From the IMG/VR virus record IMGVR_UViG_3300025941_000021, positions 1 through 64,000 of that record: DNA of 64,000 nt, one strand, 5' to 3'. Within the stretch, counting starts at the first letter, position 1; each line of letters starts with the position of its first letter. Under the pieces are notes generated by a model, which had not been told where the DNA came from, ran no database searches, and saw only the letters and a program-made list of their open reading frames with translations. This DNA comes from a virus. A program made the position numbers and the translations under genes. Positions 1-64,000 of the stretch are shown piece by piece.

Positions 1-873
1 CCGCGTTCTCGTAGCCTTGCACGTCAGCTTAGCGATCTCAAGAACGCGGTCGATGTGCCGTGCTCCCTGAGTATGCTTGCTCATCCGCTGGAAATCTTCC
101 GCACAGAACAGGCAGCGTCGCTCGTCATACAGCTTCGAGAAGCGACCAGCACGTTCGAACGTGGTGTGATTGTCCTTGGCGAAGGACTTGATTGCGTCCT
201 CGTCCACAGTCCACGAGCCAGCCTCACGAGTCGCGAAGCTTCGCGACCAGTTGTGGAAGTGCATCGTGTAGCACTCACTGTACTTGACGTCCAGCACGAG
301 CGGATACTCCACCTGTTCGACGACGGTAGCACCCAGCACAGTTCCCTTGCCCGGCCAACTACCCGTCTCGATCGTCTTGGGAAGTCCGAGCAACGAACCC
401 GTCACTTGATTCACCGTCCGCTGCAATGCAGCAAGGCGAAAGTCATGCCGAGACCAGTCACAGACCGTGCGCTCGTACACATGCTTGTTGTGCTTCTCGA
501 TGCTGTCCGAAAACACCTTCGAGAACATTTGCCACATGTGACCCGTGAGGATGTTCGCATCCTTCGGTCGATGATCCTTCTCATTGAGTACCGCATCAGG
601 ATGATCGTGTAGCGTCCGCAAAGCTTTGCGGAAAGCGGCAGTGACCACATAACACAGCGTGGAATCCTGGTCACCCATTTCGTGGAGAACCTGGACACCT
701 TCGCCGTGCTTGTGCTCACACTCAGAGCCAACGTAGATTACGTTGCCCTTCTTGTCGAGGAGCACCATGGCGTAGTGCGTTCCCATCTTGCCATCGACGC
801 TGGGCGCAAAAGCGCAAGGAAGTCGCTCAACTAGAGCGGTCGCAACGTTTGGATTCTGGAATAGCTCAACCAT
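1..873 (-). CDS. Hypothetical protein with C-terminal C2H2-like finger (3' end outside window)
   Basis: An open frame of 291 codons runs from an ATG at 873 off the left edge, so the C-terminus is missing. A GAGGAG ribosome site lies 5-6 bases before the ATG. The last third holds a CLFC pair followed about 11 residues later by a His and then a second His (SKHTQGARH), a C2H2-type zinc finger. The rest matches nothing I recognise. It is the most downstream gene seen of the leftward operon and follows a 43-residue acidic gene by 14 bases. Similar C-x2-C...H...(H/C) fingers occur in several neighbours, which suggests a local family. Confidence 0.8.
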   Translation of the reverse strand, partial: MVELFQNPNVATALVERLPCAFAPSVDGKMGTHYAMVLLDKKGNVIYVGSECEHKHGEGVQVLHEMGDQDSTLCYVVTAAFRKALRTLHDHPDAVLNEKDHRPKDANILTGHMWQMFSKVFSDSIEKHNKHVYERTVCDWSRHDFRLAALQRTVNQVTGSLLGLPKTIETGSWPGKGTVLGATVVEQVEYPLVLDVKYSECYTMHFHNWSRSFATREAGSWTVDEDAIKSFAKDNHTTFERAGRFSKLYDERRCLFCAEDFQRMSKHTQGARHIDRVLEIAKLTCKATRTR

Positions 874-887
874 GGTGCTCCTCGTTC

Positions 888-1019
888 TCAGTATTCGCGG
901 CCCAATGCTCGATCGTTGTAGTCGTCCTCGTCGTCCTCTTCGAACACGAGAGCGCCATCATCATCCCAGAAAGCTTCGTCTCGAAGCTTTTCGATGTCCT
1001 TGTCTTCTTCGGGATTCAC
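888..1019 (-). CDS. Small acidic protein (43 aa)
   Basis: A GTG start overlaps the TGA of the upstream gene (GTGA). The frame encodes 43 residues ending at a TGA just before the next ribosome site. The product is very acidic, with a run of Asp/Glu near its C-terminus (FEEDDEDDYND). No family recognised. The exact GTGA overlap with its upstream neighbour, shared by many gene pairs here, supports it as a real, translationally coupled gene. Confidence 0.6.
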   Translation of the reverse strand: MNPEEDKDIEKLRDEAFWDDDGALVFEEDDEDDYNDRALGREY

Positions 1020-1531
1020 TTGGCAAGCTCCTCTCCACCCAGATCTCGATTGAGAAGGTCTTCTACCATAGCAGTCTCCTCAGCCATGAGTTCCCTAGCA
1101 ATCGCCTCAGCGTTGGCGTCTGCCAGCTTGCAAACAGCATCTCGCATCTTGTACATGACCTGTTCGCTGTAGTATTTCTTGAGGCCAAGAACCTGCTCTT
1201 TGGTCAGCACGTCCTCGGTGAAAAGCTTCTTGTGCTTCTCCATGAGAAGCGGAACGACCTTCTCGGCTTCCGAGGCGATGCGGCGCGAAAGCTCCGTGCG
1301 GCGACCGTTGGTCTCATCGATCTTCCAACCGTCCCACGTATCCTTCTTGATGCCGAGCGTGTTGAGAATCACACTTTCGAAAGCTGTATTGAGTCGCTCG
1401 AACACAACCTCCTTGATTTGCTTCTCAGAAGAGAACTTTCCCGACCAGGCAGCACGTGCCTTGTGCGCCAACTCCATGATTTTCTCCGGAGTAAGCCCCG
1501 ACTCCATCTTATCTTGCTTGATTAGACCCAT
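1016..1531 (-). CDS. Hypothetical helical protein (171 aa)
   Basis: The ATG at 1531 overlaps the TAA of the upstream gene. The product is 171 residues, rich in Lys/Glu/Ala and predicted by eye to be mostly helical, without membrane segments or recognisable catalytic motifs. It lies in an unbroken leftward operon with overlapping neighbours on both sides. No function can be assigned. Confidence 0.75.
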   Translation of the reverse strand: MGLIKQDKMESGLTPEKIMELAHKARAAWSGKFSSEKQIKEVVFERLNTAFESVILNTLGIKKDTWDGWKIDETNGRRTELSRRIASEAEKVVPLLMEKHKKLFTEDVLTKEQVLGLKKYYSEQVMYKMRDAVCKLADANAEAIARELMAEETAMVEDLLNRDLGGEELAK

Positions 1532-1758
1532 TACGGAATCCTCCCAACGTCAGTGTCTTCGTATCTGCGGATTCGAAACTGATCAAGAAGTCTGTCTGCC
1601 ATTCGACAAGCCTCAGACTCACTCCTGCCATGCAGTGCGCCAACGACAAAAGAAACCCAAACGCTGGCTTCTTCGTCTGTCTGGAAGATTTGATCTCTGT
1701 ACAACCATTCTACTTGGTTTGTACTGTCTAGGGTCTGTACTTGGCGTTTGATAGCCAT
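1531..1758 (-). CDS. Hypothetical protein (75 aa)
   Basis: The start is the ATG at 1758 (MAIKRQVQTL), which overlaps the TGA of the upstream gene. A longer in-frame start ten codons earlier would lie inside the upstream gene. The product is a small soluble protein with a helical centre (EEASVWVSFVVGALHG). No family recognised. Confidence 0.65.
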   Translation of the reverse strand: MAIKRQVQTLDSTNQVEWLYRDQIFQTDEEASVWVSFVVGALHGRSESEACRMADRLLDQFRIRRYEDTDVGRIP

Positions 1759-2090
1759 CAGTCGTCTTCGTGCTGAGGCTCGCTCCACAGGCCGTCCGAA
1801 GACTCTTCCTCGGGCTCGTCGAGCAGACGTTCTGCGATGGTGGCATCGGACTCGTCACCGAATGGCACTACGTCCGACCAGTCAGCATCGGCACCAGTGA
1901 TGTCTTCGGCACGAAGCTCATGGGCAACGAGAATCACGTCGCTGTCATCACCCTCGGCCAAGTGAGCACACTGCTGATTAATGACGTCCGAAACGATTTC
2001 GGGATCGTTCGCGAGCACCATCACAGCCGCATCCTCGTCCTCTGCCACCACCGGAACCGTCACAGTCATTTCGACAAGAAACACCTTCAT
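1758..2090 (-). CDS. Acidic hypothetical protein (110 aa)
   Basis: The ATG at 2090 is preceded by GAGGTGA. The protein begins with a beta-strand-like MKVFLVEMTVTVPVVAEDE, followed by a helix rich in Ala/Asp, and has a strongly acidic C-terminus. The start resembles small alpha/beta phage proteins that process repeated DEDAA-type helices, but I do not recognise a named family. Confidence 0.7.
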   Translation of the reverse strand: MKVFLVEMTVTVPVVAEDEDAAVMVLANDPEIVSDVINQQCAHLAEGDDSDVILVAHELRAEDITGADADWSDVVPFGDESDATIAERLLDEPEEESSDGLWSEPQHEDD

Positions 2091-2098
2091 GGGTCACC

Positions 2099-2164
2099 TC
2101 AGTTTGCGTTGTAGCACTCAGCCAGCGGATCGTATGTGACAATCATCACGGTGTCACGTTTCAT
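2099..2164 (-). CDS. Possible 21-residue micro-ORF
   Basis: An ATG at 2164 opens a 21-codon frame (MKRDTVMIVTYDP...) that stops at a TGA next to the ribosome site of the following gene. A second, 11-codon frame (2161-2196) ends in an ATGA overlap with it. The overlap style fits the local gene chain, but the products are too short to judge by composition. Confidence 0.3.
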   Translation of the reverse strand: MKRDTVMIVTYDPLAECYNAN

Positions 2165-2231
2165 ACCTTGACAGGCTCACGGTAATATCGAACCATGGAT
2201 CCTGACGTTGATATCGTGCGTGATCCCAGAA

Positions 2232-2387
2232 TCACTCCTGATCCTTGTGAGTCTCTTGATCATGATTGTGATGTGGACACTTCTTGGGGAACTTCTTGTG
2301 CCACCACACACGCAGCCATGCGATGTAGTACGTTGCGAACGGAATGAGGCTCAACAGAGCCAGGGTTTCTTCATGACACCAGTGCAT
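2232..2387 (-). CDS. Small membrane protein (51 aa)
   Basis: The ATG at 2387 overlaps the TGA of the upstream gene (TGATG). The product has one hydrophobic segment near residues 8-27 (LALLSLIPFATYYIAWLRVW), then a basic and His-rich tail (KKFPKKCPHHNHDQ). One membrane helix with the His-rich tail facing the cytoplasm is likely. Function unknown. It is one of at least eight single-helix miniproteins on this arm. Confidence 0.6.
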   Translation of the reverse strand: MHWCHEETLALLSLIPFATYYIAWLRVWWHKKFPKKCPHHNHDQETHKDQE

Positions 2388-2701
2388 CACTTGTACTCCA
2401 CGCGATAGAGTTTCTCGACTTCGACCTTCGGACGACTCTTGTGACCATAGAAGACGTATGGTGCGTCGTTGGTCATGCCCTGGATGTTCAACTCGATGAC
2501 ACGAGCTTCGACTTCCTCTTGGAGATCGAACTCTTCCACGACAAGCGTTGGTGCCCGTGCGACGCGACTGGCAGCTTCACTGCGTATGTACACAATGAAG
2601 AACCGTGCAGGTGGCTCGGGAGGAGCATGTCCGGCAGGCTCCCGATATCCCACAGGTTTCGGCTCGATGAGAGCCGGTAGTCCGTCTTCGTCAAGGGTCA
2701 T
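2387..2701 (-). CDS. Hypothetical protein with Pro-rich N-terminus
   Basis: The start is uncertain. The ATG at 2701 (MTLDEDGLPA) overlaps the upstream gene by 11 bases. An in-frame ATG at 2728 has a better GAGGAGG site but a longer overlap. The protein has a proline-rich stretch (HAPPEPPARF), then beta-strand-like FFIVYIRS and an acidic helix. No family recognised. Confidence 0.65.
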   Translation of the reverse strand: MTLDEDGLPALIEPKPVGYREPAGHAPPEPPARFFIVYIRSEAASRVARAPTLVVEEFDLQEEVEARVIELNIQGMTNDAPYVFYGHKSRPKVEVEKLYRVEYK

Positions 2702-3269
2702 CGGATTCGATGAGTGCGTCGAGACCATACATGTCCTCCTCAGTCAGTATTGTTTGTTTATACAGCATGTTCTCGACGTGTTGTAGTGCAGTTAGAGAAG
2801 CACGCTGTTGTTGTGGAGAGATTCCTCGGAGCATAGTCACATCGAGCTTCTCGAAGCTCTCTGCCTCTAGCTCAAGGGTTCCGAGAATAGCGTCTTCACA
2901 GGACTTGTCATCCAGCCATTTCTGGATGATGTCGAAGAACTCTTTCTCGAAGTTTTCGTGGGCTGTACCATTGAATTCGTTTTGGTACTTCTTTTCGAGG
3001 TGTCGGTACACCGACAGGGCCATCGGCTCTACGAACATAGGCTGACGAGCCGCTATGCGCCATTCGTTAGGGCCAAGCTTTGGTTCGTATGGCTTAGGAC
3101 CAAGCCGAACTAGGCCAGCTTTGACCAGGCGATCAAGCCTTTCCTCTGATACGGCCATCCACTCTTCGGCCCAATCATTTGGCCTCATCAGACCTTGGTG
3201 CATGAACTGTTCTTCACGCCTACGTGCTTCATCGGCACGCATCTTGCGGAGCCTTCGAGATTCAGTCAT
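2691..3269 (-). CDS. Hypothetical protein (192 aa)
   Basis: The ATG at 3269 overlaps the upstream gene by 8 bases. The N-terminus is highly charged (RRLRKMRADEARRREEQ), followed by a probable helix-turn-helix-sized stretch (EERLDRLVKAGLVRLGPKPY) and a mostly helical C-terminal half ending MYGLDALIESDDP. The ending is loosely similar to the GIDALVGGIELA ending of a nearby gene. No known family identified. Confidence 0.7.
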   Translation of the reverse strand: MTESRRLRKMRADEARRREEQFMHQGLMRPNDWAEEWMAVSEERLDRLVKAGLVRLGPKPYEPKLGPNEWRIAARQPMFVEPMALSVYRHLEKKYQNEFNGTAHENFEKEFFDIIQKWLDDKSCEDAILGTLELEAESFEKLDVTMLRGISPQQQRASLTALQHVENMLYKQTILTEEDMYGLDALIESDDP

Positions 3270-3591
3270 TGGCTAGCTCCATGATTCCGAGCCACGCGTC
3301 GAAGTCTGGATCACCTTTGTGCCAACGCTCTAACGCCGTGAAGTATTTCTCTTCCAACGTATCAACATTCACATACAAGGTGTTCTTTGACAGAATCTTG
3401 TAGAGCTGAATGGCGAATGGATGATAGAATGCCCTTGATGGATACAACTGAATCCATCTGTCTCGTACACGTGCCCGTGCGGTGTTAGGATTGGGGTCAT
3501 TCGACACGAGTCTCAGATCCTTGAGACGGGTGAAACGCCCGGCTTCCTGCAACCACATTGGTACTGGATTCGAGACATATGGCACAGTCAT
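3262..3591 (-). CDS. Hypothetical protein with shared C-terminal ELA motif (109 aa)
   Basis: The ATG at 3591 overlaps the TGA of the upstream gene. The C-terminus reads ERWHKGDPDFDAWLGIMELA, the motif also seen at the ends of the genes at 3588, 4121, 33069 and 33318. The family looks like a small helical domain with a Trp-Pro segment followed by GD-x-D...G-x-x-ELA. Function unknown. Confidence 0.7.
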   Translation of the reverse strand: MTVPYVSNPVPMWLQEAGRFTRLKDLRLVSNDPNPNTARARVRDRWIQLYPSRAFYHPFAIQLYKILSKNTLYVNVDTLEEKYFTALERWHKGDPDFDAWLGIMELAND

Positions 3592-4091
3592 AGTGCAGCC
3601 TTAGCAAGTTCGATGCCACCAACAAGTGCGTCGATGCCGTCCATGTCACCCGCTTCGTACAGCTCTAGCACATTTTTCATGTGCAAGTGTCGGATGGGTG
3701 CAGACAGGTCACGAGTCATGTAGGCTATGGGAAGCCACCAATCTCGTGCCCAATAGCGCTCGACAAGCATGAGTGGCTTGTCCCAACGCTCTTTGCCAGT
3801 CTCAGACTTGTATGTCTTGAGAAAGGGTTGTGCCCACGTAGAGCGGCTCAGAGTGCCAGCGTTGTATCCTCGGTGGTACTGGACGTATCCATCCTCGTAG
3901 GCTCGAAACGCATTACGGCGAGCGATGCACTCGAAGGACTTCTCGTGGCGCGGAAGCATTCCGAATGTGAAGAGCTGACCACAATACACACAGAGAGCAT
4001 TGCCTTTCTTGTGTGCCTGCGGGTCTACCTTGCCCACAAGGACAGGGATGTCCTGTAGGATCTGCTCCCACATTTCGCGACGAGCAAGCAC
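3588..4091 (-). CDS. C2HC zinc-finger protein with C-terminal ELA motif
   Basis: The frame stays open up to 4268, but that part overlaps the upstream gene by about 150 bases. The GTG at 4091 or ATG at 4073 are more credible starts; neither has a good ribosome site. A finger CVYCGQLF...RHEKSFEC (Cys-x2-Cys, His, Cys) sits early. The C-terminus is YEAGDMDGIDALVGGIELA, the shared motif. The pairing of a finger with this motif is repeated in the neighbour at 4121, so the two are probably paralogues. Confidence 0.65.
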   Translation of the reverse strand: MLARREMWEQILQDIPVLVGKVDPQAHKKGNALCVYCGQLFTFGMLPRHEKSFECIARRNAFRAYEDGYVQYHRGYNAGTLSRSTWAQPFLKTYKSETGKERWDKPLMLVERYWARDWWLPIAYMTRDLSAPIRHLHMKNVLELYEAGDMDGIDALVGGIELAKAAL

Positions 4092-4120
4092 ATCGTCGTA
4101 GCTAACCTGTGTAGGTTCGC

Positions 4121-4930
4121 TTACAACGGAGCGTCGGCTAGCTCCCAGAGACCGATCATCGCAAAACGTGTATCGTCGTCGGATTGGAGCCACTCCCACA
4201 TGCGGTAGTACGCCTCCATCTTCACGTCCAGATTTTGCGACGTTTGATTCCATGGGATTCTGTGCCATTTCTTGAAGACTTCCTTGAGTGCGAGCGCCGT
4301 GTCACCAGGAGCCCATGCAACGAGCTGCCAGCCCTGTGCCGGGTCATCCGCATCCAGGTTCGGGTTGATCTTGTTATACCGCGTATAGGCCAACCTGATG
4401 CCTCCTAGACGGGTCAGCAGGCGCTTGGCTTCGTCGCGTTCATGATGGATCAGCTCGCGTACCTCTTCGCTATCAAAGTGGTCGTTACTGTATGCCGTAT
4501 CATGTAGCATCTTGATAGCAAGAACATTCACTACCGAAGACATGATGCTATAGTCTTCTTGTATGTTCTTGAAGCCCTTCTCTTCCATGATCCTTTGTCT
4601 ACGCATGACCGTACAGCCAAAGGTTTTCTGGTGAGCTTTGAGGGCACTTTTCTTCACTACAGTGGCACAGTGCTCACACTTGATGAGCGGATGCCCTTGT
4701 AGGTGGTCTAGAACGTCCTTTTCCCAAACATCGTGACGGCGCTGGAACATGACCATTTCTTGATCATACTCTGCCTTTGTCTCCGCGTTTTGAACTCTGG
4801 GATATGCAGGTTCAACGGGCTCGGGATCAAATGTATGAAGACACTGTTTGCATACGCGATAGCGTAGCAGATAGTGTCCATTTGTTGGGTCTCTGGCGTA
4901 GTCGAGGTGGTCGTTGAAGTAGGTAGTCAT
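4121..4930 (-). CDS. C2HC zinc-finger protein with C-terminal ELA motif (269 aa)
   Basis: The ATG at 4930 follows a 41-base gap. The product is 269 residues. One Cys pair (CKQC) lies near residue 27. A finger CEHCATVVKKSALKAHQ...C lies near residue 83, close in form to the finger of the gene at 3588. The C-terminus ends MIGLWELADAPL, the shared ELA motif. It is likely a nucleic-acid or protein-binding factor. No catalytic motif seen. Confidence 0.7.
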   Translation of the reverse strand: MTTYFNDHLDYARDPTNGHYLLRYRVCKQCLHTFDPEPVEPAYPRVQNAETKAEYDQEMVMFQRRHDVWEKDVLDHLQGHPLIKCEHCATVVKKSALKAHQKTFGCTVMRRQRIMEEKGFKNIQEDYSIMSSVVNVLAIKMLHDTAYSNDHFDSEEVRELIHHERDEAKRLLTRLGGIRLAYTRYNKINPNLDADDPAQGWQLVAWAPGDTALALKEVFKKWHRIPWNQTSQNLDVKMEAYYRMWEWLQSDDDTRFAMIGLWELADAPL

Positions 4931-4971
4931 GGCAGGGAGCCTAGCATGGTACTACGCTCCCTGCCACGCAT

Positions 4972-5223
4972 TCAGTCTAGGACAACACGCTCTTTGAGCG
5001 CTTCGTAGAACTCCGTGAAGTTGCCATTGCAGCCTACTTCTTTGAGGATGGTGTGTTCCTTGAAGACCTTCGAGTTGCGACACTTCTTGCACGTCACAGA
5101 CGACAGAAACGCTGACGATTGCACAAGCGTCGCTGACTTGCACGCTGCGTCTTTCATTCCCCACGTCACGTAGTGAACGTTGTCGAGGAACTTGTTATCG
5201 AACGTGCGGTTTGACGGTGCCAT
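4972..5223 (-). CDS. Small Cys-containing protein (83 aa)
   Basis: The ATG at 5223 lies inside the 3' end of the upstream gene (29-base overlap). A CKKC pair near residue 45 and further Cys residues suggest a small zinc ribbon, although a clean second pair is not visible. No family recognised. Confidence 0.6.
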   Translation of the reverse strand: MAPSNRTFDNKFLDNVHYVTWGMKDAACKSATLVQSSAFLSSVTCKKCRNSKVFKEHTILKEVGCNGNFTEFYEALKERVVLD

Positions 5224-6103
5224 TGGCGAGACCCTCTCGGAACTTGTCCATGTATGTTTCCGAGTACATGTTTAGAACCGTGAACATGTTCTCGTAGGCG
5301 TATGCGCGCCACCACCCAGAGGCAATGCTACTACATACCTTGCTGAGTGCAAATCGAAAACTCGCTTCTGGCGTCATCACACCAGGATGTGGCACTTGCG
5401 AGCGCTCGATGGAAAGCACATAGCTTTCCTCCAAGACCGAGAACAACTGCACTTCACGCGAACAGTTGAAGAACTTGGTCTTGTCAGACTTCACCTGTTC
5501 ACCATCGGCAGAGAAGTACCGATACGCAGGCTTGTCCAGGTGCTTGACCGCCTCGTGAATCGAGTCGTGATCATGCACATAGTTGACTTGATCGCCATCG
5601 AAGAACTGCTTCTTCGAGACATTCAGCTTCGGGTGCTTGTACGTGTAGGTTTCCTTCTCACGCAGCTTGAGCACGTCCATCATGTGAGGCTCGATGATTG
5701 CACCGGCAGCCTTCATCATGTGGTAATCCACAGCCGTCTTCCAGAAGTGTGGGCTGTTCTTGAGATACTTGTGCGAACTCTTGATGAGAAACAGCGTGTT
5801 CAAGCTCGGAACAAGTCCGAACTTGCCCGTATCGATCGTGGCAGGATCTGCCACGGCTGCATCCACCAGAAGCCGTGCACTACTATCCGGCTCGATAAGC
5901 TCGAACTCCACAGGGACCGATCCTTCCACAATGAGCTTGTGGGGATTGACCATGTAGATACGAGACTCGCCGAGAAGCTCCGCGTTTTCACTGATCCACT
6001 GGTTGGCTTCCGCCTCAGTGGCAATGAAGTCGAAATCCAAAGGCTTGCGGCCAAGGATCTTGGGCGCTCGAATAGCTAGTGCACGACTTCCGATGAGCAA
6101 CAT
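5195..6103 (-). CDS. Nucleotidyltransferase-fold protein
   Basis: The 302-residue protein opens with LLIGSRAL, then about 14 residues later DFDFIAT. This is the G-S...D-x-D pattern of the minimal nucleotidyltransferase (DNA polymerase beta-like) fold. A possible third acidic position lies in VEFELIE near residue 67. Phage proteins of this type are widespread, but their substrate is generally unknown. The C-terminal two thirds are helical and not recognised. The start ATG at 6103 follows a GAGGAGACG site. The fold call is fairly safe; activity is inference. Confidence 0.6.
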   Translation of the reverse strand: MLLIGSRALAIRAPKILGRKPLDFDFIATEAEANQWISENAELLGESRIYMVNPHKLIVEGSVPVEFELIEPDSSARLLVDAAVADPATIDTGKFGLVPSLNTLFLIKSSHKYLKNSPHFWKTAVDYHMMKAAGAIIEPHMMDVLKLREKETYTYKHPKLNVSKKQFFDGDQVNYVHDHDSIHEAVKHLDKPAYRYFSADGEQVKSDKTKFFNCSREVQLFSVLEESYVLSIERSQVPHPGVMTPEASFRFALSKVCSSIASGWWRAYAYENMFTVLNMYSETYMDKFREGLANGTVKPHVR

Positions 6104-6113
6104 GTTCGTCTCC

Positions 6114-6401
6114 TCAGCAGTGACTGGTTTGCCAACCCGGGTAACCGTCGCTGTACTCTCCGTAGTACGCGCCAGTCAGCTCGTCGATCAGATCCGTGTC
6201 CAAGTCCTTGGGCATCGACTCCGGGATGTAACTATCGCTGTAGTTCCCCGGCGGACCACGGAACGGGATTCCGTACTGCTTCGAAAGCTTCACAGCTTCA
6301 CGAATGGCTTCCCGTGCCTTCTCGACCTGTGCTTCGATCTCCGGACCGTGCTCTTCCACAGTCTTGCGGAACGCTTCCTCGACGCTCTTTTGATCCGCCA
6401 T
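6114..6401 (-). CDS. Tandem paralogue 3 of an HG(I/V)PF / GW...C family
   Basis: The ATG at 6401 lies two bases before the upstream stop. The product is 95 residues. It shares with the next two upstream genes a helical N-half, the segment KQYGIPFRG, a Tyr-Ile-Pro element, a DLIDEL...GAY stretch, and an ending GWQTSHC with a terminal Cys. Function unknown. The three genes in a row are a clear local triplication. Confidence 0.75.
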   Translation of the reverse strand: MADQKSVEEAFRKTVEEHGPEIEAQVEKAREAIREAVKLSKQYGIPFRGPPGNYSDSYIPESMPKDLDTDLIDELTGAYYGEYSDGYPGWQTSHC

Positions 6402-6403
6402 GA

Positions 6404-6715
6404 TCAGCAAAGCCCCGAGTGCTGCCAGCCCTCGTACTCGCCGTACGCGCCGCACAGTTCGTCGATGAGGTCATCACTCACATCCGGAATGTTCTCCGGA
6501 CGATAGGTGTCACTGACGTTGTTCGTGATTCCGTGGAACGGGATTCCGTGCTTCTCCGAGATCGCACATGCCTCGTCGATGAGCTTCGAAGCCGCACTCA
6601 GCTTCTCCTCGATCTCAGGCATGTACTTCTCGACAGTCGCTCGGAACTTGTTTTCCAGTTCCTGCTGCTCTGGCGTCTTCTCGTCCGTATCGTCTTCGTC
6701 ATCTTCGTCGTACAT
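6404..6715 (-). CDS. Tandem paralogue 2 of an HG(I/V)PF / GW...C family
   Basis: The product is 103 residues with an acidic start (MYDEDDEDDTDEK), helix KYMPEIEEKLSAASKLIDEA, then EKHGIPFHG, YRPENIP, DLIDELCGAYGEYEGW and a C-terminal HSGLC. It aligns by eye along nearly its whole length with the neighbour at 6114. The conserved Gly-Trp and last Cys suggest a binding or modification site at the C-terminus. Function unknown. Confidence 0.75.
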   Translation of the reverse strand: MYDEDDEDDTDEKTPEQQELENKFRATVEKYMPEIEEKLSAASKLIDEACAISEKHGIPFHGITNNVSDTYRPENIPDVSDDLIDELCGAYGEYEGWQHSGLC

Positions 6716-6724
6716 GTTTCCTCC

Positions 6725-7084
6725 TCAGCAGTTTGTACTGCTATTCGTCCAGCCGCCTTCACTCTCACTGTTGATCCAGGTACCAGCCACCGCGTTCACC
6801 ACCTCACGCTTCTCCTCAGGAATCTGAGGAATGTACGTGTGATGACGCCCGATGACGTTCGCGTTGAACGGAACGCCATGAGCCTCCGCAAGACGAACGG
6901 CGTCCTTGTACGCCTGCTCTGCCATCTTGCAGCACTCCAAGATCTGGGGCTTGATGCGCTCGAAGGTCTTCTTGTACTCGGCCTCGATTGCGGCCTTGCT
7001 CACGTCCTCCGACTCGCCATCGGAACAACCGGAGTCGTCCAAATCCTGGCCATCGCTGCATCCACTGTCGTTCCAGGCACTCAT
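6725..7084 (-). CDS. Tandem paralogue 1 of an HG(I/V)PF / GW...C family
   Basis: The product is 119 residues. The N-terminus carries two near-identical DSGCSDG repeats. The rest matches the two downstream paralogues: helix, AEAHGVPFNAN, YIPQIPEE, and a terminal GGWTNSSTNC. It is the most divergent member of the triplet. The duplicated Cys-containing N-terminus is absent from the other two. Confidence 0.75.
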   Translation of the reverse strand: MSAWNDSGCSDGQDLDDSGCSDGESEDVSKAAIEAEYKKTFERIKPQILECCKMAEQAYKDAVRLAEAHGVPFNANVIGRHHTYIPQIPEEKREVVNAVAGTWINSESEGGWTNSSTNC

Positions 7085-7086
7085 GT

Positions 7087-7479
7087 TCAGTAGCCTCGAC
7101 CGTGAATGCTCTTCTTCGTGAGAGCCTGCGTCGTCTGGCTGAGGATGGCCAACAGGTCGGCCACTTCCTGGTTGCGCGCACTGTGTTCACGCTGCTCACG
7201 AGCACGATCGTCCGTCAGACGCTGGTTGTCTCGCACGAGCGACTCGATCCGTTGCCGACTGGCAGTCATCTGAGAGTTGAGCTGCACACTGTCGGACTGC
7301 GCACGCGAGAGGGCGTTCTGCAAGGCAGTCAGAATGACTGCTCCGTTCTTCGTGCCCATGATGCGCTCGACGTTTCGGCGCATCTCGTTGCCCGCATCAC
7401 CGTAGAGGTAGATCTGACCCTGCAAGGCCGTCATGATATGACTGACACACTGATTCTGGGACGCCGTGAGCTTTGCCAT
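7087..7479 (-). CDS. Coiled-coil protein (130 aa)
   Basis: The ATG at 7479 follows an AGGAAAC site. Residues from about 55 to 110 are highly charged with heptad-like spacing (SRQRIESLVRDNQRLTDDRAREQREH), so a coiled coil is likely. No catalytic residues or membrane segments. Function unknown. Confidence 0.7.
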   Translation of the reverse strand: MAKLTASQNQCVSHIMTALQGQIYLYGDAGNEMRRNVERIMGTKNGAVILTALQNALSRAQSDSVQLNSQMTASRQRIESLVRDNQRLTDDRAREQREHSARNQEVADLLAILSQTTQALTKKSIHGRGY

Positions 7480-7513
7480 TTTCTTGTTTCCTTTCGTTGT
7501 GTTGCGGTTGAGA

Positions 7514-7705
7514 CTACTTCTTGCTTGCCTTCTCGATCAGCTTGGACAGCTTCGCACGCTGACGCTTCGCACCGACACCCGCACCGAGGCGAGCATCGAG
7601 AAGGGTCAGACGCTGCTGCGGGGAAAGCTTTCCGAACGCTTCCTGGCGCTCGACCGCTTCCTTGGCACGCTTCTCGTGACGATGCGGGAAGTTCGCGGGA
7701 ATCAT
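7514..7705 (-). CDS. Small basic protein (63 aa)
   Basis: A 63-residue, strongly basic protein (MIPANFPHRHEKRAKEAVER...). The centre reads RLGAGVGAKRQRAKL, a pattern I associate with small conserved phage proteins of unknown role. It ends in TAG, one of few amber stops in the window. Its ATG overlaps the upstream TGA. Confidence 0.65.
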   Translation of the reverse strand: MIPANFPHRHEKRAKEAVERQEAFGKLSPQQRLTLLDARLGAGVGAKRQRAKLSKLIEKASKK

Positions 7706-8157
7706 GACGCCACCTCCGTGACCGCCACCGTCTCACCAGCGGCAGACGCTTCCTTCATGGCTTCGAGAGCCGCCTTCGCACGACGAACCTCGTTGCGCGA
7801 CTCCTCGCTCATCGTCGTGAGGATGCGAGCGCCCCTGACGCCTGCCCATGCCACGAAATCGCGGTTGCGATTCTTCGGCACGAGACGATGGATAGAGAAC
7901 GCAAGCACGTTCTCTGCCATCTCCTGCTTGCGGAGGTACTTCGCTCCGGTCGTCACACCGTTCTCGTGGATGAAGTAGACCGTGCGATGTGCGCGCTTCT
8001 CCTTCTTGCACGCACAGTTCTCGACGATCTCCTTGCAGTTGGCACACTCCTGGTACGAGAACCAGTTGAGGTTGCACTCCCCGCAAAGACCCTGCAAGTC
8101 GATGCGAATGTGCTCTTCACGCTTCCGACCATTCTCCATTTCGATCTCTGTGCGCAT
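7702..8157 (-). CDS. Cys-rich zinc-binding protein (151 aa)
   Basis: The ATG at 8157 is the first after a 225-base gap. Residues 22-50 contain CGEC, CANC and CACK pairs, consistent with a zinc ribbon or treble clef. The remainder is helical. The gap upstream holds the large palindrome at 8257-8280, which could control or terminate the transcript entering here. Confidence 0.65.
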   Translation of the reverse strand: MRTEIEMENGRKREEHIRIDLQGLCGECNLNWFSYQECANCKEIVENCACKKEKRAHRTVYFIHENGVTTGAKYLRKQEMAENVLAFSIHRLVPKNRNRDFVAWAGVRGARILTTMSEESRNEVRRAKAALEAMKEASAAGETVAVTEVAS

Positions 8158-8382
8158 ACACTTCTCCGATCAAACATGAATAGCGAGATTGCTACCCAAT
8201 ACCCTAGGTGGGAATCGAACCCACAAATGCTGTATCATGAGCCCAATCTATCGCCGTTGTACGTGCGGCCGCACGTACAATCGTAGACCGGATGATACAA
8301 ACTAACCTGGTTAAAAGACAGGTTGACACTGCCACATGTCATCTAGGGAACCCTGCGATTAATGAGACGCAGCCCTCGTAGA
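8158..8382 (-). other. Intergenic structured element with 24-bp palindrome and T-arm-like hairpin
   Basis: No gene is visible. A perfect 24-bp palindrome lies at 8257-8280, flanked at 8231-8238 and 8292-8299 by an 8-bp inverted repeat. On the minus strand a tRNA T-arm look-alike (GTGGG-TTCGATT-CCCAC) occurs near 8210-8226, but no matching acceptor stem was found. The transcript would fold into a long branched hairpin. Role unknown. Confidence 0.5.
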
Positions 8383-8646
8383 TCAGTCGACTCTCACCAC
8401 ACAGGTGAGAAAGCCACAACAGATGACTCCGGACACCTGTTGTTCCTCCGGACGCCCGTCACGATCGAGGACCGTGCGATACGCCAGGAAGGTTCGTGAC
8501 CAATCATCACCATCGTGACACGAGAAGACGGCAGGACCGCCATACGTGGCACGGTGGAGACCCTCGTTGTGAAGCGCATGATCCGCCGTGTCATCACTGA
8601 CCTCGCAACCTGCGAGCAGTGCACACAAAAGGATTGCCGTGCGCAT
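8383..8646 (-). CDS. Small lipoprotein (87 aa)
   Basis: The ATG at 8646 overlaps the upstream TGA. The N-terminus MRTAILLCALLAGCEVSDD is a short lipoprotein signal with lipobox LLAGC. Cys-15 would be lipidated and the mature protein anchored to a membrane. Asp after the Cys spacing cannot decide inner or outer membrane. The mature part has several Cys residues (CCGFLTC). Phage lipoproteins often act in superinfection exclusion or lysis. That role is only a possibility here. Confidence 0.7.
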   Translation of the reverse strand: MRTAILLCALLAGCEVSDDTADHALHNEGLHRATYGGPAVFSCHDGDDWSRTFLAYRTVLDRDGRPEEQQVSGVICCGFLTCVVRVD

Positions 8647-9017
8647 CACGACGCCAACCAGAAGCAGAGATTCGCCTCGCCCCACATGATGAGCAGGAAG
8701 AGAAGCTGGAAGACGAACGGCTTCGCCGCATCCCACATCGGAGTCTCGCTCTTCTTCTTGTTCTTGTCCTTATCCTCTTCCTTGGGGAACTCCACACCCT
8801 TGAAGAAGCGAACCACGACCATCAGACCAGCCATGATCCAGATGCTGGGCACCGGAACTCCGCAGAGCGGAAGGATGTACATGGCCCAGAGATCCTGGCC
8901 GATGTACGCACTCAGAAGAACCAGTGGCACGGTGATTGCCGCACCGACGAGCACGCTGAAAGCCAGCACGAGCACGCCGAGGATGATCGCGACGAAACCT
9001 TCGAGAAGCTTGTCCAT
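8646..9017 (-). CDS. Membrane protein with three or four helices (123 aa)
   Basis: Start ATG at 9017 (MDKLLEGFVAIIL) overlaps the upstream TGA. Hydrophobic stretches lie near residues 7-38, 44-70 and 100-118, separated by a charged loop (EEDKDKNKKKSE). It sits directly before the lipoprotein gene, so the two may act together in the envelope. No family recognised. Confidence 0.7.
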   Translation of the reverse strand: MDKLLEGFVAIILGVLVLAFSVLVGAAITVPLVLLSAYIGQDLWAMYILPLCGVPVPSIWIMAGLMVVVRFFKGVEFPKEEDKDKNKKKSETPMWDAAKPFVFQLLFLLIMWGEANLCFWLAS

Positions 9018-9235
9018 CACGCAGCCTCCTGCACGCGACTGTTCTCCCACTCCGTCACACCCCACTCCATGCGACAGAGCCGCATGTACTGGTCCGTCTC
9101 CGCGTGGGTGAGACCCTCGCAATCACGGGGCGACAGATAGCCACGCTTGCGAGCTTCCTCCACCGCGCACGTGACCGACATGTTTGCCGCTTCGAGGTTG
9201 AAGCCAGCACCCTTGAACTGCTTTCGATTCTTCAT
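9017..9235 (-). CDS. Small soluble protein (72 aa)
   Basis: The ATG at 9235 lies about a dozen bases after the predicted transcription start of the minus-strand promoter at 9254-9282. The sequence has paired Cys residues (RDCEGLTH, MRLCRMEW) but no clear motif. It is the first gene after the promoter. Confidence 0.65.
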   Translation of the reverse strand: MKNRKQFKGAGFNLEAANMSVTCAVEEARKRGYLSPRDCEGLTHAETDQYMRLCRMEWGVTEWENSRVQEAA

Positions 9236-9253
9236 TCGAGCCTCCGAGTTGGT

Positions 9254-9282
9254 AGGATATTACCAGGAACCGTCGTTGTCAA
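9254..9282 (-). promoter_or_regulatory. Sigma70-like promoter on the minus strand
   Basis: Reading the minus strand, TTGACA (9282-9277), a 17-base spacer and TATCCT (9259-9254) stand upstream of the gene starting at 9235. It is the clearest promoter found on the left arm. Confidence 0.6.
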
Positions 9283-9873
9283 TCAGAAAGGTGGATTGAT
9301 GATCGCGCCTTCCCATGTGGAGTCATCCGGGATACCGAACAAACCATCCTCTTTCGCGTACTCGTGCTGCAACACGAGACCAGCCAGCGTATTCTGTTGT
9401 TCGTCAATGGTTTGACGCAGGAACGCTTGCAGGTCATTGTTCGCGAACTGTGGCACCGTGCCACCGTGCTTCCAGCGCACGAAGCTCACGATAGTCTCAG
9501 GGAAGAACTCCAACCACTTACCGCGCTTGGAGAACGGGATGAGCCATCGTGAATGCTTGCTGGTGTGACGACCGCCGAACGTGAAGAAACCCTTCGCATT
9601 CATGCTGAGGATTTCGGTGTCACGTCGGCAGTTCGTTCCACGCTTGTGACGTCGCAAAGCATTCCCATGCCCGCGATCCGGAATCATGAGTTCTTGCTTG
9701 CAGTTCGGACAAATCATGTAGAAGCTGCTCCTCGGATCTGCGGGACGTCCATTCGAACGCCAGTCCGTGGCCAGCGGAAAGGTTGGGATAGAAGGTGTGC
9801 GACCGTACATATCTTTTACCAATCCTCGCCACGCCTCACGTTGTAGTGAGTATGCAGCTTCTTTCAGATTCAT
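9283..9873 (-). CDS. Zinc-finger protein (196 aa)
   Basis: Near residue 54 the protein has CPNCKQELMIP, then HGNALRRHKRGTNC: Cys-x2-Cys, His, Cys. This resembles the C2HC fingers at 3588 and 4121. The C-terminal half is not recognised. Its start overlaps the stop of the rIIB-like gene. Probable nucleic-acid-binding accessory protein. Confidence 0.65.
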   Translation of the reverse strand: MNLKEAAYSLQREAWRGLVKDMYGRTPSIPTFPLATDWRSNGRPADPRSSFYMICPNCKQELMIPDRGHGNALRRHKRGTNCRRDTEILSMNAKGFFTFGGRHTSKHSRWLIPFSKRGKWLEFFPETIVSFVRWKHGGTVPQFANNDLQAFLRQTIDEQQNTLAGLVLQHEYAKEDGLFGIPDDSTWEGAIINPPF

Positions 9874-10979
9874 GCCGCAGTGAGCGACGCGATCATCTTC
9901 GCACGACCAGCCTTGCGAGCCGCCGAATCACTCGTGAAGTGATGACGACGAACCGCCAGAGCCGCAAGCTCCGTCATCGTCATCTCGTCGAACGGCAGTG
10001 CGCCGAGCGTGAGAGTCTTGACGAGCAGATCCTTGCCGAGCATGCGAGCCTCGTTGACCGACTCCACGAGCTGCGAGTCCACAGCCTTGCGAACCAACTG
10101 GTCACGCGTCAGGTCCGAGAGCGAGGAAGCCGGCTGAGCCACCACGGTCTTGCTCTCGAAGTGACGATCCTTGATCTGGCTGTCCGTGTAGACCGGAAGT
10201 GCCAGTTCCCTCGCGTTCCGCGCATCCTTGAACTCGTTCACGACTTCGTAGCGGCAGCAGCGAAGCTTGGTCGTGTCCGACGTGGGAACGCTCACCGCAT
10301 CGCGAGGATTGACCTTCACGACGATCATGTGCGCACCGAAGCCACGAGCATGGTCGATCGTGCCGACGTGGAAGCCTGCACCACACGCGGAGTTGCGGTT
10401 GTCGTCCACCTTGTCACGCGGCATCTCGTGGACGTTGCCCGGAGACATATCGAACGAGTGCGAGTGCTGATCGACCAGCGTTTTCTTGCCGTTGAGCACG
10501 CCTTCGACCACACCTTTGTAGCCGAGGAAGCAGCCATCGTCCGTGAGCGGAAAGCGGCCGCGTTCGAGGAAATCGAACAGAGCGTCACGACTCTCCTGGC
10601 TCGGATTCTCTTGGAGATTCACGAGGAAGCGCACGAACGCATCGTACGGCAGACCAGCGGCCTGCAACTCGACGATACGCTGCGTCAGGGACGTGCGCAT
10701 CGGCTTGCCCTTGACGGTGACCACGCCGTGGTCTACCTTCACGTCCTCCCAGCCAACCTTGTTGGCGAGGACACGAAGATCGAGCTTGTCTGCCTTGATG
10801 GCCTTGAGCAGCGCCTCGGCACGAACACCCTCGGCCTTCTCGGTCTCACCCTCCGGGCGCTTGAGGAGCGCGATGATCTGCGCGCGATGCGGATGCTTGG
10901 CATCGATCTCGTGCGGATGGCCGTCGATGACGATGGAGAGGTGGCGATCGAGGAGCATGTATGCGATTTTCTTGGACAT
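9870..10979 (-). CDS. rIIB: rIIB-like protein
   Basis: 369 residues directly downstream of an rIIA-like gene, as in T4-type phages. The central part (RFPLTDDGCFLGYKGV, then KKTLVDQHSHSFDMSPGN, then CGAGFHVG, and HMIVVKVNPRDAVSVP) matches the rIIB family pattern, in which a conserved domain follows a variable N-terminus. In T4, rIIA and rIIB act at the inner membrane against a prophage defence; here the role is inferred only from homology and pairing. The start ATG at 10979 is seven bases from the rIIA stop. Confidence 0.75.
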   Translation of the reverse strand: MSKKIAYMLLDRHLSIVIDGHPHEIDAKHPHRAQIIALLKRPEGETEKAEGVRAEALLKAIKADKLDLRVLANKVGWEDVKVDHGVVTVKGKPMRTSLTQRIVELQAAGLPYDAFVRFLVNLQENPSQESRDALFDFLERGRFPLTDDGCFLGYKGVVEGVLNGKKTLVDQHSHSFDMSPGNVHEMPRDKVDDNRNSACGAGFHVGTIDHARGFGAHMIVVKVNPRDAVSVPTSDTTKLRCCRYEVVNEFKDARNARELALPVYTDSQIKDRHFESKTVVAQPASSLSDLTRDQLVRKAVDSQLVESVNEARMLGKDLLVKTLTLGALPFDEMTMTELAALAVRRHHFTSDSAARKAGRAKMIASLTAA

Positions 10980-10986
10980 TTGCGGT

Positions 10987-13203
10987 CTACCTTTCTTGGT
11001 TGTCGATGAGCTTGCAGTATTCGATGACTGCTTTGTAGGGAACGGTCCAGTGAGAGGGACGGTCTGCGAGTAGCGCAGGCAACAGAGGATAGCTCTTGAG
11101 TGCCTGAGTCACAAGGGCATTCGTAACACCGTCCACAGTTTGAGTCTCACCGTAAAAGTCTGCCGAACCAGGCAGACAAGTGTGGAAGTGACGCGTCGTG
11201 GGACCAGTGGTGACGACCTTGTGAATCTGCTCGACGAGCTTCTTGAAGCCAGCGGACAATCCTTTCTTGTCTTGGAAGGCTGCGAGGTGTTCGAAGTACG
11301 TATCGTGGTCGTGAAGCAACCACGTCTTGTAGCACAACTGGAACTCGGGATCTGCCCACTTCTCTTTCAGAGTACGCAGCACGTACTGATCGAGCGTGAT
11401 CCAGTTCGAAGCTTTCTCGAACTTCTTGATGTCAGCAGTCTTCACCCCAATGAGTTGAGGCAAAGTCAAACCAGCGCCAGTGAAGTCTTCGAGCCACGAC
11501 TTGAACTCACGAGGACGCTTGCCCAACACAGTGTTGACAAGATGCCACGAATCCAGTTGGACGTACACGCCCTCTTTCACCGCAGCCAGATCGACCTCGG
11601 CTTCGTCCCAATACCGATCCGCCGCAGATCCCCATGCTTCCGTCTTGAACGAGAAGGCACGTGCCTTCGATCCCACAAGGCGAGCTTGTCGTGAGGATGC
11701 TGCACGAGGGCGCTGTGGCACCGTCGAACACATCGTCACATCCGACTCCTCGATGCCAAAGGCTTTGAGGAACTCAGGAAGCTTTCCCTTGTCGAAGGTC
11801 GGCTTGCGCTTGAGAATCTTCGGATTGAACGGATTGTTCAGCGAACTAGGATGACGAACCATCCACTCCGCATGACGAGGATCAGTCTCCTCGACTTCGC
11901 GAATGGGAACGATTACGTAACACTCCTGGTTCCGTGCGAACTTGTCACGTACGTAGTTCACGATTCGAGCCATCGAACCAGTGAAGTCTGTGTAGTAGAA
12001 GTGTGTCTCATGCGGACGAACCGGCTGAGACAGTTCCGTGACAGATGCTGCGTTCTTGCCTTCTGTATCACGACGTGGCATCGTCGCACGAATGGCGCGA
12101 AGATCGAACTCGTGTGGAATGTGCATACTGCCGGTGACAGACCGGCCATTCCACGTAGGCCGGATGCCCAACTGACCTAGCGGACCATTCTCGATCAGCT
12201 TCTGGAAAGCAATGTTTGCCTTCCAGAGAGAAGAAGCCTTCGACACCTTCTCGGTGACGTGAGCCACCAACTCTTCGTAGATGCTTTCGAGCCGCTCGTT
12301 GATGTTGTTGATGCTGTATTCCGTCCACTGGATTGCTTCACGCGCAGGCGTGATCTCGAACGCACCAGTGGGGAACTCGATCAACAGCAGAGCGCCACAA
12401 AGCTGTGACGCATTCTTGCTGATGCCGCTCTTGCCCTGCGCATCGACGGGATAGTCCACATATCCCATGCGTGCAGTCAGGGAAGAAACTGCCGTCGAAC
12501 CATAACGACCCGTCGTGCGGTCATATTGGTTCGAGTACAGCTTCCAGCCCTGTCCTTCCAGGAAAGGCTTGGGCTCTTCCTGGAAGAACTTACCGTGTAC
12601 TCCATGGATGGTCGGCTTGATCGCGAACGGCGTCAACGCACGGCGTGCTGCGTTGTGGAAGTTCGCGAAATCCTGAGGCTCGACAGAGAACGAGACTTCG
12701 AGACCAGAAGCCTCATCCGTCGGATTCTGTGCCAGAAGCAGCGTACCGGGCTTCCCGTTCGCGTTGAGGTGAACAGAGAAGTGATACTTCACGCCCTCGT
12801 GACGACTGATACACGTGAACTTCTTCGTGTACGCGAACGGGCTCTTGGATCCCAGACCGAAGAAACCAGTCTGTAGATTCGATGCCTGTTTCGTACTCTT
12901 GAAGTACGTATACAGAGTCTTGATGTTCTCCGGCGCGATTCCCTTCCCGTAATCACGGACTGAGAATACTGGCGCCATCGGATTGGGCAGGCAAACCTCG
13001 AAAGGTTTTTCCGCGTTCCCGTTGTCCACCTGTGCGTCACGTGCATTGCAGCACAACTCACGCACGATGGCTCGGAAGGGATCCGAGTACAAGCCTTTGC
13101 TGAGGACACCATATGCGTGAGCACTCAGCTCCACGCCCATCTCGACGTCTTCCGACTCGATGCTGTCCATTTCGACGTCGATGGTAGTCTCGGGAATCTG
13201 CAT
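10987..13203 (-). CDS. rIIA: rIIA-like GHKL ATPase
   Basis: 738 residues from the ATG at 13203 (MQIPETTIDVEMDS). The N-terminal domain has GHKL ATPase signatures: FRAIVRELCCNARDAQ (N box), VRDYGKGIAPENI (G1 box), and QTGFFGLGSKSPFAY (G2 box) within the first 130 residues, as in T4 rIIA and HSP90/MutL-type ATPases. The rest is long and less conserved. It is paired with the rIIB-like gene. Stop codon TAG. Likely a membrane-associated anti-exclusion or lysis-control factor by analogy with T4; not shown for this phage. Confidence 0.8.
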   Translation of the reverse strand: MQIPETTIDVEMDSIESEDVEMGVELSAHAYGVLSKGLYSDPFRAIVRELCCNARDAQVDNGNAEKPFEVCLPNPMAPVFSVRDYGKGIAPENIKTLYTYFKSTKQASNLQTGFFGLGSKSPFAYTKKFTCISRHEGVKYHFSVHLNANGKPGTLLLAQNPTDEASGLEVSFSVEPQDFANFHNAARRALTPFAIKPTIHGVHGKFFQEEPKPFLEGQGWKLYSNQYDRTTGRYGSTAVSSLTARMGYVDYPVDAQGKSGISKNASQLCGALLLIEFPTGAFEITPAREAIQWTEYSINNINERLESIYEELVAHVTEKVSKASSLWKANIAFQKLIENGPLGQLGIRPTWNGRSVTGSMHIPHEFDLRAIRATMPRRDTEGKNAASVTELSQPVRPHETHFYYTDFTGSMARIVNYVRDKFARNQECYVIVPIREVEETDPRHAEWMVRHPSSLNNPFNPKILKRKPTFDKGKLPEFLKAFGIEESDVTMCSTVPQRPRAASSRQARLVGSKARAFSFKTEAWGSAADRYWDEAEVDLAAVKEGVYVQLDSWHLVNTVLGKRPREFKSWLEDFTGAGLTLPQLIGVKTADIKKFEKASNWITLDQYVLRTLKEKWADPEFQLCYKTWLLHDHDTYFEHLAAFQDKKGLSAGFKKLVEQIHKVVTTGPTTRHFHTCLPGSADFYGETQTVDGVTNALVTQALKSYPLLPALLADRPSHWTVPYKAVIEYCKLIDNQER

Positions 13204-13211
13204 GTGAACCC

Positions 13212-13679
13212 CTACACCGCGGGCGCGGTCGTTTGCATGGCCGCGTGCCAGAAAGGCCACGCCTTCTGGAACTCGGACTGTTCTTCACAGGAACACAGGA
13301 AGTCGTAGAACTCTTTGGCCAAGTCTTTGGCTCCCAGAAGAGTCAGGCACTTGAGGATGCGTGTGATACGTATGTGGTTGTGGTCACCTTCCACACGCCA
13401 ATGCTTGTTCTCGTGATAGAACACTTGCATTCGTAGCATGGCCAGGTGCAGACGGTACTGAGCCGTTGGATGTTGCGTGAGTTCACTCACGTCCTCTGTT
13501 GTGAGGACCGGCGCATCGGGATTGAACCGACTGCCCTCCATCAGCGGAAACATCCACTGGATGTAGTCGTGCACGTACTCACGTTCCTCGTCATTCATTT
13601 GCATGAAGTAACCGAAACGACGGCCGTTGCAGTCCGTGCCTTGTCGGCAATAGAACTCGACGATGGGGCTAGTTGACAT
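13212..13679 (-). CDS. OGFr conserved-region protein
   Basis: 155 residues. The segment VHDYIQWMFPLMEGSRFNP then APVLT is the hallmark of the opioid growth factor receptor conserved region, a domain also found in many bacterial and phage proteins with no receptor role. Its function is unknown. The gene overlaps its upstream neighbour by 11 bases and precedes rIIA by eight. Confidence 0.7.
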   Translation of the reverse strand: MSTSPIVEFYCRQGTDCNGRRFGYFMQMNDEEREYVHDYIQWMFPLMEGSRFNPDAPVLTTEDVSELTQHPTAQYRLHLAMLRMQVFYHENKHWRVEGDHNHIRITRILKCLTLLGAKDLAKEFYDFLCSCEEQSEFQKAWPFWHAAMQTTAPAV

Positions 13680-13827
13680 CGGAAACCTGTTGGTTGTGGA
13701 GTGCTGTCTTGAACTTGCGTTGTAGATCCAACTCGATCTTCACGACCGCTGGATGTTTGTGAATGTCCATCCGCTCGGTGGCAGTGGCCAGAGCACGCAT
13801 GCGAAGAAACGCCAGCGTGGCTTTCAC
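13669..13827 (-). CDS. Small basic protein (52 aa)
   Basis: The GTG at 13827 overlaps the TGA of the upstream gene (GTGA). The product (MKATLAFLRMRALATATER...) is helical and basic and stops with TAG inside the start of the OGFr gene. Its position closes an otherwise unexplained 145-base gap. Confidence 0.6.
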   Translation of the reverse strand: MKATLAFLRMRALATATERMDIHKHPAVVKIELDLQRKFKTALHNQQVSDVN

Positions 13828-14063
13828 TTCGGGCCTCGTCCAGACCAGTACGAGTTTTTGTCCTCTACCCAGCCGGAGGGATCAACATAGATATGTCCCG
13901 TCTTGCACAGCTCGCCGTTCACAGTGATCGTGCGAGGACCCTGCACGTTTACGTGGTTCGCGACGAGGAACGCATCGATCGCAACTGCCACGTCTTCACC
14001 GGACAGTTCGATGCTAACTCCGGGACCAAACTCGGTCTTGCCTTTTCCGTACTTGACCTTCAT
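13824..14063 (-). CDS. Hypothetical protein (79 aa)
   Basis: The ATG at 14063 follows a GGGAGGTGTGGT site and is the first gene after a 237-base intergenic region. The protein is beta-rich by eye (VSIELSGEDVAVAIDAFLV, TITVNGELCKTGHIYVDPSGW). No family recognised. Confidence 0.65.
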   Translation of the reverse strand: MKVKYGKGKTEFGPGVSIELSGEDVAVAIDAFLVANHVNVQGPRTITVNGELCKTGHIYVDPSGWVEDKNSYWSGRGPK

Positions 14064-14300
14064 ACCACACCTCCCGAATCAACACAGCAGAGATTTCTGC
14101 TCCATTCAGACTTACCAACCGTCTGCTGTATTGATTAGGGTGCAGAACGGATAACCCACCGTTCTGCAACAGGGAATCGCTACTCACTTCTTCACCGCTG
14201 CGATCAATACGGTGTAAACGTTTAGTGGCTCCTTCTGTATCGACCGTTTCTACGATACAGCTATCAGCTTTATTTGGTTGGCGTGAGTTGCCGAACTCTT
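14064..14300 (-). other. Intergenic region with three strong hairpins
   Basis: No gene seen. Perfect stems: 14086-14101 (6 bp, 4-nt loop), 14142-14167 (9 bp, 8-nt loop) and 14235-14260 (8 bp, 10-nt loop). None is followed by a long U run on the minus strand, so processing or stability elements are as likely as terminators. It separates the VWA gene from the OGFr/rII cluster. Confidence 0.5.
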
Positions 14301-15314
14301 TCAGTCGTCCACGAAGATGGGATTCATGTACGACGGGATACGTTCCTCTCCGATCGGACCACAGATGCACGTGATCATCTTGATCTTCGTCAGTTCGTGA
14401 GCCTCAGGCCACGGAGTCTCACCGTCCGTGAGAAGCACGATGATATCGGGCTTGGGCTTGTTCTTGAGTGCTGCACGGACACCGAGTGCCATATCCGTGC
14501 CACCACCACCATGCACTTGCGCCTTGCACACGGACTTGATGTCCTGTGCCGTACCGTACACGTTTGCGTCGCAATCGAGGAAGTAGCTCTTGACCTTGTT
14601 GAGCTTGAGGATGGCCTCACACTCGGACAGAGCACGTTCCAGGCGCGAACCTTTGCCTGCACCCATCGATCCGGACGTATCCACGACGATGACGACCGTG
14701 GGCACAATATCGTACGTCGTGGGCTTGATGACCCCGAAGTTGCTCACGATCGAGGTGCGTGCAAGCCGACGATACGTGCTCATACGTTCGCCACGCACAC
14801 GCTGGACAGCCTGGCGAGCGATGGCACGGAGCTTGTCTTGCCACCGAACCTTCGGCGGCTGTAGCATCGTATCCGCCCACACGTTCCACCCAGCGGGGAG
14901 CGTGCCACGGTTGTTTGACGGGTCCTTGATCTTGGTGGCCACGTCACGACGAACAGCCTGACCCTCAGCCTCGGCGATGCCAGCAGGGTTGCCGTTTTCG
15001 CCAGGGTCACCAGCTTCCCATCCACGGGCTTCTCCATCGGAGCCGCTGCCGTGGTCGGACATTTCCTGTTCGCCCTTTCCAGGGCCACCGTTGCCCCGGG
15101 AATCGGGCTTGCCTTGGCCGTCGCCATCACCGGAGCCGCTGCCCTTGAGGCACCAGTCACCGTTGGCATCGACCTCGACAACACCCAGCACATGATTGTC
15201 GAGCGTGACGACAACCGCATCACCAGGCGTGCCCTTGCCCCTGATTTCCTTGATCTTTCCGTCCGGCTTGAGACGAAGACCAGGAACGGGCGAGTCGATC
15301 GTGAGCGTGCTCAT
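14301..15314 (-). CDS. VWA-domain protein of a MoxR/DUF2201-type module
   Basis: 337 residues. A Gly/Asp/Glu-rich linker (about residues 50-110) precedes a von Willebrand factor A domain with an intact MIDAS start, VVDTSGSMGAGKGSRLERAL near residue 210, a second Thr site (GGGGTDM) and LLTDGETPWP. VWA domains of this type partner with AAA+ ATPases. The gene overlaps the metallopeptidase-like gene and follows the AAA+ gene, so the three likely form one complex. Substrate unknown. Confidence 0.8.
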   Translation of the reverse strand: MSTLTIDSPVPGLRLKPDGKIKEIRGKGTPGDAVVVTLDNHVLGVVEVDANGDWCLKGSGSGDGDGQGKPDSRGNGGPGKGEQEMSDHGSGSDGEARGWEAGDPGENGNPAGIAEAEGQAVRRDVATKIKDPSNNRGTLPAGWNVWADTMLQPPKVRWQDKLRAIARQAVQRVRGERMSTYRRLARTSIVSNFGVIKPTTYDIVPTVVIVVDTSGSMGAGKGSRLERALSECEAILKLNKVKSYFLDCDANVYGTAQDIKSVCKAQVHGGGGTDMALGVRAALKNKPKPDIIVLLTDGETPWPEAHELTKIKMITCICGPIGEERIPSYMNPIFVDD

Positions 15315-16213
15315 TTATCTTCTCCTACTCCCTGTGCAGCCACGTCCTGCTGAGCGCCTTCGAAGATGATATCACACGTCGCGGTGCCGGTCATGTTACC
15401 AGACTTGTCCTGCGACATGGCCACGATCGTGACAGTCATGTCCACCGGATCGGGAATCTGCTCGTAGTAGACCTCGAAGATCTTGTGCTTGTCGAGCTTC
15501 GTCCACACGTTCGGTGCCGTCGGAATCGCTTCCGGGAACACCAGGAACGGAATCTCCTTCATGCCAGGCTGACCAGCACCGACGGGATGATACACATCCC
15601 ACATGTCTTTGCCAGTCAGCATCTTGAAGGCAGCCGTGCCCAGCTTGTTCCACTTGTCGTACTCGGCCTGATCGACCATCACACGACTCGGCAAACACAT
15701 TGCCGGTGTGGGAGAATCGTTCTGAGGTAGAGCGCCCCACTTCTCGGCCGCTTGACCGATCTCGGGGATATCGTCATTCATTTCCGCATCTTGGGCGATG
15801 TTACCCTTGCTGCGGTTCGTGAACCCGGCCTCGTCCATGCGCGTACGATGGCGGAAGACCTGATGACCGATCTCGTGAATCCAGATGCCCGCGATGTAGG
15901 CATACTTGTGATGCGAAGATGCACCACACGTACGACACGGATGCTGCTTGCTCACAGCCTGAGCCGCACGCACCATCCACATAACCGCACGTGGATTCCA
16001 GTACGTGCGCCAGTATTTGTCGATGCCCATCGTCGGGATGCGAGGCTCGATCAGGATGTTCGAAGCTCGCAGGCCAGGAATGAAACTGCGGACGTTGTGC
16101 TCTGCGAGCATCCGCCCACGCTGGATGATATCATCCACCGTTTCTTCCTTGTTCACGAGCGGATTGGGACCGAACTTGCTCGGACGCATTCCGGGACGCA
16201 ACGGCTGATTCAT
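15311..16213 (-). CDS. Zinc metallopeptidase-like protein (HEIGH motif)
   Basis: 300 residues with IWIHEIGHQVFRH near residue 112 (HExxH zinc site) and a downstream AQDAEMNDDIPE that can supply the third ligand. A Cys pair (CRTCG) lies just before. In the DUF2201 family the metallopeptidase-like and VWA domains occur in one protein; here they are two genes overlapping by four bases. It may cleave or only bind its target. Confidence 0.75.
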   Translation of the reverse strand: MNQPLRPGMRPSKFGPNPLVNKEETVDDIIQRGRMLAEHNVRSFIPGLRASNILIEPRIPTMGIDKYWRTYWNPRAVMWMVRAAQAVSKQHPCRTCGASSHHKYAYIAGIWIHEIGHQVFRHRTRMDEAGFTNRSKGNIAQDAEMNDDIPEIGQAAEKWGALPQNDSPTPAMCLPSRVMVDQAEYDKWNKLGTAAFKMLTGKDMWDVYHPVGAGQPGMKEIPFLVFPEAIPTAPNVWTKLDKHKIFEVYYEQIPDPVDMTVTIVAMSQDKSGNMTGTATCDIIFEGAQQDVAAQGVGEDK

Positions 16214-16389
16214 TTGACAATCCCTTCGTAGATGATGCGGTTGCGAGCACGAATCATGCCCGTAGCTAGATCATGGGCTGCTTTACCAAACGCCTTGCTC
16301 TTGATTGCAGGATGACGGCGTTTGTACGCATCCTCTGTACGCTCAAGAAGCCACGCCAGAATGAGATAGTCGAACCACTTTTCCAGCAT
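16210..16389 (-). CDS. Small helical protein (59 aa)
   Basis: The ATG at 16389 follows GAGGTAAACA. The product begins MLEKWFDYLILAWLLER and has a basic C-terminus. It overlaps the metallopeptidase gene start by four bases, between the AAA+ and metallopeptidase genes. The first helix is amphipathic to hydrophobic but short for a membrane span. Unknown function, perhaps an adaptor of the module. Confidence 0.6.
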   Translation of the reverse strand: MLEKWFDYLILAWLLERTEDAYKRRHPAIKSKAFGKAAHDLATGMIRARNRIIYEGIVK

Positions 16390-16442
16390 TGTTTACCTCA
16401 TAGCCCTGTATTGATCTAGTAATCGCAACCAGGGCTGACGAA

Positions 16443-17588
16443 CTATCGAGCCACACCCGAGGAACTGATGCCGACCTCACGGCGAACCTTGAGCAGCGCG
16501 GCAGCTTCCTGCGGGAAGTTGCATCCAGGCGGCTTGTTTCGTGCGAGGATCTTCGCCGCGGGCTCGGCGCGATCCTGATGCGACTGGATGACCGGACGCA
16601 GGATCTCCCACGCAGCCTCCCAGCGCTTCGGGAAGTTCTTGTTGGACTTCTCGCACGCAGCCGCTGCCATCGCTTCGAGCGTGACCATCGCACGATCGTG
16701 GCGCGAATGGATCAGCTTGTGAGCGTTGGCGGGATCTGCGAGAAGCTCTTCCGGATCGGGGAGATCCATGTCCTTCACCCACGCGAAAAACTCGTCACCC
16801 ACGGCCGTACCGATGCAGCCACAGACCGCAGCATGCACGTGGTCGGACGCGAGATCGAAGCCCGCCGCACGAGTCGCACCGAGCATGAGAGCCGCGTACT
16901 CCCACGAACGATTGGACGGCCACGGTTGAGTGGCCTTCTCCGGGGGCGGCATGTCGTGGATGCGCTTCGGATTGCGCTTGAGGAACGAGACGATGAGGCT
17001 CTTGGCCTTGGGAAGATAGCTATCCTCCCACTTGTCGGGCAGGATGGGAACCTGCGTTGCCGCACCGTTGCCACCCAGCATGTAGTCGAACCACGCCGAG
17101 TCTTCGAGGTTCCACGGCAGCCAGAAGAAACGATTGCTCTCGGGCGGCGTCATGTCCGCACCGTTCGTGGCGATGTCGGGCGGATTCATGCAGCACACGA
17201 CTGCCACGTTCGGCAGATGATGGTCGCCGTACAGACGACCCTCGTTCACCGAGAGCATGGCAGCACGGTAGTTGTTGTTCGCCGAGCCGTACTCGTCGCA
17301 CAGATGGACGCCCTTGCCGTGAATCACGAACGTCTTGATGGCGCCCATGATGTAGCCTTCCATCGTCTTGTTCTCGTGATTCGGCACCTGAGCACCGCCG
17401 ATGTCCTCGGCCATGCCCTGAGCCGCGTTCGTCACGACGAACGGGAAGCCCTTGCCACCATGCTTGGCCAGCTCGATCTGCTTCGTGATGGCACGAACGA
17501 TGGCCGTCTTGCCGATGCCGGGCTTGCCCGTGCACAGGGTGGTGACGTTGACTTGGATTGCGATCGCGAGCATGTCTGCGTGGAGCAT
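16443..17588 (-). CDS. MoxR-type AAA+ ATPase
   Basis: 381 residues. Walker A GKPGIGKTAIVR lies near residue 21, Walker B HLCDEYG near residue 95, and sensor-1 CCMNPPD near 133, with SNRFFWLP after it. This order fits the MoxR / dynein-related AAA family. It ends in TAG. Together with the following metallopeptidase-like and VWA genes it makes a MoxR-VWA type chaperone or remodelling module. Phage role unknown. Confidence 0.85.
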   Translation of the reverse strand: MLHADMLAIAIQVNVTTLCTGKPGIGKTAIVRAITKQIELAKHGGKGFPFVVTNAAQGMAEDIGGAQVPNHENKTMEGYIMGAIKTFVIHGKGVHLCDEYGSANNNYRAAMLSVNEGRLYGDHHLPNVAVVCCMNPPDIATNGADMTPPESNRFFWLPWNLEDSAWFDYMLGGNGAATQVPILPDKWEDSYLPKAKSLIVSFLKRNPKRIHDMPPPEKATQPWPSNRSWEYAALMLGATRAAGFDLASDHVHAAVCGCIGTAVGDEFFAWVKDMDLPDPEELLADPANAHKLIHSRHDRAMVTLEAMAAAACEKSNKNFPKRWEAAWEILRPVIQSHQDRAEPAAKILARNKPPGCNFPQEAAALLKVRREVGISSSGVAR

Positions 17589-17591
17589 TTC

Positions 17592-17828
17592 TCATTCCCT
17601 CTCTAGCTTGTGTTGCAGGACACCCAGAAACTGTCTTTGTGAACAGAACTGAAACGTTTTCACGCCAATCCTATAGAACTTGTACCGTCCATAAGGACGG
17701 TCGGTGTACTTATCTAGGTCTTGGTCTTCGTACCAATCCCTCAGCGTTTCCCAGAGTTGACCTGATACTTCTATGCGTCTGCATCTTGCATCCACACAGA
17801 TATCGATCATCTCTATGATCTCATCCAT
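17592..17828 (-). CDS. Hypothetical protein (78 aa)
   Basis: The start is the ATG at 17828 (MDEIIEMIDICVDA), which overlaps the TGA of the upstream gene. A longer in-frame start would lie within that gene. The protein is mixed alpha/beta with several aromatic and charged residues (RDWYEDQDLDKY). No family recognised. Confidence 0.65.
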   Translation of the reverse strand: MDEIIEMIDICVDARCRRIEVSGQLWETLRDWYEDQDLDKYTDRPYGRYKFYRIGVKTFQFCSQRQFLGVLQHKLERE

Positions 17829-18019
17829 CACAGCATCTTTGCCTGACGCATGCTTCTCAGAGCATAACGCAGGTTGTGCGCTTGTCGTTGCTGGACGACG
17901 CATCCATCACAGATACGTACCAGAAGACAAGTGGCAGGACAAGTGCGAAGCCTCACACTCAACACCTTGCGCAAGCATTTGCTGCATGCGTGCCGAGCGG
18001 CTATGTTGGTGGCTTCCAT
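17828..18019 (-). CDS. Zinc-ribbon protein (63 aa)
   Basis: The ATG at 18019 overlaps the upstream gene by 19 bases. CSKC and CDGC pairs about 22 residues apart define a small zinc ribbon or zinc-finger fold. The tail is basic (RQAHNLRYALRSMRQAK). Probable nucleic-acid-binding miniprotein. Confidence 0.6.
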   Translation of the reverse strand: MEATNIAARHACSKCLRKVLSVRLRTCPATCLLVRICDGCVVQQRQAHNLRYALRSMRQAKML

Positions 18020-18444
18020 TCGCGTCTCTCGTCCTTATCATTGAGGCCCAGCATGGACGTCACGATTGCGATGTGACTGGAATACCAACCAGCCACGGCG
18101 TTACCTATGTACGTGCTTTGCTGTTCTCGAATGGACCTGGGATCCCGTACGGTCTTCCACAGATACCAAGTGGAGTAATCCACTTCGGATCGTGATGGAA
18201 CTCGGTTGGCTAAGAAAGGGTCACTAAGGTCGGTGCGACGAAGTATCGTGCTGCACTTGAAGTGATAGTTGACCCCATCCACCAAAATCTGTGGCGTGAA
18301 CTGCAATGAACCCGCAGTCTTGGTAAGCTCTTTGAGAAGTCTGGGATGAACGACGAGTGAAAATGGCTCGTTGTCGATTCGAGCATCCATGTAATACGGA
18401 AGCTCTTCACGCAGGATGTATTTCCACTCGTCGCTATATCCCAT
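18001..18444 (-). CDS. Hypothetical protein (147 aa)
   Basis: The product is 147 residues from the ATG at 18444, ending in TAG. It looks like a soluble alpha/beta protein (FSLVVHPRLLKELTKTAG, ILVDGVNYHFKCSTI). No recognised motif. It follows the macro-domain gene by seven bases. Confidence 0.65.
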   Translation of the reverse strand: MGYSDEWKYILREELPYYMDARIDNEPFSLVVHPRLLKELTKTAGSLQFTPQILVDGVNYHFKCSTILRRTDLSDPFLANRVPSRSEVDYSTWYLWKTVRDPRSIREQQSTYIGNAVAGWYSSHIAIVTSMLGLNDKDERREWKPPT

Positions 18445-18451
18445 GTTGTCC

Positions 18452-18952
18452 TCAGAAGTCGTAGACCGTCACTTCGAGATCTTGTAGAGCCTTCGCGATG
18501 ATCGGCTCCATCGTGTCCCACGAACCACCAGCCAGGCCACAGCCCATGCGAGGCATGTGAACCGAAGCAAGATGCGCATGATTCGTGGCACGATAGCGCA
18601 CGACCCTCAGGCCCTGCTCGATCGCTTCGTACCGAATCGGTGGATGCTTGTCGCGATATCCTGCGGACAGCTTTCTACCACTATCCAAGGCACGAGACAT
18701 GCCGCCGATTCCGTGCTGGCCGATGATGTTCGCGACCGTGATATCTTCGGTTGCCTTCACGAACTGGACGTCACCCAGCGCGTAGCTTCCGAGAGCACGA
18801 TACGCATCCTCGACATGCGGCCACTTTTTCGAGATTGCCAGTACGAAACCAGCGCCCCAAGCACCGATATCGTTGCAGCAATGCACGATGATCTTGTGTC
18901 CATCACCACGTGGCTCCGTGGCATCACCACGGACGTAGTGAATGATGGTCAC
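18452..18952 (-). CDS. Macro-domain protein (ADP-ribose binding)
   Basis: 166 residues. YVRGDATEP and IIVHCCNDIGAWGAGFVLAI give the N-terminal macro-domain signature, with further matches VANIIGQHGIG and VHMPRMGCGLAGGSWDTMEP. Macro domains of this Appr-1''-p-processing type bind or hydrolyse ADP-ribose derivatives. In phages they may reverse ADP-ribosylation or handle NAD-derived signals. Catalytic activity cannot be decided here. The ATG at 18952 overlaps the upstream stop. Confidence 0.8.
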   Translation of the reverse strand: MTIIHYVRGDATEPRGDGHKIIVHCCNDIGAWGAGFVLAISKKWPHVEDAYRALGSYALGDVQFVKATEDITVANIIGQHGIGGMSRALDSGRKLSAGYRDKHPPIRYEAIEQGLRVVRYRATNHAHLASVHMPRMGCGLAGGSWDTMEPIIAKALQDLEVTVYDF

Positions 18953-19935
18953 TTGTCGGCCTCGGCATCGGCCAGCTCGGCAGCCAGCTCTGCGGTGCCG
19001 ATCGCCGCCTGCATTTCACTGAGGCGGTTGCGCAGAAGATCGAGGGAAACGCTGCACACACTTTCCCACGAGGCGAGCTGTGCTTCGAGCACGGCAGCTT
19101 CCTTCTTCTTGGTGGCCAGCCCACGCTTGCCCAGCGGACGCTTGCCCTCCTTCACGTCGAGAGCATCCGACAGGCCGTCGAGGGCACTGTCGGTATCCCG
19201 AATCACGCCGTCGATGAGGATCTCCATCGCAGCGGAATCGTCCGAGTAGCGCGGTTCGAGGCACAGCTTTCCACCGTGCGTGAGCTGGTAGACGGGGATG
19301 CTCACACCCGCCACCATGCGCTGAATCGCATGCGATTGCGAGAGCTTGCTTAGCGCCGACGCGACCTTGAGCAGCACCTCACGACGAGCAGCGGGCACGT
19401 AGTACACACCACCACGCGAGCGCTTGCCGACACCACCCACAGCCGGGATGATGGTCTGCGAGAACCAGACCGAGAGATCCTCGCTGGCCTTGTACTGCTC
19501 ACGCTTGGCGCGATAGACCTCACGCACGAGCGGAGTCATCACGTGATCGTCGGGCGTGAACGTCAGCGTCTCGATCTCCGAGGCGTTGATGTTCTGCACG
19601 AGAATCTTTGCCGAGAACTGCGTGTGGTACGACGCAGCCGATCGCACGTCGTGACCCGACGCCGTGGCCAGGGCTTCGAGATCGAGAGCAGCCACGTCCT
19701 TGAGGGACATAGCAACTCCCATGCCAGCCGGCAGCGGATCGATGCGAGCACCACGCGGCGCACACTCCTGGAACGCACGGCGCATCGCGACCGCACGCGA
19801 AGGCTGTGCCGGAAGCAACGCATCATCGAGGCCCTCGGCCTTGAGCGCGTTGTCCACGTCCGTGATGGCGAGATCACCCGCCCACATGGGCGTCGTCTCG
19901 ATGACTGCGATGCGAGGATCGTCGAAGTTGGTCAT
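18949..19935 (-). CDS. Hypothetical protein (328 aa)
   Basis: The start is the ATG at 19935 (MTNFDDPRIAVIETT), overlapping the upstream stop. The middle (LVREVYRAKREQYKASEDLSVWF, then RRSRGGVYYVPAARREVLL-like segments) resembles phage proteins of unknown function that I have seen annotated only as DUFs. The C-terminal third is a long charged helix. No catalytic motif. Confidence 0.65.
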   Translation of the reverse strand: MTNFDDPRIAVIETTPMWAGDLAITDVDNALKAEGLDDALLPAQPSRAVAMRRAFQECAPRGARIDPLPAGMGVAMSLKDVAALDLEALATASGHDVRSAASYHTQFSAKILVQNINASEIETLTFTPDDHVMTPLVREVYRAKREQYKASEDLSVWFSQTIIPAVGGVGKRSRGGVYYVPAARREVLLKVASALSKLSQSHAIQRMVAGVSIPVYQLTHGGKLCLEPRYSDDSAAMEILIDGVIRDTDSALDGLSDALDVKEGKRPLGKRGLATKKKEAAVLEAQLASWESVCSVSLDLLRNRLSEMQAAIGTAELAAELADAEADK

Positions 19936-20771
19936 GGCTTTCCTACTTGCTTGAGAATGTGACGAGCACCTTGGAGCATTTCTTCGTCTGTGAACACACC
20001 GATAGCACGCTGCATGAACGGTGCAACCAGCTTGTCGTTGTGGAAACAATCGGCGTCCGTGCCTCTGATGCTGTTGGCAAGCTCAGGACACAGGTCATAC
20101 AATGCATTGAACATTGCTTGACCCAAGCGCTGGCCTGTCTGCTGGTGTTCGAATATGCGCTGTGCATACTCGTCTTGATCCACACACGGCTGCACATGGC
20201 CTATCGGTGCGAAGCCGATCTTCGCTGCCAGATCGCGAGGAAGGCTGTAGATTGGGTTGGCGCTGGACGCCACCGAAGTCATGGACAATCCTAGCGCACG
20301 ACGAAAGTTCAAAAGACGTGCAGCCTCAACAGGAAACAACGCACCACGCGGCTTTTGTCGTGCCAAAGGCCGTACTAGCTTCATTACAAAGCCAGGATAG
20401 TGGTTGATTACACAACCAACGAAGTACCAGCAGCGCTCCCACCACTGTTTGTGTGCTTCTTCGTCTGTGTTTCCTGGATTCTCGCTCGCGAGCATACCAA
20501 TGACATGATTCACCTCTTTGTTGTCGAGGCGACTCAGTGATTGCCTGCGCATCCAAGCCACAGGCTTGGAGTTCTGTGTGGTCTCGTAGAGATCGTACTC
20601 GATCTCATCCTGCTCGTAGGCATAGCTATCGAGACACTCAGCACAAGTAATGTGCTTGCCCGGATAGCCGATACAGCTATTCGGTGGCACACTTTGCCCG
20701 GTCAATCCACACGCGGTAGGCTGCGGACTGATCCATGTATTTGATACGTAGTGTCTGATCTCAGATTCCAT
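19932..20771 (-). CDS. Hypothetical Cys-containing protein (279 aa)
   Basis: 279 residues. The N-terminus has CGLTGQSVPPNSC and CAEC, which could bind zinc. The remainder is helical and not recognised. It overlaps both neighbours. The C-terminal region (FTDEEMLQGARHILKQVG) is typical of small helical domains. Confidence 0.6.
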   Translation of the reverse strand: MESEIRHYVSNTWISPQPTACGLTGQSVPPNSCIGYPGKHITCAECLDSYAYEQDEIEYDLYETTQNSKPVAWMRRQSLSRLDNKEVNHVIGMLASENPGNTDEEAHKQWWERCWYFVGCVINHYPGFVMKLVRPLARQKPRGALFPVEAARLLNFRRALGLSMTSVASSANPIYSLPRDLAAKIGFAPIGHVQPCVDQDEYAQRIFEHQQTGQRLGQAMFNALYDLCPELANSIRGTDADCFHNDKLVAPFMQRAIGVFTDEEMLQGARHILKQVGKP

Positions 20772-21072
20772 TGTCGATGGGCCTGTTCCTTCCTGCGGCT
20801 TCGTAGAAGCTCACACGAGCGGCACCCTTGACTTTGGCACCTACTCGTTTGTCGAGGTTGGTGTGTCCCTTGATCCAGCGCCATGCTTCACGGATGCAGC
20901 GTCCGCAGATGAGCATGGTGGGAGAATACTCACATCCACTGGCTGGATGTGCTGATCCGTCGCATGAGGCACATCGGCGACAAGGAAGGAAGACCACTTC
21001 TTGATCTCCGCTTCCCTCGCTTGCCGAATCAGGCTGTGAAGATGGGTTTTCCACATGTGTTTCCTCGCTCAT
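20761..21072 (-). CDS. Zinc-binding protein (103 aa)
   Basis: CRRCASC and CGRC pairs, with a Cys between them (ASGCEYSP), suggest a two-zinc or ribbon fold between residues 31 and 60. The basic C-terminal half (RWIKGHTNLDKRVGAKVKG) may bind nucleic acid. The ATG overlaps the stop of the 26-residue membrane peptide upstream. A GAGGAAACACATG ribosome-site look-alike occurs inside the gene at about 21056 in another frame. Confidence 0.6.
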   Translation of the reverse strand: MSEETHVENPSSQPDSASEGSGDQEVVFLPCRRCASCDGSAHPASGCEYSPTMLICGRCIREAWRWIKGHTNLDKRVGAKVKGAARVSFYEAAGRNRPIDNGI

Positions 21073-21149
21073 TGTGCACCCAGCGATTGCCCTAGTGCGA
21101 ACACTAGCAGAATGACTACGATGAAGAGCACGATGCGCGTCTCAGGCAT
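21069..21149 (-). CDS. Single-helix membrane miniprotein (26 aa)
   Basis: A 26-codon frame from ATG 21149 (or 21152) to a TGA that overlaps the next ATG. Sequence MPETRIVLFIVVILLVFALG is one hydrophobic helix with a charged N-terminus. The overlaps on both sides support translation. Confidence 0.5.
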   Translation of the reverse strand: MPETRIVLFIVVILLVFALGQSLGAQ

Positions 21150-21414
21150 CATCGGCACCTTTCCATGTGCCTACAAGATGCGTATGCCACTCTTGTGATG
21201 AATACATGCCCATTTCAACCGCAGCGATTGCTTCACAAAAGACGTCTGATCGCACACAACCTGGACACCCGAAAGTGTTCATGTTGCCATGCTTGTCTTC
21301 GAGTGTGTGCAGTAGCGCTTTGGGATAGGTATTCCACTCATCCCCAATCGACACTACTGCACGTATGGCAGCACCACACGCTGTGTAGTCCCGCGATATG
21401 CGGTAGTGAATCAT
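21142..21414 (-). CDS. Hypothetical protein with CPGC motif (90 aa)
   Basis: ATG at 21414 (MIHYRISRDYTACGAA) overlaps the upstream stop. A Cys at 13 and a CPGC pair near residue 50 followed by another Cys suggest a zinc site. Similar small zinc proteins of unknown role are common in large phages. Confidence 0.6.
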   Translation of the reverse strand: MIHYRISRDYTACGAAIRAVVSIGDEWNTYPKALLHTLEDKHGNMNTFGCPGCVRSDVFCEAIAAVEMGMYSSQEWHTHLVGTWKGADDA

Positions 21415-21581
21415 TTGTCGAGAATCCGCGCTGCCATGACGCACAGCCACACGTCGGCTGGCGATTGACCTTCTCCCACGAGCTTACGTGCTACGTCTTC
21501 CTCGCTCATGTATGCGAGAAGCATACGAATGCGATTGACGAGCGGCACGAACTTGTCATTGGTCTCGTAGTGTTGTGACAT
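21411..21581 (-). CDS. Small helical protein (56 aa)
   Basis: The ATG at 21581 follows GAGGAAACAC, the same ribosome-site form as several genes on this arm. Two helices with EEDVARKLVGEGQSPADVWL in the centre. It is first after a 450-base non-coding region with a strong inverted repeat just upstream. Confidence 0.6.
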   Translation of the reverse strand: MSQHYETNDKFVPLVNRIRMLLAYMSEEDVARKLVGEGQSPADVWLCVMAARILDK

Positions 21582-22034
21582 GTGTTTCCTCGTGGTGTAG
21601 ACACTAGCATGGACGTTGAGTAGGCGAGAGGTGGGTGTGAGGAACCTCTCAACGTCCATGCGACTGTCCACAACATGTGTGGAGTCGCCATCGATTGACG
21701 ATGGATTGGTGCTTTATGACACGCTCCCTCTTCTATGCACCTAGAAGGAATCAGCGTGGGCCACATGAATACAAGTAGGGTGAGGCGGCCAACTCTCGAC
21801 AGAGAAACCGATTGATTAGCGAAGCATGGTGTGCCGACCCTCGTTAGATTGTGGGTGCGTACCCGCGCTCTATACGCTTGACGACATGTAGCAGAATCAA
21901 GAGCATACTATGTCGCGGCACGTTAGTGGTGTGACGCCATCTTACTTTACACTCGCCATTGAAGGCTATATGTACCACTAACTATACTCCTCGCCTGCTA
22001 CAAGCTGCCTGTCTCACGACAGTCTGTGAAGCAC
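21582..22034 (-). other. Non-coding gap with long inverted repeat
   Basis: No gene found over about 450 bases. A perfect 14-bp inverted repeat (21607-21620 with 21648-21661) encloses a 27-base loop that can also pair internally (21625-21631 with 21644-21650), giving two competing folds. A 6-bp hairpin lies near 21689-21705. The remainder shows nothing I can name. Leader-type regulation or RNA processing is possible. Confidence 0.45.
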
Positions 22035-22292
22035 TCAGCGACGCGTGCGGGCCTTGTTGGAGGCCTCACGAGCATCACGCTCGGCCTTGGCCTTGACGGT
22101 CTTCTGCGTGAGCACACGGCTCGCCGCGCTCATCGGGTCGCCCGGGTAGTACGCACGATCGGCGACCGGCTGATCGTGGTGGTCCCAGATCGCCGGCACG
22201 CGATCGTAGCCCACCGGCTTGCCCGTTGCATCGGTCTTGGACACGAAAACGGTTTCCGTGAACCGTCGCCCGAAGGCAGTGTTGAGAGTCAT
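22035..22292 (-). CDS. Hypothetical protein (85 aa)
   Basis: ATG at 22292 after GGAGGTTCTC. The sequence has a Thr/Val-rich strand (RRFTETVFVSKTD), DHHDQPVADRAYYPG, and a basic helical tail. No family recognised. Confidence 0.65.
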   Translation of the reverse strand: MTLNTAFGRRFTETVFVSKTDATGKPVGYDRVPAIWDHHDQPVADRAYYPGDPMSAASRVLTQKTVKAKAERDAREASNKARTRR

Positions 22293-22301
22293 GAGAACCT
22301 C

Positions 22302-22394
22302 CTAGATCATCCACACCAACCACGCGAACACCACGCCCGCAAGCACCATGCCTGAGGGCGCGATGATCTCGTCGAAGATTTCTTGCTTGGTCAC
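22302..22394 (-). CDS. Single-helix membrane miniprotein (30 aa)
   Basis: GTG at 22394 overlaps the upstream TGA (GTGA). Thirty residues, MTKQEIFDEIIAPSG then a hydrophobic helix ending WLVWMI, stop TAG. One membrane span with a cytoplasmic N-terminus is likely. Confidence 0.5.
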   Translation of the reverse strand: MTKQEIFDEIIAPSGMVLAGVVFAWLVWMI

Positions 22395-22579
22395 TGTGGC
22401 ACCTCACGCGCTTCCTCGGTCTCCGAGGTGATGGTGATGCTCTGTGCGAGACCACACGTATCACCACGATAGTCATGGCTGTGATTCAGCTCGACAGCCG
22501 TGATGTTCATGCCGAGAAGCTTTCCCAGATCGGAAAGCGTGATTGTCGTCTTCTTCGTGACCTTGAGTGTGAGCTTCAT
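22391..22579 (-). CDS. Small beta-rich protein (62 aa)
   Basis: Sixty-two residues beginning MKLTLKVTKKTTITLSDLG, with a central HSHDYRGDTC and a final SITITSE strand. No family recognised. It overlaps both neighbours by four bases. Confidence 0.6.
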   Translation of the reverse strand: MKLTLKVTKKTTITLSDLGKLLGMNITAVELNHSHDYRGDTCGLAQSITITSETEEAREVPQ

Positions 22580-22863
22580 GTTCGTGGCTTTCTGCGACTC
22601 GTGATCGCTTTGTACTCGCGAGGAGAAACGTTTTGAACTAGGTGCACCAGCTCATTCAAAGGCACAATCTTAGCCTTGCGAGCTTTGGCATGTGTCTCGT
22701 ATGCCTCAACATACAGAGACGAGAAACCGTTGGTGTGGTACTCTACCACACGCATGTAGTGAGCACCAAGGCGCTGGTGGGATAGCACACGTCCGGCGGT
22801 GGGAAAGAATCCCAACCTACGCAAACGCTTGCGCTCTGCGATGATGGACGGATGCGTGGCCAT
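22576..22863 (-). CDS. Small basic protein (95 aa)
   Basis: Ninety-five residues, strongly basic, with alternating strand-like segments (HYMRVVEYHTNGFSSLYVEA). It is possibly nucleic-acid binding. No known family. Confidence 0.6.
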   Translation of the reverse strand: MATHPSIIAERKRLRRLGFFPTAGRVLSHQRLGAHYMRVVEYHTNGFSSLYVEAYETHAKARKAKIVPLNELVHLVQNVSPREYKAITSRRKPRT

Positions 22864-22875
22864 GCGCGCGGTCGA

Positions 22876-23199
22876 TTAGATGCTGTTGATGAACGCTTCG
22901 ATCTGTTCGATCTCTTCGTCCGTGAACAGAATCGCCACGTTGCGACGGAACATGGTGTCTTTCACACCAAACGCACACATATCAATCACCAGCGTGCGCC
23001 GTCGATGCGTGTTCGGGATGCGCTCACGCAAGAGCTGATGGCCAGGATGAATCTCGCTGTTGTCTCGGAACGTGGCCATGATTTCACCTACGACGTATGA
23101 GCAGTCGCTGCGATTCAGCTCGACCGGAGGAAGCATGTGTTGAGTGAATGACTTGTACATCACATCACCCAGCTCTTTGACGCTGCATTTAAGGCGCAT
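22876..23199 (-). CDS. Hypothetical protein (107 aa)
   Basis: The start is the ATG at 23199 (MRLKCSVKELGDVM), preceded by GAGGAAAC. It overlaps the methyltransferase-like gene end by 11 bases. The C-terminus is a charged helix (FTDEEIEQIEAFINS). No family recognised. Confidence 0.6.
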   Translation of the reverse strand: MRLKCSVKELGDVMYKSFTQHMLPPVELNRSDCSYVVGEIMATFRDNSEIHPGHQLLRERIPNTHRRRTLVIDMCAFGVKDTMFRRNVAILFTDEEIEQIEAFINSI

Positions 23200-24022
23200 G
23201 TTTCCTCGCTCGCATGGTCTGCCACGCATGCCACGCACCGATCTTCTTCGGGTTCAACATGAACCTGTCAGACACGCGTGACGAGTCTGCGAAGTATGAG
23301 CCCTTGTGATCTTCGAAGGCTTCACGTGCCTCCTGTTCACGCTGCTCTTCGTTCCACTTGCACAACACCGGCTTGGGAATGCCAGTGAAGGGCTTTGAGG
23401 TGTCGAACAGCATGTAGACCATCGGCGAGCCCTTCTTCTCGGCCGTCGATGAGTCGTAGTACCACGCGCCCACCATCGCAGGCGCAGCTTTTCCGCAGTG
23501 AAGTTGCAGCCAGCTATTGACGTACTTGATACGCCGCATGACCTTCTCTTCACGCGTCTCGCCCTCGATGCAGGCGAACAAGGGCGGTTGACCCTTGCGT
23601 GGTCGGCCTTGCATCCCATACGAGAAGCACAGACCGAACATGCCGCCTTCACGAAGCGTGCGATCGAGGATACGCAAGCTGCGTTCCATCGTCTCGGGGC
23701 GCACCACTTCGCACCAGTCGAGCAACACGTGTGCGAACTTGCCTTCGATCTCACACATGTTGCCGTGCACGAAATCGTGGCGGCGCAGATTTCCATGCTG
23801 ACGCTGGAACGCACGCTTGGCCTTGTTGAGACGCTCTTTGTCGAGGTCTACGGCCGTAACCGGACCTGCATTGAGCGCTTGTGCTTGTCGCACGTCGCCA
23901 CCCTCACCACACAATACGAGGTGAGAGTCTTTGAAGTCATGGCCCAAGTGCTCTTTCAGCGTCTCCCAATACAGGATGCGCGTAAGAGTCTTGGACGGGG
24001 ATTCACCAGCATAGGTATGCAT
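23189..24022 (-). CDS. Class I SAM-dependent methyltransferase-like protein
   Basis: 277 residues from the ATG at 24022, which overlaps the upstream TGA (TGATG). LVLCGEGGDVRQA is a degenerate motif I, VTAVDLDKERLNKA a motif II with the acidic end of strand 2, then HGNMCEIEGKFAHVLLDWCEV and LREGGMFGLCFSYG as motifs IV and VI. The Rossmann methyltransferase order is clear, but the target (DNA, RNA or protein) is not. The C-terminal basic part may bind nucleic acid. Confidence 0.65.
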   Translation of the reverse strand: MHTYAGESPSKTLTRILYWETLKEHLGHDFKDSHLVLCGEGGDVRQAQALNAGPVTAVDLDKERLNKAKRAFQRQHGNLRRHDFVHGNMCEIEGKFAHVLLDWCEVVRPETMERSLRILDRTLREGGMFGLCFSYGMQGRPRKGQPPLFACIEGETREEKVMRRIKYVNSWLQLHCGKAAPAMVGAWYYDSSTAEKKGSPMVYMLFDTSKPFTGIPKPVLCKWNEEQREQEAREAFEDHKGSYFADSSRVSDRFMLNPKKIGAWHAWQTMRARKHAP

Positions 24023-24336
24023 CAGCACACCACGATGGAACGCACGCCTTCGATACGCGTGGCGAGAGTGGAGTCACTGGGCTCCAGCAGAAGACGTGCA
24101 CGCTCAGCGCGAACGTTTGCGAGCTTCCACTGCGTGGCGGCATACCGCTGCTGCGCCGCGGTCGAATGGAACTCGCTCGGCTCGGACATGGCATCCGAGG
24201 GCGAGAACGGAAGCATCGACCATGCCAACATGGCGCCGCCCATCGTGGCGATCATCGTGCCCATGCACACGAGACCAAGGCACATGAAGATGTGAAGATG
24301 ACTGAGGGAATCCGACGCGAGAACGATTGCATTCAT
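24022..24336 (-). CDS. Membrane protein (104 aa)
   Basis: ATG at 24336 after AGAGGTGTAAC. A hydrophobic stretch from about residue 14 to 42 (IFMCLGLVCMGTMIATMGGA...) could form one or two helices, followed by a charged helical tail (YAATQWKLANVRAERARLLL). No family recognised. Confidence 0.65.
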   Translation of the reverse strand: MNAIVLASDSLSHLHIFMCLGLVCMGTMIATMGGAMLAWSMLPFSPSDAMSEPSEFHSTAAQQRYAATQWKLANVRAERARLLLEPSDSTLATRIEGVRSIVVC

Positions 24337-24367
24337 GTTACACCTCTTCTTTAGTTGTCACACCCTA

Positions 24368-24422
24368 CACTTATTGAGTAGAGGAGCCGCTTAACAGCCC
24401 CGTCTCCTCTACTCAATAAGTG
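24368..24422 (-). terminator. 19-bp perfect inverted repeat
   Basis: 24368-24386 is the exact complement of 24404-24422, with a 17-base loop. It lies between the end of the bL12-CTD-like gene and the next start. There is no U run after it on the minus strand, so it is either a factor-dependent or bidirectional terminator or an RNase III type processing hairpin. Confidence 0.6.
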
Positions 24423-24452
24423 GCACAAACGTTTCCGCTTGTGCCGAGTGGA

Positions 24453-25175
24453 TCACCCGAGTCGCGAGACGTACGTGCTCGTCAACGCCTTGGGCTGGAC
24501 GCGCAGATCCTGCATCATGAGGTCACGGCCGTTGTTCGGCGGGTTCGTTGCGACGTAGCAGCCCTGGCCCCAGCGCTCGGTGAGCGTCTTCATGTCCTGC
24601 CACAGCTTCGAGTTCGGGCTGTAGCCCTCGACCGCCGCCTTGCTGTCCGCGAGACCACGACCCGTGCGCTCACGGTAGCACTTGATGGCCTCGATCTTGC
24701 GTCCCATGAAGAGGTAGAACGCTTCCTCGAACGTCAGGTCACCACGGGTGACGTGCACGGGCTCGAACTGCGTGCCTCCACCGACGCCGCACACCTGTCC
24801 GAGTGTCAGCAGCGCACCACTCGTGCGACGCTTGAGATCGTCCAGCTCCGCGATGCGTGCGTTGAGCAGGGACGTGGCCGTGTCACGCGCCGACGTCATG
24901 TCGGAGAGACGACGGTTGAGATCCTTGATCGTCTCGGCATCGAGCTTCGACTGCGCCTTGTGCGCTTCGATGACCATCTTCACGAGCTGGAAATCGGCCT
25001 GCATCTTGAACACGTCTTCGCAGACGCGCGAGACGAGCAGCAGGAACGCATCGAACGCGAAGCCGACGATCGCGCCGAGCTTCTCGGTGATGGCGGGCAG
25101 CATCGTCGTGCGCATCTCGGGGATGAGCTTGTTGGTCTTCTCGGCGGCGGTCTCGGTCTTCTTCTCTTGGCTCAT
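24453..25175 (-). CDS. Protein with bL12 C-terminal-domain-like segment
   Basis: 240 residues. An N-terminal helical/hydrophobic part (GAIVGFAFDAFLLLVSRV) leads into a long coiled-coil (KLDAETIKDLNRRLSDM...). Near residue 163 comes RKIEAIKCYRERTGRGLADS followed by KAAVEG, which follows the ribosomal protein L7/L12 C-terminal pattern (KI-x-x-IK-x-x-R-x-x-TG-x-GL-x-x-(A/S)K-x-x-VE). bL12-CTD binds translation factors; a coiled-coil protein carrying it could interact with the translation machinery. That is inference from a short motif. Confidence 0.6.
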   Translation of the reverse strand: MSQEKKTETAAEKTNKLIPEMRTTMLPAITEKLGAIVGFAFDAFLLLVSRVCEDVFKMQADFQLVKMVIEAHKAQSKLDAETIKDLNRRLSDMTSARDTATSLLNARIAELDDLKRRTSGALLTLGQVCGVGGGTQFEPVHVTRGDLTFEEAFYLFMGRKIEAIKCYRERTGRGLADSKAAVEGYSPNSKLWQDMKTLTERWGQGCYVATNPPNNGRDLMMQDLRVQPKALTSTYVSRLG

Positions 25176-25199
25176 AGAAACCTTTCCTCTCTTTGGTAC

Positions 25200-25282
25200 G
25201 TGCCACTATGACACGAATGGTGCGGGACCGAATCGAACGGTCATACTTGTGCATATGAGGCACAAGCGCTTCCAAAGCCCTG
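25200..25282 (-). other. tRNA-Met-like element, probably degenerate
   Basis: On the minus strand an anticodon-type arm with a perfect 7-bp stem and loop CTCATAT (CAT in the anticodon position) is followed by a canonical T-arm, GACCG-TTCGATT-CGGTC. The sequence that should pair as acceptor stem matches in only about four of seven positions. It is either a pseudo-tRNA or a structure I have not resolved. Confidence 0.35.
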
Positions 25283-25289
25283 CCCAGAG

Positions 25290-25487
25290 TCAACGCTCAG
25301 CAATCCACGTGGCCATACATGCCACACGTTCTTCGGTCGCTTCGAACTTCTCTACACGAATGTAGTAGCCGTCACGATCGAAGCCTACACCTACAGGGTT
25401 GAACACGCCGAAGCGGTCAACCCACAAGTGATAGACACGCCATTCCTTCACGACTGCAAGAGTCGTGTAGTATTTGAACGTGCCCAT
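25290..25487 (-). CDS. Hypothetical protein (65 aa)
   Basis: ATG at 25487 overlaps the TGA of the 18-codon frame upstream. Beta-rich sequence (RVYHLWVDRFGVFNPVGVGF). No family recognised. Confidence 0.6.
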   Translation of the reverse strand: MGTFKYYTTLAVVKEWRVYHLWVDRFGVFNPVGVGFDRDGYYIRVEKFEATEERVACMATWIAER

Positions 25488-25543
25488 CACTTCGGCAGTG
25501 GTGCAGGGAACTTGATTGGGAACACCGGAGGAAGCTTTTTCAC
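25487..25543 (-). CDS. Possible 18-residue micro-ORF
   Basis: A GTG start overlaps the upstream TGA and the TGA overlaps the next ATG, so the frame bridges two genes without a gap. The product MKKLPPVFPIKFPAPLPK is very Pro- and Lys-rich. It may be real or a coupling device. Confidence 0.35.
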   Translation of the reverse strand: MKKLPPVFPIKFPAPLPK

Positions 25544-25629
25544 AGATACCTCCACATGAACATGAACATGAACATCAGCACGAGACCGATGAGGAGTAGG
25601 GTTGCTGCAATGGCTTGTGTCGCGTTCAC
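25540..25629 (-). CDS. Single-helix membrane miniprotein (29 aa)
   Basis: GTG at 25629 overlaps the upstream TGA. The product (MNATQAIAATLLLIGLVLMF then alternating Met-Phe) is one hydrophobic helix ending WRYL. The Met-Phe repeat comes from a tandem ATGTTC repeat in the DNA. Confidence 0.5.
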   Translation of the reverse strand: MNATQAIAATLLLIGLVLMFMFMFMWRYL

Positions 25630-26081
25630 AGTGGCTGCGCCGCTGCCGCTTGGACTAGATCCTCGACTTCCACGAAGTAGCCGAGATCGTACGGAACGAT
25701 TCCGCCCTTGTTCGTCCAGCCGATTTGCGCACCATCGTGGATGTACCTGCACCACCACGGAAGATGCGTGACCTTCTCGTCACCCGTGAGAGGCACAACC
25801 TTTTCCATGTGGATGACAGGAATCGAGAAGTTCTCTTTGGTCGGGATGTACTCGACCCAGAACTTCGGACAGAACGGAAGATGAGCAATGCGCTTGAGCA
25901 CACTGATCTCATATGCTTGTTGTCCGAGCCCGCCCGTCTCGTGTGTGGCGAGGTTGCGAGGCACCTTCACGACCCAACCCGGTTGATACGGGTTGTCGTA
26001 CGCGGCACGCCCTGCACCCTCGTGGATGTAGTAGAACGTCTCTCGACAGAAGTCGTGAAGGTCGTTGAGATCGGCGAACAT
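25626..26081 (-). CDS. Small kinase-like protein (151 aa)
   Basis: Residues 17-36 read YYIHEGAGRAAYDN then GWVVKVPRN: a Gly-rich turn followed by a V-V-K strand, as in the N-lobe of protein kinase-like folds. Later EISVLKRI and HMEKVVPL fit the helix C and hinge positions. No HRD-like catalytic loop is present, so it would be an N-lobe-only or degenerate kinase. Function unknown. Confidence 0.45.
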   Translation of the reverse strand: MFADLNDLHDFCRETFYYIHEGAGRAAYDNPYQPGWVVKVPRNLATHETGGLGQQAYEISVLKRIAHLPFCPKFWVEYIPTKENFSIPVIHMEKVVPLTGDEKVTHLPWWCRYIHDGAQIGWTNKGGIVPYDLGYFVEVEDLVQAAAAQPL

Positions 26082-26083
26082 GG

Positions 26084-26554
26084 TCACACCCCGTTGACGT
26101 TGTGCTGTTGGACTTTCCAATGCGGCGGCAATACGCCTTCGAACCGCTGGAACATCGTGCGAATCTTTTCCGCACTGACGCCGTGCACGTTGCGTGCGCC
26201 CAACTCCTCACACGTGAGGCCGGGATGCACCCACACCATGTGCACCTTGTAGCCGAACGCCACACCCAACTGATAGTAGGGCGCTCGCTCAACGTTGGTC
26301 AGGTTCGTGTTGTCCACGATGATGCAGTCCACACCACGCGTGGCGTAGTCACATGCATCACGGAAGCACTCGGCGTGCGCCTCACCCAAACCCTTGGGAT
26401 TGAAGGCATAATCGCCGTTCTCGTTCATGAAGTATGTGTCCGCGGAGACGATCTCGACGCGTTCACGAATCACACTATGCGTGCGCATGATGCGCTTCGC
26501 TTCTGTGCTCTTGCCGCTGCCAGGAACGCCGATCATGATGTAGAGGTTTCCCAT
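26084..26554 (-). CDS. P-loop polynucleotide-kinase-like ATPase
   Basis: 156 residues from ATG 26554. Walker A GVPGSGKSTEAKR lies at residue 9, SADTYFM follows in the acceptor-site position, and VDCIIVDNTNLTNVERA matches the conserved DNTNL strand of the T4 Pnkp kinase / NEDD4BP2-like family. These enzymes phosphorylate 5'-OH ends of nucleic acids. It begins just after an intrinsic terminator. The Pnkp phosphatase-like half occurs as a separate gene at 35766. Confidence 0.7.
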   Translation of the reverse strand: MGNLYIMIGVPGSGKSTEAKRIMRTHSVIRERVEIVSADTYFMNENGDYAFNPKGLGEAHAECFRDACDYATRGVDCIIVDNTNLTNVERAPYYQLGVAFGYKVHMVWVHPGLTCEELGARNVHGVSAEKIRTMFQRFEGVLPPHWKVQQHNVNGV

Positions 26555-26560
26555 AACGCC

Positions 26561-26587
26561 AAAAAGCCACACCTTTTGAGTGTGGCT
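26561..26587 (-). terminator. Intrinsic terminator after the S4-domain gene
   Basis: Minus strand: 8-bp stem (26587-26580 with 26572-26565), 7-base loop, followed directly by five U residues. It ends the S4 gene transcript and separates it from the kinase gene. Confidence 0.75.
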
Positions 26588-26593
26588 CTGACG

Positions 26594-26842
26594 TCAAAGC
26601 TTTACTGTCCCGATCTTGACTGGATCGAGGTATTGCACGGTGGTAATCAATCCACCGCGCTTGATTTCGAGGTAACACGAGAATCGACCTACTGTCAGCT
26701 TGTGTTTACCATCGATCAACGTGAGCGTGGAATCATCCACACGCACATTGTTGACCTTGACCGCACCTTGCATACACTTGCGGCGTACCTCACCGCCTGC
26801 ACACGCAAAGCCCACTTTGATCAGTGCATCTTTGAGGAGCAT
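26594..26842 (-). CDS. S4-domain RNA-binding protein (82 aa)
   Basis: Start ATG at 26842, with GGAGAAG upstream; a longer start is possible. The motif LIKVGFACAGGEVRRKCMQG then AVKVNNVRVDD is a typical S4 domain, as in tyrosyl-tRNA synthetase tails, Hsp15 and RqcP. A stand-alone S4 protein of this size probably binds rRNA, tRNA or the 50S-peptidyl-tRNA complex. A second S4 protein is encoded at 51507. Confidence 0.65.
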   Translation of the reverse strand: MLLKDALIKVGFACAGGEVRRKCMQGAVKVNNVRVDDSTLTLIDGKHKLTVGRFSCYLEIKRGGLITTVQYLDPVKIGTVKL

Positions 26843-26908
26843 GGCTTCTCCAACACATCGCAGTTGATTCGTGCGAAGTTGACACACAGAATGTTTTTGC
26901 AGTGTGGT

Positions 26909-26968
26909 CTATCGATACGATAAACCTTTGGCGCTGGACGTGGCACCTTGACCGGGCGTTTCACTCAT
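26909..26968 (-). CDS. Possible 19-residue micro-ORF
   Basis: An ATG overlapping the upstream stop opens a 19-codon frame (MSETPGQGATSSAKGLSYR). Its position fits the chain of overlapping genes, but composition gives no support. Confidence 0.3.
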   Translation of the reverse strand: MSETPGQGATSSAKGLSYR

Positions 26969-27146
26969 CGCCCCAGCAGCGCACGACCTCACCCACAGGA
27001 TAGACCTTGAGATCTTCCTGTTTGATCGGTTTCTCGTAGTATTCCGCCGCACCTTGATCCAAGATGAGGCGCAACGCTTCGCCGCGCGATTGAGCAACGA
27101 CCATGAAACAGCCGCGCCAACCCATGAACAACACGAAGAGATTCAT
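26961..27146 (-). CDS. Small protein (61 aa)
   Basis: Sixty-one residues, FMVVAQSRGEALRLILDQGA followed by YYEKPIKQEDLKVYPVGE. This is a strand-helix-strand pattern that resembles small phage alpha/beta proteins. Function unknown. Confidence 0.65.
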   Translation of the reverse strand: MNLFVLFMGWRGCFMVVAQSRGEALRLILDQGAAEYYEKPIKQEDLKVYPVGEVVRCWGDE

Positions 27147-27149
27147 GTT

Positions 27150-27302
27150 TCACCCTCGGAAGAACGCGATCACGAGAATCGCAAGGGACCATCCCGCGAT
27201 CCACAGATCGACCCATCGCAGCATGTAGCGACACGTGCGGAAGCGTCCACGCAACGTCCAGAGGACCAGAGCATCGCGAGACACGAAGGCTTTGATTCGC
27301 AT
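27150..27302 (-). CDS. Small membrane protein (50 aa)
   Basis: ATG at 27302 (or 27305) overlaps the upstream TGA. A basic N-terminal half (LRGRFRTCRYMLR) is followed by one hydrophobic helix (WIAGWSLAILVIAFF). One membrane span is likely. Confidence 0.55.
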   Translation of the reverse strand: MRIKAFVSRDALVLWTLRGRFRTCRYMLRWVDLWIAGWSLAILVIAFFRG

Positions 27303-27442
27303 CATGATTTCAACGCCTTAGTTGCCGAAATGATTGCCATTTCGAGGTGATAGGCTTCGGCCTCGCGCTTGTTGTCGCGAAGCCACCAATAGCGCGACCA
27401 CATAACGGTCAACATTGCGTTGACCACATTCCACGGGACCAT
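27302..27442 (-). CDS. Small amphipathic protein (46 aa)
   Basis: ATG at 27442 overlaps the upstream TAA. Sequence MVPWNVVNAMLTVMWSRYWW followed by a charged helix. It belongs to a run of four tiny membrane-associated genes (27.1-27.7 kb). Confidence 0.5.
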   Translation of the reverse strand: MVPWNVVNAMLTVMWSRYWWLRDNKREAEAYHLEMAIISATKALKS

Positions 27443-27606
27443 TAGCCAGCGATCAACGTGCGCACGAAGCGCCACGCGCCGACGATTGCCTGTATGCCGT
27501 GGTAGTGAATCCATGCGCCAGTCGCCGCGGGGCCGAACGCCACACACGACGCACAGAGCATGAGAAGCACCGTGAGCCACGGATGTTTCGTGACGAAACG
27601 CACCAT
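27442..27606 (-). CDS. Small membrane protein (54 aa)
   Basis: Start ATG at 27606 (MVRFVTKHPWLTVLLMLCAS). A hydrophobic helix is followed by a His/Trp-containing amphipathic part. A longer in-frame start was rejected because it crosses the next gene upstream. Confidence 0.55.
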   Translation of the reverse strand: MVRFVTKHPWLTVLLMLCASCVAFGPAATGAWIHYHGIQAIVGAWRFVRTLIAG

Positions 27607-27608
27607 GG

Positions 27609-27725
27609 CTAGTGCGAGCCCGCGACAGGCTCGAAATGCATGTGATCGCCGATGTACTGCCCCGCGACCCATCCGGCCACGAGAACGAGGATGGTGAACA
27701 GGAGGAACGTGCGTACCAAGCGCAT
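27609..27725 (-). CDS. Small membrane protein (38 aa)
   Basis: ATG at 27725. MRLVRTFLLFTILVLVAGWV forms one helix and the short tail QYIGDHMHFEPVAGSH is periplasmic if the positive-inside rule holds. Stop TAG. Confidence 0.5.
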   Translation of the reverse strand: MRLVRTFLLFTILVLVAGWVAGQYIGDHMHFEPVAGSH

Positions 27726-27739
27726 GATTCATACCTTTC

Positions 27740-28225
27740 TCAGAACGTGAGAGAGCAGGACGATCCCCCGGGCGAGGTACACTCAACCGTGAGTGTACCA
27801 TCGGCGCCGAGAACAGTAGCACAGAAGAACGTACCACCATCGCAGTCGATTTCGAGTGCATCCGACGTCACGGGAACCGTGCGATACGTGTGATCACACA
27901 CGATCGTCATGTGTCCCGAAAGCATGTGGTGGGGGCAGTCGACCTCACTCACCGCGATCTGTGTGGCAGCGAAGCCACAATCGTTTTGCGCGACCATGGC
28001 CACGCTACCAGCGGGGAACATGTCACACGTTCCCATCGCGCCAGCATCCGAGCCCGCGTCAGGATCCACGGGTGAGCCGCTATCCGTGTCTCCCGTGCCC
28101 GTATCGGGCAACGTCGAGCCATCGCCGACCATCGGCCCGCTATCCGCGTCGAGTAGACGCGTGTTCGGCCGCACGATCTCAGAGCATCCCGCGAGAAGTA
28201 GCAGACACACGATTGCGATACGCAT
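27740..28225 (-). CDS. Lipoprotein with acidic linker (161 aa)
   Basis: ATG at 28225. MRIAIVCLLLLAGCSEI is a lipoprotein signal with lipobox LLAGC. A roughly 40-residue linker rich in Asp, Gly, Ser and Thr follows, then a Cys-rich globular domain (CDMFPAGSVAMVAQNDCG, VDCPHHM, CDHTY). Linkers of this type are typical of predicted surface lipoproteins in Myxococcota, which suggests the gene was acquired from, or adapted to, such a host. Role unknown; superinfection exclusion is one option. Confidence 0.75.
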   Translation of the reverse strand: MRIAIVCLLLLAGCSEIVRPNTRLLDADSGPMVGDGSTLPDTGTGDTDSGSPVDPDAGSDAGAMGTCDMFPAGSVAMVAQNDCGFAATQIAVSEVDCPHHMLSGHMTIVCDHTYRTVPVTSDALEIDCDGGTFFCATVLGADGTLTVECTSPGGSSCSLTF

Positions 28226-28227
28226 GA

Positions 28228-28413
28228 TCACCCCTTGCTGCAATAGCAGTAGACTCGATCGCCATGGTAAGAACATGTGCATTTACGCACAGTCGGTAGC
28301 GGCCGATACGGAATCTCTTTCACACGTGGTGGATCTAACTCTACACCCGTGTTGGATTCCGACCGTAACCTAACGAAAAGATAGGCTTTACCAGCGTTTG
28401 TCATAAACTCCAT
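28228..28413 (-). CDS. Small Cys-rich protein (61 aa)
   Basis: Sixty-one residues ending RKCTCSYHGDRVYCYCSKG: four Cys in a compact tail that may bind metal or form disulphides. It lies directly upstream of the lipoprotein gene, with GGGGTGATC providing the ribosome site of that gene. Confidence 0.55.
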   Translation of the reverse strand: MEFMTNAGKAYLFVRLRSESNTGVELDPPRVKEIPYRPLPTVRKCTCSYHGDRVYCYCSKG

Positions 28414-28426
28414 GATAACGCGCTAA

Positions 28427-28566
28427 GGCGCCCACTAACCCACGCATACCTTAGTCGCTCGCCCGTGAGGGTCGCTCGCTTGGTAGCGTCGCGGTAAACA
28501 CTTAGAGCCTAGTGTATCAGCGGATACACGTCGGGCGTAGCGTTTACGCTTGGGTTAGTGGGCGCC
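28427..28566. repeat. 140-bp element bounded by a 16-bp perfect inverted repeat
   Basis: 28427-28442 is the exact complement of 28551-28566. The match continues with one mismatch beyond. Inside are a 7-bp hairpin with AGCG loop (GTGTATC/GATACAC, near 28522) and a 6-bp long-range pair (GTAAAC/GTTTAC). It could be a small inverted-repeat mobile element or a multibranched RNA; no target duplication is evident at the ends. No gene inside. Confidence 0.6.
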
Positions 28567-28599
28567 CCGGTATCGGCTGCGCGCATATGTGATACCGTT

Positions 28600-29265
28600 T
28601 CAGCGTGCGGGGAATCCTCCGGAGATCGCGGCATTTCGCACCGCGTCATCCTGCCACGTGTCGAGTAGGAAGCGGATTGCGTCACGCGCGAGCGCCTTAT
28701 CGCGCCCGCTGGACGTACGATAGCGCTCGCAAAGGCGCACCATATCAGCGCACGCCTTACCGCGTGCTCCCTCACGGGCGCCCGTGACGGTATCAGCCGT
28801 CGGGAACGCCTGAGGCGCCTCGGACGGGCCTGCACTGCCATGCGAGCCACGCACGCGCATACGGTTACGCGGCAACGCGCCCGTATTGTCACGGTCTAGA
28901 GCGTGGATCGCATCGATCGCCTCGCCCGACTCGACACGAGCCGCAAGCGTGACAGTGGAGCGCGCAGCCGTAGCAGGCGCACCGATCTTGACTTGCGTTG
29001 ACTCGAAAGCGCCGAGAATGACACGAGGATCCGACGTGAGAGCACGCGCACGCTTGACCGCTGCGATCGTGTGATCGACGATCGCATGCGCCACAACGCG
29101 ATCCGTTGCGATCGGAAGCACGGGCGCGCACACGGGCGCATCGGCCGCACGATCGGTGCCGCTCGCACGCACAACGGGGCCACGTTCCGCACGCACGGCA
29201 AGGGCGAAGCAAACGCCACACGTGGCGAATGCGTCGGGCGCGTGCTTATGTGAAATGGTGTTCAC
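28600..29265 (-). CDS. Hypothetical protein (221 aa)
   Basis: The frame is open to 29709, but its upstream part runs antisense-like through the next gene. The GTG at 29265 (MNTISHKHAPDAFATCG) or the GTG at 29298 are plausible starts; neither has a clear ribosome site. The protein is Ala/Arg-rich with a Cys pair near the N-terminus (CGVC) and a helical C-terminal domain (ACADMVRLCERYRTSSGRDK). GC content is visibly higher than in neighbours. Confidence 0.6.
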   Translation of the reverse strand: MNTISHKHAPDAFATCGVCFALAVRAERGPVVRASGTDRAADAPVCAPVLPIATDRVVAHAIVDHTIAAVKRARALTSDPRVILGAFESTQVKIGAPATAARSTVTLAARVESGEAIDAIHALDRDNTGALPRNRMRVRGSHGSAGPSEAPQAFPTADTVTGAREGARGKACADMVRLCERYRTSSGRDKALARDAIRFLLDTWQDDAVRNAAISGGFPAR

Positions 29266-29306
29266 AGTGGGGCCATCGTCAGTGTGCGCGTAACGCACAG
29301 ACCATC

Positions 29307-29322
29307 GGGGGCTTGCGCCCCC
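29307..29322 (-). terminator. GC-rich hairpin between two genes
   Basis: A perfect 6-bp stem (GGGGGC/GCCCCC) with a 4-base loop lies just after the stop of the first left-arm gene. No U run follows, so attenuation or RNA processing is possible. Confidence 0.4.
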
Positions 29323-29338
29323 TAGGTTTCGGCCTAGC

Positions 29339-29614
29339 TCACTCCGCGGCGAGCGCTTCCGCGATCGAGGCGTCCAGCGCCGAGCGGAGTGCATCGCGCA
29401 TCGGGGCCAGCGCACGACGCGCAGCGGCCGCACCCTGGCGACGGTACGCACCATCGGTGCGCGCCAGTGCGAGCGCCACACGGGCCGACTCGGAAGCGAT
29501 GGCGCCCCCTTCCGCGAACGAGACGATCGTCTCGTGCGTGACCTTGGGTCCCTTGGGGGTCTCACGCGTGATCGTGACGTTGCGACCCTCGATCGTGACG
29601 GTGCGATTGGCCAT
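29339..29614 (-). CDS. First gene of the left arm, Ala-rich protein (91 aa)
   Basis: ATG at 29614 (MANRTVTIEGRNVTITRETP). A short beta-rich N-terminus is followed by an Ala/Arg-rich helical part (SARVALALARTDGAYRRQGA). It faces the divergent control region, so it is likely the first product of the leftward transcript. A 6-bp palindromic hairpin at 29662-29676 lies upstream. Function unknown. Confidence 0.65.
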   Translation of the reverse strand: MANRTVTIEGRNVTITRETPKGPKVTHETIVSFAEGGAIASESARVALALARTDGAYRRQGAAAARRALAPMRDALRSALDASIAEALAAE

Positions 29615-29852
29615 GGTGCGATCCTCTTCTGACACGCCTTAACATCCGAGGCGGAACGGTTTTCCCACAATGGGAAGGGAGACACTAACAGAGAACGAGA
29701 AGCGGTCAAAGGCTTTTTCGATGCCTCTCGCCGCGGCTTTGCGCCTACGCGAGACGTTGCAGCCGTCGTGCCAACGACGTAAGTAAGCGATTCTATTAGC
29801 TTATTTCAACACTGCTAGTTTGTTCAGCCTTTCAACCTATAGCGGATCCGAG

Positions 29853-29946
29853 TGATTTCGCATACTTAGCCTCTGTGTGATGCCTCACACTGCCCCGAAA
29901 CGACTCATGTGTGCTAATGTAAGCCTAATGATTTCGCATACTTAGC
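29853..29946 (+). repeat. Pair of 18-bp direct repeats
   Basis: TGATTTCGCATACTTAGC occurs at 29853-29870 and again at 29929-29946. Possible protein-binding sites at the left edge of the control region. Confidence 0.7.
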
Positions 29947-31043
29947 GATTTCGGGTCATTTCGGGGCACGTGGCGAATCGGGGCAATGCGAGCTAAATGC
30001 TTGTTTTCATTGGCCTATTGCGTCGTGGCACAATGTGGCACACCGGCGGCCGTTTACCGCCATAGTAAAATCGGTCTATTCCTCAATGATTACGTGAGCT
30101 TAGCTCGCACCTACATTGCCTCACATGTGCCAGACTACATTTCCACACATGTAGGTTGTGCCAATGACACTACGTGCCTATACAATACACGTAGTGTCAC
30201 CTACAGCTATCCCACAACGCATACATTTCCCTACATAGCCTCACCTTTCCCTACGTGTAAACCTTTTCCCTACACTTACCCACATTGTCTACAGTGTAAC
30301 CAAAACACCTACATCATATTATGATGTGAGTCTTTGCCTACATTCACCTACAGTGTGAGTATTGTCCTACAGCATACTACCTAAGCCCACATTTCCCTTC
30401 CTCGGAACACATTTCCTTACACTACACACAATGTGTGCAAACACCTACATAACGCACACTGTAGGTGGCATGACTATTGCCTGCGATGTAGGTGTCAATA
30501 CTACGTAAACCCACATGTAAGCTGTAAACTGACATGTGTTTCTCTAATACTATCAATGTGTTACATAGCCTCGCCAGAATCGATCTTTACAACGTTCCCC
30601 ATACCTAGCCGTAGCTCGCCCCGATTGTGTCTCTGCGAGGCGTATAGGCGCCGCAATGGCTTACGCTTGCAAAGCCTGAACATTCGAGCATCGGTTACAT
30701 GTGAGTCAATGTAAGCCTTTGCCTACATAGCGTTTTGCAATGCTTTGGTATGCCAATGTGTAGGTAAGTGTGCGCAATGTCCTACATAGCGATCGCGTAG
30801 GGCTCGGCGCGGAGTGTCTCTCAATACCTAAACTCTAGCCTTAGTATAATCGTGTTTGATTCTCAGTCTCTGCGATTCTGGTAACACCTACACTGCCCTA
30901 CGTAATACTACATGTGTGCATATTACCTACAGTAGAGTGAATGTGGGATGAGTACCCACCCTGTCCCTGTGTGCCTACATTGTCCTACATAGCACACATT
31001 TCCTCATGTATCCGGGGAGATACGTATGCACGGAATGGGCCAT

Positions 31044-31084
31044 GTATCAAAAGGGGTACGGTTGACAAGCACGTATCAAAAGGG
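31044..31084 (+). repeat. 12-bp direct repeats near the right edge of the control region
   Basis: GTATCAAAAGGG occurs at 31044-31055 and 31073-31084, 29 bases apart, about three helical turns. A TTGACA lies between them at 31062-31067 without a good -10 box. Likely activator or repressor sites for the rightward transcript. Confidence 0.55.
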
Positions 31085-31164
31085 ATTCCTTGGGGTCGGG
31101 TAAGTCCTGTACCTGCCTCCGGATATTAGATTTTTGAAAAATAGTACCCGTCGAGTATAGGTGT

Positions 31165-31176
31165 TGACACGTGTCA
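31165..31176. promoter_or_regulatory. 12-bp palindrome, possible operator
   Basis: TGACACGTGTCA is a perfect palindrome upstream of the first rightward gene. Its position suits a dimeric regulator. Confidence 0.4.
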
Positions 31177-31304
31177 TGCGGGAGACGCTCTCAGTTGATA
31201 CCCGCCATGGAGAGAAAGTTCATTTTCGGCCGGGATCTTGTAGGGAGGCGTTCTCAGTGGATCGCCAGTATGAGCGTGCTAAGCTCGGATTGGAGGAGTT
31301 TCGG

Positions 31305-31859
31305 ATGGGCACACTTAGAACGATGGACCTAAAGAGGCGTGTGTTGAACACACAGGGGTCGTTTATGCATGCGGATGGTGTGGTACTCGCTGCGTATACC
31401 CTCGATAAAGGGTTTCTAGAGGTCAGTTTGCCTGTCCGTACGGATGTGGGTACCACTACATCGTTCGAAATGCTGCTCAAAGTGACTAAAGCGAGTGTTT
31501 TGAGGGACTCTTCGGGCCTAAATACGGCTGTTTGGTTCGACTTTGTGTGTCATACCAAAGGCATAGACTCTTGGGCGTTCGCTAGACCGTGTGTTTGGAC
31601 GTCGGTGGATGATACTTTTGCCATGAATGACCTCGAATCGGGGCCAGGTGAGAGTATTCAGGCTCAACTTTTCACAGAAATGGGTATGCCGCCGCCTAAT
31701 ACTTCGGAAGAGACTGACACTGCGTTTGAGGAAGTGTTCTTGAAGCATGTAGATGAGTGCTTGAGGAAGCTTGTTGCCCTTGCGATGCGTAAACGTATGG
31801 GTGTGATTGAGGAATCGGATATTGTCGTGGCTGAGACTGAGTGGTCTCTGCTAGACTAA
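31305..31859 (+). CDS. First gene of the right arm, hypothetical (184 aa)
   Basis: The start is the ATG at 31305, with GGAGGAG seven bases upstream. The longer GTG start at 31161 is not supported. The protein has strand-rich segments (VVLAAYTLDKGFLEVSLPV, TAVWFDFVCHTKGIDSWAF) and a helical C-terminus. No family recognised. Its position next to the control region suggests early expression. Confidence 0.75.
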   Translation: MGTLRTMDLKRRVLNTQGSFMHADGVVLAAYTLDKGFLEVSLPVRTDVGTTTSFEMLLKVTKASVLRDSSGLNTAVWFDFVCHTKGIDSWAFARPCVWTSVDDTFAMNDLESGPGESIQAQLFTEMGMPPPNTSEETDTAFEEVFLKHVDECLRKLVALAMRKRMGVIEESDIVVAETEWSLLD

Positions 31860-31862
31860 CGT

Positions 31863-32069
31863 ATGACTACTGAGACATACGACGTGGAAGCTCATCTTAG
31901 GTGGTGGAAGTGGATGCTTGGCTGCTTTGCGGTCATGTTTTGCTTCTGGGTTGCTTGTTGGTGGGTGTCGTGGACTGCGGCTGTGTTCGCTATCCTGTCC
32001 AACATATACTTTGTGTTCGGTGTTATCTGTGCCATGAACTTGTACCCTCGTAGAAAGGACCAAACATGA
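31863..32069 (+). CDS. Small membrane protein with two helices (68 aa)
   Basis: Two hydrophobic segments, WMLGCFAVMFCFWVACWWV and AAVFAILSNIYFVFGVICAM, with charged ends. It is possibly holin-like in shape, but no lysis genes are nearby. Confidence 0.6.
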   Translation: MTTETYDVEAHLRWWKWMLGCFAVMFCFWVACWWVSWTAAVFAILSNIYFVFGVICAMNLYPRRKDQT

Positions 32070-32356
32070 AGAGCGAAGCTATGTGGCGAGTCATTGACCG
32101 TGTTCTCAAGCGTCAACCGAACATCAAGAGGAACCAGTATGCGGATGGTGCTACTCTCATCGAGGATTTGATGGAGTTTTGCTCGCCATTCAAGAAGGGA
32201 CATGAGACTGACTTGTTTGAGGTGTCAGTTGTGCCTGACAAGGATGCTTTGATCATCCGTATCACTGGAAAGAACCAGTTTGGCAAGGCTGCGGTCATGC
32301 AGTGGTCGGAAGATGCTGTTGCGGCTGAGTTTCAGGATCCAGAGGATGAGTGCTGA
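32066..32356 (+). CDS. Hypothetical protein (96 aa)
   Basis: The ATG overlaps the upstream stop. A basic helical N-half and beta-strand C-half (LFEVSVVPDKDALIIRITG). No family recognised. Confidence 0.6.
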   Translation: MKSEAMWRVIDRVLKRQPNIKRNQYADGATLIEDLMEFCSPFKKGHETDLFEVSVVPDKDALIIRITGKNQFGKAAVMQWSEDAVAAEFQDPEDEC

Positions 32357-32732
32357 GGTTAGAACTGTTGCGGATCGTATGACTGAATCTGGATTGTCGG
32401 AGCCGGAGTTGGCTTTCGTCCAGATCATGAATAAAGCGGCTGATTTGCAGGAAACTTGGGCAAAGCATTGTGCTGAGTATGCTGCGATGGCTGTGATCCG
32501 AAAGTGTACTGTGCAGGACATATACAACCATGGGCAAACACGTGCACAGTGTGTCTCGGCAATCGAAAACATATTGTTGCAGGCTGGGACTACACTTGGT
32601 ACGCGTCCTAGGTTCTCTGTCAGTGTAGATAGTAAAGATGAAATCGTCATCCTACCGAGAAATGGTGCCGCTGCGAGGTTGCTCAAGAGGTATGAGATCT
32701 TGTACACTCAACGTGAGCTAGGTAGGGACTGA
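32346..32732 (+). CDS. Hypothetical helical protein (128 aa)
   Basis: Start ATG at 32346 (MSAEVRTVADRMTESG), overlapping the upstream gene by 11 bases. Mostly helical. The C-terminal part (FSVSVDSKDEIVILPRNGA) is strand-like. No family recognised. Confidence 0.6.
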   Translation: MSAEVRTVADRMTESGLSEPELAFVQIMNKAADLQETWAKHCAEYAAMAVIRKCTVQDIYNHGQTRAQCVSAIENILLQAGTTLGTRPRFSVSVDSKDEIVILPRNGAAARLLKRYEILYTQRELGRD

Positions 32733-33034
32733 TGCGTAAACGAGAGCGTGAACCTGTGAAGCCAAAGAAGATCATGGATGCTGCTGTTCGAAAGCAGATT
32801 CAGCTTGAGTATCTAGAGCATGCTCAGATTACTGCTCGCGTGTTCGAACTCATGGACCAGTATTTGGGTACTACGAAGCAACACTCTACTCGTGCCTTGG
32901 ATTGGCTGCGTCCTATTGCTGCCCTTAGCTTGAGACTAGGAGTTGACCATGAAGACATTGGAACGGCTATTCGAGCGGGTCGACGAGGCGATTGGGTCAC
33001 TGTGGACATGTTGCTTCTGGCTCACGAGGATTAA
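32732..33034 (+). CDS. Hypothetical protein with AG...DW motif (100 aa)
   Basis: A basic N-terminus (MRKREREPVKPKK) is followed by a helical domain. The end, AIRAGRRGDWVTVDMLLLAHED, resembles the A-(Y/L)-x-AG-x-x-x-D-W element of the ELA-motif family at 33069, 33318, 3262, 3588 and 4121, though the terminal ELA is not conserved. Confidence 0.65.
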   Translation: MRKREREPVKPKKIMDAAVRKQIQLEYLEHAQITARVFELMDQYLGTTKQHSTRALDWLRPIAALSLRLGVDHEDIGTAIRAGRRGDWVTVDMLLLAHED

Positions 33035-33068
33035 CCTAGACCATCCGTATGATTGGTGGGTGAAGAGC

Positions 33069-33302
33069 ATGTACCGGGATGATACGGTTGGTCTGCACAG
33101 ATATTGCTGTGGTTTGTTGGCCATGTCGTCTTGGATCGGTCATGAAGACTGGATGAACCCACTCATCGAGATCTACAAGAAGAATCGCCACGTTAGCGAC
33201 CCAGAAGCTCTGAAACGTGCGTACAAGGCTGGGCTCAAGCGAGATTGGGACACATACAACCGCTACGTCGGCTTGATGGAGCTAGCGTATCAAGGGTCGT
33301 GA
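33069..33302 (+). CDS. ELA-motif family protein
   Basis: The frame is open from 32949, but that would overlap the upstream gene by 86 bases. The ATG at 33069 (MYRDDTVGLHRYCC) is more conservative. The C-terminus WMNPLIEIYKKN then KAGLKRDWDTYNRYVGLMEL is the best-formed copy of the family motif. Function unknown. Confidence 0.6.
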   Translation: MYRDDTVGLHRYCCGLLAMSSWIGHEDWMNPLIEIYKKNRHVSDPEALKRAYKAGLKRDWDTYNRYVGLMELAYQGS

Positions 33303-33317
33303 TACGTAGGTGATACC

Positions 33318-33875
33318 ATGAACAGGAAAGAACTGCTCCAACTGCATATGTCGGCCAAAGCTGCTCACGACGAACATACTGATGAACACCACGCCCGTAT
33401 CTTCACGAAAGAAGAAATGGATGATATGTGGGCTCATATGATTCACGTGAACTCGGGCGACGATGATGGGACGTATTCCTGGCAGCCGTGGATGGCACCT
33501 CTAGCGACTATCTATCGCCAGGTCTACAACTCGCACTCAATGTCGGATGTTGAGGCACACAACGCTAAGCAAGCACAGGTTCAACAAGAGATTGAAGCTG
33601 CTTACCGCGCTGGGTTGGCTGGCGACCTTGAGTCTGTGGATAGGTTTGTTGGCGGCTACGAGCTTTCAGCCCTCGACGTCGGACACATTCCCTATCTCAA
33701 AATAGAGTACATCAACATCGAGTTGAAAGTGTTGGCTCATGCCTTCACGGTCCTTGACGACGCGTGTGCGGGTGGTAATATGGACGCAACCACCCCAAAC
33801 GAGGTCAACAATGGCAAACTCTCGACAGATGATTGTGCAACAGGCTCTAGCCGCACAGCAGTCCATCAACAGTAA
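33318..33875 (+). CDS. ELA-motif family protein with extra C-terminal tail (185 aa)
   Basis: ATG at 33318. Near residue 55, SWQPWMAPLATIYRQVYNSH begins the family domain, and AAYRAGLAGDLESVDRFVGG then YELSALD ends it. About 70 further residues follow, rich in Thr/Asn/Asp, and these overlap the next gene. This tail is unlike the other members and may reflect loss of the original stop. Confidence 0.65.
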   Translation: MNRKELLQLHMSAKAAHDEHTDEHHARIFTKEEMDDMWAHMIHVNSGDDDGTYSWQPWMAPLATIYRQVYNSHSMSDVEAHNAKQAQVQQEIEAAYRAGLAGDLESVDRFVGGYELSALDVGHIPYLKIEYINIELKVLAHAFTVLDDACAGGNMDATTPNEVNNGKLSTDDCATGSSRTAVHQQ

Positions 33876-34155
33876 CACATCCGGTCCTCCTGTGCCGCCG
33901 ACGATCGGCTCCATTCGCCAGGAGTTCTACCAGCAAGCGTTTGCTGAGAGCGGACCGTTTTCTGGGCTGCTTGGCGCGATTTTCCGCAAGTTCACCCGTA
34001 CGATGGTCGTCGGTGCGGACTTCGACATCCAGTTCCACTTTGTGAAGGATACCTGGCAGATTCGGATAGTTCCGAGGACGCTCATTGGTACCTTCGCAAT
34101 CAAGGTGCTGAAAGAGGAAGTGATCAAACAAGAGCTGTCTGGCAAGGAGGAATGA
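33811..34155 (+). CDS. Hypothetical protein (114 aa)
   Basis: ATG at 33811 with GAGGTC upstream, within the tail of the previous gene. A disordered Gln/Ser-rich start is followed by FYQQAFAESGPFSGLLGAIF and a strand-rich C-half. No family recognised. Confidence 0.6.
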   Translation: MANSRQMIVQQALAAQQSINSNTSGPPVPPTIGSIRQEFYQQAFAESGPFSGLLGAIFRKFTRTMVVGADFDIQFHFVKDTWQIRIVPRTLIGTFAIKVLKEEVIKQELSGKEE

Positions 34156-34565
34156 ACATGTTCAGCCTACTTACCCGGCATCCGTTTGTCGCTCTTCCAG
34201 CGAAGTTCCTAGGACGTATCACAATGGGTGCGATCTGGGGCGTGCTCCTCAGTCCATTCGATTCTGAGACGAAGGTTGCCCTTGCAGCCGTTCTGGGCGT
34301 CATCGCTGTGTCGCTGTTCCCGTTCTTCGTGGGCTGGGACCGCAAGCCGCTTTCCGCCGCCCGTGTGGCTCTGTACGGCGTTCTCATGGGTGGTGAGGCT
34401 ATGGCGGTGGGTGCGATGGTCCTGGCGGCTCTGGCGACCTTCACGGGGACCACAGAACTACTCAGCGCGATGGTCATGTGTACGTTCGGTGGAACCGTGT
34501 TGACCCTGTATCCAACAGCAATCATGTACAGGGATAATACACGCGAGCGCCGGGATCAACAATAA
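34152..34565 (+). CDS. Integral membrane protein, about four helices (137 aa)
   Basis: GGAGG overlaps the stop of the previous gene. Hydrophobic stretches near residues 22-35, 42-60, 75-97 and 103-125. No family recognised. A short hairpin (ATACTC-CCC-GAGTAT) follows in the intergenic space near 34576-34590. Confidence 0.65.
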   Translation: MNMFSLLTRHPFVALPAKFLGRITMGAIWGVLLSPFDSETKVALAAVLGVIAVSLFPFFVGWDRKPLSAARVALYGVLMGGEAMAVGAMVLAALATFTGTTELLSAMVMCTFGGTVLTLYPTAIMYRDNTRERRDQQ

Positions 34566-34631
34566 CAAACCCATTATACTCCCCGAGTATGATCTGATCT
34601 TCTTTGTATTTGTTTACCTTTTGGTGGTGAT

Positions 34632-35105
34632 ATGTCCACACTTCTCCCTGTTATGGAAATGACGACGCCAGCAATGCCCCGGGCGAAACCTGTGCCGTTC
34701 TTCCATTTCACGCATGAAGGTGAACAATACACGGTGCACATGATGACACGAAAGGATGCAAATCCTGTCGTACACATGCCTGAGGACATACATCAGCCGC
34801 AGCCAATCAAGAGGCACAGTATTCAACTTAGTGTCCAGCGACACGTGAAGTCTGCAAACCCTTGCGGCGAACTCATACCTTCTGGCGGCATTCATGTTCT
34901 AGTCGATGAGTTCGCGGACTACGCGTCAGCTTCGATCGAGCAAGTGCTAGCTTACGAGGACATATTCACATGGCCAGAACTGATGGTCAACCTGCCGTTC
35001 CAACCACTACTGGTATGGGTAGAACAACTGGTCCATGTGCCAACGGTACAACAGGTTGTGGTGGTACCTAAAGACGACATAGAATACGAGTGGGACCTCT
35101 TGTAA
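34632..35105 (+). CDS. Hypothetical protein (157 aa)
   Basis: ATG at 34632 with GGTGGTGATATG context. The protein is beta-rich, with many Val/His/Pro and no recognised motif. It stands alone between two small intergenic regions. Confidence 0.65.
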   Translation: MSTLLPVMEMTTPAMPRAKPVPFFHFTHEGEQYTVHMMTRKDANPVVHMPEDIHQPQPIKRHSIQLSVQRHVKSANPCGELIPSGGIHVLVDEFADYASASIEQVLAYEDIFTWPELMVNLPFQPLLVWVEQLVHVPTVQQVVVVPKDDIEYEWDLL

Positions 35106-35135
35106 AACGATCTATTCGCCCATGCAGGATCTCAC

Positions 35136-35164
35136 TTGACAACATCCGTAATACCGGGTACCAT
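35136..35164 (+). promoter_or_regulatory. Sigma70-like promoter
   Basis: TTGACA (35136-35141), 17-base spacer, TACCAT (35159-35164). It precedes the gene at 35269. The -10 form TACCAT recurs at 44885. Confidence 0.65.
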
Positions 35165-35268
35165 TGTTCTGACTCAACTGAATGAGAGGGACCGAGAGGT
35201 CAAGTAGATTCCTTGGAAGATCAGATCCTGATGGATCAGAAGATCCAGGAATCAAAGAGGAGACGTGT

Positions 35269-35763
35269 ATGTATCCAGCGGATTACAACCCTGACGGATC
35301 TGAGTGTAGCTGTGGACAGTCGTCCCCACTATGCGGTAACTGTCGACCAAGATACGAAACGAGAGAAACCATGGCAGCAGAAGACTACTTTCCAGATGAA
35401 TATGCATACGATGACTTCCAGGAAGAGGAACCGCGTGAAGGCTGGGACGCCTACTACGCTCGGCAAGTTCGGGAACTGCGACTGGACCGTAGGTATCCGC
35501 AATCCACTCGTCGTGTTCAAGTCGTTATCCCCGGGTCACTACCGCTCGAAGAGCTGGGGCCGGGTGAAACCTTTAGGTTCGCTAGTGCTGTCAACCCTGC
35601 GAATGTATACATGGTAATCGATTCGATCGACCTCGATGACCAAGACGTTCACTACGTCCTACTTCGCACAGGAAAGGTGTATTCGTCTCGACCAACCAAG
35701 CGCGTCATGCAAGTGGATGTGAGCGTTGTGGTTGACGACAAGCGTGGGCGTGGTAGGGTGTGA
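35269..35763 (+). CDS. Cys-rich N-terminus, acidic hypothetical protein (164 aa)
   Basis: Start ATG at 35269 after GAGGAGACGTGT; a longer start is not supported. The N-terminus has CSC and CGNC (ECSCGQSSPLCGNC), a likely zinc knuckle. An acidic linker leads to a beta-rich domain (VVIPGSLPLEELGPGETFRF) of unknown type. Confidence 0.65.
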   Translation: MYPADYNPDGSECSCGQSSPLCGNCRPRYETRETMAAEDYFPDEYAYDDFQEEEPREGWDAYYARQVRELRLDRRYPQSTRRVQVVIPGSLPLEELGPGETFRFASAVNPANVYMVIDSIDLDDQDVHYVLLRTGKVYSSRPTKRVMQVDVSVVVDDKRGRGRV

Positions 35764-35765
35764 GC

Positions 35766-36356
35766 ATGACACCTGTTGCAATCATTGACATCGACACTAC
35801 GATCGCAAACAACGATCATCGCGCGGTTTTGCTCAAGCGAGTATGTGCGGGCTGCAAGATGCCTATGGGTGGTGAACACCGACCTGTTTGCAAGAACTGC
35901 GGAGGCGAGAAGCATCACACTCCTCAGGGAGCGTGGGACCAGTTCCTACAGCCTGAGTTGATGGCTTTGGATGAACCACAGCCACATTCTCTGGATGTAA
36001 TCAACGCTATGCGTGAACACGGATTCACGATCACGTACATGACTGGACGCAACTCCAAGCACCGTTACGTGACTGATGCTTGGCTCATCAAGCATGGGTA
36101 CAAGCAAGATGGCGATTTCCTCATCATGCGACCCATGAAGGACACTGGAAAGCCAGCTTCTCAGATGAAGGAAGAAATGTTTCTCGACTACGTTCATCAA
36201 GAGGAGTTGAAGGGACCGTTCTTTTTCTTCGAGGATGATCGCTATGTGCTTGGCACGTGGCAGAAGTACGGGATGGTGTTCGTCTGTCCCCAGGCTTGGG
36301 AGATGATGAATCCTTCGGTTCTCGACCGTGCAGTCGAGCCGGCATGGAATAGGTGA
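35766..36356 (+). CDS. HAD-superfamily phosphatase, Pnkp 3'-phosphatase-like
   Basis: 197 residues. IIDIDTTIANNDHR is HAD motif I (D-x-D-x-T), ITYMTGRNSKHR motif II, and FFFEDDRY motif IV. The spacing fits the phosphatase half of T4 polynucleotide kinase-phosphatase. A zinc ribbon (CAGCKMP...CKNC) is inserted after motif I. With the kinase-like protein at 26084 it may form a split Pnkp for nucleic-acid end repair; that link is inference. Confidence 0.7.
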   Translation: MTPVAIIDIDTTIANNDHRAVLLKRVCAGCKMPMGGEHRPVCKNCGGEKHHTPQGAWDQFLQPELMALDEPQPHSLDVINAMREHGFTITYMTGRNSKHRYVTDAWLIKHGYKQDGDFLIMRPMKDTGKPASQMKEEMFLDYVHQEELKGPFFFFEDDRYVLGTWQKYGMVFVCPQAWEMMNPSVLDRAVEPAWNR

Positions 36357-36359
36357 AAC

Positions 36360-36734
36360 ATGTACCGATTGGTAGTTCTTGAGTCACCATACGCTGGTGA
36401 CGTTGAGACAAACGTTCGCTACGCACGCATGTGTATGAAGGATTGCCTCATGAGAGGTGAGGCACCGTACGCAAGCCATCTTCTGTACACGCAGGATGGT
36501 GTGCTGAATGACCTCATCCCAGAAGAGCGAAACCATGGCATTCAAGCTGGTTTCGCTTGGCGCCAGGTAGCACAGGCCACGGTGGTCTACACGGACCTCG
36601 GAATCAGCAAGGGCATGCAGTACGGAATCGATGACGCTATCAAGCGTGGTGTGCCTATCGAGTATCGACAACTTGCTATCAACGGACATGGCCTCGATTC
36701 ACAACTGCTCCGTGACGAGGACTGGAAGCTGTGA
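36360..36734 (+). CDS. Nucleoside 2-deoxyribosyltransferase-superfamily protein
   Basis: 124 residues. LVVLESPYAGDVETNVRYAR begins the fold, and ERNHGIQAGFAWRQVAQATV with VYTDLGISKGMQYGIDDAI continues it. This matches a phage family (DUF7768-type) related to nucleoside 2-deoxyribosyltransferases. The neighbour class II RNR suggests nucleotide metabolism. Catalytic residues not verified. Confidence 0.55.
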   Translation: MYRLVVLESPYAGDVETNVRYARMCMKDCLMRGEAPYASHLLYTQDGVLNDLIPEERNHGIQAGFAWRQVAQATVVYTDLGISKGMQYGIDDAIKRGVPIEYRQLAINGHGLDSQLLRDEDWKL

Positions 36735-37006
36735 TTGTAGTCAAGGTTGAACTCGTCAGTGCCGTCCATCCGTCTCGGTCTCGGGAGCTGGGCCGTATGT
36801 ACATCGCAAACGACGACACCACTAATGGTGATCCGAATCGTGGAGACTACACGGTCGGCGTCTGTCGTAAGGGTGAGACACGTGCTCCGTGGGACGGTGG
36901 CAAGATGACTAGGACAGGTGAGGTCAAGGACTACCCACGCTTGTCCTACAACATGTGGCGTCTCATCATCCGTGCACTAAAGTCTGCATTCCCTGAGGAA
37001 TCATGA
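36731..37006 (+). CDS. Conserved-looking small phage protein (91 aa)
   Basis: GTG start overlaps the upstream TGA. YTVGVCRKGETRAPWDGG and SYNMWRLIIRALKSAF resemble small hypothetical proteins found in many large phages. Function unknown. Confidence 0.6.
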   Translation: MIVVKVELVSAVHPSRSRELGRMYIANDDTTNGDPNRGDYTVGVCRKGETRAPWDGGKMTRTGEVKDYPRLSYNMWRLIIRALKSAFPEES

Positions 37007-37203
37007 AACGCACAGAACCGTACGTTGGTATGCGAGTGTGTTTGCTAACTGCCGATGATGTGTTTGGCAGTTCTGGTAAGATCGTCGAACGCCATCGTTA
37101 CGATTCCGAGAAGGGACCGAAGCGCTTTGACCGCGTTCTGGTCAAGTGGAACAACGGGTTGAAGGAATGGCTCGATCCTGCCGTCTTGAAGAAGGATTAC
37201 TGA
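37003..37203 (+). CDS. Small SH3/KOW-like protein (66 aa)
   Basis: Short beta-barrel-like pattern (VGMRVCLLTADDVFGSSGKI then VLVKWNNGLKEWLDPAVL). Proteins of this size and pattern often adopt SH3-like folds. Function unknown. Confidence 0.55.
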   Translation: MKRTEPYVGMRVCLLTADDVFGSSGKIVERHRYDSEKGPKRFDRVLVKWNNGLKEWLDPAVLKKDY

Positions 37204-37204
37204 T

Positions 37205-37513
37205 ATGGGCACTCCGCTAGAGATAGAGTGTAAGGGTGAGGACGATGACCTGTTCATACGCTTTCACTTCAAGCAAGCAGGTATGCCCGGGATGAGACTT
37301 CCTGGATGCTGGCTTCGGGAGTTTGTTGAGTGCCTCGCAATCACACCTGATTCCAGTAAGATATGCATCTACCAGGATTACCATGTAGTAAACACGCCGC
37401 GGGGTTCTACGCTTCACAAATCGTCAATCGAGACACCTTTGTTGTCGATCGACAAAGAGCAGCGTGCTAAGCTGATCGTTCACCTCAAATCGACGTATGC
37501 GGCGTTGTGTTGA
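37205..37513 (+). CDS. Hypothetical protein (102 aa)
   Basis: ATG at 37205, immediately before the RNR gene. It has strand-rich halves (DDLFIRFHFKQAG, SKICIYQDYHVVNT) and a helical end. No family recognised. Confidence 0.6.
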   Translation: MGTPLEIECKGEDDDLFIRFHFKQAGMPGMRLPGCWLREFVECLAITPDSSKICIYQDYHVVNTPRGSTLHKSSIETPLLSIDKEQRAKLIVHLKSTYAALC

Positions 37514-37530
37514 AGAAATAGGTATGAGTA

Positions 37531-39504
37531 ATGAGTGCTGCTGATTCCATTCGATCTTTCAAGCTTTCCGATTCTTTCCTTGACGAGTACCGAGACAAAC
37601 AACCAGCCTGGGGCTACAACGGCCTAGGCTATGTTGTCTACAAGCGTACGTATGCTCGCACGAAGCCAGATGAGTCTCTGGAAGAGTTCTGGGAGACGTG
37701 CAAGCGCGTAGTCGAAGGTACCTACGACGTGCAGAAGCGTCACTGCAAGAACTTGCGTCTTCCGTGGGATGACCGCAAGGCGCAGCGTTCTGCTCAGGAA
37801 ATGTTCCGACGCATGTGGGCCTTCAAGTGGCTTCCACCTGGTCGTGGTCTGTGGATGATGGGTTCTCCTGCTATCGACCGTCTTGGTGGTGCAGCTCTCA
37901 ATAACTGCGGATTCGTTTCGACGAAGGGTATTGCTGTTGACTTTGCAGACCCATTCTGCTGGTTGATGGACATGTTGATGCTCGGCGTGGGTGTTGGCTT
38001 CGATACCAAGGGTGTCGGTCTCGTCAAGATCCAGAAGCCTGCCTCAATCAACGGTACTTTCGTTGTAGAGGACACTAGAGAGGGTTGGGTGTCTCTGCTT
38101 CGTGTTTATCTCGATGCCCATGTCGGCAGAGGCTCGATCCCGGAAACAATCGATTACTCTAGAGTACGACCAGCCGGAGCACCAATCCGAGGGTTCGGTG
38201 GAGTCGCCAGCGGTCCTGCGCCGCTGGAAGAGCTAGTTCACTCTATCTCAACCATCTTTGAGCCATTGTACGGTCAAACTATTGATTCCACAGCGATTGT
38301 GGACATTTGTAACCTGATCGGACGCTGTGTCGTAGCAGGTAACGTACGTCGTTCTGCTGAGATTGCCTTTGGTGATCCTCAAGACGAAGAGTTCTTGTTG
38401 CTCAAGAATCCAGACATGAATAAGGATGCATTGATGCACCACCGCTGGGCATCGAACAACTCTGTGTTTGCAGAGGTCGGTATGCCCTATGGTATCGTAG
38501 CTGGTATGACCTCCAAGAACGGTGAGCCTGGATACCAGTGGTTGGACAATGCTCGCAAGTTCGGACGTATGGGACGAGAGCCTGATTTCTCCGACATGCG
38601 TGTCATGGGTGCAAATCCATGTGTAGAACAGTCCTTGGAAGACCGAGAACTGTGCTGCTTGGTTGAAACGTTCCCGGGCTTGCATGAGAACTTCGAAGAC
38701 TACAAGAAGACGTTGAAGTACGCGTACTTGTATGCGAAGACTGTCACGCTGATGCCAACGCATGATGACCGTACGAACACGGTCATGATGCGCAACCGAC
38801 GCATTGGTTGCTCCATGAGCGGTATCGTCCAGGCAATGCAGAAGTTCGGGCGTCGCGAGTTTCTCAGCACGTTCTGTGATAAGGGTTACGAATACCTTCG
38901 TGATCTCGATCGCGTGTATGCTGACTGGCTCTGTGTACGTACATCCATCAAGGTGACGAGTGTAAAGCCTTCCGGCACGGTCAGCTTGCTTCCAGGTGTC
39001 ACGCCAGGCATTCACTTCCCTCACGCACGTTACTATATTCGTCGTGTGCGTTTGCAGGATACTTCTCCACTGGTCGAGAAGTTGCGTACAGCCGGTTACC
39101 CAATCGAGAAGGATAAGTACAGTCCGAACACGGTGGTGGCATCGTTCCCGGTTGAGGAACGAAACTACGATCGAAGCAAGGATGACGTGACGATGTGGGA
39201 ACAGCTTGAACTTGCAGCACAGATGCAGCAGTTCTGGGCTGATAACCAAGTGTCGGTCACGGTCACGTTCGATAGTGAAGAAGCGTTGGACATCAAGTAC
39301 GCTTTGGAACTGTATGAGACTCGACTCAAGGGTGTGTCGTTCTTGCCACTAGAAGACCATGGCTACGAACAAGCACCGTACGAAACAATCTCGCAGACCG
39401 AATACGAGTCGATCAAGAGCGGTATTACGCCTCTTGATACTACAGACGCGAAGCATGAACTCACATCCCGTTTTTGTGACGGCGACATGTGTGTAATCGG
39501 ATGA
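37531..39504 (+). CDS. nrdJ: Class II (adenosylcobalamin-dependent) ribonucleoside triphosphate reductase
   Basis: 657 residues. The active-site region NPCVEQSLED carries the thiyl-radical Cys and Glu. LNNCGFVST supplies an N-terminal redox Cys and RELCCL the partner region. KPSGTVSLLPGVTPGIH is the conserved phosphate-binding segment. The C-terminal CDGDMCVIG is a shuttle Cys pair like that of monomeric Lactobacillus-type enzymes. It reduces rNTPs to dNTPs for phage DNA synthesis and needs B12 from the host, so works with or without oxygen. Confidence 0.9.
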   Translation: MSAADSIRSFKLSDSFLDEYRDKQPAWGYNGLGYVVYKRTYARTKPDESLEEFWETCKRVVEGTYDVQKRHCKNLRLPWDDRKAQRSAQEMFRRMWAFKWLPPGRGLWMMGSPAIDRLGGAALNNCGFVSTKGIAVDFADPFCWLMDMLMLGVGVGFDTKGVGLVKIQKPASINGTFVVEDTREGWVSLLRVYLDAHVGRGSIPETIDYSRVRPAGAPIRGFGGVASGPAPLEELVHSISTIFEPLYGQTIDSTAIVDICNLIGRCVVAGNVRRSAEIAFGDPQDEEFLLLKNPDMNKDALMHHRWASNNSVFAEVGMPYGIVAGMTSKNGEPGYQWLDNARKFGRMGREPDFSDMRVMGANPCVEQSLEDRELCCLVETFPGLHENFEDYKKTLKYAYLYAKTVTLMPTHDDRTNTVMMRNRRIGCSMSGIVQAMQKFGRREFLSTFCDKGYEYLRDLDRVYADWLCVRTSIKVTSVKPSGTVSLLPGVTPGIHFPHARYYIRRVRLQDTSPLVEKLRTAGYPIEKDKYSPNTVVASFPVEERNYDRSKDDVTMWEQLELAAQMQQFWADNQVSVTVTFDSEEALDIKYALELYETRLKGVSFLPLEDHGYEQAPYETISQTEYESIKSGITPLDTTDAKHELTSRFCDGDMCVIG

Positions 39505-39509
39505 TACGA

Positions 39510-39538
39510 TTGACCTCGGTAGTTAGGTAAGCTAGAAT
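39510..39538 (+). promoter_or_regulatory. Sigma70-like promoter
   Basis: TTGACC (39510-39515), 17-base spacer, TAGAAT (39533-39538), directly after the RNR stop and before the gene at 39569. Confidence 0.6.
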
Positions 39539-39568
39539 ACTTGTCTGGCTATGCCATACTGAGGTGTC

Positions 39569-39937
39569 ATGATGTTGTTCAGAAACTTTTTCCCTCTTCC
39601 GCCACTAGTCGATGACCAGGTTCCTGGCAATCGTACGCCACAGCGTTTGGCGGGCACAGGTACTGCTGAGACGCAGACGCATAGATCCTTGAGCGAGGGC
39701 AAGATTCACTTGCTTCTTGTTGGTGCCGGAGGTGTACGTGTACGCTTCTCTGGTAACAAGGCTCTGGGTGCGGGTGCTGTGGACCCAACTCGTGACGTTG
39801 TGTATGGTCCATGGTCTCAGATTCCGTTTGTTCCAGAATCAGACGATGCCAACTCTAGGGGGAGTACGTACGTCTATGCTGAGGCCGCTGATGGTACGTC
39901 GGCCTATGAAGCTTTCGTAGTTCAATACCAGTCCTGA
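39569..39937 (+). CDS. Small beta-rich protein (122 aa)
   Basis: Starts with two ATGs (39569, 39572). GKIHLLLVGAGGVRVRFSGN and PFVPESDDANSRGSTYVYAE suggest a compact beta-sandwich, as in small virion decoration or fibre proteins. It follows its own promoter. Function unproven. Confidence 0.55.
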   Translation: MMLFRNFFPLPPLVDDQVPGNRTPQRLAGTGTAETQTHRSLSEGKIHLLLVGAGGVRVRFSGNKALGAGAVDPTRDVVYGPWSQIPFVPESDDANSRGSTYVYAEAADGTSAYEAFVVQYQS

Positions 39938-39947
39938 GGAGTTCCCT

Positions 39948-40277
39948 ATGGGCATGGCTGAGATCATCGCAATCATTTCGCTTGTAGTCACGTCGCTGGC
40001 AATCCCGGCACTACTCGCGATTCACAAGACCCGAACCCAATCTGTGATCCAGGAAGAGAAGCCTGGCATCATTGACGCTGCTCACAAGGCGATGGTGGCA
40101 CACGTCAAGCAAGAGTTGGAAGAGGAACGTTCACGCGCGAAGGAACTTTTTGCTGCTAAGCATGAAATGTCCGAAATGCGTGGTCTCGTGAATCAACTTG
40201 TGCAGAATACTAGTAAGCTAGATGAAAAGCTTGATCGTATGCATGAACTTCTCTTGCAGTTGGCAAAGACTCGCTGA
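39948..40277 (+). CDS. N-terminal membrane anchor plus coiled coil (109 aa)
   Basis: MGMAEIIAIISLVVTSLAIP is one hydrophobic helix. The rest is a charged coiled coil (VKQELEEERSRAKELFAAKH; SKLDEKLDRMHELLLQL). It could be holin- or spanin-like in outline, but it is not assignable. Confidence 0.6.
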   Translation: MGMAEIIAIISLVVTSLAIPALLAIHKTRTQSVIQEEKPGIIDAAHKAMVAHVKQELEEERSRAKELFAAKHEMSEMRGLVNQLVQNTSKLDEKLDRMHELLLQLAKTR

Positions 40278-40582
40278 TGGATCTCGATGCACTCCAAAGG
40301 AAGATCAAGGACTTGGAAATCGAGTTTAACAAGCTTCGATTTCGTCTTGGTCGTCTTGAGGAACATGTCGAGTACAACATGGAGCCTAAGCCTGTAAAGA
40401 TTGAAGTTGTGCCGCCTTCTGTCGTCGCAGTAGCTGCTGAAATGGGAGCTACTCTCGCAGAAGCTAAGACGATTACAAGGTCGTCAAAAGAAAGTGCACG
40501 AGACTTGCGCCGAGTTGTGGCACCGCAGGATGACACAGGTAAACACAAGACCTCGGATTCATTCACCAAGCCTGGTAAGTGA
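40277..40582 (+). CDS. Coiled-coil protein (101 aa)
   Basis: ATG overlaps the upstream stop. Residues 4-32 form a coiled coil (LQRKIKDLEIEFNKLRFRL). The rest is disordered and basic at the C-terminus. Likely partner of the preceding membrane-anchored coiled coil. Confidence 0.6.
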   Translation: MDLDALQRKIKDLEIEFNKLRFRLGRLEEHVEYNMEPKPVKIEVVPPSVVAVAAEMGATLAEAKTITRSSKESARDLRRVVAPQDDTGKHKTSDSFTKPGK

Positions 40583-40599
40583 GCAGTTCCTGATCGACC

Positions 40600-40628
40600 T
40601 TGACACACTCCGGCGCACGACTCATACT
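40600..40628 (+). promoter_or_regulatory. Sigma70-like promoter
   Basis: TTGACA (40600-40605), 17-base spacer, CATACT (40623-40628), 16 bases before the next ATG. The same -10 form recurs at 48908. Confidence 0.6.
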
Positions 40629-40644
40629 CACACACGGAGGAACG

Positions 40645-40956
40645 ATGAACGGACCAGAAGGTGACTTCGCCAGGATCTGTGTGGTGTGTCAAACACCTTA
40701 TGCAGCCACTGGCAAGCGTGTTACGTGTTCACAACGCTGTGCAGGCTTCTTGAGCCGACAGAACGCTGCTAAGACATTCAATGTGTTGACGAGAACGGGA
40801 CGTTTGAGTTCTGCGCACCCCAACATCGCCAATACGCCAAAGGCTGACACGCGGTCAGAACTGCCTCCCGTAGAGACGCTCCCAGCGGCATACGTCAAGC
40901 GTGTGCATGATCTGTGGGTTTCTCTGACCGAGAACTCGCCTATGAGGATTGCATGA
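40645..40956 (+). CDS. Zinc-binding protein (103 aa)
   Basis: Start ATG at 40645 after GGAGGAACG. ICVVCQTPYAATGKRVTCSQ then RCAGFLSR gives two Cys pairs 13-14 residues apart, a treble-clef type zinc site. Probable nucleic-acid binding. Its stop overlaps the next ATG. Confidence 0.65.
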   Translation: MNGPEGDFARICVVCQTPYAATGKRVTCSQRCAGFLSRQNAAKTFNVLTRTGRLSSAHPNIANTPKADTRSELPPVETLPAAYVKRVHDLWVSLTENSPMRIA

Positions 40957-41762
40957 CAACAAAGAAAAAGAAGCTAAGTGCCGTAACAAACCAGTCAGAA
41001 CTCGTCGCCATTGTGAGCGACATTCACTTCGATTTGCATGACCCTGCAACATGGAATGCATTCAAGAAGTGGTATGCAGACGTCAAGCCTGATAAGGTCG
41101 TAGTCCTTGGAGACTTCATCGACCTCGGAATGATGAGCAGATACACACAGGGCCCCGGTGCGCCTGTGAACGCCATCCCTCAGATCAAGATGTTTGTGAA
41201 GGAAATGAACGAGTTGCGTGACATCCATCCGGGTGTGCAGCTAATCATCTGTGAAGGCAATCACGATGAACGCTGGCAGAAGTTCTTGCACATGCATGCT
41301 GCCCACGCGTTGAAGGACGCCCTCGGTCTCACCCTTGAAGATCAGTGCTATTTGCAGGGTCTTCGCAAGGGAATCACGTGGACTCGTGAGGATACGGTCA
41401 ACAAGGGCCTACAGTGTGGTCCCTTCGTGCTTCGTCACGGCCACAATCAGTCTGGTAAGTACGGTGGAGGCAAGCACCTAGCTGCCAACCGTCTCACCAA
41501 GACCATGGGCACCTCGGAGGTGTTCGGGCACTTCCACCGCGCACAGATGATGTGCCAGACCTCTCGCGGCCGTACAGCGGTCGCAATCGCCAATCCCTGC
41601 ATGACAGGTGACCACGAGTATGCCAACGACCCTGATTGGCAGCGCGGGTTCACCATTCTGGAACTCTACGGACCAGATAACAAGTATTGCAGCCCATTTG
41701 TGGTTGTGATGAACGATGGTCACTTCGCATGGAATGGAAAGGTATACGACGGCAACGCCTGA
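40953..41762 (+). CDS. Calcineurin-like metallophosphoesterase
   Basis: 269 residues from ATG 40953. Motifs in order: IVSDIHFD, VVLGDFIDLG, ICEGNHDER, RHGHN and FGHFHRAQ, the full dimetal set of the metallophosphoesterase superfamily. Phage members act on DNA, RNA or nucleotides; the substrate here is unknown. The location between RNR and the tRNA block gives no further hint. Confidence 0.8.
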   Translation: MTTKKKKLSAVTNQSELVAIVSDIHFDLHDPATWNAFKKWYADVKPDKVVVLGDFIDLGMMSRYTQGPGAPVNAIPQIKMFVKEMNELRDIHPGVQLIICEGNHDERWQKFLHMHAAHALKDALGLTLEDQCYLQGLRKGITWTREDTVNKGLQCGPFVLRHGHNQSGKYGGGKHLAANRLTKTMGTSEVFGHFHRAQMMCQTSRGRTAVAIANPCMTGDHEYANDPDWQRGFTILELYGPDNKYCSPFVVVMNDGHFAWNGKVYDGNA

Positions 41763-41770
41763 GGTGAGCC

Positions 41771-42190
41771 ATGAAACTACGAATCCGCCAGACCAAAGAT
41801 GTGAACGCTGTACATGCACTTGATGCAACTGTGTTCAACTATAAGGAACATCATCCAGTCAACACTGACGAGGGTGTGTGGTGGATCGTATACGATGGAA
41901 AGACGCCAGTTGCGTACGCAGGTGCGGTTTTCCTCAAGGAAAAGAGCCGTGTATATCTGTGCCGCGCTGGTGTTCTTCCAGAATATCGTGGACTTGGATT
42001 GCAGAAAGCATTGATTCGCAAGCGCTTGCTCTGGGCAAAAAGCTGTGGCGTATCAACGGTGATCACGTATACTGACCTAGATAACGTCTTCTCAAGCAAC
42101 AATCTGATTGCAAGTGGATTCAAGCTCTACAAGCCTGATTTGCCTTGGGGAAACTCTGATGACGCTCTGTACTGGACAAGGAAGGTTTGA
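41771..42190 (+). CDS. GNAT-family acetyltransferase
   Basis: 139 residues. RAGVLPEYRGLGLQKALIRK is motif A (acetyl-CoA binding, R/Q-x-x-G-x-G/A pattern), preceded by strand 4 and followed by SSNNLIASGFKLY. Targets may be protein or small amines. SD GAGGTGAGCC lies just before. Confidence 0.75.
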   Translation: MKLRIRQTKDVNAVHALDATVFNYKEHHPVNTDEGVWWIVYDGKTPVAYAGAVFLKEKSRVYLCRAGVLPEYRGLGLQKALIRKRLLWAKSCGVSTVITYTDLDNVFSSNNLIASGFKLYKPDLPWGNSDDALYWTRKV

Positions 42191-42191
42191 A

Positions 42192-42386
42192 ATGGAAGAA
42201 AAGCAGAAGAAGGAAGCCAAGACGCGCACGTCTATCACGATCGATCCTGCGGTGCTCGATGCACTGAGGAAGCACTGTGAAGCAGCAAACATCAGCGCAT
42301 CATCGTTCATCGAGACCTCTGTGATGGTTTCATTGGGCATGATCGCCAAGGAAGCACTTCCTGATGTGGAGCCTGTGACGCCATGA
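42192..42386 (+). CDS. Ribbon-helix-helix-like protein (64 aa)
   Basis: Start ATG at 42192. KTRTSITIDPAVLDALRKHC then SASSFIETSVMVSLGM follows the strand-helix-turn-helix order of RHH DNA-binding proteins. It may be a small transcriptional regulator of nearby genes. Confidence 0.55.
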   Translation: MEEKQKKEAKTRTSITIDPAVLDALRKHCEAANISASSFIETSVMVSLGMIAKEALPDVEPVTP

Positions 42387-42775
42387 ACTTCGAGGAAGCA
42401 GCCAAGCAGATTGAGGAGGAACGCGACCCAGCCGATGAAGCCCGTGAAAAGGCTTTGGACGCAATCGCCTTTGTTGAGTCACTACACCAGATGTTCAAGG
42501 ACAATGGGATGACTACGAAGGAAGAAGCAGACGTCGATGAGTTGGAAAACTTGATTGATGCTCTGCATGGTGAGCTAGGTGCTGCTGTGCTCTTCCTCTG
42601 TGAGCCGGTCTTTGCTCGTGTACCAGACATGATGCGTGTCGTGTCGAAGCGTATGGAGAAGGAATCGGATGTGCCTGTGGTTATCGCCAAGGGTTTCGAT
42701 CGTGTGGCGAAGAGGATCGAGAACACGCGTGTGAAGATGCAGCAAGTTGTTCCTCTGACCTCCGATCTCACTTGA
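42383..42775 (+). CDS. Helical hypothetical protein (130 aa)
   Basis: ATG overlaps the upstream stop. All-helical, acidic sequence (EEERDPADEAREKALDAIAF). Its stop codon (42773-42775) falls inside the -35 box of the first translation-block promoter. Confidence 0.65.
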   Translation: MNFEEAAKQIEEERDPADEAREKALDAIAFVESLHQMFKDNGMTTKEEADVDELENLIDALHGELGAAVLFLCEPVFARVPDMMRVVSKRMEKESDVPVVIAKGFDRVAKRIENTRVKMQQVVPLTSDLT

Positions 42776-42799
42776 CAGCCCGCTCGGAAGTGATAGGAT
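42772..42799 (+). promoter_or_regulatory. Promoter P1 of the translation block
   Basis: TTGACA (42772-42777), 16-base spacer, TAGGAT (42794-42799). A strong hairpin follows within about 25 bases, so it may make a very short RNA. Confidence 0.65.
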
Positions 42800-42821
42800 G
42801 TGCGCTGTGATGCTCATACCG

Positions 42822-42859
42822 GGTGCTAGTAGCCGCAAAACTGCTAGCACCTTCACTTT
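42822..42859 (+). terminator. Hairpin after promoter P1
   Basis: An 11-bp stem with one G-U pair (42822-42832 with 42841-42851) and an 8-base loop, followed by TTCACTTT. Likely terminator of a roughly 50-nt transcript. Confidence 0.6.
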
Positions 42860-42863
42860 CCGG

Positions 42864-42891
42864 TTGACATCGTTCGAAGCCCTGCTAGGAT
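42864..42891 (+). promoter_or_regulatory. Promoter P2 of the translation block
   Basis: TTGACA (42864-42869), 16-base spacer, TAGGAT (42886-42891): the same boxes and spacing as P1. It should drive the tRNA array. Confidence 0.65.
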
Positions 42892-42897
42892 AAAGAG

Positions 42898-42969
42898 ATG
42901 CTCACTCTAGTTAATCGCATTCACCCGAAGTTCGACTATGCCCAGATTTGGGTAGGTGCCGACGTGTAA
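42898..42969 (+). CDS. Possible 23-residue leader peptide
   Basis: An ATG lies seven bases after the P2 -10 box, about where transcription should start, so the message would be leaderless. The frame MLTLVNRIHPKFDYAQIWVG... ends at TAA and is followed by an 8-bp hairpin. It may be an attenuation leader or a chance frame. Confidence 0.35.
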   Translation: MLTLVNRIHPKFDYAQIWVGADV

Positions 42970-42999
42970 TCGATAACTAGACGCATTCTCTATCGATTC

Positions 43000-43030
43000 A
43001 CAAGGGCACCAAGGAAACTTCGGTGCCCTT
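43000..43030 (+). other. RNA hairpins in the tRNA operon leader
   Basis: A 9-bp perfect stem (AAGGGCACC/GGTGCCCTT) lies near 43002-43030, just after an 8-bp stem (AATCGATA/TATCGATT) near 42967-42998. No U run. Processing or anti-termination signals are possible. Confidence 0.45.
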
Positions 43031-43062
43031 AATCGTTCGAGAGACCCAACGCAGAAAGTGAC

Positions 43063-43091
43063 TTGACAACAGACAGAACGCACAGCACGAT
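43063..43091 (+). promoter_or_regulatory. Possible promoter P3 before tRNA-Lys
   Basis: TTGACA at 43063-43068 with a weak CACGAT box 17 bases later. The first tRNA begins at 43103. Confidence 0.4.
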
Positions 43092-43102
43092 AGAGACTCA
43101 AC

Positions 43103-43175
43103 GGAAGCGAAGCTAACCGGCCAGGCACTCGGCTCTTAACCGAAACATAGATGGGTTCGACTCCCTCCGCTTCCA
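43103..43175 (+). tRNA. tRNA-Lys (anticodon CTT)
   Basis: Acceptor GGAAGCG/CGCTTCC, loop CTCTTAA giving CTT, canonical T-loop TTCGACT. CCA is not encoded. Reads AAG. Confidence 0.85.
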
Positions 43176-43258
43176 TAAAAGTGTCGCGATTCTCACGACA
43201 ACGCTAAACAATGAGATACCAATGTGAATGCTCGTGGGGAGTACATCGCGTTTAGATA

Positions 43259-43276
43259 CGCGGGCCGCAAGCCCGC
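43259..43276 (+). other. GC-rich hairpin between tRNAs
   Basis: 6-bp stem GCGGGC/GCCCGC around a 5-base loop, with a short T-rich run some 20 bases later. Terminator or processing site. Confidence 0.4.
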
Positions 43277-43307
43277 ACTACCTCTCTACATTTTTCGTCA
43301 CATACAT

Positions 43308-43378
43308 TCCGATTTCGTCTAAAGGCAGGACAGCGGTCTCTGAAACCGTTAATCGAGGTTCGATTCCTTGCGTCGGAG
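43308..43378 (+). tRNA. tRNA-Gln (anticodon CTG)
   Basis: Anticodon loop CTCTGAA, T-loop TTCGATT. It is closely similar to tRNA-Gln(TTG) at 51368, an evident duplication with an anticodon change. Reads CAG. Confidence 0.85.
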
Positions 43379-43444
43379 TAGGTCGAAAGACCATTTGAAA
43401 ACTGAATAGGGTCATTGATTTCGGTACGCTTCGGCGTACCTCAT

Positions 43445-43519
43445 TGGGGTGTATGTCGCGTTGGAAAGACAGTACGGCTGTTAACCGTATGTGCGGGGGT
43501 TCGATTCCCTCTGCCCCAG
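43445..43519 (+). tRNA. tRNA-Asn (anticodon GTT), copy 1
   Basis: Acceptor TGGGGTG/TGCCCCA, stem TACGG/CCGTA, loop CTGTTAA, T-loop TTCGATT. Confidence 0.8.
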
Positions 43520-43527
43520 CTATCTAT

Positions 43528-43600
43528 GGTGGATTAGCTCAGGAAGTTGAGCAGTAAGCTGTTAACTTACCCGAGGTAGGTGCAAGTCCTACATCCATCG
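43528..43600 (+). tRNA. tRNA-Asn (anticodon GTT), copy 2
   Basis: Acceptor GGTGGAT/ATCCATC, stem GTAAG/CTTAC, loop CTGTTAA, unusual T-loop TGCAAGT. It differs widely from copy 1, so it is not a recent duplicate. Confidence 0.8.
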
Positions 43601-43607
43601 TACAAAC

Positions 43608-43683
43608 GCAGCTTGAGCGAGTAGGGTTACATACGCGACGGTCTGAAAAGCCGTAGAACTTGGTTCGACTCCAAGAAGCTGCA
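43608..43683 (+). tRNA. tRNA-Phe (anticodon GAA)
   Basis: Acceptor GCAGCTT/AAGCTGC, anticodon loop CTGAAAA, T-loop TTCGACT. Confidence 0.85.
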
Positions 43684-43686
43684 TAC

Positions 43687-43774
43687 CAGGGTGTAGGTGG
43701 GTAGATGGTAGCCCTCTCGTTTTGGAGACGAGTAACACAAGATCGCCGTGCAGGTTCGAGTCCTGTCGCCCTGA
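43687..43774 (+). tRNA. Class II-shaped tRNA with Pro anticodon (TGG)
   Basis: Acceptor CAGGGTG/CGCCCTG. Anticodon stem CTCGT/ACGAG is perfect with loop TTTGGAG, so TGG. The variable region is about 17 nt with a CAC/GTG mini-stem, which is unusual for proline tRNAs and normal only for Leu, Ser and Tyr. Identity is therefore uncertain. Confidence 0.6.
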
Positions 43775-43779
43775 TATCT

Positions 43780-43862
43780 GGTTGAGACGCGTCAATGGTC
43801 GGCGCAGCGGTCTGTAAAACCGCCTCCTTCGGGAACAGTAGGTTCGATTCCTTCCTCAACCA
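43780..43862 (+). tRNA. tRNA-Tyr (anticodon GTA)
   Basis: Acceptor GGTTGAG/CTCAACC, stem GCGGT/ACCGC, loop CTGTAAA, and the long variable arm expected for bacterial tRNA-Tyr. Confidence 0.9.
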
Positions 43863-44072
43863 TAGTGAATGCTCGATTGGGTTTACATCACTGAATATGA
43901 TCCGACGCGGGTGCAACTCCCGTAAGCTCCATCAGTTCTAAACAAACGGGGCTGCCAGTGCTAGGCTAAACAACTCGGTCACTCTCGTCACTAACTAATA
44001 GGTTCCTAGCTCAAGTTTCAGAGCATCCCTGACAACGGGGAAAGATCGTGGAGTATGACCACGGGAATCTGC
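43863..44072 (+). ncRNA. ssrA: Circularly permuted tmRNA-like locus
   Basis: 43904-43931 (GACGCGGG, loop TGCAACT, CCCG, AGCTCCA) is nearly the bacterial tmRNA 3' end. GGGGCT at 43948-43953 pairs with AGCTCC at 43925-43930, but the 5' half lies 16 bases downstream, the order of two-piece tmRNAs. P2-like pairing joins the pieces: 43881-43885 with 43967-43971 and 43889-43893 with 43956-43960. A frame ending at tandem TAA TAG (43996-44001) is a candidate tag, but it lacks a typical Ala-Ala end. Later hairpin CGTGG/CCACG near 44047. The 3' limit is a guess. Confidence 0.6.
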
Positions 44073-44075
44073 CAT

Positions 44076-44147
44076 CGGAGTATAGGCAAGTGGTATGTCG
44101 CACCGTTTGGGGCGGTGATGTCGGGTGTTCGATTCACCCTACTCCGA
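44076..44147 (+). tRNA. tRNA-Pro (anticodon TGG)
   Basis: Acceptor CGGAGTA/TACTCCG, stem CACCG/CGGTG, loop TTTGGGG with the G37 typical of Pro, T-arm GGGTG-TTCGATT-CACCC. Confidence 0.85.
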
Positions 44148-44152
44148 TTTCT

Positions 44153-44225
44153 GTCGTCGTCGCCTAAAGGTTGGCACCCGGCTTTTAACCGGACACAAAT
44201 GCTGGTTCGAGTCCAGTCGGCGGCA
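44153..44225 (+). tRNA. tRNA-Lys (anticodon TTT)
   Basis: Acceptor GTCGTCG/CGGCGGC, D-stem GCC/GGC, anticodon loop CTTTTAA, T-loop TTCGAGT. Confidence 0.85.
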
Positions 44226-44238
44226 TCAGATTTCTAAC

Positions 44239-44310
44239 GGAGCTATCGTATAACGGTTAGTACACATCGCTGATAACGATGTTACGAAAGTTCGACTCTT
44301 TCTAGCTCCA
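44239..44310 (+). tRNA. tRNA-Ile (anticodon GAT)
   Basis: Acceptor GGAGCTA/TAGCTCC, stem CATCG/CGATG, loop CTGATAA, T-loop TTCGACT. Confidence 0.9.
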
Positions 44311-44354
44311 TACCAGACTCACGCAGGGAAACCTGCGGAGAGCCTCTGGACAAT

Positions 44355-44427
44355 GCGCTCATAGTATTCTGGTGAGTACACTTGATTGTCAATCAAGGCC
44401 AGGGGAGTTCGATCCTCCTTGGGCGCG
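44355..44427 (+). tRNA. tRNA-Asp (anticodon GTC)
   Basis: Acceptor GCGCTCA/TGGGCGC, stem CTTGA/TCAAG, loop TTGTCAA, T-loop TTCGATC. A 6-bp hairpin with GAAA loop precedes it near 44322. Confidence 0.85.
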
Positions 44428-44433
44428 CTTCAT

Positions 44434-44507
44434 GGTGACTATAGTGTAGAGGTCCGCATGCCGGTCTGTGAATCCGGCGGTGGTGGGTTCGATTCCCCCT
44501 AGTCACC
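44434..44507 (+). tRNA. tRNA-His (anticodon GTG)
   Basis: G-1 can pair with C73, acceptor GTGACTA/TAGTCAC, anticodon loop CTGTGAA. The 31-39 pair is T-T. Confidence 0.85.
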
Positions 44508-44520
44508 CTCACATGTTTTC

Positions 44521-44624
44521 GGGGCGTTGGTGTAATGTAAGCACATACTAAGTATGGCGAAGTCCCAACCTGGCCCTTCAATGGGCAAGGTAGAGAGCTG
44601 GTTAGAATCCGGCACGCTCCACCA
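44521..44624 (+). ncRNA. Composite tRNA-like RNA with encoded CCA
   Basis: Acceptor GGGGCGT/ACGCTCC followed by A-CCA, and a T-arm GCTGG-TTAGAAT-CCGGC with a non-standard loop. Between the ends are a D-arm-like GTG/CAC hairpin, a tight CATAC-TAA-GTATG hairpin and a longer hairpin (ACCT/AGGT and GCCC/GGGC around TTCAAT). No standard anticodon arm. It could be a degenerate class II tRNA or a tRNA-mimic RNA such as a YrlA-type Y RNA. Confidence 0.45.
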
Positions 44625-44687
44625 ATCTTGTACACGGTAACCAACCCGTGCAGATGCGAGTCGAAGATGCTCATGATCATCTTCAAA

Positions 44688-44784
44688 CTTGAGGTTCTAT
44701 GGGATACTCGGACTGCCCGACTTGATCCCGTGTGAAAACACGGAGGAGGGAGGGTGGGAGGCTCTGAGGGAGTAGAAACTCAAG
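44688..44784 (+). ncRNA. Possible structured RNA
   Basis: CTTGAG (44688-44693) pairs with CTCAAG (44779-44784) around a 97-nt region holding CCGTGT-GAAA-ACACGG. A 7-bp hairpin GAAGATG/CATCTTC lies just upstream. It matches no RNA I know. Confidence 0.3.
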
Positions 44785-44789
44785 ACCAT

Positions 44790-44861
44790 ACGTTAGTGCT
44801 CCTGGGAGAGCGGCTGGCCTCCAAAACCGGCGTCAAGAGGGTTCGAATCCTTCCTAGCGTG
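44790..44861 (+). tRNA. tRNA-Trp (anticodon CCA)
   Basis: Acceptor ACGTTAG/CTAGCGT, loop CTCCAAA. The 31-39 pair is C-A. T-loop TTCGAAT. Confidence 0.85.
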
Positions 44862-44862
44862 C

Positions 44863-44890
44863 TTGACAACGCACTACGGTGTGTTACCAT
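44863..44890 (+). promoter_or_regulatory. Promoter P4 inside the tRNA array
   Basis: TTGACA (44863-44868), 16-base spacer, TACCAT (44885-44890), directly upstream of tRNA-Ala. Confidence 0.65.
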
Positions 44891-44896
44891 AACAAT

Positions 44897-44967
44897 GGGC
44901 CGCGAGTAGGACGGGAATACGTTACGCTTGCACCGTGAAAGATAGGGTTCGACTCCCTAGCGGTCCA
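44897..44967 (+). tRNA. tRNA-Ala (anticodon TGC)
   Basis: Acceptor GGGCCGC/GCGGTCC, stem TTACG/CGTGA, loop CTTGCAC, T-loop TTCGACT. Confidence 0.85.
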
Positions 44968-44985
44968 TCAGCCGGTAGTCTAAGT

Positions 44986-45068
44986 TAGTCGGTCGCGAGA
45001 CTGGCAATGGCAAAGACACTATGCCTAGAACATAGAGTTTACGGGTGGAAATCCCGTCCGACTGACCA
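44986..45068 (+). tRNA. Atypical tRNA, anticodon TAG (Leu?), encoded CCA
   Basis: Perfect anticodon stem CTATG/CATAG with loop CCTAGAA (C at position 33 instead of T), T-arm ACGGG-TGGAAAT-CCCGT, acceptor TAGTCGG/CCGACTG, and ACCA encoded at the end. The D-arm region is unusually long and a second 5' end (44969) is possible. Short variable loop, unlike normal Leu tRNAs. Confidence 0.5.
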
Positions 45069-45071
45069 ATC

Positions 45072-45144
45072 GCTGGTAAGGTGTAAATAGAGACACACTT
45101 CCTTGGTATGGATGTGATCAGGATGCAAGTTCCTGTACCAGCTT
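45072..45144 (+). tRNA. tRNA-Thr (anticodon GGT)
   Basis: Acceptor GCTGGTA/TACCAGC, loop TTGGTAT, T-arm CAGGA-TGCAAGT-TCCTG with the TGC-type T-loop also seen in tRNA-Asn copy 2. Confidence 0.8.
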
Positions 45145-45213
45145 CGGTGAATGCCGACCGTGAATACATCATTTCAAGATCAAACCTTCACGATCACTTT
45201 CGTCACCACCAAT

Positions 45214-45285
45214 GTACCTGTACGTCAACGGATAGACTCTGACGCTACGAACGTCCGAATGCGGGTTCGATTCCTGCCGGGTACG
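45214..45285 (+). tRNA. tRNA-Arg (anticodon ACG)
   Basis: Acceptor GTACCTG/CGGGTAC, loop CTACGAA; A34 would be converted to inosine by host TadA. T-arm GCGGG-TTCGATT-CCTGC. Confidence 0.85.
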
Positions 45286-45290
45286 TGACT

Positions 45291-45363
45291 GCTTCTATAG
45301 CACAATGGATAGTGTGCGCGCCTTCTAAGCGCTGCGATCTGGGTTCGAATCCTAGTAGGAGCG
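45291..45363 (+). tRNA. tRNA-Arg (anticodon TCT)
   Basis: Acceptor GCTTCTA/TAGGAGC, loop CTTCTAA on a 4-bp GCGC/GCGC stem, T-loop TTCGAAT. Reads AGA. Confidence 0.85.
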
Positions 45364-45367
45364 TAAT

Positions 45368-45440
45368 CTCTTCGTAGCATAACGGATAGTGTACCGCACT
45401 CCTAAGGCGGGTGGTGTGAGTTCAAATCTCACCGAAGAGG
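45368..45440 (+). tRNA. tRNA-Arg (anticodon CCT)
   Basis: Acceptor CTCTTCG/CGAAGAG, loop CTCCTAA. The 31-39 pair is A-G. T-loop TTCAAAT. Reads AGG. Confidence 0.85.
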
Positions 45441-45464
45441 CTAATCAAAGATCCTATTCTCAAC

Positions 45465-45538
45465 GCACTACGACTCAGCAAGCGACGAGAACGGTTTTAC
45501 ACACCGTCAAATGCAGGGCGCGATACCCTGGTGGTGCA
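45465..45538 (+). tRNA. tRNA-Val (anticodon TAC)
   Basis: Acceptor GCACTAC/GTGGTGC, perfect stem ACGGT/ACCGT, loop TTTACAC, unusual T-loop CGCGATA. Confidence 0.8.
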
Positions 45539-45544
45539 TACAAT

Positions 45545-45626
45545 GCCGGAGTGGTGGAATGGCAGACACAGCGGTCTTAGAAGCCGCCGTACTTCGTACA
45601 TGAAGGTTCGACTCCTTTCTTCGGCA
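45545..45626 (+). tRNA. tRNA-Leu (anticodon TAG)
   Basis: Acceptor GCCGGAG/CTTCGGC, stem GCGGT/GCCGC, loop CTTAGAA, long variable arm as expected for Leu. Confidence 0.9.
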
Positions 45627-45630
45627 TAAC

Positions 45631-45710
45631 GGGCGCGTGGTGGAATGGCAGACACACCAGACTAAGAATCTGGCGCGAATAGCGTGGGAGTTCGACTCTC
45701 CCCGTGCCCA
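45631..45710 (+). tRNA. tRNA-Leu (anticodon AAG)
   Basis: Acceptor GGGCGCG/CGTGCCC, perfect stem CCAGA/TCTGG, loop CTAAGAA, class II variable arm. A34 implies deamination or direct reading of CUU. Confidence 0.85.
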
Positions 45711-45711
45711 T

Positions 45712-45785
45712 AGCGGTGCAGTTGGAGATGACAGGGGAGTCTCATAAGCTCTCACAACCGGACGCGACTTCCGGGGCCGCTCCCA
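45712..45785 (+). tRNA. tRNA with CAT anticodon, copy 1 (Met/fMet/Ile2), CCA encoded
   Basis: Acceptor AGCGGTG/GGCCGCT with one mismatch, loop CTCATAA, T-arm CCGGA-CGCGACT-TCCGG, followed by C-CCA. Initiator, elongator or Ile2 identity cannot be decided by eye. Confidence 0.75.
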
Positions 45786-45787
45786 AT

Positions 45788-45859
45788 GTCAATACAAGCA
45801 GGTTGCTTAGCGGGCTCTCATAAGGCTCTGCTCGTGAGGTTCGAGTCCTCCTATTGGCA
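45788..45859 (+). tRNA. tRNA with CAT anticodon, copy 2 (Met/fMet/Ile2)
   Basis: Acceptor GTCAATA/TATTGGC, loop CTCATAA, T-loop TTCGAGT. No CCA. Differs strongly from copy 1, so the two probably have different identities. Confidence 0.8.
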
Positions 45860-45902
45860 CTCCTAGTTCGAAGCGACTAAGATAACCTGGTTACCAGGTG
45901 AC

Positions 45903-45985
45903 GCCCGTGTGATGGAATGGCAGACATGACGGTCTCAAAAACCGTTGCCTTGACAGGCGTGCGAGTTCGACTCTCGCCGTGGGCA
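45903..45985 (+). tRNA. tRNA-Leu (anticodon CAA)
   Basis: Acceptor GCCCGTG/CGTGGGC, stem ACGGT/ACCGT, loop CTCAAAA, class II variable arm. Reads UUG. Confidence 0.9.
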
Positions 45986-46027
45986 TGTATGGAAAAGACA
46001 AAAACTGGTGGCGCGTAGGTTTCTACC

Positions 46028-46474
46028 ATGCGGACTAATCAAAAGCTGTATGTCGTAACTCGTCGAGATTTGTCTCCGGGTGCGCAGGCAGTGCAAGGCA
46101 TGCATGCTTTGGTTGAGTTCAAGTTCGAAAATCCAGATCAAGCCCGAGAGTGGCATGCTGAATCCAACACGTTGGGTTTCCTGTCTGTTGCAGACGAGAA
46201 AGAACTCAACGAACTGAGTGGAAAGCTGTTCTCTCTCGGCATTGCACATTCCCTGTTCCGCGAGCCGGATATGGGTATGAGCTTGACAGCCCTCGCAATA
46301 GAGGCTACAGATCAAGCAATGGAAGCGGTACGTCATCTGCCGCTAGCGATGAAAGAACTTCGAGCCTCTATGGGCCATCAGCAGGGCCAGCGGCTTCTAA
46401 ACCCGCGAAGCTCGGGGCAGCACCGAGTAGGGGCAGTGTGGAAACTTCTCAAGCAAGGGCTAGGGCTAAGTTAG
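46028..46474 (+). CDS. Pth2-like peptidyl-tRNA hydrolase
   Basis: 148 residues. KLYVVTRRDLSPGAQAVQGM with a conserved His next, a DEKELNELSGKLFSLGIAH segment, and SLFREPDMGMSLTALAIEA follow the archaeal/eukaryotic-type Pth2 order. The usual Lys after the Gly of the GK motif is Ala here, so activity is uncertain. The fold would end near residue 115; the last 35 or so residues coincide with the tRNA-like element at 46364. It likely releases peptides from stalled peptidyl-tRNA, recycling the phage tRNAs. Confidence 0.65.
   Translation: MRTNQKLYVVTRRDLSPGAQAVQGMHALVEFKFENPDQAREWHAESNTLGFLSVADEKELNELSGKLFSLGIAHSLFREPDMGMSLTALAIEATDQAMEAVRHLPLAMKELRASMGHQQGQRLLNPRSSGQHRVGAVWKLLKQGLGLS
46364..46435 (+). 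tRNA. tRNA-like element with amber anticodon CTA
   Basis: Full cloverleaf by hand: acceptor GCCTCTA/TAGGGGC (7 of 7), D-stem GGCC/GGCC, anticodon stem 4 bp plus a C-C at 31-39 with loop TTCTAAA (T33, CTA), and T-stem CTCGG/CCGAG (5 of 5). D- and T-loops lack the standard GG and TTC, and it overlaps the end of the Pth2 gene in sense. It would read UAG. Confidence 0.5.
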
Positions 46475-46629
46475 TTGAGTGGGCGTACATGGCACACTAC
46501 GGCGGGAAGTCTATGCTTGAGTGGATAGAAGACGAAGAAGTGCTAAACTACTGCAAAGATTACGAACTTGACCCAAAAGTGTTGGATCACATCGCATATT
46601 GGGTGTGGCGTGGTCTGAATAGACATTGA
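46438..46629 (+). CDS. Small helical protein (63 aa)
   Basis: GTG start at 46438, three bases after the tRNA-like element, or an internal ATG (MAHYGGKSM). VEWAYMAHYGGKSMLEWIED then VLNYCKDYELDPKVLDHIAY is a two-helix protein of unknown function. Confidence 0.55.
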   Translation: METSQARARAKLVEWAYMAHYGGKSMLEWIEDEEVLNYCKDYELDPKVLDHIAYWVWRGLNRH

Positions 46630-46718
46630 GGTGCGTAGGTGGCTGGTTGCCACAGGTCGGTTTATAACCGATACGTCTGATAAACACCGGAAGATGGGTT
46701 CGATTCCTGTACGCACCA
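46630..46718 (+). tRNA. Class II-shaped tRNA with anticodon TAT
   Basis: Acceptor GGTGCGT/ACGCACC, perfect D-stem GTGGC/GCCAC, anticodon stem GTCGG/CCGAT, loop TTTATAA, T-loop TTCGATT. The anticodon predicts Ile (AUA), yet the variable region is about 21 nt, as in Leu, Ser or Tyr tRNAs. Amino acid identity is therefore open. Confidence 0.65.
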
Positions 46719-46721
46719 TGA

Positions 46722-46805
46722 GGACTTGTGATGGAATAGGCAGACAGACGACACTTAAAACGTTGTGGTAGCGATACCGTGTGGGTTCAACTCCCACCAG
46801 GTCCA
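46722..46805 (+). tRNA. tRNA-Leu (anticodon TAA)
   Basis: Acceptor GGACTTG/CAGGTCC, loop CTTAAAA, class II variable arm. The 31-39 pair is A-C. Confidence 0.85.
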
Positions 46806-46819
46806 TTGAGGAGGAACCA

Positions 46820-47371
46820 ATGACTAGCATCATAGAGCGCAGAACTTTGCTGTTGAACTCTACTTACGAGCCACTTCGCGTGATCTCGTGGCAGCGTGCA
46901 GTCATCCTCTGGTTCGAAGACAAGGTTGAGGTCTTGAAGGAATATGAAGACTTCGAGCTAACTTCAATGTCACTCACCATGAAGTGTCCCGCTGTCGTGC
47001 GCTTGTTTGAGTACGTCAACGGCAAGAAGCATCGTGTGAAGTTCTCACGCATCAACGTATTTGCACGTGACAAGTACACGTGTCAATACTGTGGTGACAA
47101 GCCAGGTACACAGAACCTCACCTATGACCACGTGATTCCTCGTTCCAAGGGCGGAAAGACTGTCTGGGACAACATCGCTACATGCTGTATCAGGTGTAAC
47201 GGTAAGAAGGCAGACAGAACTCCGGCTGAGGCAAGGATGGTGTTGCGTTCGAAGCCGGTAAAGCCTGACTGGACTCCACGTCAGAAGCTCATCATTGCCC
47301 TTCCAAACACTCCTGACTGTTGGAGGGACTACCTCTACTGGAACCAGGAGTTGGAAAATGACAACGAGTAG
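46820..47371 (+). CDS. HNH endonuclease
   Basis: 183 residues from ATG 46820, with GAGGAGG upstream. NVFARDKYTCQYCGDK, YDHVIPRSKGG, WDNIATCCIRCNGKKADRTP give a zinc-stabilised HNH/McrA fold with the catalytic DH and both CxxC pairs. The N-terminal LLLNSTYEPLRVISWQRAV is typical of this subfamily. It may be a free-standing mobile endonuclease inserted in the tRNA array. Stop TAG. Confidence 0.8.
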   Translation: MTSIIERRTLLLNSTYEPLRVISWQRAVILWFEDKVEVLKEYEDFELTSMSLTMKCPAVVRLFEYVNGKKHRVKFSRINVFARDKYTCQYCGDKPGTQNLTYDHVIPRSKGGKTVWDNIATCCIRCNGKKADRTPAEARMVLRSKPVKPDWTPRQKLIIALPNTPDCWRDYLYWNQELENDNE

Positions 47372-47591
47372 CTTTCACCACCACTACATTGACAGGAAGG
47401 AACCTGAGTCTCCATCTATCGAGGTGTATACTCGGTTCTCTTTCTGGAACATGATCAAGATGATCATGCTTGGCGAATACGCTCATGTTTCCCATGAGTT
47501 GACTGAGGCTGAGATTGACCATTTGGCACGCACTATTGTCCGCTACAAGCTAACAAAGCGATTGCGTGCCGAAAGGAAGTCTGCTACATAA
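47358..47591 (+). CDS. Hypothetical protein (77 aa)
   Basis: ATG at 47358 overlaps the end of the HNH gene. His-rich start (MTTSSFHHHYIDRK), then FSFWNMIKMIMLGEYAHVSH and a charged helix. No family recognised. Confidence 0.55.
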   Translation: MTTSSFHHHYIDRKEPESPSIEVYTRFSFWNMIKMIMLGEYAHVSHELTEAEIDHLARTIVRYKLTKRLRAERKSAT

Positions 47592-47599
47592 TACATCCT

Positions 47600-47681
47600 G
47601 GAAGAAAAGATGGCAGTGGTGCCATACCTGTCTTGAAAACAGGGTGCCGTAACAGGTCGGGTTCGACTCCTATTTCTTCCG
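47600..47681 (+). tRNA. tRNA-Ser (anticodon TGA)
   Basis: Acceptor GGAAGAA/TTCTTCC, perfect stem CCTGT/ACAGG, loop CTTGAAA, class II variable arm. Confidence 0.9.
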
Positions 47682-47780
47682 AATGGATAGGCAAAGCCAC
47701 ATGCCGGCGTGATCAAATCCTGCAAAGTCCAGTTCAAGCGTTGGTGACGCGCTAGGCCACCGGAAGGTGAGTCACCATTT
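47682..47780 (+). other. Spacer with tRNA-Cys-like fragment and nested hairpin
   Basis: CTGCAAA and TTCAAG occur in tRNA-like spacing near 47719-47738 but no acceptor stem was found. GGTGAC/GTCACC with an inner CACC-GGAA-GGTG hairpin follows (about 47742-47775). Probably a decayed tRNA or processing site. Confidence 0.3.
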
Positions 47781-47865
47781 GGAGAGTAGAGTGGCTAGGT
47801 GCCACCCACGCCTGGAAAGCGTCGGATACCCGCAAGGGTAGGTGTTTCGAGTACACTGCTCTCCG
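47781..47865 (+). tRNA. tRNA-Ser (anticodon GGA)
   Basis: Acceptor GGAGAGT/GCTCTCC, 4-bp stem ACGC/GCGT, loop CTGGAAA, class II variable arm, T-loop TTCGAGT. Confidence 0.88.
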
Positions 47866-47869
47866 TATT

Positions 47870-47953
47870 GGAAAGTAACCTGCTCTGGGAGCAGCCCTGC
47901 CTCGAAAACAGGTGCACGGTTCGCCCGTGGTGGTTCGATTCCACTGCTTTCCG
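47870..47953 (+). tRNA. tRNA-Ser (anticodon CGA)
   Basis: Acceptor GGAAAGT/GCTTTCC, loop CTCGAAA with C-A at 31-39, class II variable arm. Confidence 0.88.
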
Positions 47954-47965
47954 TGAGGAGACAAC

Positions 47966-48553
47966 ATGGCAATCAAAGAAATCCTTCACTATCCGAATCC
48001 TATTCTCAAGCAGCAGACTGACCCGGTTGAAATCTTTGACGAGGGTATCGCGCAGTTGTCAGCAGACTTGAGAGATACGGCGAAGGCATTTCGCGCTGAG
48101 GGTCTCGCTGCCAACCAGATTGGTGCATTGTACTCGATGTTTGTGATTCGTGACTTCAAATCTCAGGAATACATCACGTGCATCAATCCGCAGATTCTGG
48201 CAGTCCACACGGACCAGGTGGACTCCAATGAGGGCTGTCTCAGCTTCCCTGGCGTCCTGGAACGCCTCAAGCGCGCTGAGTCGGTCCGTGTCACCTACCA
48301 AGACGAAGGCGGCCTGGTGACCGAGCGTTGGCTCTCTGGAATCACGTCTGTGGCATTCCAACACGAGTTGGACCATCTTCAAGGAAAGCTTTTCATCGAT
48401 CGCATGGGTAACCTACAGAAGCGTCTTGCTCTCAAGCGCTTGGACAAGGTGTCCCGTACGACGAAGCGATTTGCCAAGCAAATCCAAGGAAAGCTGCAAA
48501 AGGAACTTCGCAAGATCGAACTTGCACAGGCTTCCAAGTCTGCTACAGTGTGA
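47966..48553 (+). CDS. def: Peptide deformylase
   Basis: 195 residues from ATG 47966 (SD GAGGAGA). Motif 1 GLAANQIG, motif 2 EGCLSFPG with the metal-binding Cys, motif 3 QHELDHLQG with both His ligands and the catalytic Glu. It removes the formyl group from new N-termini. The C-terminal extension of about 35 residues is helical and basic (KRFAKQIQGKLQKELRK), a possible ribosome contact by analogy with bacterial enzymes. It sits between serine tRNAs, so it is co-transcribed with the translation block. Confidence 0.9.
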   Translation: MAIKEILHYPNPILKQQTDPVEIFDEGIAQLSADLRDTAKAFRAEGLAANQIGALYSMFVIRDFKSQEYITCINPQILAVHTDQVDSNEGCLSFPGVLERLKRAESVRVTYQDEGGLVTERWLSGITSVAFQHELDHLQGKLFIDRMGNLQKRLALKRLDKVSRTTKRFAKQIQGKLQKELRKIELAQASKSATV

Positions 48554-48560
48554 AGTTCTT

Positions 48561-48648
48561 GGAGAGTAACTCGACTTAGTAGTCGGCACTGTTTGCTAAA
48601 CAGAGGGTACGTGTAAAAGCGTATGGGGTGCGATTCCTCTGCTCTCCG
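48561..48648 (+). tRNA. tRNA-Ser (anticodon GCT)
   Basis: Acceptor GGAGAGT/GCTCTCC, loop TTGCTAA on a 4-bp CTGT/ACAG stem, long variable arm, T-loop TGCGATT. Shares its acceptor with tRNA-Ser(GGA). Confidence 0.85.
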
Positions 48649-48650
48649 TG

Positions 48651-48884
48651 GTTTCTTCTCGGTTGTACGCACTAACCCACTTGTTGGGATGTGAGGAAGT
48701 TCGCGGCTCCACTGCTAGACATGGGAGGCCAAAAGCCGTCCGTACCATGGAGGGAGCAAGTCAAACAGGGCAGAGTCGGAAAGCAGGATGTTGACGCCCG
48801 GGTTGATGCCACTAGAGGAATGTACAAACAGAAATCGGCCCTGTCAGTCGATTTTGGACAAAACCGCGGCTATAGAGAAGTTCC
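48651..48884 (+). ncRNA. rnpB: Compact RNase P RNA
   Basis: Conserved core in the right order. 5' GAGGAAGTTCGCGGCTCC (48693-48710) matches CRI. Then GAGCAAGTCAAACAGGG (48754-48770) matches CRIV, CTAGAGGAATG (48812-48822), and GACAAAACCGCGGCTAT (48857-48873) matches CRV. Helices: P1 48655-48660/48875-48880, P2 48661-48668/48822-48829, P3 hairpin 48671-48693, P4 48697-48706/48864-48871 with the bulged U kept and covarying bases relative to E. coli, P5 GCTCC/GGAGC, P15 GGGC/GCCC. About 226 nt against 377 in E. coli; most of the specificity domain is missing. Confidence 0.85.
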
Positions 48885-48913
48885 TTGACAACCTCCGCAC
48901 CTGAGGTCATACT
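48885..48913 (+). promoter_or_regulatory. Promoter P5 after the RNase P RNA
   Basis: TTGACA (48885-48890), 17-base spacer, CATACT (48908-48913), 14 bases before tRNA-Glu(CTC). Confidence 0.65.
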
Positions 48914-48927
48914 GGTGAAATCAAGAC

Positions 48928-48999
48928 GGCCCTATCGTCTAATGGCTAGGACGCCAGCCTCTCACGTTGAGAATCGGGGTTCAAATCCCCGTAGGGTCA
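48928..48999 (+). tRNA. tRNA-Glu (anticodon CTC)
   Basis: Acceptor GGCCCTA/TAGGGTC, loop CTCTCAC, T-arm CGGGG-TTCAAAT-CCCCG. Confidence 0.85.
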
Positions 49000-49005
49000 T
49001 CAAAC

Positions 49006-49077
49006 GGTCCATTCGTCTAGTGGTTAGGACGGCAGGCTTTCAATCTGCGAACCGGAGTTCGATTCTCCGATGGATCA
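49006..49077 (+). tRNA. tRNA-Glu (anticodon TTC)
   Basis: Acceptor GGTCCAT/ATGGATC, stem GCAGG/TCTGC, loop CTTTCAA, T-loop TTCGATT. Confidence 0.88.
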
Positions 49078-49113
49078 TTCCCGGTCCTCATTCCTGAGGA
49101 AACCCACCGGGAA
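49078..49113 (+). other. Two-part hairpin between tRNA-Glu and tRNA-Gly
   Basis: TTCCCGGT/ACCGGGAA encloses CCTCA-TTCC-TGAGG. A stable processing or terminator-like hairpin without U run. Confidence 0.5.
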
Positions 49114-49119
49114 ATCAAT

Positions 49120-49190
49120 GCGGGTAAAGTATAATGGTAGTATGAGTGGTTGCCAGCCATTCGGACAGGGTTCGATTCCCTGTACCCGCA
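49120..49190 (+). tRNA. tRNA-Gly (anticodon GCC)
   Basis: Acceptor GCGGGTA/TACCCGC, loop TTGCCAG, T-arm CAGGG-TTCGATT-CCCTG. Confidence 0.9.
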
Positions 49191-49194
49191 CTAC

Positions 49195-49265
49195 GCGGTT
49201 GAGATGTTACGGTAGCATGCGAGGCTTCCAACCTTGACGCGCGGGTTCGACTCCCGCTAGCCGCT
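49195..49265 (+). tRNA. tRNA-Gly (anticodon TCC)
   Basis: Acceptor GCGGTTG/TAGCCGC, loop CTTCCAA, T-arm GCGGG-TTCGACT-CCCGC. Confidence 0.88.
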
Positions 49266-49351
49266 TTCCGAGTAGCTCAGAGAAATAGAGCGTTAGGCTG
49301 TTGTGCACACATTTGGCCTAAAGGTCGGTGGTTTAAGTCCACCCTCGGGAT
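49266..49351 (+). tRNA. tRNA-like gene with 19-nt anticodon loop
   Basis: Acceptor TTCCGAG/CTCGGGA, D-arm GCTC/GAGC, T-arm GGTGG-TTTAAGT-CCACC and anticodon stem TTAGG/CCTAA are all perfect or nearly so, but the loop between the stem strands is 19 nt and contains the palindrome TGTGCACA. It may carry a short insertion or tiny intron, or be inactive. Amino acid not assignable. Confidence 0.6.
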
Positions 49352-49353
49352 CT

Positions 49354-49425
49354 GGTGCAATATCGATCTGGGATCGATGCAGTCTGCAAAACTGTTACAG
49401 GTGGGTCCGATTCCCACTTGCACCT
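49354..49425 (+). tRNA. tRNA-Cys (anticodon GCA)
   Basis: Acceptor GGTGCAA/TTGCACC, D-arm TCGATC/GATCGA, loop CTGCAAA, T-loop TCCGATT. Confidence 0.88.
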
Positions 49426-49430
49426 TCACA

Positions 49431-49492
49431 CAGCAGGTTATCTGATTGTGGACGTTTGCCAACTCCACCCGCGCAGTCAGAGATGCTTGCTG
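49431..49492 (+). ncRNA. Long imperfect hairpin, candidate Y RNA
   Basis: 5' and 3' ends pair (CAGCA/TGCTG), followed by ATCT/AGAT and GATTG/CAGTC with small bulges, and an inner GTGGA/TCCAC. Y RNAs are long end-paired stems with bulges bound by Ro60, and the Ro60 gene starts 170 bases downstream. Purely structural suggestion. Confidence 0.3.
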
Positions 49493-49524
49493 TCGTACTA
49501 AGTCGGCGGGAAAGTTGGAAACAT

Positions 49525-49596
49525 GCTGCATAAGCGTAAATGGTGACGCGCCGCCCTTGTAACGCGGAGAATCCGGTTCGATTCCGGAACGCAGCT
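49525..49596 (+). tRNA. tRNA-Thr (anticodon TGT)
   Basis: Acceptor GCTGCAT/ACGCAGC with one mismatch, loop CTTGTAA. The 31-39 pair is C-C. T-loop TTCGATT. Confidence 0.82.
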
Positions 49597-49663
49597 TAAA
49601 ACTGAATAGCTATACCAGCATAGTGCTGGGTTGTCTCCAACGGGATGAAAGGAGAATGTTTCT

Positions 49664-51244
49664 ATGGCAAACGCAAATCTATTTCGTGGTGGTGTATCCG
49701 CAGTTCGCAAGGCTTCTCGTAAGCCAGACGCGGTAAACAAGGCAGGCGGTACGGCTTACGCAATGGCTGATGAGGCTGCGCTAGCTCAGTATGCATGCAC
49801 TGGTACGTTCAACGACACGTTCTATTCGACGGCAGAACGTCAGATGAAGGAAACTCTTGCGCTCGCGCAGAAGGTTTCCCCTGAGTTCTTGGCGAAGACG
49901 GCAATCTACGCTCGTGACAAGGGTTTCATGAAGGACATGCCTGCATTCCTTCTTGCAGTTCTTTCGACGCGTGATGCTGACCTCTTCAAGAAGACGTTCC
50001 CTCGCGTCATCGACAATGGCAAGATGCTTCGTAACTTCGTCCAGATCATGCGCTCCGGTGCAGTTGGACGTAAGTCACTTGGCTCTGCGCCGAAGAAGGC
50101 GATTCAGGCATGGTTGAACGGTCGTAAGGACGGTTCTTTGTTCCGTGACTCCGTAGGCGACAAGCCTTCGTTGGGTGACGTGATCAAGATGGTCCACCCA
50201 TCGCCAGAAGGTGCGTCTCGTGAGGCTATGTACGCGTACCTCATCGGCAAGAAGTTGACGGATGCACAGTCCGCAGCTCTTCCTGGTGTGATCCAGCAGT
50301 ACGAGAACTTCAAGAAGAACACTTCTCTGGAAGTTCCAGACGTTGATTTCCGCATGTTGACGTCCTTGCCTCTCACTGAGAAGCAGTGGTCGTCCATCGC
50401 AGAGAAGGCGGGCTGGATGATGACGCGCATGAACCTCAACACGTTTGAGCGTCACGGCGTTCTCAAGAACCAGAAGATGGTCAACACCATCGCACATCGT
50501 CTCGGTTCGAAGGATGAGGTCTTGAAGGCTCGCGCTTTCCCTTATCAGCTTCTTACCGCGTACTTGAACGCAGACCCTGCGGTGCCTGCGAAGATCACGA
50601 ACGCTTTGCAAGAGGCAATGGAGCACGCTACGGCGAACGTTCCAAAGTACGAAGGCAAGGTCTACGTGATGATTGACGTGTCGGGTTCGATGGGTTCACC
50701 TGTTACGGGTCACCGTGCGGGTGCAACGTCGAAGACGACTTGCAAGGATGTTGCAGCCCTCGTGGCAGCATCGGTTCTTCGCAAGAACCCTGACGCAGAG
50801 GTCATCTTGTTCCACACGGACGCATGGCGTGAGAAGTTGAATCCGTTCGACTCCATCATGACCAACGCGCAGAAGATCATGAAGGCGCCTGGTGGCGGAA
50901 CGAACTGTGCAGCTCCGGTTGCATTGTTGAACCGTGAGAAGGCGGCAGGTGATCTCATCATCATGGTCTCGGATAACGAGTCCTGGGCACACAACTACAC
51001 CTGGGGAGCACGCTACGGCGGAAACCTACAGTCTGAGTGGGATGTGTTCAAGACACGAAACCCGAAGGCAAAGTTGGTTTGCATCGACATTCAGGTCGAG
51101 AACACGACGCAGGCAACGACCCGCAAGGATACGTTGAATGTTGGTGGTTTCTCGGACAACGTGTTCGAAGTAATCAACGAGTTCTCGTCCAACACCGGAT
51201 CGGCAACTTTCTGGACGGACAAGATCAATCAGGTTGCACTCTGA
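49664..51244 (+). CDS. rsr: Ro60 / TROVE-domain RNA-binding protein
   Basis: 526 residues, SD AAGGAG eight bases before the ATG. The N-terminal two thirds are helical repeats of the TROVE type (AIYARDKGFMKDMPAFLLAV, FVQIMRSGAVGRKSLGSAPK, AGWMMTRMNLNTFERHGVL). The C-terminal third is a VWA domain with MIDAS VMIDVSGSMGS near residue 338 and later Thr/Asp sites (GGGTNC, VSDNES). Ro60 is a ring that binds Y RNAs and misfolded RNAs and works with exonucleases in RNA quality control. Homologues are known in bacteria and in mycobacteriophages of the Bxz1 group. Confidence 0.88.
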   Translation: MANANLFRGGVSAVRKASRKPDAVNKAGGTAYAMADEAALAQYACTGTFNDTFYSTAERQMKETLALAQKVSPEFLAKTAIYARDKGFMKDMPAFLLAVLSTRDADLFKKTFPRVIDNGKMLRNFVQIMRSGAVGRKSLGSAPKKAIQAWLNGRKDGSLFRDSVGDKPSLGDVIKMVHPSPEGASREAMYAYLIGKKLTDAQSAALPGVIQQYENFKKNTSLEVPDVDFRMLTSLPLTEKQWSSIAEKAGWMMTRMNLNTFERHGVLKNQKMVNTIAHRLGSKDEVLKARAFPYQLLTAYLNADPAVPAKITNALQEAMEHATANVPKYEGKVYVMIDVSGSMGSPVTGHRAGATSKTTCKDVAALVAASVLRKNPDAEVILFHTDAWREKLNPFDSIMTNAQKIMKAPGGGTNCAAPVALLNREKAAGDLIIMVSDNESWAHNYTWGARYGGNLQSEWDVFKTRNPKAKLVCIDIQVENTTQATTRKDTLNVGGFSDNVFEVINEFSSNTGSATFWTDKINQVAL

Positions 51245-51269
51245 CCGCAGTGTGCTAACATAATCGCTC

Positions 51270-51289
51270 GGGTTGGGTAACACCAACCC
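51270..51289 (+). terminator. Hairpin after the Ro60 gene
   Basis: 7-bp perfect stem GGGTTGG/CCAACCC around GTAACA. No U run, so partial termination or processing. Confidence 0.4.
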
Positions 51290-51293
51290 ACAT

Positions 51294-51367
51294 GCTGGTA
51301 ATGCCGAAATGGTGCGGCACCTCATTCGTAACGAGGAATAGAGGGAGTTCGATTCTCCCTACCAGCT
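51294..51367 (+). tRNA. tRNA-Thr (anticodon CGT)
   Basis: Acceptor GCTGGTA/TACCAGC, D-arm GCCG/CGGC, loop TTCGTAA. The 31-39 pair is A-C. T-loop TTCGATT. Confidence 0.85.
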
Positions 51368-51438
51368 TCGGGTTTCGTCTAAAGGCAGGACAGTGGACTT
51401 TGACCCCACCAATCGAGGTTCGATTCCTCGCGCCCGAA
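51368..51438 (+). tRNA. tRNA-Gln (anticodon TTG)
   Basis: Acceptor TCGGGTT/CGCCCGA, loop CTTTGAC. The 31-39 pair is A-C. Body nearly identical to tRNA-Gln(CTG) at 43308. Confidence 0.85.
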
Positions 51439-51451
51439 TCTACCAACACGA

Positions 51452-51490
51452 AGGCTCGTAGCTCCAATGGCTACGGGCCTTTTGCTTTTG
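51452..51490 (+). terminator. Strong intrinsic terminator ending the translation block
   Basis: 11-bp stem with one G-U pair (51452-51462/51470-51480), 7-base loop, then TTTTGCTTTT. Confidence 0.85.
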
Positions 51491-51506
51491 TGCTACACTA
51501 TACGCC

Positions 51507-51800
51507 ATGAATGTGGTCTGGCCTAGTCGTATAGCAACCCATGCCGAGGTTTGGCGTGTTCTCGACCTCTCAGGTTTGACAAACTCTCCGAGGGAGAGTA
51601 GAAACTATGTTCGCGCTGGTTTTGTGTTCCTCAACAATGAGCCGATCAGATCGATTAGCGACCGGATGGAGATAGGTAAGGACTACCGCTTGGAGCTAAG
51701 GTTTCCCAACGGCGTCATTCAAGGCACGGCTATCAGACTGGTCACGCCAACCTATTACAAGCCTCGTTTGAATCAGCCGGATACTGCGTACCGCAAATGA
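51507..51800 (+). CDS. S4-domain RNA-binding protein (97 aa)
   Basis: VWRVLDLSGLTNSPRESRNY then VRAGFVFLNNEPIRSI and EIGKDYRLELRF reproduce the S4 fold (R-x-x-x...G-x-V-x-(V/L)N). The size is close to Hsp15/RqcP-type proteins that bind the ribosome at peptidyl-tRNA. It lies right after the tRNA/Ro60 block but beyond a terminator. The ribosome link is inference. Confidence 0.65.
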   Translation: MNVVWPSRIATHAEVWRVLDLSGLTNSPRESRNYVRAGFVFLNNEPIRSISDRMEIGKDYRLELRFPNGVIQGTAIRLVTPTYYKPRLNQPDTAYRK

Positions 51801-52039
51801 TTTCACCCGTATTCAAGTGTCCCTATTGTGAGAAGGACATCAAGCCTACGATCGACTTCACCGGAGACATGCCTGTTGGCATGATGCCTGTATGTGACTG
51901 TCCAGAATCGAGACAGGCTTGGGAAGCTCAACATAGGGCAGAGGTCGAAGCGCGTAAGAATGCGCTTCGAAATGGACGGATCCGTGCGAGCAATCTTCTG
52001 ACTGTTGGACGTACGACATCGCCGAAACGTAGAAGGTAA
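51797..52039 (+). CDS. Zinc-ribbon protein (80 aa)
   Basis: FKCPYCEKD and VCDCPES form two Cys pairs about 23 residues apart. A charged helix and very basic end (TTSPKRRR) follow. ATG overlaps the S4 gene stop. Confidence 0.6.
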   Translation: MISPVFKCPYCEKDIKPTIDFTGDMPVGMMPVCDCPESRQAWEAQHRAEVEARKNALRNGRIRASNLLTVGRTTSPKRRR

Positions 52040-52041
52040 CC

Positions 52042-52386
52042 ATGAACAGCACTGAGAAGGTAGATACTGCCGTAGTAAATATGTTCCGCCACCTTCCACC
52101 CGCAGTGGCAGACAAAGTACAGCAGAAGTATGAGGAAGACCGGCAAAAGTTCATTGCATGGCTTCAAACCGTCATTCCGTCAAAAGATTCGCGGTATTGG
52201 GCAAAGCGAAGTTGCACCAAGTGCCACGGACGTGGTATCCTAGGAACTCTGACTACACCTTCCGGTGAAAAAGTAGTACCAGCATGTTCCTGCACGGAGA
52301 AGCGCTATAGAGTGTGGGTGATTGAACAGAGACGCGTATACAACGCATTGAAGGAGCAGGGACATGAGACGACCACAGCAGATTGA
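52042..52386 (+). CDS. Protein with DnaJ-type zinc knuckle (114 aa)
   Basis: CTKCHGRGILG is a CxxCxGxG knuckle, with PACSC later supplying the second pair. Helical N- and C-terminal parts. Possibly a small chaperone-like or assembly factor. Confidence 0.6.
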   Translation: MNSTEKVDTAVVNMFRHLPPAVADKVQQKYEEDRQKFIAWLQTVIPSKDSRYWAKRSCTKCHGRGILGTLTTPSGEKVVPACSCTEKRYRVWVIEQRRVYNALKEQGHETTTAD

Positions 52387-53074
52387 TCCAAAGACGCTAC
52401 GCAAGCATTCTCGCATCATGGAGAAGTTGCAAGCACCACCGATGGTAGTTGGACCTCGTGAACAAACCGACTATGGCTATTTCGTAGAAGGTTCGAAGAC
52501 CAAGAGCTTTGAGACGAAGTTCTTGACTGTCATGCCTCAGTGCATGACGCCCACGTGGAAGCACGAGAAGAAGACACGAGTCTATCGTGTTGTTTCAGGC
52601 GTCGGTATCTACCAGACGTTCGACAAGCCAGAAGAAGGTCAGACTGTTGTTGGCAAGATGAATGAGCGTCACCTTACACATGGTGACGAAGTTGTGGTTT
52701 CTAGCGACACAACGCACCGTATCACAGCGGGTCCAGGTAAGCTTGAACTCTACGTGACTCAGGACTCGAAGTATGAATCCTCTCTACAAGAGGTCATGCC
52801 CGCAGAAGTAGTAGCACAAGTATCTGCCGCCGAGTTGACTCCACTCACGGAGGCGGATAAGCAGAACAAGGTAACGTTCGGAGTAGACAGGTCTATGCGC
52901 CGTAATCGTGTTGCACAACAGATTGCAGAAGAGCGTGCAAATAGACCAGCGGCACCAACGGTTCCGCGTTCGCAAAGGGGACAGTCATCACATGAGTTCT
53001 TCCGCACTGATGCTGGTGGAGCAGGCATCAACGTGAAGCCCGTCATGAACTTCGATGCTGAGGGAGCTGGATGA
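52364..53074 (+). CDS. Cupin-domain protein (236 aa)
   Basis: The central part (TPTWKHEKKTRVYRVVSGVG then HLTHGDEVVVSSDTTHRI) follows the two cupin motifs of a double-stranded beta-helix. The C-terminal tail is basic and disordered. It begins the virion gene run and may be a minor structural or assembly protein. Confidence 0.6.
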   Translation: MRRPQQIDPKTLRKHSRIMEKLQAPPMVVGPREQTDYGYFVEGSKTKSFETKFLTVMPQCMTPTWKHEKKTRVYRVVSGVGIYQTFDKPEEGQTVVGKMNERHLTHGDEVVVSSDTTHRITAGPGKLELYVTQDSKYESSLQEVMPAEVVAQVSAAELTPLTEADKQNKVTFGVDRSMRRNRVAQQIAEERANRPAAPTVPRSQRGQSSHEFFRTDAGGAGINVKPVMNFDAEGAG

Positions 53075-55236
53075 GACTGTACCTGGACCTAGAGAACCTA
53101 TCGAAAGCTATGGGCGCCCCTCCAACCGGAGGAGGCGCTAATGGCGCTTCTGCACCTCCTAAGACGCCTGGCGCTGCCACTGGCGGCTCTGGACCGCAGA
53201 CTGTGGACTGTCCTCTAGGTCCAGCATGTCCTGATGGTGGTCACCATCAGTTGGGTTCCTCAAAGCTACAGGAACACACAGAAGAGGCACAGGCGAAGAT
53301 GCAGACTGGCCAAACCCCTGGCGACGAGTCAACGGGTAAGGACACAGGCAATCCAGGTGTGCCACCAGGCGCTACCAACATTGGTGGTGTAGGATCTGAC
53401 CAGGTGAAGCGTATTCCACCCCCACTACATGTAGGTGAGGGCGAAGCGGGATTCACTCCGGTTAACACCAGCGAGTTCCACACGGAGACCGTTGACCCTG
53501 CAAAAGAAGAGCCAAAGGGACACCCAGACTTCTCTGCACAGGCATTCAAGCAAGACCCACACGGTGCCAAGACTCGTTCGATGTTGCAGGGTGCAACTCC
53601 GGATGAACCATCTGTGGCTCCTATGAAGCCACAACCACAGGCACCAAGTCAGCTCACAGGTCAGGTCGCCGGTCAGAACATGGACCGTCCTGGCATGGGT
53701 ACGGCCGCAGTACCGAACCCTATGGTGGCAAATGAAGCTTCTGTTCCACCAGACAGCAAGCCAATGGACCACTACAGGCTTTCACAGGTAGCTGGACAGT
53801 CCGGTGACGCAGAGCTAGCGAAGTTCCACCAGGACATGGCACGTAAGCGCACTGAGGGCATGGGCTCCGAAGATCACAAGGATCTTGCGAACCAGTTGCA
53901 TGCAGAAGGCATGCACGACCAGGCTAAGTACCACGAGGGTATCCACCAGCGTGCAACCGAAGGTCAGAAGGAAGTTGAGCCTGAGAAGGCAGAAGCTGAC
54001 TCGCAGAAGCACCAAGAAGGCATGCGCGATGTTCATCACGAACAGCGTTCGAAGGCCGAGAAGGACTTGGCTTCGTCGAAGGAAAAGCACAAGAAGCTTC
54101 AAGAGAAGGCTGAGGCTCTCAAGGAAAAGAACAAGCAGGCTTTGAAGGACTACGAAGAGAAGAAGGCTGTTCACTCCATGAGTAAGGAAATGGGCGGCAA
54201 GAGTGCTGCTCCCAAGAAGCCAAAGCTTGAGAAGGAAGAGAAGGTTCCAGAGAAGCCAGAGCTTTCAGAACCATCCAACAACCACGAGCGTTTGCAGCAC
54301 GACACGCACACTTCGCGTGCAAAGCGTGTAGCAGACTTGGCCGAGTCTCACCTACAGAACAACAAGGACTTGAGCCCTGGTGACCGTAAGCGCCTTGAGC
54401 GTGCTCACCAGATGGCTGTGTACCACTCCAACATCGGTTACACACCAACCGCAGCACACAAGAAGGAACTAGGCGACGTAGAGAATGCGGTGTCTGGAAT
54501 GGGCATCAAACAGACTCACCAGGAAATGCAGGCAGAGGCAGACAAGAAGAACACGGCAGAAGCTTCAAAGAAGGCTGAAAAGGACCGTGCAGCTTCTGAG
54601 AAGCAACAGACTAAGCAGCAGAAGCTAGATGAGAAGACGTCAGCAAAGCAAGCTGCCGCAGATGCACAGGCCGCCGCTGACCAGCCTCAGCCTCCTCAGA
54701 CTGATTTGGATCATGCACGTGTGCAGGCACACCAGTCCAAGGCAAAGAAGTTGCGTGAGTCACTAGAGCAGCACATGCAGCAGAATCCGAACATGTCGCC
54801 AGAGGACCAGCAGAAGGCCCAGCACATCATTGCGGAGCTACAGAAGCACGAACAGATGGACATGGTGCCCGGAAAGGCACACACGGCCGAACTGCAAGAG
54901 CTTGAAAAGCTATCGGGTGAACATGGTAAGCCACCAAAGCCAGAGACAGAACAGGGTGATGAAGCAGGATCTGTGGATACTGGCGGAAACTATGCTATGA
55001 ACATGATTCATCAGGGTCGTGCGCTTGGCCATGGTTTGGCAGCTTCGGCAACGTCTCCATACGGCGCGGCTGGCCAGGCAGGTTCTCAGGTAGTAAACTA
55101 TGGTATTTCTGGTGCAACACATGCGGGTCACCGACTTCTACATGACGCGCACCAGATGGACCGCGAAAAGAGCAAGCCTCCGGTCACCAAGGACGATACC
55201 AAGGCTCCCAAGAACACACCAAGAGGTCAGGCATGA
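53071..55236 (+). CDS. Large coiled-coil structural protein with MxLYL start (721 aa)
   Basis: Begins MRLYLDLENLSKAMG, the start shared by three other virion genes. A Gly/Pro/Ala-rich region includes CPLGPACPDGGHH, which is echoed by CPFGGGADCMKHGG in the MuF protein. From about residue 250 to 530 it is a long Lys/Glu/Gln/Ala coiled coil. The C-terminus is Pro/Lys-rich. It is probably an internal head or scaffold-like protein. Confidence 0.6.
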   Translation: MRLYLDLENLSKAMGAPPTGGGANGASAPPKTPGAATGGSGPQTVDCPLGPACPDGGHHQLGSSKLQEHTEEAQAKMQTGQTPGDESTGKDTGNPGVPPGATNIGGVGSDQVKRIPPPLHVGEGEAGFTPVNTSEFHTETVDPAKEEPKGHPDFSAQAFKQDPHGAKTRSMLQGATPDEPSVAPMKPQPQAPSQLTGQVAGQNMDRPGMGTAAVPNPMVANEASVPPDSKPMDHYRLSQVAGQSGDAELAKFHQDMARKRTEGMGSEDHKDLANQLHAEGMHDQAKYHEGIHQRATEGQKEVEPEKAEADSQKHQEGMRDVHHEQRSKAEKDLASSKEKHKKLQEKAEALKEKNKQALKDYEEKKAVHSMSKEMGGKSAAPKKPKLEKEEKVPEKPELSEPSNNHERLQHDTHTSRAKRVADLAESHLQNNKDLSPGDRKRLERAHQMAVYHSNIGYTPTAAHKKELGDVENAVSGMGIKQTHQEMQAEADKKNTAEASKKAEKDRAASEKQQTKQQKLDEKTSAKQAAADAQAAADQPQPPQTDLDHARVQAHQSKAKKLRESLEQHMQQNPNMSPEDQQKAQHIIAELQKHEQMDMVPGKAHTAELQELEKLSGEHGKPPKPETEQGDEAGSVDTGGNYAMNMIHQGRALGHGLAASATSPYGAAGQAGSQVVNYGISGATHAGHRLLHDAHQMDREKSKPPVTKDDTKAPKNTPRGQA

Positions 55237-55733
55237 ATCTCTATCTTGATCTAAGCAAAGCAGTGCAGATTCCAAACACTGCGAACGACGCAAAGCCAGA
55301 ACGTCAGAGCATTCGTGAATACAACGAGTCGTTCACGACCAGTAAGACTGACGCGCTTTCTGAGCCAGATGACAAGGTACACTCGGATGATGCCGGTGAT
55401 AATACTGGCTCTCTCGACGATGAGCTTGAGAATGACCGCAAGTTGGACACTCAGATTGCCCAAGAGCGCGGGATTGTAGGTAAGCCAGACGTCAAGAAGG
55501 CATTCAATGTGGATGGCTTTGACTTGCTCAAGTCATTTACTGCTAGCTTGCAGGACCAACTAGACGTGGTTACACCAAATGCTCGTGAAATCGAATATTT
55601 GGTCGATGTTTGTGGTTATACTCGTGATGACGTCATGAAGGGGTATGCTACAATAACAGGTTCCGAGCGCAACCGTTTCAATACCTGGCTACAGGACGAG
55701 TTGCGTAAGTCCATCAGAAAGCTGGCACGATGA
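55233..55733 (+). CDS. Virion-module protein with MxLYL start (166 aa)
   Basis: Begins MNLYLDLSKAVQIPN. The central part is acidic and disordered. The C-terminal part is helical (TPNAREIEYLVDVCGYTRDD). It lies immediately upstream of the portal gene with a four-base overlap. Function unknown. Confidence 0.6.
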   Translation: MNLYLDLSKAVQIPNTANDAKPERQSIREYNESFTTSKTDALSEPDDKVHSDDAGDNTGSLDDELENDRKLDTQIAQERGIVGKPDVKKAFNVDGFDLLKSFTASLQDQLDVVTPNAREIEYLVDVCGYTRDDVMKGYATITGSERNRFNTWLQDELRKSIRKLAR

Positions 55734-57505
55734 CCACAGGTAACGATTTCGGCGTTTGGGTAGACAAGGTAAGCACGTGGCGTGATGCTACTAGTGCTGT
55801 GCCTCTATTGGTACATGACGAAATCACGAAGTCCAGACTCGAACCAGGTAAGGCAAAGAACGGTCCGAAGTCTTTGATGTTCGACCCACTTAGCATTCAG
55901 TTTGCTATGGGTTACAAGGACCGTCGTTACTCGCTCACGTATGATGTGCTCAAGCGCATTCCTCAGCAACTCTCCTTGATTGCTGCAATCATCCAGACTC
56001 GCTGTATGCAGGTTGCCTCCTTTGCTAGCCCATACCGTATGTCCAAGTCTTTGGGCTTCGAAATCAAGCACCGCAATCCAGCTCGTTCAACGACAAAGGG
56101 TGAACGTGAGTTCATCCAGTCGATGGAGAACTTCATCTACAAGTGTGGCGCGAAGGATCCAAATCCTCACAGCCCGGTAGCTCGCGATGACTTTGAGACC
56201 TTCCTCAAGAAGATCGTACGTGACTCACTCATGTACGACCAGTCTTGCTTTGAAGTAGTGCCGGACCGTCGTGGCATGCCCTACGAGTTCATGGCTGTAG
56301 ATGCATCTACGATTCGATTGGCAGCGAACAACATCGACCTCGACTACGCTACGGCACAGAGGCACGCAGTGACACAGAACCTGGGTCAGTGGCCACAATC
56401 GATTGTGCCAAACGCTATGATGACCAATCTACAGATGCCGTACAAGACCATGCATGTACGCAATCCTGAGATTGAAGACGTTCCGAGCTACATCCAGATT
56501 GTGAACGGTGTTGTGCGCAGCACGTACACACGCAACGAACTTGCGTTCGGCGTCCGCAACCCACGTTCGGACATTTACGTGCAGGGATACGGTTACTCAG
56601 AACTTGAGCAGCTCATCACCATCATCACCGCCCACCTATTCGCTGAGGAGTACAACCGCCGCTTCTTCATGCAGGGCTCGGCTCCTAAGGGTATCTTGAA
56701 CTTCAAGGGTGACAACTTGACGCCAGACCAGCTTGAGGCATTCAAGCGTCAGTGGCGTGCAAACCTTGAAGGTGTTGAGAACTCGTGGCGTACGCCTATC
56801 ATGCAGGCAGAGCAGGGCGTCGATTGGGTTGACTTGCATCCATCGAACCAAGAGATGGAATACTCGATGTGGATCGAGTACCTCATCAAGATCACATGCG
56901 CTGTGTTCCTCATCGACCCCGCTGAGTTGAACTTCGACATGCATGGCGGTGTCCAGCAGACACCACTTTTCGAGTCGTCTCAGGAATGGAAGCTCAAGGC
57001 ATCCCGAGACCGTGGTCTCAAGCCAATGCTTCGCTTCATCGCAAAGCAGATCAATGACCAGATTGTTCACAAGCTAGATGACAACTTCACGTTTGATTTC
57101 GTGGGCTTGGATGAGCTTACTGAGCAGGAAAAGCATGAACTTCGCAAGGAACAACTTGCGACGTACAAGACGATGAACGAGATTCGTCGTGCCGAGGACT
57201 TGGCTGACGTGCCACACGGTGACGTAGTAATGAACCCTGTGTACACCGCGTACATCCAGCAGCTTGGACAGCGCGAGATTCAGCAGAAGCAGATGGAAGC
57301 AGCAACCGGCGCAACGGCTGGGGCAGCTCCCGGAGCACAGGCGCAAGGCCAGGGTGGCGACCAGGGAAGCCAGCAGCCTGACAAGGGCAGCGGACCTCAA
57401 TACTCTGATGGGTTTACTAAGTCCATCAGTCTGGGTGACAAGACAAAGGTCTTGGAAATCTCGTTGGAAGATGAATGGATGGACGCTTACCGAGGTGGCG
57501 GATGA
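55730..57505 (+). CDS. Portal protein
   Basis: 591 residues of HK97-type portal character: an N-terminal region with FGVWVDKVST, the RCMQVASFASPYR segment, the YDQSCFEVVPDR wing, YVQGYGYSELEQLITI, and the KITCAVFLIDPAELNF stem region followed by a disordered Gln/Gly-rich tail. The portal forms the dodecameric DNA entry ring at one vertex. The gene starts in an ATGA overlap with its neighbour and its stop overlaps the next ATG. Confidence 0.85.
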   Translation: MTTGNDFGVWVDKVSTWRDATSAVPLLVHDEITKSRLEPGKAKNGPKSLMFDPLSIQFAMGYKDRRYSLTYDVLKRIPQQLSLIAAIIQTRCMQVASFASPYRMSKSLGFEIKHRNPARSTTKGEREFIQSMENFIYKCGAKDPNPHSPVARDDFETFLKKIVRDSLMYDQSCFEVVPDRRGMPYEFMAVDASTIRLAANNIDLDYATAQRHAVTQNLGQWPQSIVPNAMMTNLQMPYKTMHVRNPEIEDVPSYIQIVNGVVRSTYTRNELAFGVRNPRSDIYVQGYGYSELEQLITIITAHLFAEEYNRRFFMQGSAPKGILNFKGDNLTPDQLEAFKRQWRANLEGVENSWRTPIMQAEQGVDWVDLHPSNQEMEYSMWIEYLIKITCAVFLIDPAELNFDMHGGVQQTPLFESSQEWKLKASRDRGLKPMLRFIAKQINDQIVHKLDDNFTFDFVGLDELTEQEKHELRKEQLATYKTMNEIRRAEDLADVPHGDVVMNPVYTAYIQQLGQREIQQKQMEAATGATAGAAPGAQAQGQGGDQGSQQPDKGSGPQYSDGFTKSISLGDKTKVLEISLEDEWMDAYRGGG

Positions 57506-58608
57506 ATCTCTATCTCTCTGCGGAGAACATGGAGAAGGCTTACAAACTCCATGGAAAGGTGGAGTTTCAAGGTCTTCCTATATCCGTAGAGAATCGAGCT
57601 GGGTCTTCACGCCATTGGTATGACCCAAACTCAGGTGAGAAGGGTTCAACAAAGATGAAGTATCCATATGGCTACATTCGTGGCACGTTGGGTACAGACG
57701 GTGATGAAGTAGACGTATTTGTGGGTCCGAAGAAGGACTCAACCAAGGTCTTCGTAGTTACCCAGATGAAGAAGCCGGGCTTCAAAGAAGTAGACGAGCA
57801 GAAGGTAATGCTCGGATTTCATTCAGCAACTGAGGCTAAGCAGGCTTATTTGGACCACTACAACGACCCGAAGTTCTTCGGTTCAATGAAGGAGTTCCAC
57901 ATGGACGATTTCAAGCAAAAGCTCACATCCCACAAAGGCAAACTAATCAAGCACTTGTTCCTAGCGGATCCATCTGCTAAGCTTGAGAAGGCTATTGCCA
58001 CATACGAAGACTTGGAGAACGCAGGCATGGAAAAGGCACACATCGGCTTTGACAAGCTACAGAGCAAGATTGAAGGACAAGGCCACTCTGCCGAGAGTGC
58101 AGCCAAGATCGCTGCTGCTGTTGGCAACAAGAAGTACGGAGACAAGAAGATGCACCATGCCGCTGAGGAAGGAAAGCCATTGAAGGAAGGCCAGAAGATT
58201 GACAAGTCTTGTGAGCACAATACCGATGGTGAAACTTGCGAGAAGTGCAACGGTACGCACAGCGCAACGGACATTCTCAAGGGATTGAACTCTCGTCTTC
58301 TCTCTATGGTGACACGTTCGAAGGAAAAGCTTGCACCAAAGCCTGACCCTATCGCGACATCCGGAGAGACTACGCTCTTCGGTCCACAGGTAGCTCAGGC
58401 TTCTTTCGTGCCACGTCCATTCGAAGCACCTGTTGTGGCTTCGGTAGAGATTCCAGTCGTGCAGTCTGCGGCAACTCCTCTTGCCCCTGACTTTATGACG
58501 TCATGCGGCGGTTGTGGTTACATGCACAAGAGTCTTTCTTCGTGCCCACGCTGCGCTCAGGTAGCAGCACTAGACGCACGTGTAGCTACGCCAGCTTGGA
58601 GGCGTTGA
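57502..58608 (+). CDS. Pyrophosphatase-like domain virion protein (368 aa)
   Basis: Start ATG at 57502 (MNLYLSAENMEKAYK), overlapping the portal stop. YPYGYIRGTLGTDGDEVDVF is the conserved segment of an inorganic-pyrophosphatase-like domain often found in phage head-gene regions. GHSAESAAKIAAAVGNKKYG and a Cys-rich C-terminus (CEHNTDGETCEKCNG; CGGCGYM...CPRC) follow. Enzyme activity is not implied; the domain is usually structural. Confidence 0.65.
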   Translation: MNLYLSAENMEKAYKLHGKVEFQGLPISVENRAGSSRHWYDPNSGEKGSTKMKYPYGYIRGTLGTDGDEVDVFVGPKKDSTKVFVVTQMKKPGFKEVDEQKVMLGFHSATEAKQAYLDHYNDPKFFGSMKEFHMDDFKQKLTSHKGKLIKHLFLADPSAKLEKAIATYEDLENAGMEKAHIGFDKLQSKIEGQGHSAESAAKIAAAVGNKKYGDKKMHHAAEEGKPLKEGQKIDKSCEHNTDGETCEKCNGTHSATDILKGLNSRLLSMVTRSKEKLAPKPDPIATSGETTLFGPQVAQASFVPRPFEAPVVASVEIPVVQSAATPLAPDFMTSCGGCGYMHKSLSSCPRCAQVAALDARVATPAWRR

Positions 58609-58610
58609 TC

Positions 58611-58952
58611 ATGAGACTGTATCTCCGCGAAGACCTTGCAAAGTCTGAGAACTCAGACAAGCCCGCTGCACCAAGCAAGTCTGGTGAACAGCGCGGAGGT
58701 GCATACGTTGCTCGTGCTCAGGTTGGCACAGAAGCCGATGGCAGCCCACGCTACCGTTACTTCAAGACACAAGAAGAGTACGACAGCTTCTTGGGCAGCA
58801 AGAAGAAGGAGTCTAGCTCCGGTAAGAAGCTAGAAGAGAAGGTTGAGAAGGAACACGAGGAAAGCACGAAGAAGCAGCACCACTCGAACCTACTCAGTCC
58901 CAAGGATTCCCAAAAGACTGAGAAGTCTCTACGCCTATTTGTGAGAGGTTGA
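58611..58952 (+). CDS. Virion-module protein with MxLYL start (113 aa)
   Basis: Begins MRLYLREDLAKSENS. Contains YVARAQVGTEADGSPRYRYF, then a charged, disordered tail and EKSLRLFVRG at the C-terminus. Probably a small head-associated protein. Confidence 0.6.
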   Translation: MRLYLREDLAKSENSDKPAAPSKSGEQRGGAYVARAQVGTEADGSPRYRYFKTQEEYDSFLGSKKKESSSGKKLEEKVEKEHEESTKKQHHSNLLSPKDSQKTEKSLRLFVRG

Positions 58953-58954
58953 AC

Positions 58955-59563
58955 ATGTCACACTTTCCACGTGTACCAGTACGTTTCCTAGAGTCCAACG
59001 AAGCACTTCTCAAGTCTCAGACTGAGGAAGTCGCTGTTCGTCCTCTTGCCTTGATCGTCAAGAGTGTTGCCACTGTGCAGCCAAACGAAGGCAGCTTTGA
59101 CCTTGACCAGTTGGCCAAGAGTGAAGCTCTTTCCGGTGGTCACGCAGGCGCGGGCACTGACTACAACCAGACCGAATCTGCGCCTGTAGAGGACATGCAC
59201 CCTCAGTTCCGTGCACCACGTGATCGTAACCTAGGCAACGTGTTGTTCCGTCGCAACATAGACTCCTCTCTAGATATGCAAGCTGCAAAGCATGTCGTAG
59301 TGGACGCTGTGCATCGTGCATGTGATTCTACGGATGCATTGAACGACCTAGACAAGATGGTGTTGTCTGTCTTCTTCCCAGGTGTTTACATGTTCGTAGA
59401 CGCTGGATTGGTAGATTCTATGGCGTCAGTTCACATGCGCTTGGCACCACACGAGATTGATGCCGTACGTTTTCTAGTGGCAGCCCACTTGAAGGCTGAG
59501 ATGAGCTACAACGCTGGCTTGGGTGGCGGTGGCGACCCTGGAAGGTTGGCAGTTCGTTCATGA
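58955..59563 (+). CDS. Virion-module hypothetical protein (202 aa)
   Basis: ATG at 58955. The N-terminal half is disordered. The C-terminal half is helical (HVVVDAVHRACDSTDALND, FFPGVYMFVDAGLVDSMAS, HEIDAVRFLVAAHLKA). No family recognised. Position suggests head completion or assembly. Confidence 0.6.
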   Translation: MSHFPRVPVRFLESNEALLKSQTEEVAVRPLALIVKSVATVQPNEGSFDLDQLAKSEALSGGHAGAGTDYNQTESAPVEDMHPQFRAPRDRNLGNVLFRRNIDSSLDMQAAKHVVVDAVHRACDSTDALNDLDKMVLSVFFPGVYMFVDAGLVDSMASVHMRLAPHEIDAVRFLVAAHLKAEMSYNAGLGGGGDPGRLAVRS

Positions 59564-59766
59564 AGGTGAAGACGAACCTAACTCCCGCGGAGTTGAACAA
59601 AGTAGGTCATGGTCTCATCAAGCTCTCAAAGAGCCAGCAGACCGAGATTGAGTTGGAGAATCCCGCAGAACGTGAGTTGATTCGTAGAGCAGAGTCTGTG
59701 TTTGACCTCGCCATCAACAACCTGCAAGAAGAAGTGAGCAGAATCCTGCTAGACAAGGAAGATTGA
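59560..59766 (+). CDS. Small helical protein (68 aa)
   Basis: MKVKTNLTPAELNKVGHGLI, then a long charged helix. Four-base overlaps on both sides. Function unknown. Confidence 0.6.
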   Translation: MKVKTNLTPAELNKVGHGLIKLSKSQQTEIELENPAERELIRRAESVFDLAINNLQEEVSRILLDKED

Positions 59767-59768
59767 AC

Positions 59769-60164
59769 ATGACCTGGTGGAGCCCAAAGCCTTTGCGTCC
59801 CGAGTTCCAGAACGAACTATTTCCTATGGTTGAAGCCCCAACTGTAGTGAAGAGCTTGACGCCTATCGAACGTCAGCGTGCCGAAGATGGTACGCAACTC
59901 ACCCCAATGCGTCCTTCCGCACTTCGTCCAGCAGACCCTGCGTTGTACATCACCAAGGGTTCTCTTGTTGAGAAGTATGCAGAACGCCCTCAGTTGCCAA
60001 AGCAGCAGCCAGAGGATCCAATGACGACCGTCAAGTCGTACATTGCGTTCAAGAGCAAGGAAGCAGAAGCTAAGCCAGATCAGGAAATGGCGAAGTCGGT
60101 AGCAGCAATGAATGCAGCAATCGCACGTTTCGCGGCAAAGGCTGGCGCAAAGTCGGGTTCCTGA
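59769..60164 (+). CDS. Virion-module hypothetical protein (131 aa)
   Basis: ATG at 59769 (MTWWSPKPLRPEFQN). Mostly disordered, Pro/Lys/Ala-rich. Precedes the MuF gene by 11 bases. Function unknown. Confidence 0.55.
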   Translation: MTWWSPKPLRPEFQNELFPMVEAPTVVKSLTPIERQRAEDGTQLTPMRPSALRPADPALYITKGSLVEKYAERPQLPKQQPEDPMTTVKSYIAFKSKEAEAKPDQEMAKSVAAMNAAIARFAAKAGAKSGS

Positions 60165-60175
60165 TATAGTGTTGC

Positions 60176-62905
60176 ATGACCCAATCGTTCTCCCAGAAGA
60201 TGCAGGAGCTAAAGCGCGTTGTTAGGCTCCATGCCAACTGGCTTGTATACGCGACCTTGGGAGAGTCAGCGCTAAGTCCAACAGAAGTAACCGAACTCAA
60301 GAAGTACGGAAAGCTTCCTATGGGTCAAGCGCTGAACTTGACGGACAAGTCATATCTTTTGGGCAAGTTTCGCGCGCTCTACAAGCGCGGTGAATACAGC
60401 TACCTCAACTACGAAGAAGTTCAATCGCAACACAAGTTGTCACCGCTCGAAGAGCTGGTAGTCGAACAGGCTCGCCTTCGTGCGGGACAGCAAATGAAGG
60501 GTGTTGCACAGGACATCGCAGACGGTGTATATACTTCGCTATCGCAAGTGCTAGGCAAGGCAGTCTCTGAGGCGGTAGTTTCCCAAACAGTAGCGGACGA
60601 GACCGCGCTTGCCATCATTTACAGGAAGACTGCACAAGATCTTGCGTCTAACCTGGCATCGCGTTTGCAGACAGGCCAACGCCGCAACTGGAAGATTGTG
60701 GCTGAAACGGCTATGCAAGCAGCGAAGGTAGCTGGCTCTGCACAAGCTATCGTAAACAAGGTCGGTATCTACGCGCTATCAGACGGTCCAGAGTCGATGG
60801 TAAGCGTCATCCCAGGGCAACTTTGTTGTGAGGACTGTACATCCCACTACACAGGTGCTGATGGTCAACCACGTGTATTTCGTCTCTCCACACTTTTGGG
60901 CGCTGGCTCGAATGCTGATGGTGACGTCACGCACACAAAGCAGAACGGTAGACATACGCACTGGAAGACCACCTTGCCACCACTACATCCAAGTTGTGGG
61001 TGTTCGATTGTGTACGTCCCACCAGGACATGGTTGGGTTGATGGTAAGCTCTCGATGCTCAACAAGTCGCTCTTTGCAGAGCACTTGGCAAAGGCACGCT
61101 CTGGCGTCTCGGGTGGAATCTCACCAACAGTAGAACCAAAGGGTGCTCCTTCGAATCAGAAGGAAGGCACAGGTACGCCGTCGCTTCCAGGTGCCGCTGC
61201 ACCGGGCAATCACGCAGGTCCAGGTCGTCCGTCGGGCGGTTTGCCAAAGCCAGGCTCAGGCACGCCTGGTGGCTCTGGTGGCGGTCCGATGTATGTCTCG
61301 TGTCCGTTCGGTGGTGGCGCGGACTGTATGAAGCATGGCGGCAATGGGGCAACGATGCACAAGCCTGGTGGTGCGATCATGAAAAAGCACCAGGAAGCTA
61401 TGATGCGTGGTGCCAAGCCAACAACACCAGATGCTATCGAAGCACAGCACAAGGCAATGGACGCAACGGCTCTTGCGTACAACGGCACACCACACGCACG
61501 TGACGTGACCCTCACGCACTTGTCCGAGGGCGACATCGGGTCTGCGAAGAACTTGTCATCCGAAGGTTTGGCAGGACAGCACGTAAGTCACAAGGTGACG
61601 ATTGTAGGCAACGGTTCCGGAGTTATGAAACCTGCGCCTGTATTTCCTGAGGCTATCTACAAGGGTGGCGGATGGGCAGACGGTGCAGCGAACATGCCTC
61701 GTGATTCTGGTCACAAGTCGGAGGTTGGTGCATCGAATCTTGCACACAGCCTTGGTTTGACTGAACACGTACCACCTACAGTTGCACGCCTTGGCACTGG
61801 TGAACACGGCACACACAAGGGCGAGACGAGCTTGCAGCAGTGGAAGGATGGCTATCTTCCTGCGTCCTTCGGCACTGAGGAGACGGTAGCTACGCCTGAC
61901 GCCAATATGTCTGGTTCACGTTCGAACAACAAAACGAACAATGCGTATGAAGCACTTCGCACGGCTGCACCAGACAAGGAAAAGTTTGACAACAAGATGA
62001 GTGAGCTTGCGGTCATGGACATGGTGATGAACAACAACGACCGCCACATGGGTAACTTAGTGGTCAACAAAGACCACTCTGATGTTGTTGGTATCGACCA
62101 CGGCTTGTCCTTCGCATCTGGTATGCAGGGACACAAGAACGGCATCCATTACGGTATGGAAGCTGCTGGTAAGCCGCTGACAGTGCCAGACCACCTCATG
62201 ACGCGATTCAAGTCCAACAGCTTGGGTGCAACAGAGCGTGCAATGGAAGGATCTGGATTGCAGCCTTGGCAGGTTATGCAGACGCATCTTCGACAGAAGT
62301 ACGTATCGCACTTGCAGGAAACCCACGGATACATCCCACCAGAGACTACACGCTACATTCTTCAAGGCGCAGGCAAGAACCCAATGCCTCGTCCTGGTGC
62401 AAGCTTTGGTGAACCAGGTGCAGATAGCATCATGGACCGCTTGGACAACTACAACAAGACGAAGGACGAAGGTCAACTACCTGACCAGTTGTTCTCTTCA
62501 TTTGCAAAGGACTACATCAACAAGGGCCTGGCAAAGAAGGATTCGCCCGAACACGCAGACTTTGAACGTATGGCAAAGGAAATGCCACTTCACGAGCCTG
62601 GTCGCATCCATGACAAGGACTACCACGGGTCTGAGGATCACCAGAGCCATTGGGATAGTATTCCTGCGTACAAGGGTGTGAAGTGCGAGAGCTTCGAGAG
62701 TCGCTACAACAAGAAGCAGCCAGAAGCCCCAAAGCCACTACGTACTGCACCAAGTATGCCATCAATCGGTACTAGCAAGACGGAACTTGCACCTTCTGCG
62801 CCAGTAGAGGATGTGAAGACGGTCAAGCCTGCGAAGAAGGCCGTAACGAAGAGTCTCTGGATTGATCCGGCTGCCAAGTTTCCGATTGACAAGCTCGACA
62901 AGTGA
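60176..62905 (+). CDS. MuF-type minor head protein fused to a PI3/4K- or HipA-like kinase domain
   Basis: 909 residues. The N-terminal part (to about residue 285) is a Mu F-like head morphogenesis domain, with the CCEDC pair and the LPPLHPSCGCS signature near residues 268-277. A Gly/Pro linker with CPFGGGADCMKHGG follows. From about residue 465 to 690 a kinase-like domain shows VGNGSGVMKP (nucleotide lysine position), MDMVMNNNDRHMGNLVV (catalytic loop DRHxxN) and VVGIDHGLSF (metal-binding IDHG), as in PI3/4-kinase, HipA and related folds. MuF proteins often carry toxin-like C-termini injected with DNA. Kinase activity and target unknown. Confidence 0.75.
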   Translation: MTQSFSQKMQELKRVVRLHANWLVYATLGESALSPTEVTELKKYGKLPMGQALNLTDKSYLLGKFRALYKRGEYSYLNYEEVQSQHKLSPLEELVVEQARLRAGQQMKGVAQDIADGVYTSLSQVLGKAVSEAVVSQTVADETALAIIYRKTAQDLASNLASRLQTGQRRNWKIVAETAMQAAKVAGSAQAIVNKVGIYALSDGPESMVSVIPGQLCCEDCTSHYTGADGQPRVFRLSTLLGAGSNADGDVTHTKQNGRHTHWKTTLPPLHPSCGCSIVYVPPGHGWVDGKLSMLNKSLFAEHLAKARSGVSGGISPTVEPKGAPSNQKEGTGTPSLPGAAAPGNHAGPGRPSGGLPKPGSGTPGGSGGGPMYVSCPFGGGADCMKHGGNGATMHKPGGAIMKKHQEAMMRGAKPTTPDAIEAQHKAMDATALAYNGTPHARDVTLTHLSEGDIGSAKNLSSEGLAGQHVSHKVTIVGNGSGVMKPAPVFPEAIYKGGGWADGAANMPRDSGHKSEVGASNLAHSLGLTEHVPPTVARLGTGEHGTHKGETSLQQWKDGYLPASFGTEETVATPDANMSGSRSNNKTNNAYEALRTAAPDKEKFDNKMSELAVMDMVMNNNDRHMGNLVVNKDHSDVVGIDHGLSFASGMQGHKNGIHYGMEAAGKPLTVPDHLMTRFKSNSLGATERAMEGSGLQPWQVMQTHLRQKYVSHLQETHGYIPPETTRYILQGAGKNPMPRPGASFGEPGADSIMDRLDNYNKTKDEGQLPDQLFSSFAKDYINKGLAKKDSPEHADFERMAKEMPLHEPGRIHDKDYHGSEDHQSHWDSIPAYKGVKCESFESRYNKKQPEAPKPLRTAPSMPSIGTSKTELAPSAPVEDVKTVKPAKKAVTKSLWIDPAAKFPIDKLDK

Positions 62906-62920
62906 GGTAATACTGGATTT

Positions 62921-63172
62921 ATGGACAAGCACTTCGACGCAATCAAGATCGTGTCTGGCCAGGATGAATCCACGCTCGCGCTGGTGTGGTGGGACGGCAA
63001 GCACATTCGCTCAAACAAAGAGTCTTTCTTGTCCCGTCTACGCAAGGAAGAAATCAATGGTATGCGCTTCTCTGATGGAGAAGACTTCCTAAACGTGCTA
63101 CCATACCGTTTCTCCAACGGATACATGTTCTGCCGCAAGGTAGTCGTGGATGAAAAGGGTCAAGAAGTATGA
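62921..63172 (+). CDS. Small protein (83 aa)
   Basis: ATG at 62921 with a TGAGGT site. Beta-rich (FDAIKIVSGQDESTLALVWW), with a helix and final strands. No family recognised. Confidence 0.6.
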   Translation: MDKHFDAIKIVSGQDESTLALVWWDGKHIRSNKESFLSRLRKEEINGMRFSDGEDFLNVLPYRFSNGYMFCRKVVVDEKGQEV

Positions 63173-63657
63173 TCGTACTGGAAGGCTTGGAAGACTCGTT
63201 TGACAATGACGCAGCCGAGAAGATGCTCAATCTCTCGGTTGGTCGTATTACGACCACGCGCGAGTTGGTTCGCAAGTCCATGTATGACTTTGACCTTGAG
63301 ACGCCAGAGGGCATTGAAAAGCTCATGGCGTTGTTGCCTATTATGGACCCTGAGATTCTCAAGGACATCATGGGCGAAATCTGGCCAGGCTATCCAACGG
63401 ATATTGATGCGCGTCGTCATCGCTTGGAAATCAAGGGCTACTTGAAGGACTACTTGGAGTCATATGACACGCAAGATGCAGCTCAACAACTTGGATCCGA
63501 TCAAGGACAAGGAGAAGATCGAGAAGTTGCTGGCGAAGAGCCACAGACCGGACAGCCCGCCACCAGTCCTCCTTCCGGTGGACCTGATGCTGGTGCAGTA
63601 CCTTCGCAACCTGGGGCCGGTAACGAAGCTACAGTTGCTCAAGCTGGTCAGACCTGA
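63169..63657 (+). CDS. Virion-module protein with low-complexity tail (162 aa)
   Basis: The first 100 residues are helical (NLSVGRITTTRELVRKSMYD; MDPEILKDIMGEIWPGYP). After about residue 99 the frame becomes Gly/Pro/Gln/Ala-rich, exactly where it overlaps the next gene in another frame. The globular part seems real; the tail may be shaped by the overlapping gene. Confidence 0.65.
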   Translation: MIVLEGLEDSFDNDAAEKMLNLSVGRITTTRELVRKSMYDFDLETPEGIEKLMALLPIMDPEILKDIMGEIWPGYPTDIDARRHRLEIKGYLKDYLESYDTQDAAQQLGSDQGQGEDREVAGEEPQTGQPATSPPSGGPDAGAVPSQPGAGNEATVAQAGQT

Positions 63658-63751
63658 TACATTGAGGAAACTGACTGACGTTGGCGTTTTGGTTAAGAAT
63701 CCCGACCACTTCGGGATAGACGTATACAAGGTGAACGATGAGCTTTGCTGA
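63464..63751 (+). CDS. Winged-helix-like protein overprinting the previous gene (95 aa)
   Basis: PPPVLLPVDLMLVQYLRNLG then VTKLQLLKLVRPDTLRKLTD and VGVLVKNPDHFGIDVYKV look like a compact helical or winged-helix domain. It shares about 194 bases with the low-complexity tail of the preceding gene in a different frame. The stop overlaps the next ATG. Confidence 0.6.
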   Translation: MTRKMQLNNLDPIKDKEKIEKLLAKSHRPDSPPPVLLPVDLMLVQYLRNLGPVTKLQLLKLVRPDTLRKLTDVGVLVKNPDHFGIDVYKVNDELC

Positions 63752-64000
63752 GATAAAGAAGGCATTCGGAATGCCCTCAACTGACGCAGCACACCAGTAC
63801 ATTTTCAAGTCTGGTGAGTATGGCTCTATGTATCAATACTGGTACCGTGATAGCCTTGGCAACTACTATCGCTACACAAATGCGCCTGTGGACAATCCGG
63901 ACTATGACCCGCTTGTGGGGCTGCCGTTGATGGACCCAGAGCAGCCAGTGCCTGAGAAGAATACCGAGTTCTTCTCACCCGAAGGATACAAACTCTCGAT
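63738..64000 (+). CDS. Virion-module protein, truncated by the window end
   Basis: ATG at 63738 overlaps the end of the previous gene. The 87 visible residues (MSFAEIKKAFGMPSTDAAHQ...) are rich in Tyr (YGSMYQYWYRDSLGNYYRY) and acidic. The C-terminus is outside the window. Function unknown. Confidence 0.65.
   Translation, partial: MSFAEIKKAFGMPSTDAAHQYIFKSGEYGSMYQYWYRDSLGNYYRYTNAPVDNPDYDPLVGLPLMDPEQPVPEKNTEFFSPEGYKLS

Follow-up and report, generated by a model that had tools for sequence, protein, structure and literature searches.

A gene-free zone at about 29.6-31.1 kb of the window (the entire 64,000-nucleotide stretch of viral DNA that was analyzed) probably contains, at 29.65-31.0 kb, an iteron-type replication origin of a phage with a genome of about 169 kb. 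We give this reading, which is built on sequence features, a probability of about 0.72. An earlier note had proposed that the region is either an origin or a master control region for early genes. The first half of that proposal has gained ground: phased iterons flank the AT-richest spot of the genome, the same type of array and a second box recur in other phages, mixed arrays of the same hexamer lie at the 3' ends of primase-helicase genes, and CCTACA repeats in phage TMW 1.591 P1 occupy the position of the annotated origin of phage A2. The control half has no specific support; promoter-like sites in the zone occur at chance level.

The window comes from a virus record of 69.3 kb, and the same phage is represented by contig IMGVR_UViG_3300009177_000029 (G001), which is 169,063 bp long. 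Because this contig ends in a 123-bp exact terminal repeat, it can be closed to a circle of 168,940 bp. The 69.3-kb fragment and the contig differ at 10 positions, 6 of which fall right at the fragment's beginning. No close isolate of this phage is known. Gene calling on the circular genome yielded 192 genes with completely separated strands. A leftward arm runs from 29.7 kb back around the circle as far as 142.6 kb, where it meets a rightward arm that starts at 31.2 kb, so there is one divergent switch and one convergent switch. The phage encodes a replisome that includes a DnaB helicase, a DnaG-like primase, PolA, an SSB-like protein, UvsX, and SbcCD, together with an SPO1-like portal and a class II ribonucleotide reductase.

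The basic description given in the earlier note was confirmed on inspection. It had reported around 20 CCTACA/TGTAGG hexamers in both orientations over about 900 bases, accompanied by longer direct repeats and a palindrome, between divergent gene arms. No credible gene is present in 29615-31160, with genes pointing leftward on its left and rightward on its right; the flanking proteins match no family, and no homolog of the first rightward open reading frame was found in viral contigs or phage records. The direct repeats (D1-D11) and the palindrome are real. There are 20 hexamers in 29615-31304 (15 on the plus strand and 5 on the minus strand), and 19 of these, out of 90 copies in the entire genome, fall within 30110-30989, where only about 1 would be expected. 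For the interval 29701-31160, the 19 copies compare with 0.6 expected from the remainder of the window and with 1.06 expected from local dinucleotide shuffles (maximum of 5 in 1000). Nowhere else in the genome does a 1-kb interval contain more than three copies. When one mismatch to CCTACAT is allowed, 30 sites are found in 930 bp vs 2.3 expected. Of all 1-kb intervals in the genome, this one has the highest repeat density as well (7-mer pair score of 448; mean 95.5, sd 29.8).

The hexamers are also regularly ordered. Distances between copies on the same strand are 10, 19, 29-30, 39, 48, and 58-59 bp, with one pair at 27 bp, and the spacing has a period of 9.65 bp (p = 0.0012 vs random placement). 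When both strands are considered, none of 500 random placements gave equally strong phasing. With this spacing, the sites form a degenerate, helically phased array of ~10-bp units in two clusters. The hexamers are the core of this unit, and the array proper spans 30110-30989. Between the two clusters lies a 40-bp stretch richer in AT than any other in the genome (top 0.01% of windows of this size), which we consider a candidate DNA unwinding element even though it is only 70% AT. Phages A2 and P1, as well as G016 and G017, likewise have an AT-rich stretch between repeat clusters. Three features of iteron origins, namely repeats clustered above chance, helical phase, and an adjacent AT-rich region, are found here (Table 1).

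Table 1. Coordinates of features in and around the gene-free zone.
Feature	Position	Strand	Remarks
First leftward gene	29339-29614	-	91 aa; matches no family
Gene-free zone between leftward and rightward arms	29615-31160		Sole divergent switch of the circular 169-kb genome
Box copy 1, AGTGATTTCGCATACTTA	29851-29868	+	One mismatch; left flank of array
Box copy 2, AATGATTTCGCATACTTA	29927-29944	+	Left flank of array
Iteron cluster 1	30110-30492		CCTACA, 9 plus and 3 minus, with degenerate units; ~9.65-bp phasing
Palindrome TGACACTACGTG-N11-CACGTAGTGTCA	30165-30199		Within iteron cluster 1
AT-rich core between clusters (putative unwinding element)	30497-30557		70% AT over 40 bp at 30518
Iteron cluster 2	30722-30989		CCTACA, 6 plus and 1 minus; includes 10-bp tandem pair (30974, 30984)
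Cumulative GC-skew minimum of whole circular genome	31012		Computed genome-wide
Direct repeat CAYGTATCAAAAGGG, two copies, core ATCAAAAGGG	31041-31084	+	Upstream of first rightward gene
First rightward open reading frame	31161-31859	+	At most 232 aa; matches no family

A plausible course of events at such an origin can be sketched. A sequence-specific protein would bind the CCTACA units of both clusters on roughly one face of the helix, and the resulting complex may bend the DNA and open the AT-rich segment that separates the clusters. The phage DnaB-type helicase, primase, and PolA-type polymerase could then be loaded at the opened segment, and replication would proceed both ways along the arms. 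A second recognized element may be provided by the AATGATTYCGCATACTTA boxes that flank the array on the left.

The earlier note had suggested GC skew over the whole genome as a check, and the cumulative minimum does fall inside the zone. The skew mostly reflects the coding strand, however: arms and genes coincide completely, codon-3 skew is near zero, and uncalled DNA flips weakly (-0.033 to +0.055). In the relative G008, the minimum is at the gene switch whereas the repeats are 6-8 kb away. GC skew is therefore weak support, and we do not take it as proof of an origin. A bacterial oriC with a DnaA-box cluster does not describe the zone, which contains no exact copy of TTATCCACA and only one with a single mismatch. 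Against an origin, it must be counted that no replication genes adjoin the zone; the helicase, primase, and polymerase genes are 73-86 kb distant.

The placement of the array exactly between divergent arms would also be expected if the CCTACA sites were operators for a phage regulator that acts on divergent early promoters reading into both arms. The sequence ATCAAAAGGG could be viewed in the same light, as its two copies, 29 bp apart, are confined to the 120 bp that precede the first rightward gene and are absent from the rest of the 169-kb genome. The direct repeat that contains it is a possible operator. We nevertheless consider early control of this type an unlikely function for the array as a whole. 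Promoter-like sites, scored with the sigma-70 consensus only, are no more frequent than chance would produce, and 20 phased sites over 900 bp would be large for an operator. Moreover, other CCTACA arrays adjoin primase genes at their 3' ends, a place where a divergent promoter is not expected. Searches of RNA families returned no match to the zone.

Related phages provide a broader view of the region. BLAST comparison of the zone and one array with phage records gave no match, as the repeats are too short for such a search. In G008, which has a genome of 165.8 kb and a polymerase 57% identical to that of the 169-kb phage, a repeat-rich non-coding region of about 3 kb situated 6-8 kb left of the gene switch contains 13 copies of the box at three or fewer mismatches, 9 of them exact. 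The same region holds 10-bp tandems of TGACCCTATG/TGACCATACA and palindromes of TGAACANNTGTTCA. Another relative, G006 (ribonucleotide reductase 74%), has an array built of a different repeat, GCAACCTTCGTGCCA; this array lies at the end of the contig, upstream of the first gene that points rightward. Evidently, this kind of region is retained while the sequence of the repeat changes. In the relative G002, a run of small look-alike proteins with CxxC pairs is encoded directly right of the gene switch (L003:4450-6260).

In the genome of the 169-kb phage, the box AATGATTYCGCATACTTA occurs twice beside the array and nowhere else within three mismatches. A scan of viral contigs for this box uncovered two additional phages, L071 and L075, with 19 and 21 CCTACA copies no more than 1.5 kb away. 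The box is therefore common to G008, L071, and L075, always in repeat-rich non-coding DNA, and in two of them it is accompanied by about 20 CCTACA sites. The contigs of L071 and L075 share with the 169-kb phage relatives of DnaB, the SSB-like protein, and UvsX, as well as of ribonucleotide reductase, thymidylate synthase, and dUTPase. AT tracts (88-95% AT over 40 bp) lie inside both regions. Taken alone, the CCTACA spacing in these two phages shows no significant periodicity across the region as a whole (p about 0.2), yet distances of 10, 19, 29, and 39 bp dominate all the same.

The product of g149 (111543-112094), a gene common to G001, L071, and L075 and unmatched in G008, was considered as a possible binding protein but proved to be a dUTPase. 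A conserved 78-aa protein is encoded within or beside several CCTACA arrays (L071:1435-1668, L075:1946-2179, L083:9249-9482, and L122:1333-1566), in some cases with a paralog, and was not found in the 169-kb phage. Its fold model (mean pLDDT of 68) has Pur-alpha/PC4-like DNA-binding domains as best neighbors (Z of 6.5 or less), which suggests, with weak confidence, a fold of this type.

A variant of the box found in G008, AATGATTTCAAGNRCTTA, is present in the GGCGGAGAT array located 3' of the helicase-primase gene in Rhizobium phage RHph_N65. This pattern matches at least 120 viral stretches vs 43 for the reversed pattern. Only 26 of the 119 examined matches are in long open reading frames, compared with 40 of 43 reversed-pattern controls, and 35 of 111 examined are in repeat-rich DNA, compared with 0 of 42 controls. 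The reversed-pattern control rules out a coding artifact, and AATGATTTCAAGNRCTTA is, judging from this distribution, a real non-coding element. It is widespread in phages and often sits amid repeats (L345-L463; L344:3975-4075).

Scans for phased pairs and triples of CCTACA returned many viral contigs. A large false class among the matches comprised coding 9-bp repeats, which make up most of the one-strand clusters; requiring both orientations excluded them and left 31 mixed arrays. The 3' end of a primase-helicase gene adjoins 15 of these 31 arrays and none of 101 other CCTACA clusters that these scans returned (p = 1.4e-11), although these counts are partly circular because the primase profiles were built from proteins beside some arrays, whereas the Pfam and PHROGs identifications are independent. 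The families represented are D5_N/DUF5906, Prim-Pol with a RecA-like ATPase (RepA-like), and DnaG-type or DUF927-like primases. Arrays in cellular genomes show a weaker association of this kind (6 of 27 vs 2 of 92). No recognized primase adjoins about half of the mixed viral arrays, and several are near terminase genes, both of which count against an origin.

The last observation raises the prospect of a packaging (pac) site or a centromere-like partition site, where the array would be bound by a small terminase subunit or by a ParB/ParR-like protein. Similar arrays lie ~0.4-2.1 kb from terminase large-subunit genes in five contigs (L076, L088, L127, L156, and L206), of which L076 and L088 have the same 10-bp phased CCTACA unit as the 169-kb phage. 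Phased ~10-bp repeats occur in plasmid centromeres as well. In the 169-kb phage, however, the terminase gene (140.85-142.65 kb) is ~57 kb from the array around the circle, no par genes are present among the proteins scanned, and the annotated origin of phage A2 shares the layout of the array. We judge a packaging or partition role very unlikely.

Mixed arrays, many of them in Bacteroidota, also adjoin ordinary genes in bacterial and other chromosomes (e.g., L222, L228, L231, and L253), with neighbors that include an S41 peptidase, fumarase, a restriction methylase, and ThiC; this, too, counts against an origin. Such placement beside unrelated genes in Bacteroidota, along with the variation in repeat sequence between G006 and G008, would be in keeping with fast-evolving, selfish, or host-derived repeats that accumulated in a gene-free gap and have no role in replication. 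We hold this to be the least probable of the explanations considered, given the helical phasing, the many phages with arrays at primase genes, and the second conserved box that likewise resides in repeat-rich non-coding DNA. An iteron origin accounts for the phasing, the AT core, the location, and the link to replication genes better than does an operator, packaging, or partition array.

A connection to an annotated origin comes from the array of L338. The D5 primase beside this array is 62% identical to the primases of Latilactobacillus phage TMW 1.591 P1 and Lactobacillus phage A2. The A2 record (AJ251789.2) includes an annotated rep_origin at 32208-32717 that begins at the primase gene's 3' end and contains ACGGGAGGAT repeats, which occur in either orientation and surround a 90%-AT core. 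Moscoso and Suarez reportedly demonstrated this origin by experiment in 2000. At the same position in P1 (OQ240252.1), 3' of the DNA primase gene, GTGTAGG/CCTACAC repeats surround a 95%-AT core, and Listeria phage PSA has TATCCACC repeats. The iterons of these close D5 relatives differ, and thus sequence alone is insufficient to define an origin.

The A2 origin, which lies next to replication genes, resembles the array of the 169-kb phage in its short repeats, some in ~10-12-bp tandem, in the use of both orientations, and in its AT core. It differs in its iteron, in its smaller genome of 43 kb, and in its location directly 3' of a D5-type primase gene. An A2-type origin in this strict sense is not present in the 169-kb phage, whose genome has no match to the D5, Prim-Pol/RepA, or DnaG/DUF927 profiles, and an initiator of the D5 or Prim-Pol type was not found by this search. 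P1 has CCTACA/TGTAGG repeats whose two opposed clusters flank an AT-rich core, but has only six sites over ~250 bp beside a primase gene and is not annotated as an origin at this position.

Other known systems share portions of this architecture. Iterons in plasmids are typically held in helical phase (PMC5043065), and both these plasmids and lambda ori have initiator-binding iterons adjoining an AT-rich region. The lambda repeats are inverted, 19 bp long, and bound by O, in contrast to the ~10-bp units described here. T4 is a large phage with a DnaB-like helicase and UvsX; its oriE, near a transcription switch and composition shift, has short direct repeats at even intervals (PMC3016281). Compared by layout, the 169-kb phage likewise has even direct repeats near a strand switch and a T4-type replisome, and oriE by analogy offers a precedent for such an origin. 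The T4 repeats, however, are 12 nt long, their role “remains ill defined” (PMC3016281), and T4 has several origins, some of which operate through R-loops. Finally, a repeat-rich non-coding region is required for replication of the PLE satellite of Vibrio cholerae, and the authors of that study noted that an ori between divergent operons fits the strand bias (PMC7145576). This 18-kb satellite differs in using a RepA_N initiator and semi-palindromic iterons.

Origins of this kind are already known. What looks new is the composite of iterons and box that is common to phages with unrelated replication enzymes, a T4-like replisome among them. No published paper that names the CCTACA array or the box motifs was found. 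We tentatively propose, at somewhat less than even odds, that a shared origin code of helically phased CCTACA iterons, sometimes joined by an AATGATTYC-N5-CTTA-type box, extends across phages of the D5/SF3, Prim-Pol/RepA-like, DnaG-type, and T4-like DnaB/UvsX types. If true, this would imply a mobile origin module or an unrecognized common recognizer, and would provide a defined iteron origin for large phages with T4-like replisomes. How large lytic phages of this type choose their start sites is poorly understood. One type of array can be traced from the 169-kb phage to small temperate phages whose primases are known, and on to a phage whose relative has an annotated origin, which makes this question testable. 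The CCTACA and box motifs can also serve as sequence probes, as pattern scans alone located origin-like regions in many uncultured phages.

Several additional features of the genome were observed. Adjacent rIIB- and rIIA-like genes are in the leftward arm (window 9870-13203) of this phage, which has an SPO1-like portal. In the head gene cluster, a 901-aa protein (window 60200-62905) includes a weak PI3/PI4-kinase-like stretch (Pfam 7e-10). The window carries 33 tRNA genes, 32 of which are grouped at 43103-51440 in the rightward arm and cover nearly all amino acids, and the 169-kb genome also encodes a tRNA nucleotidyltransferase and an RNA ligase.
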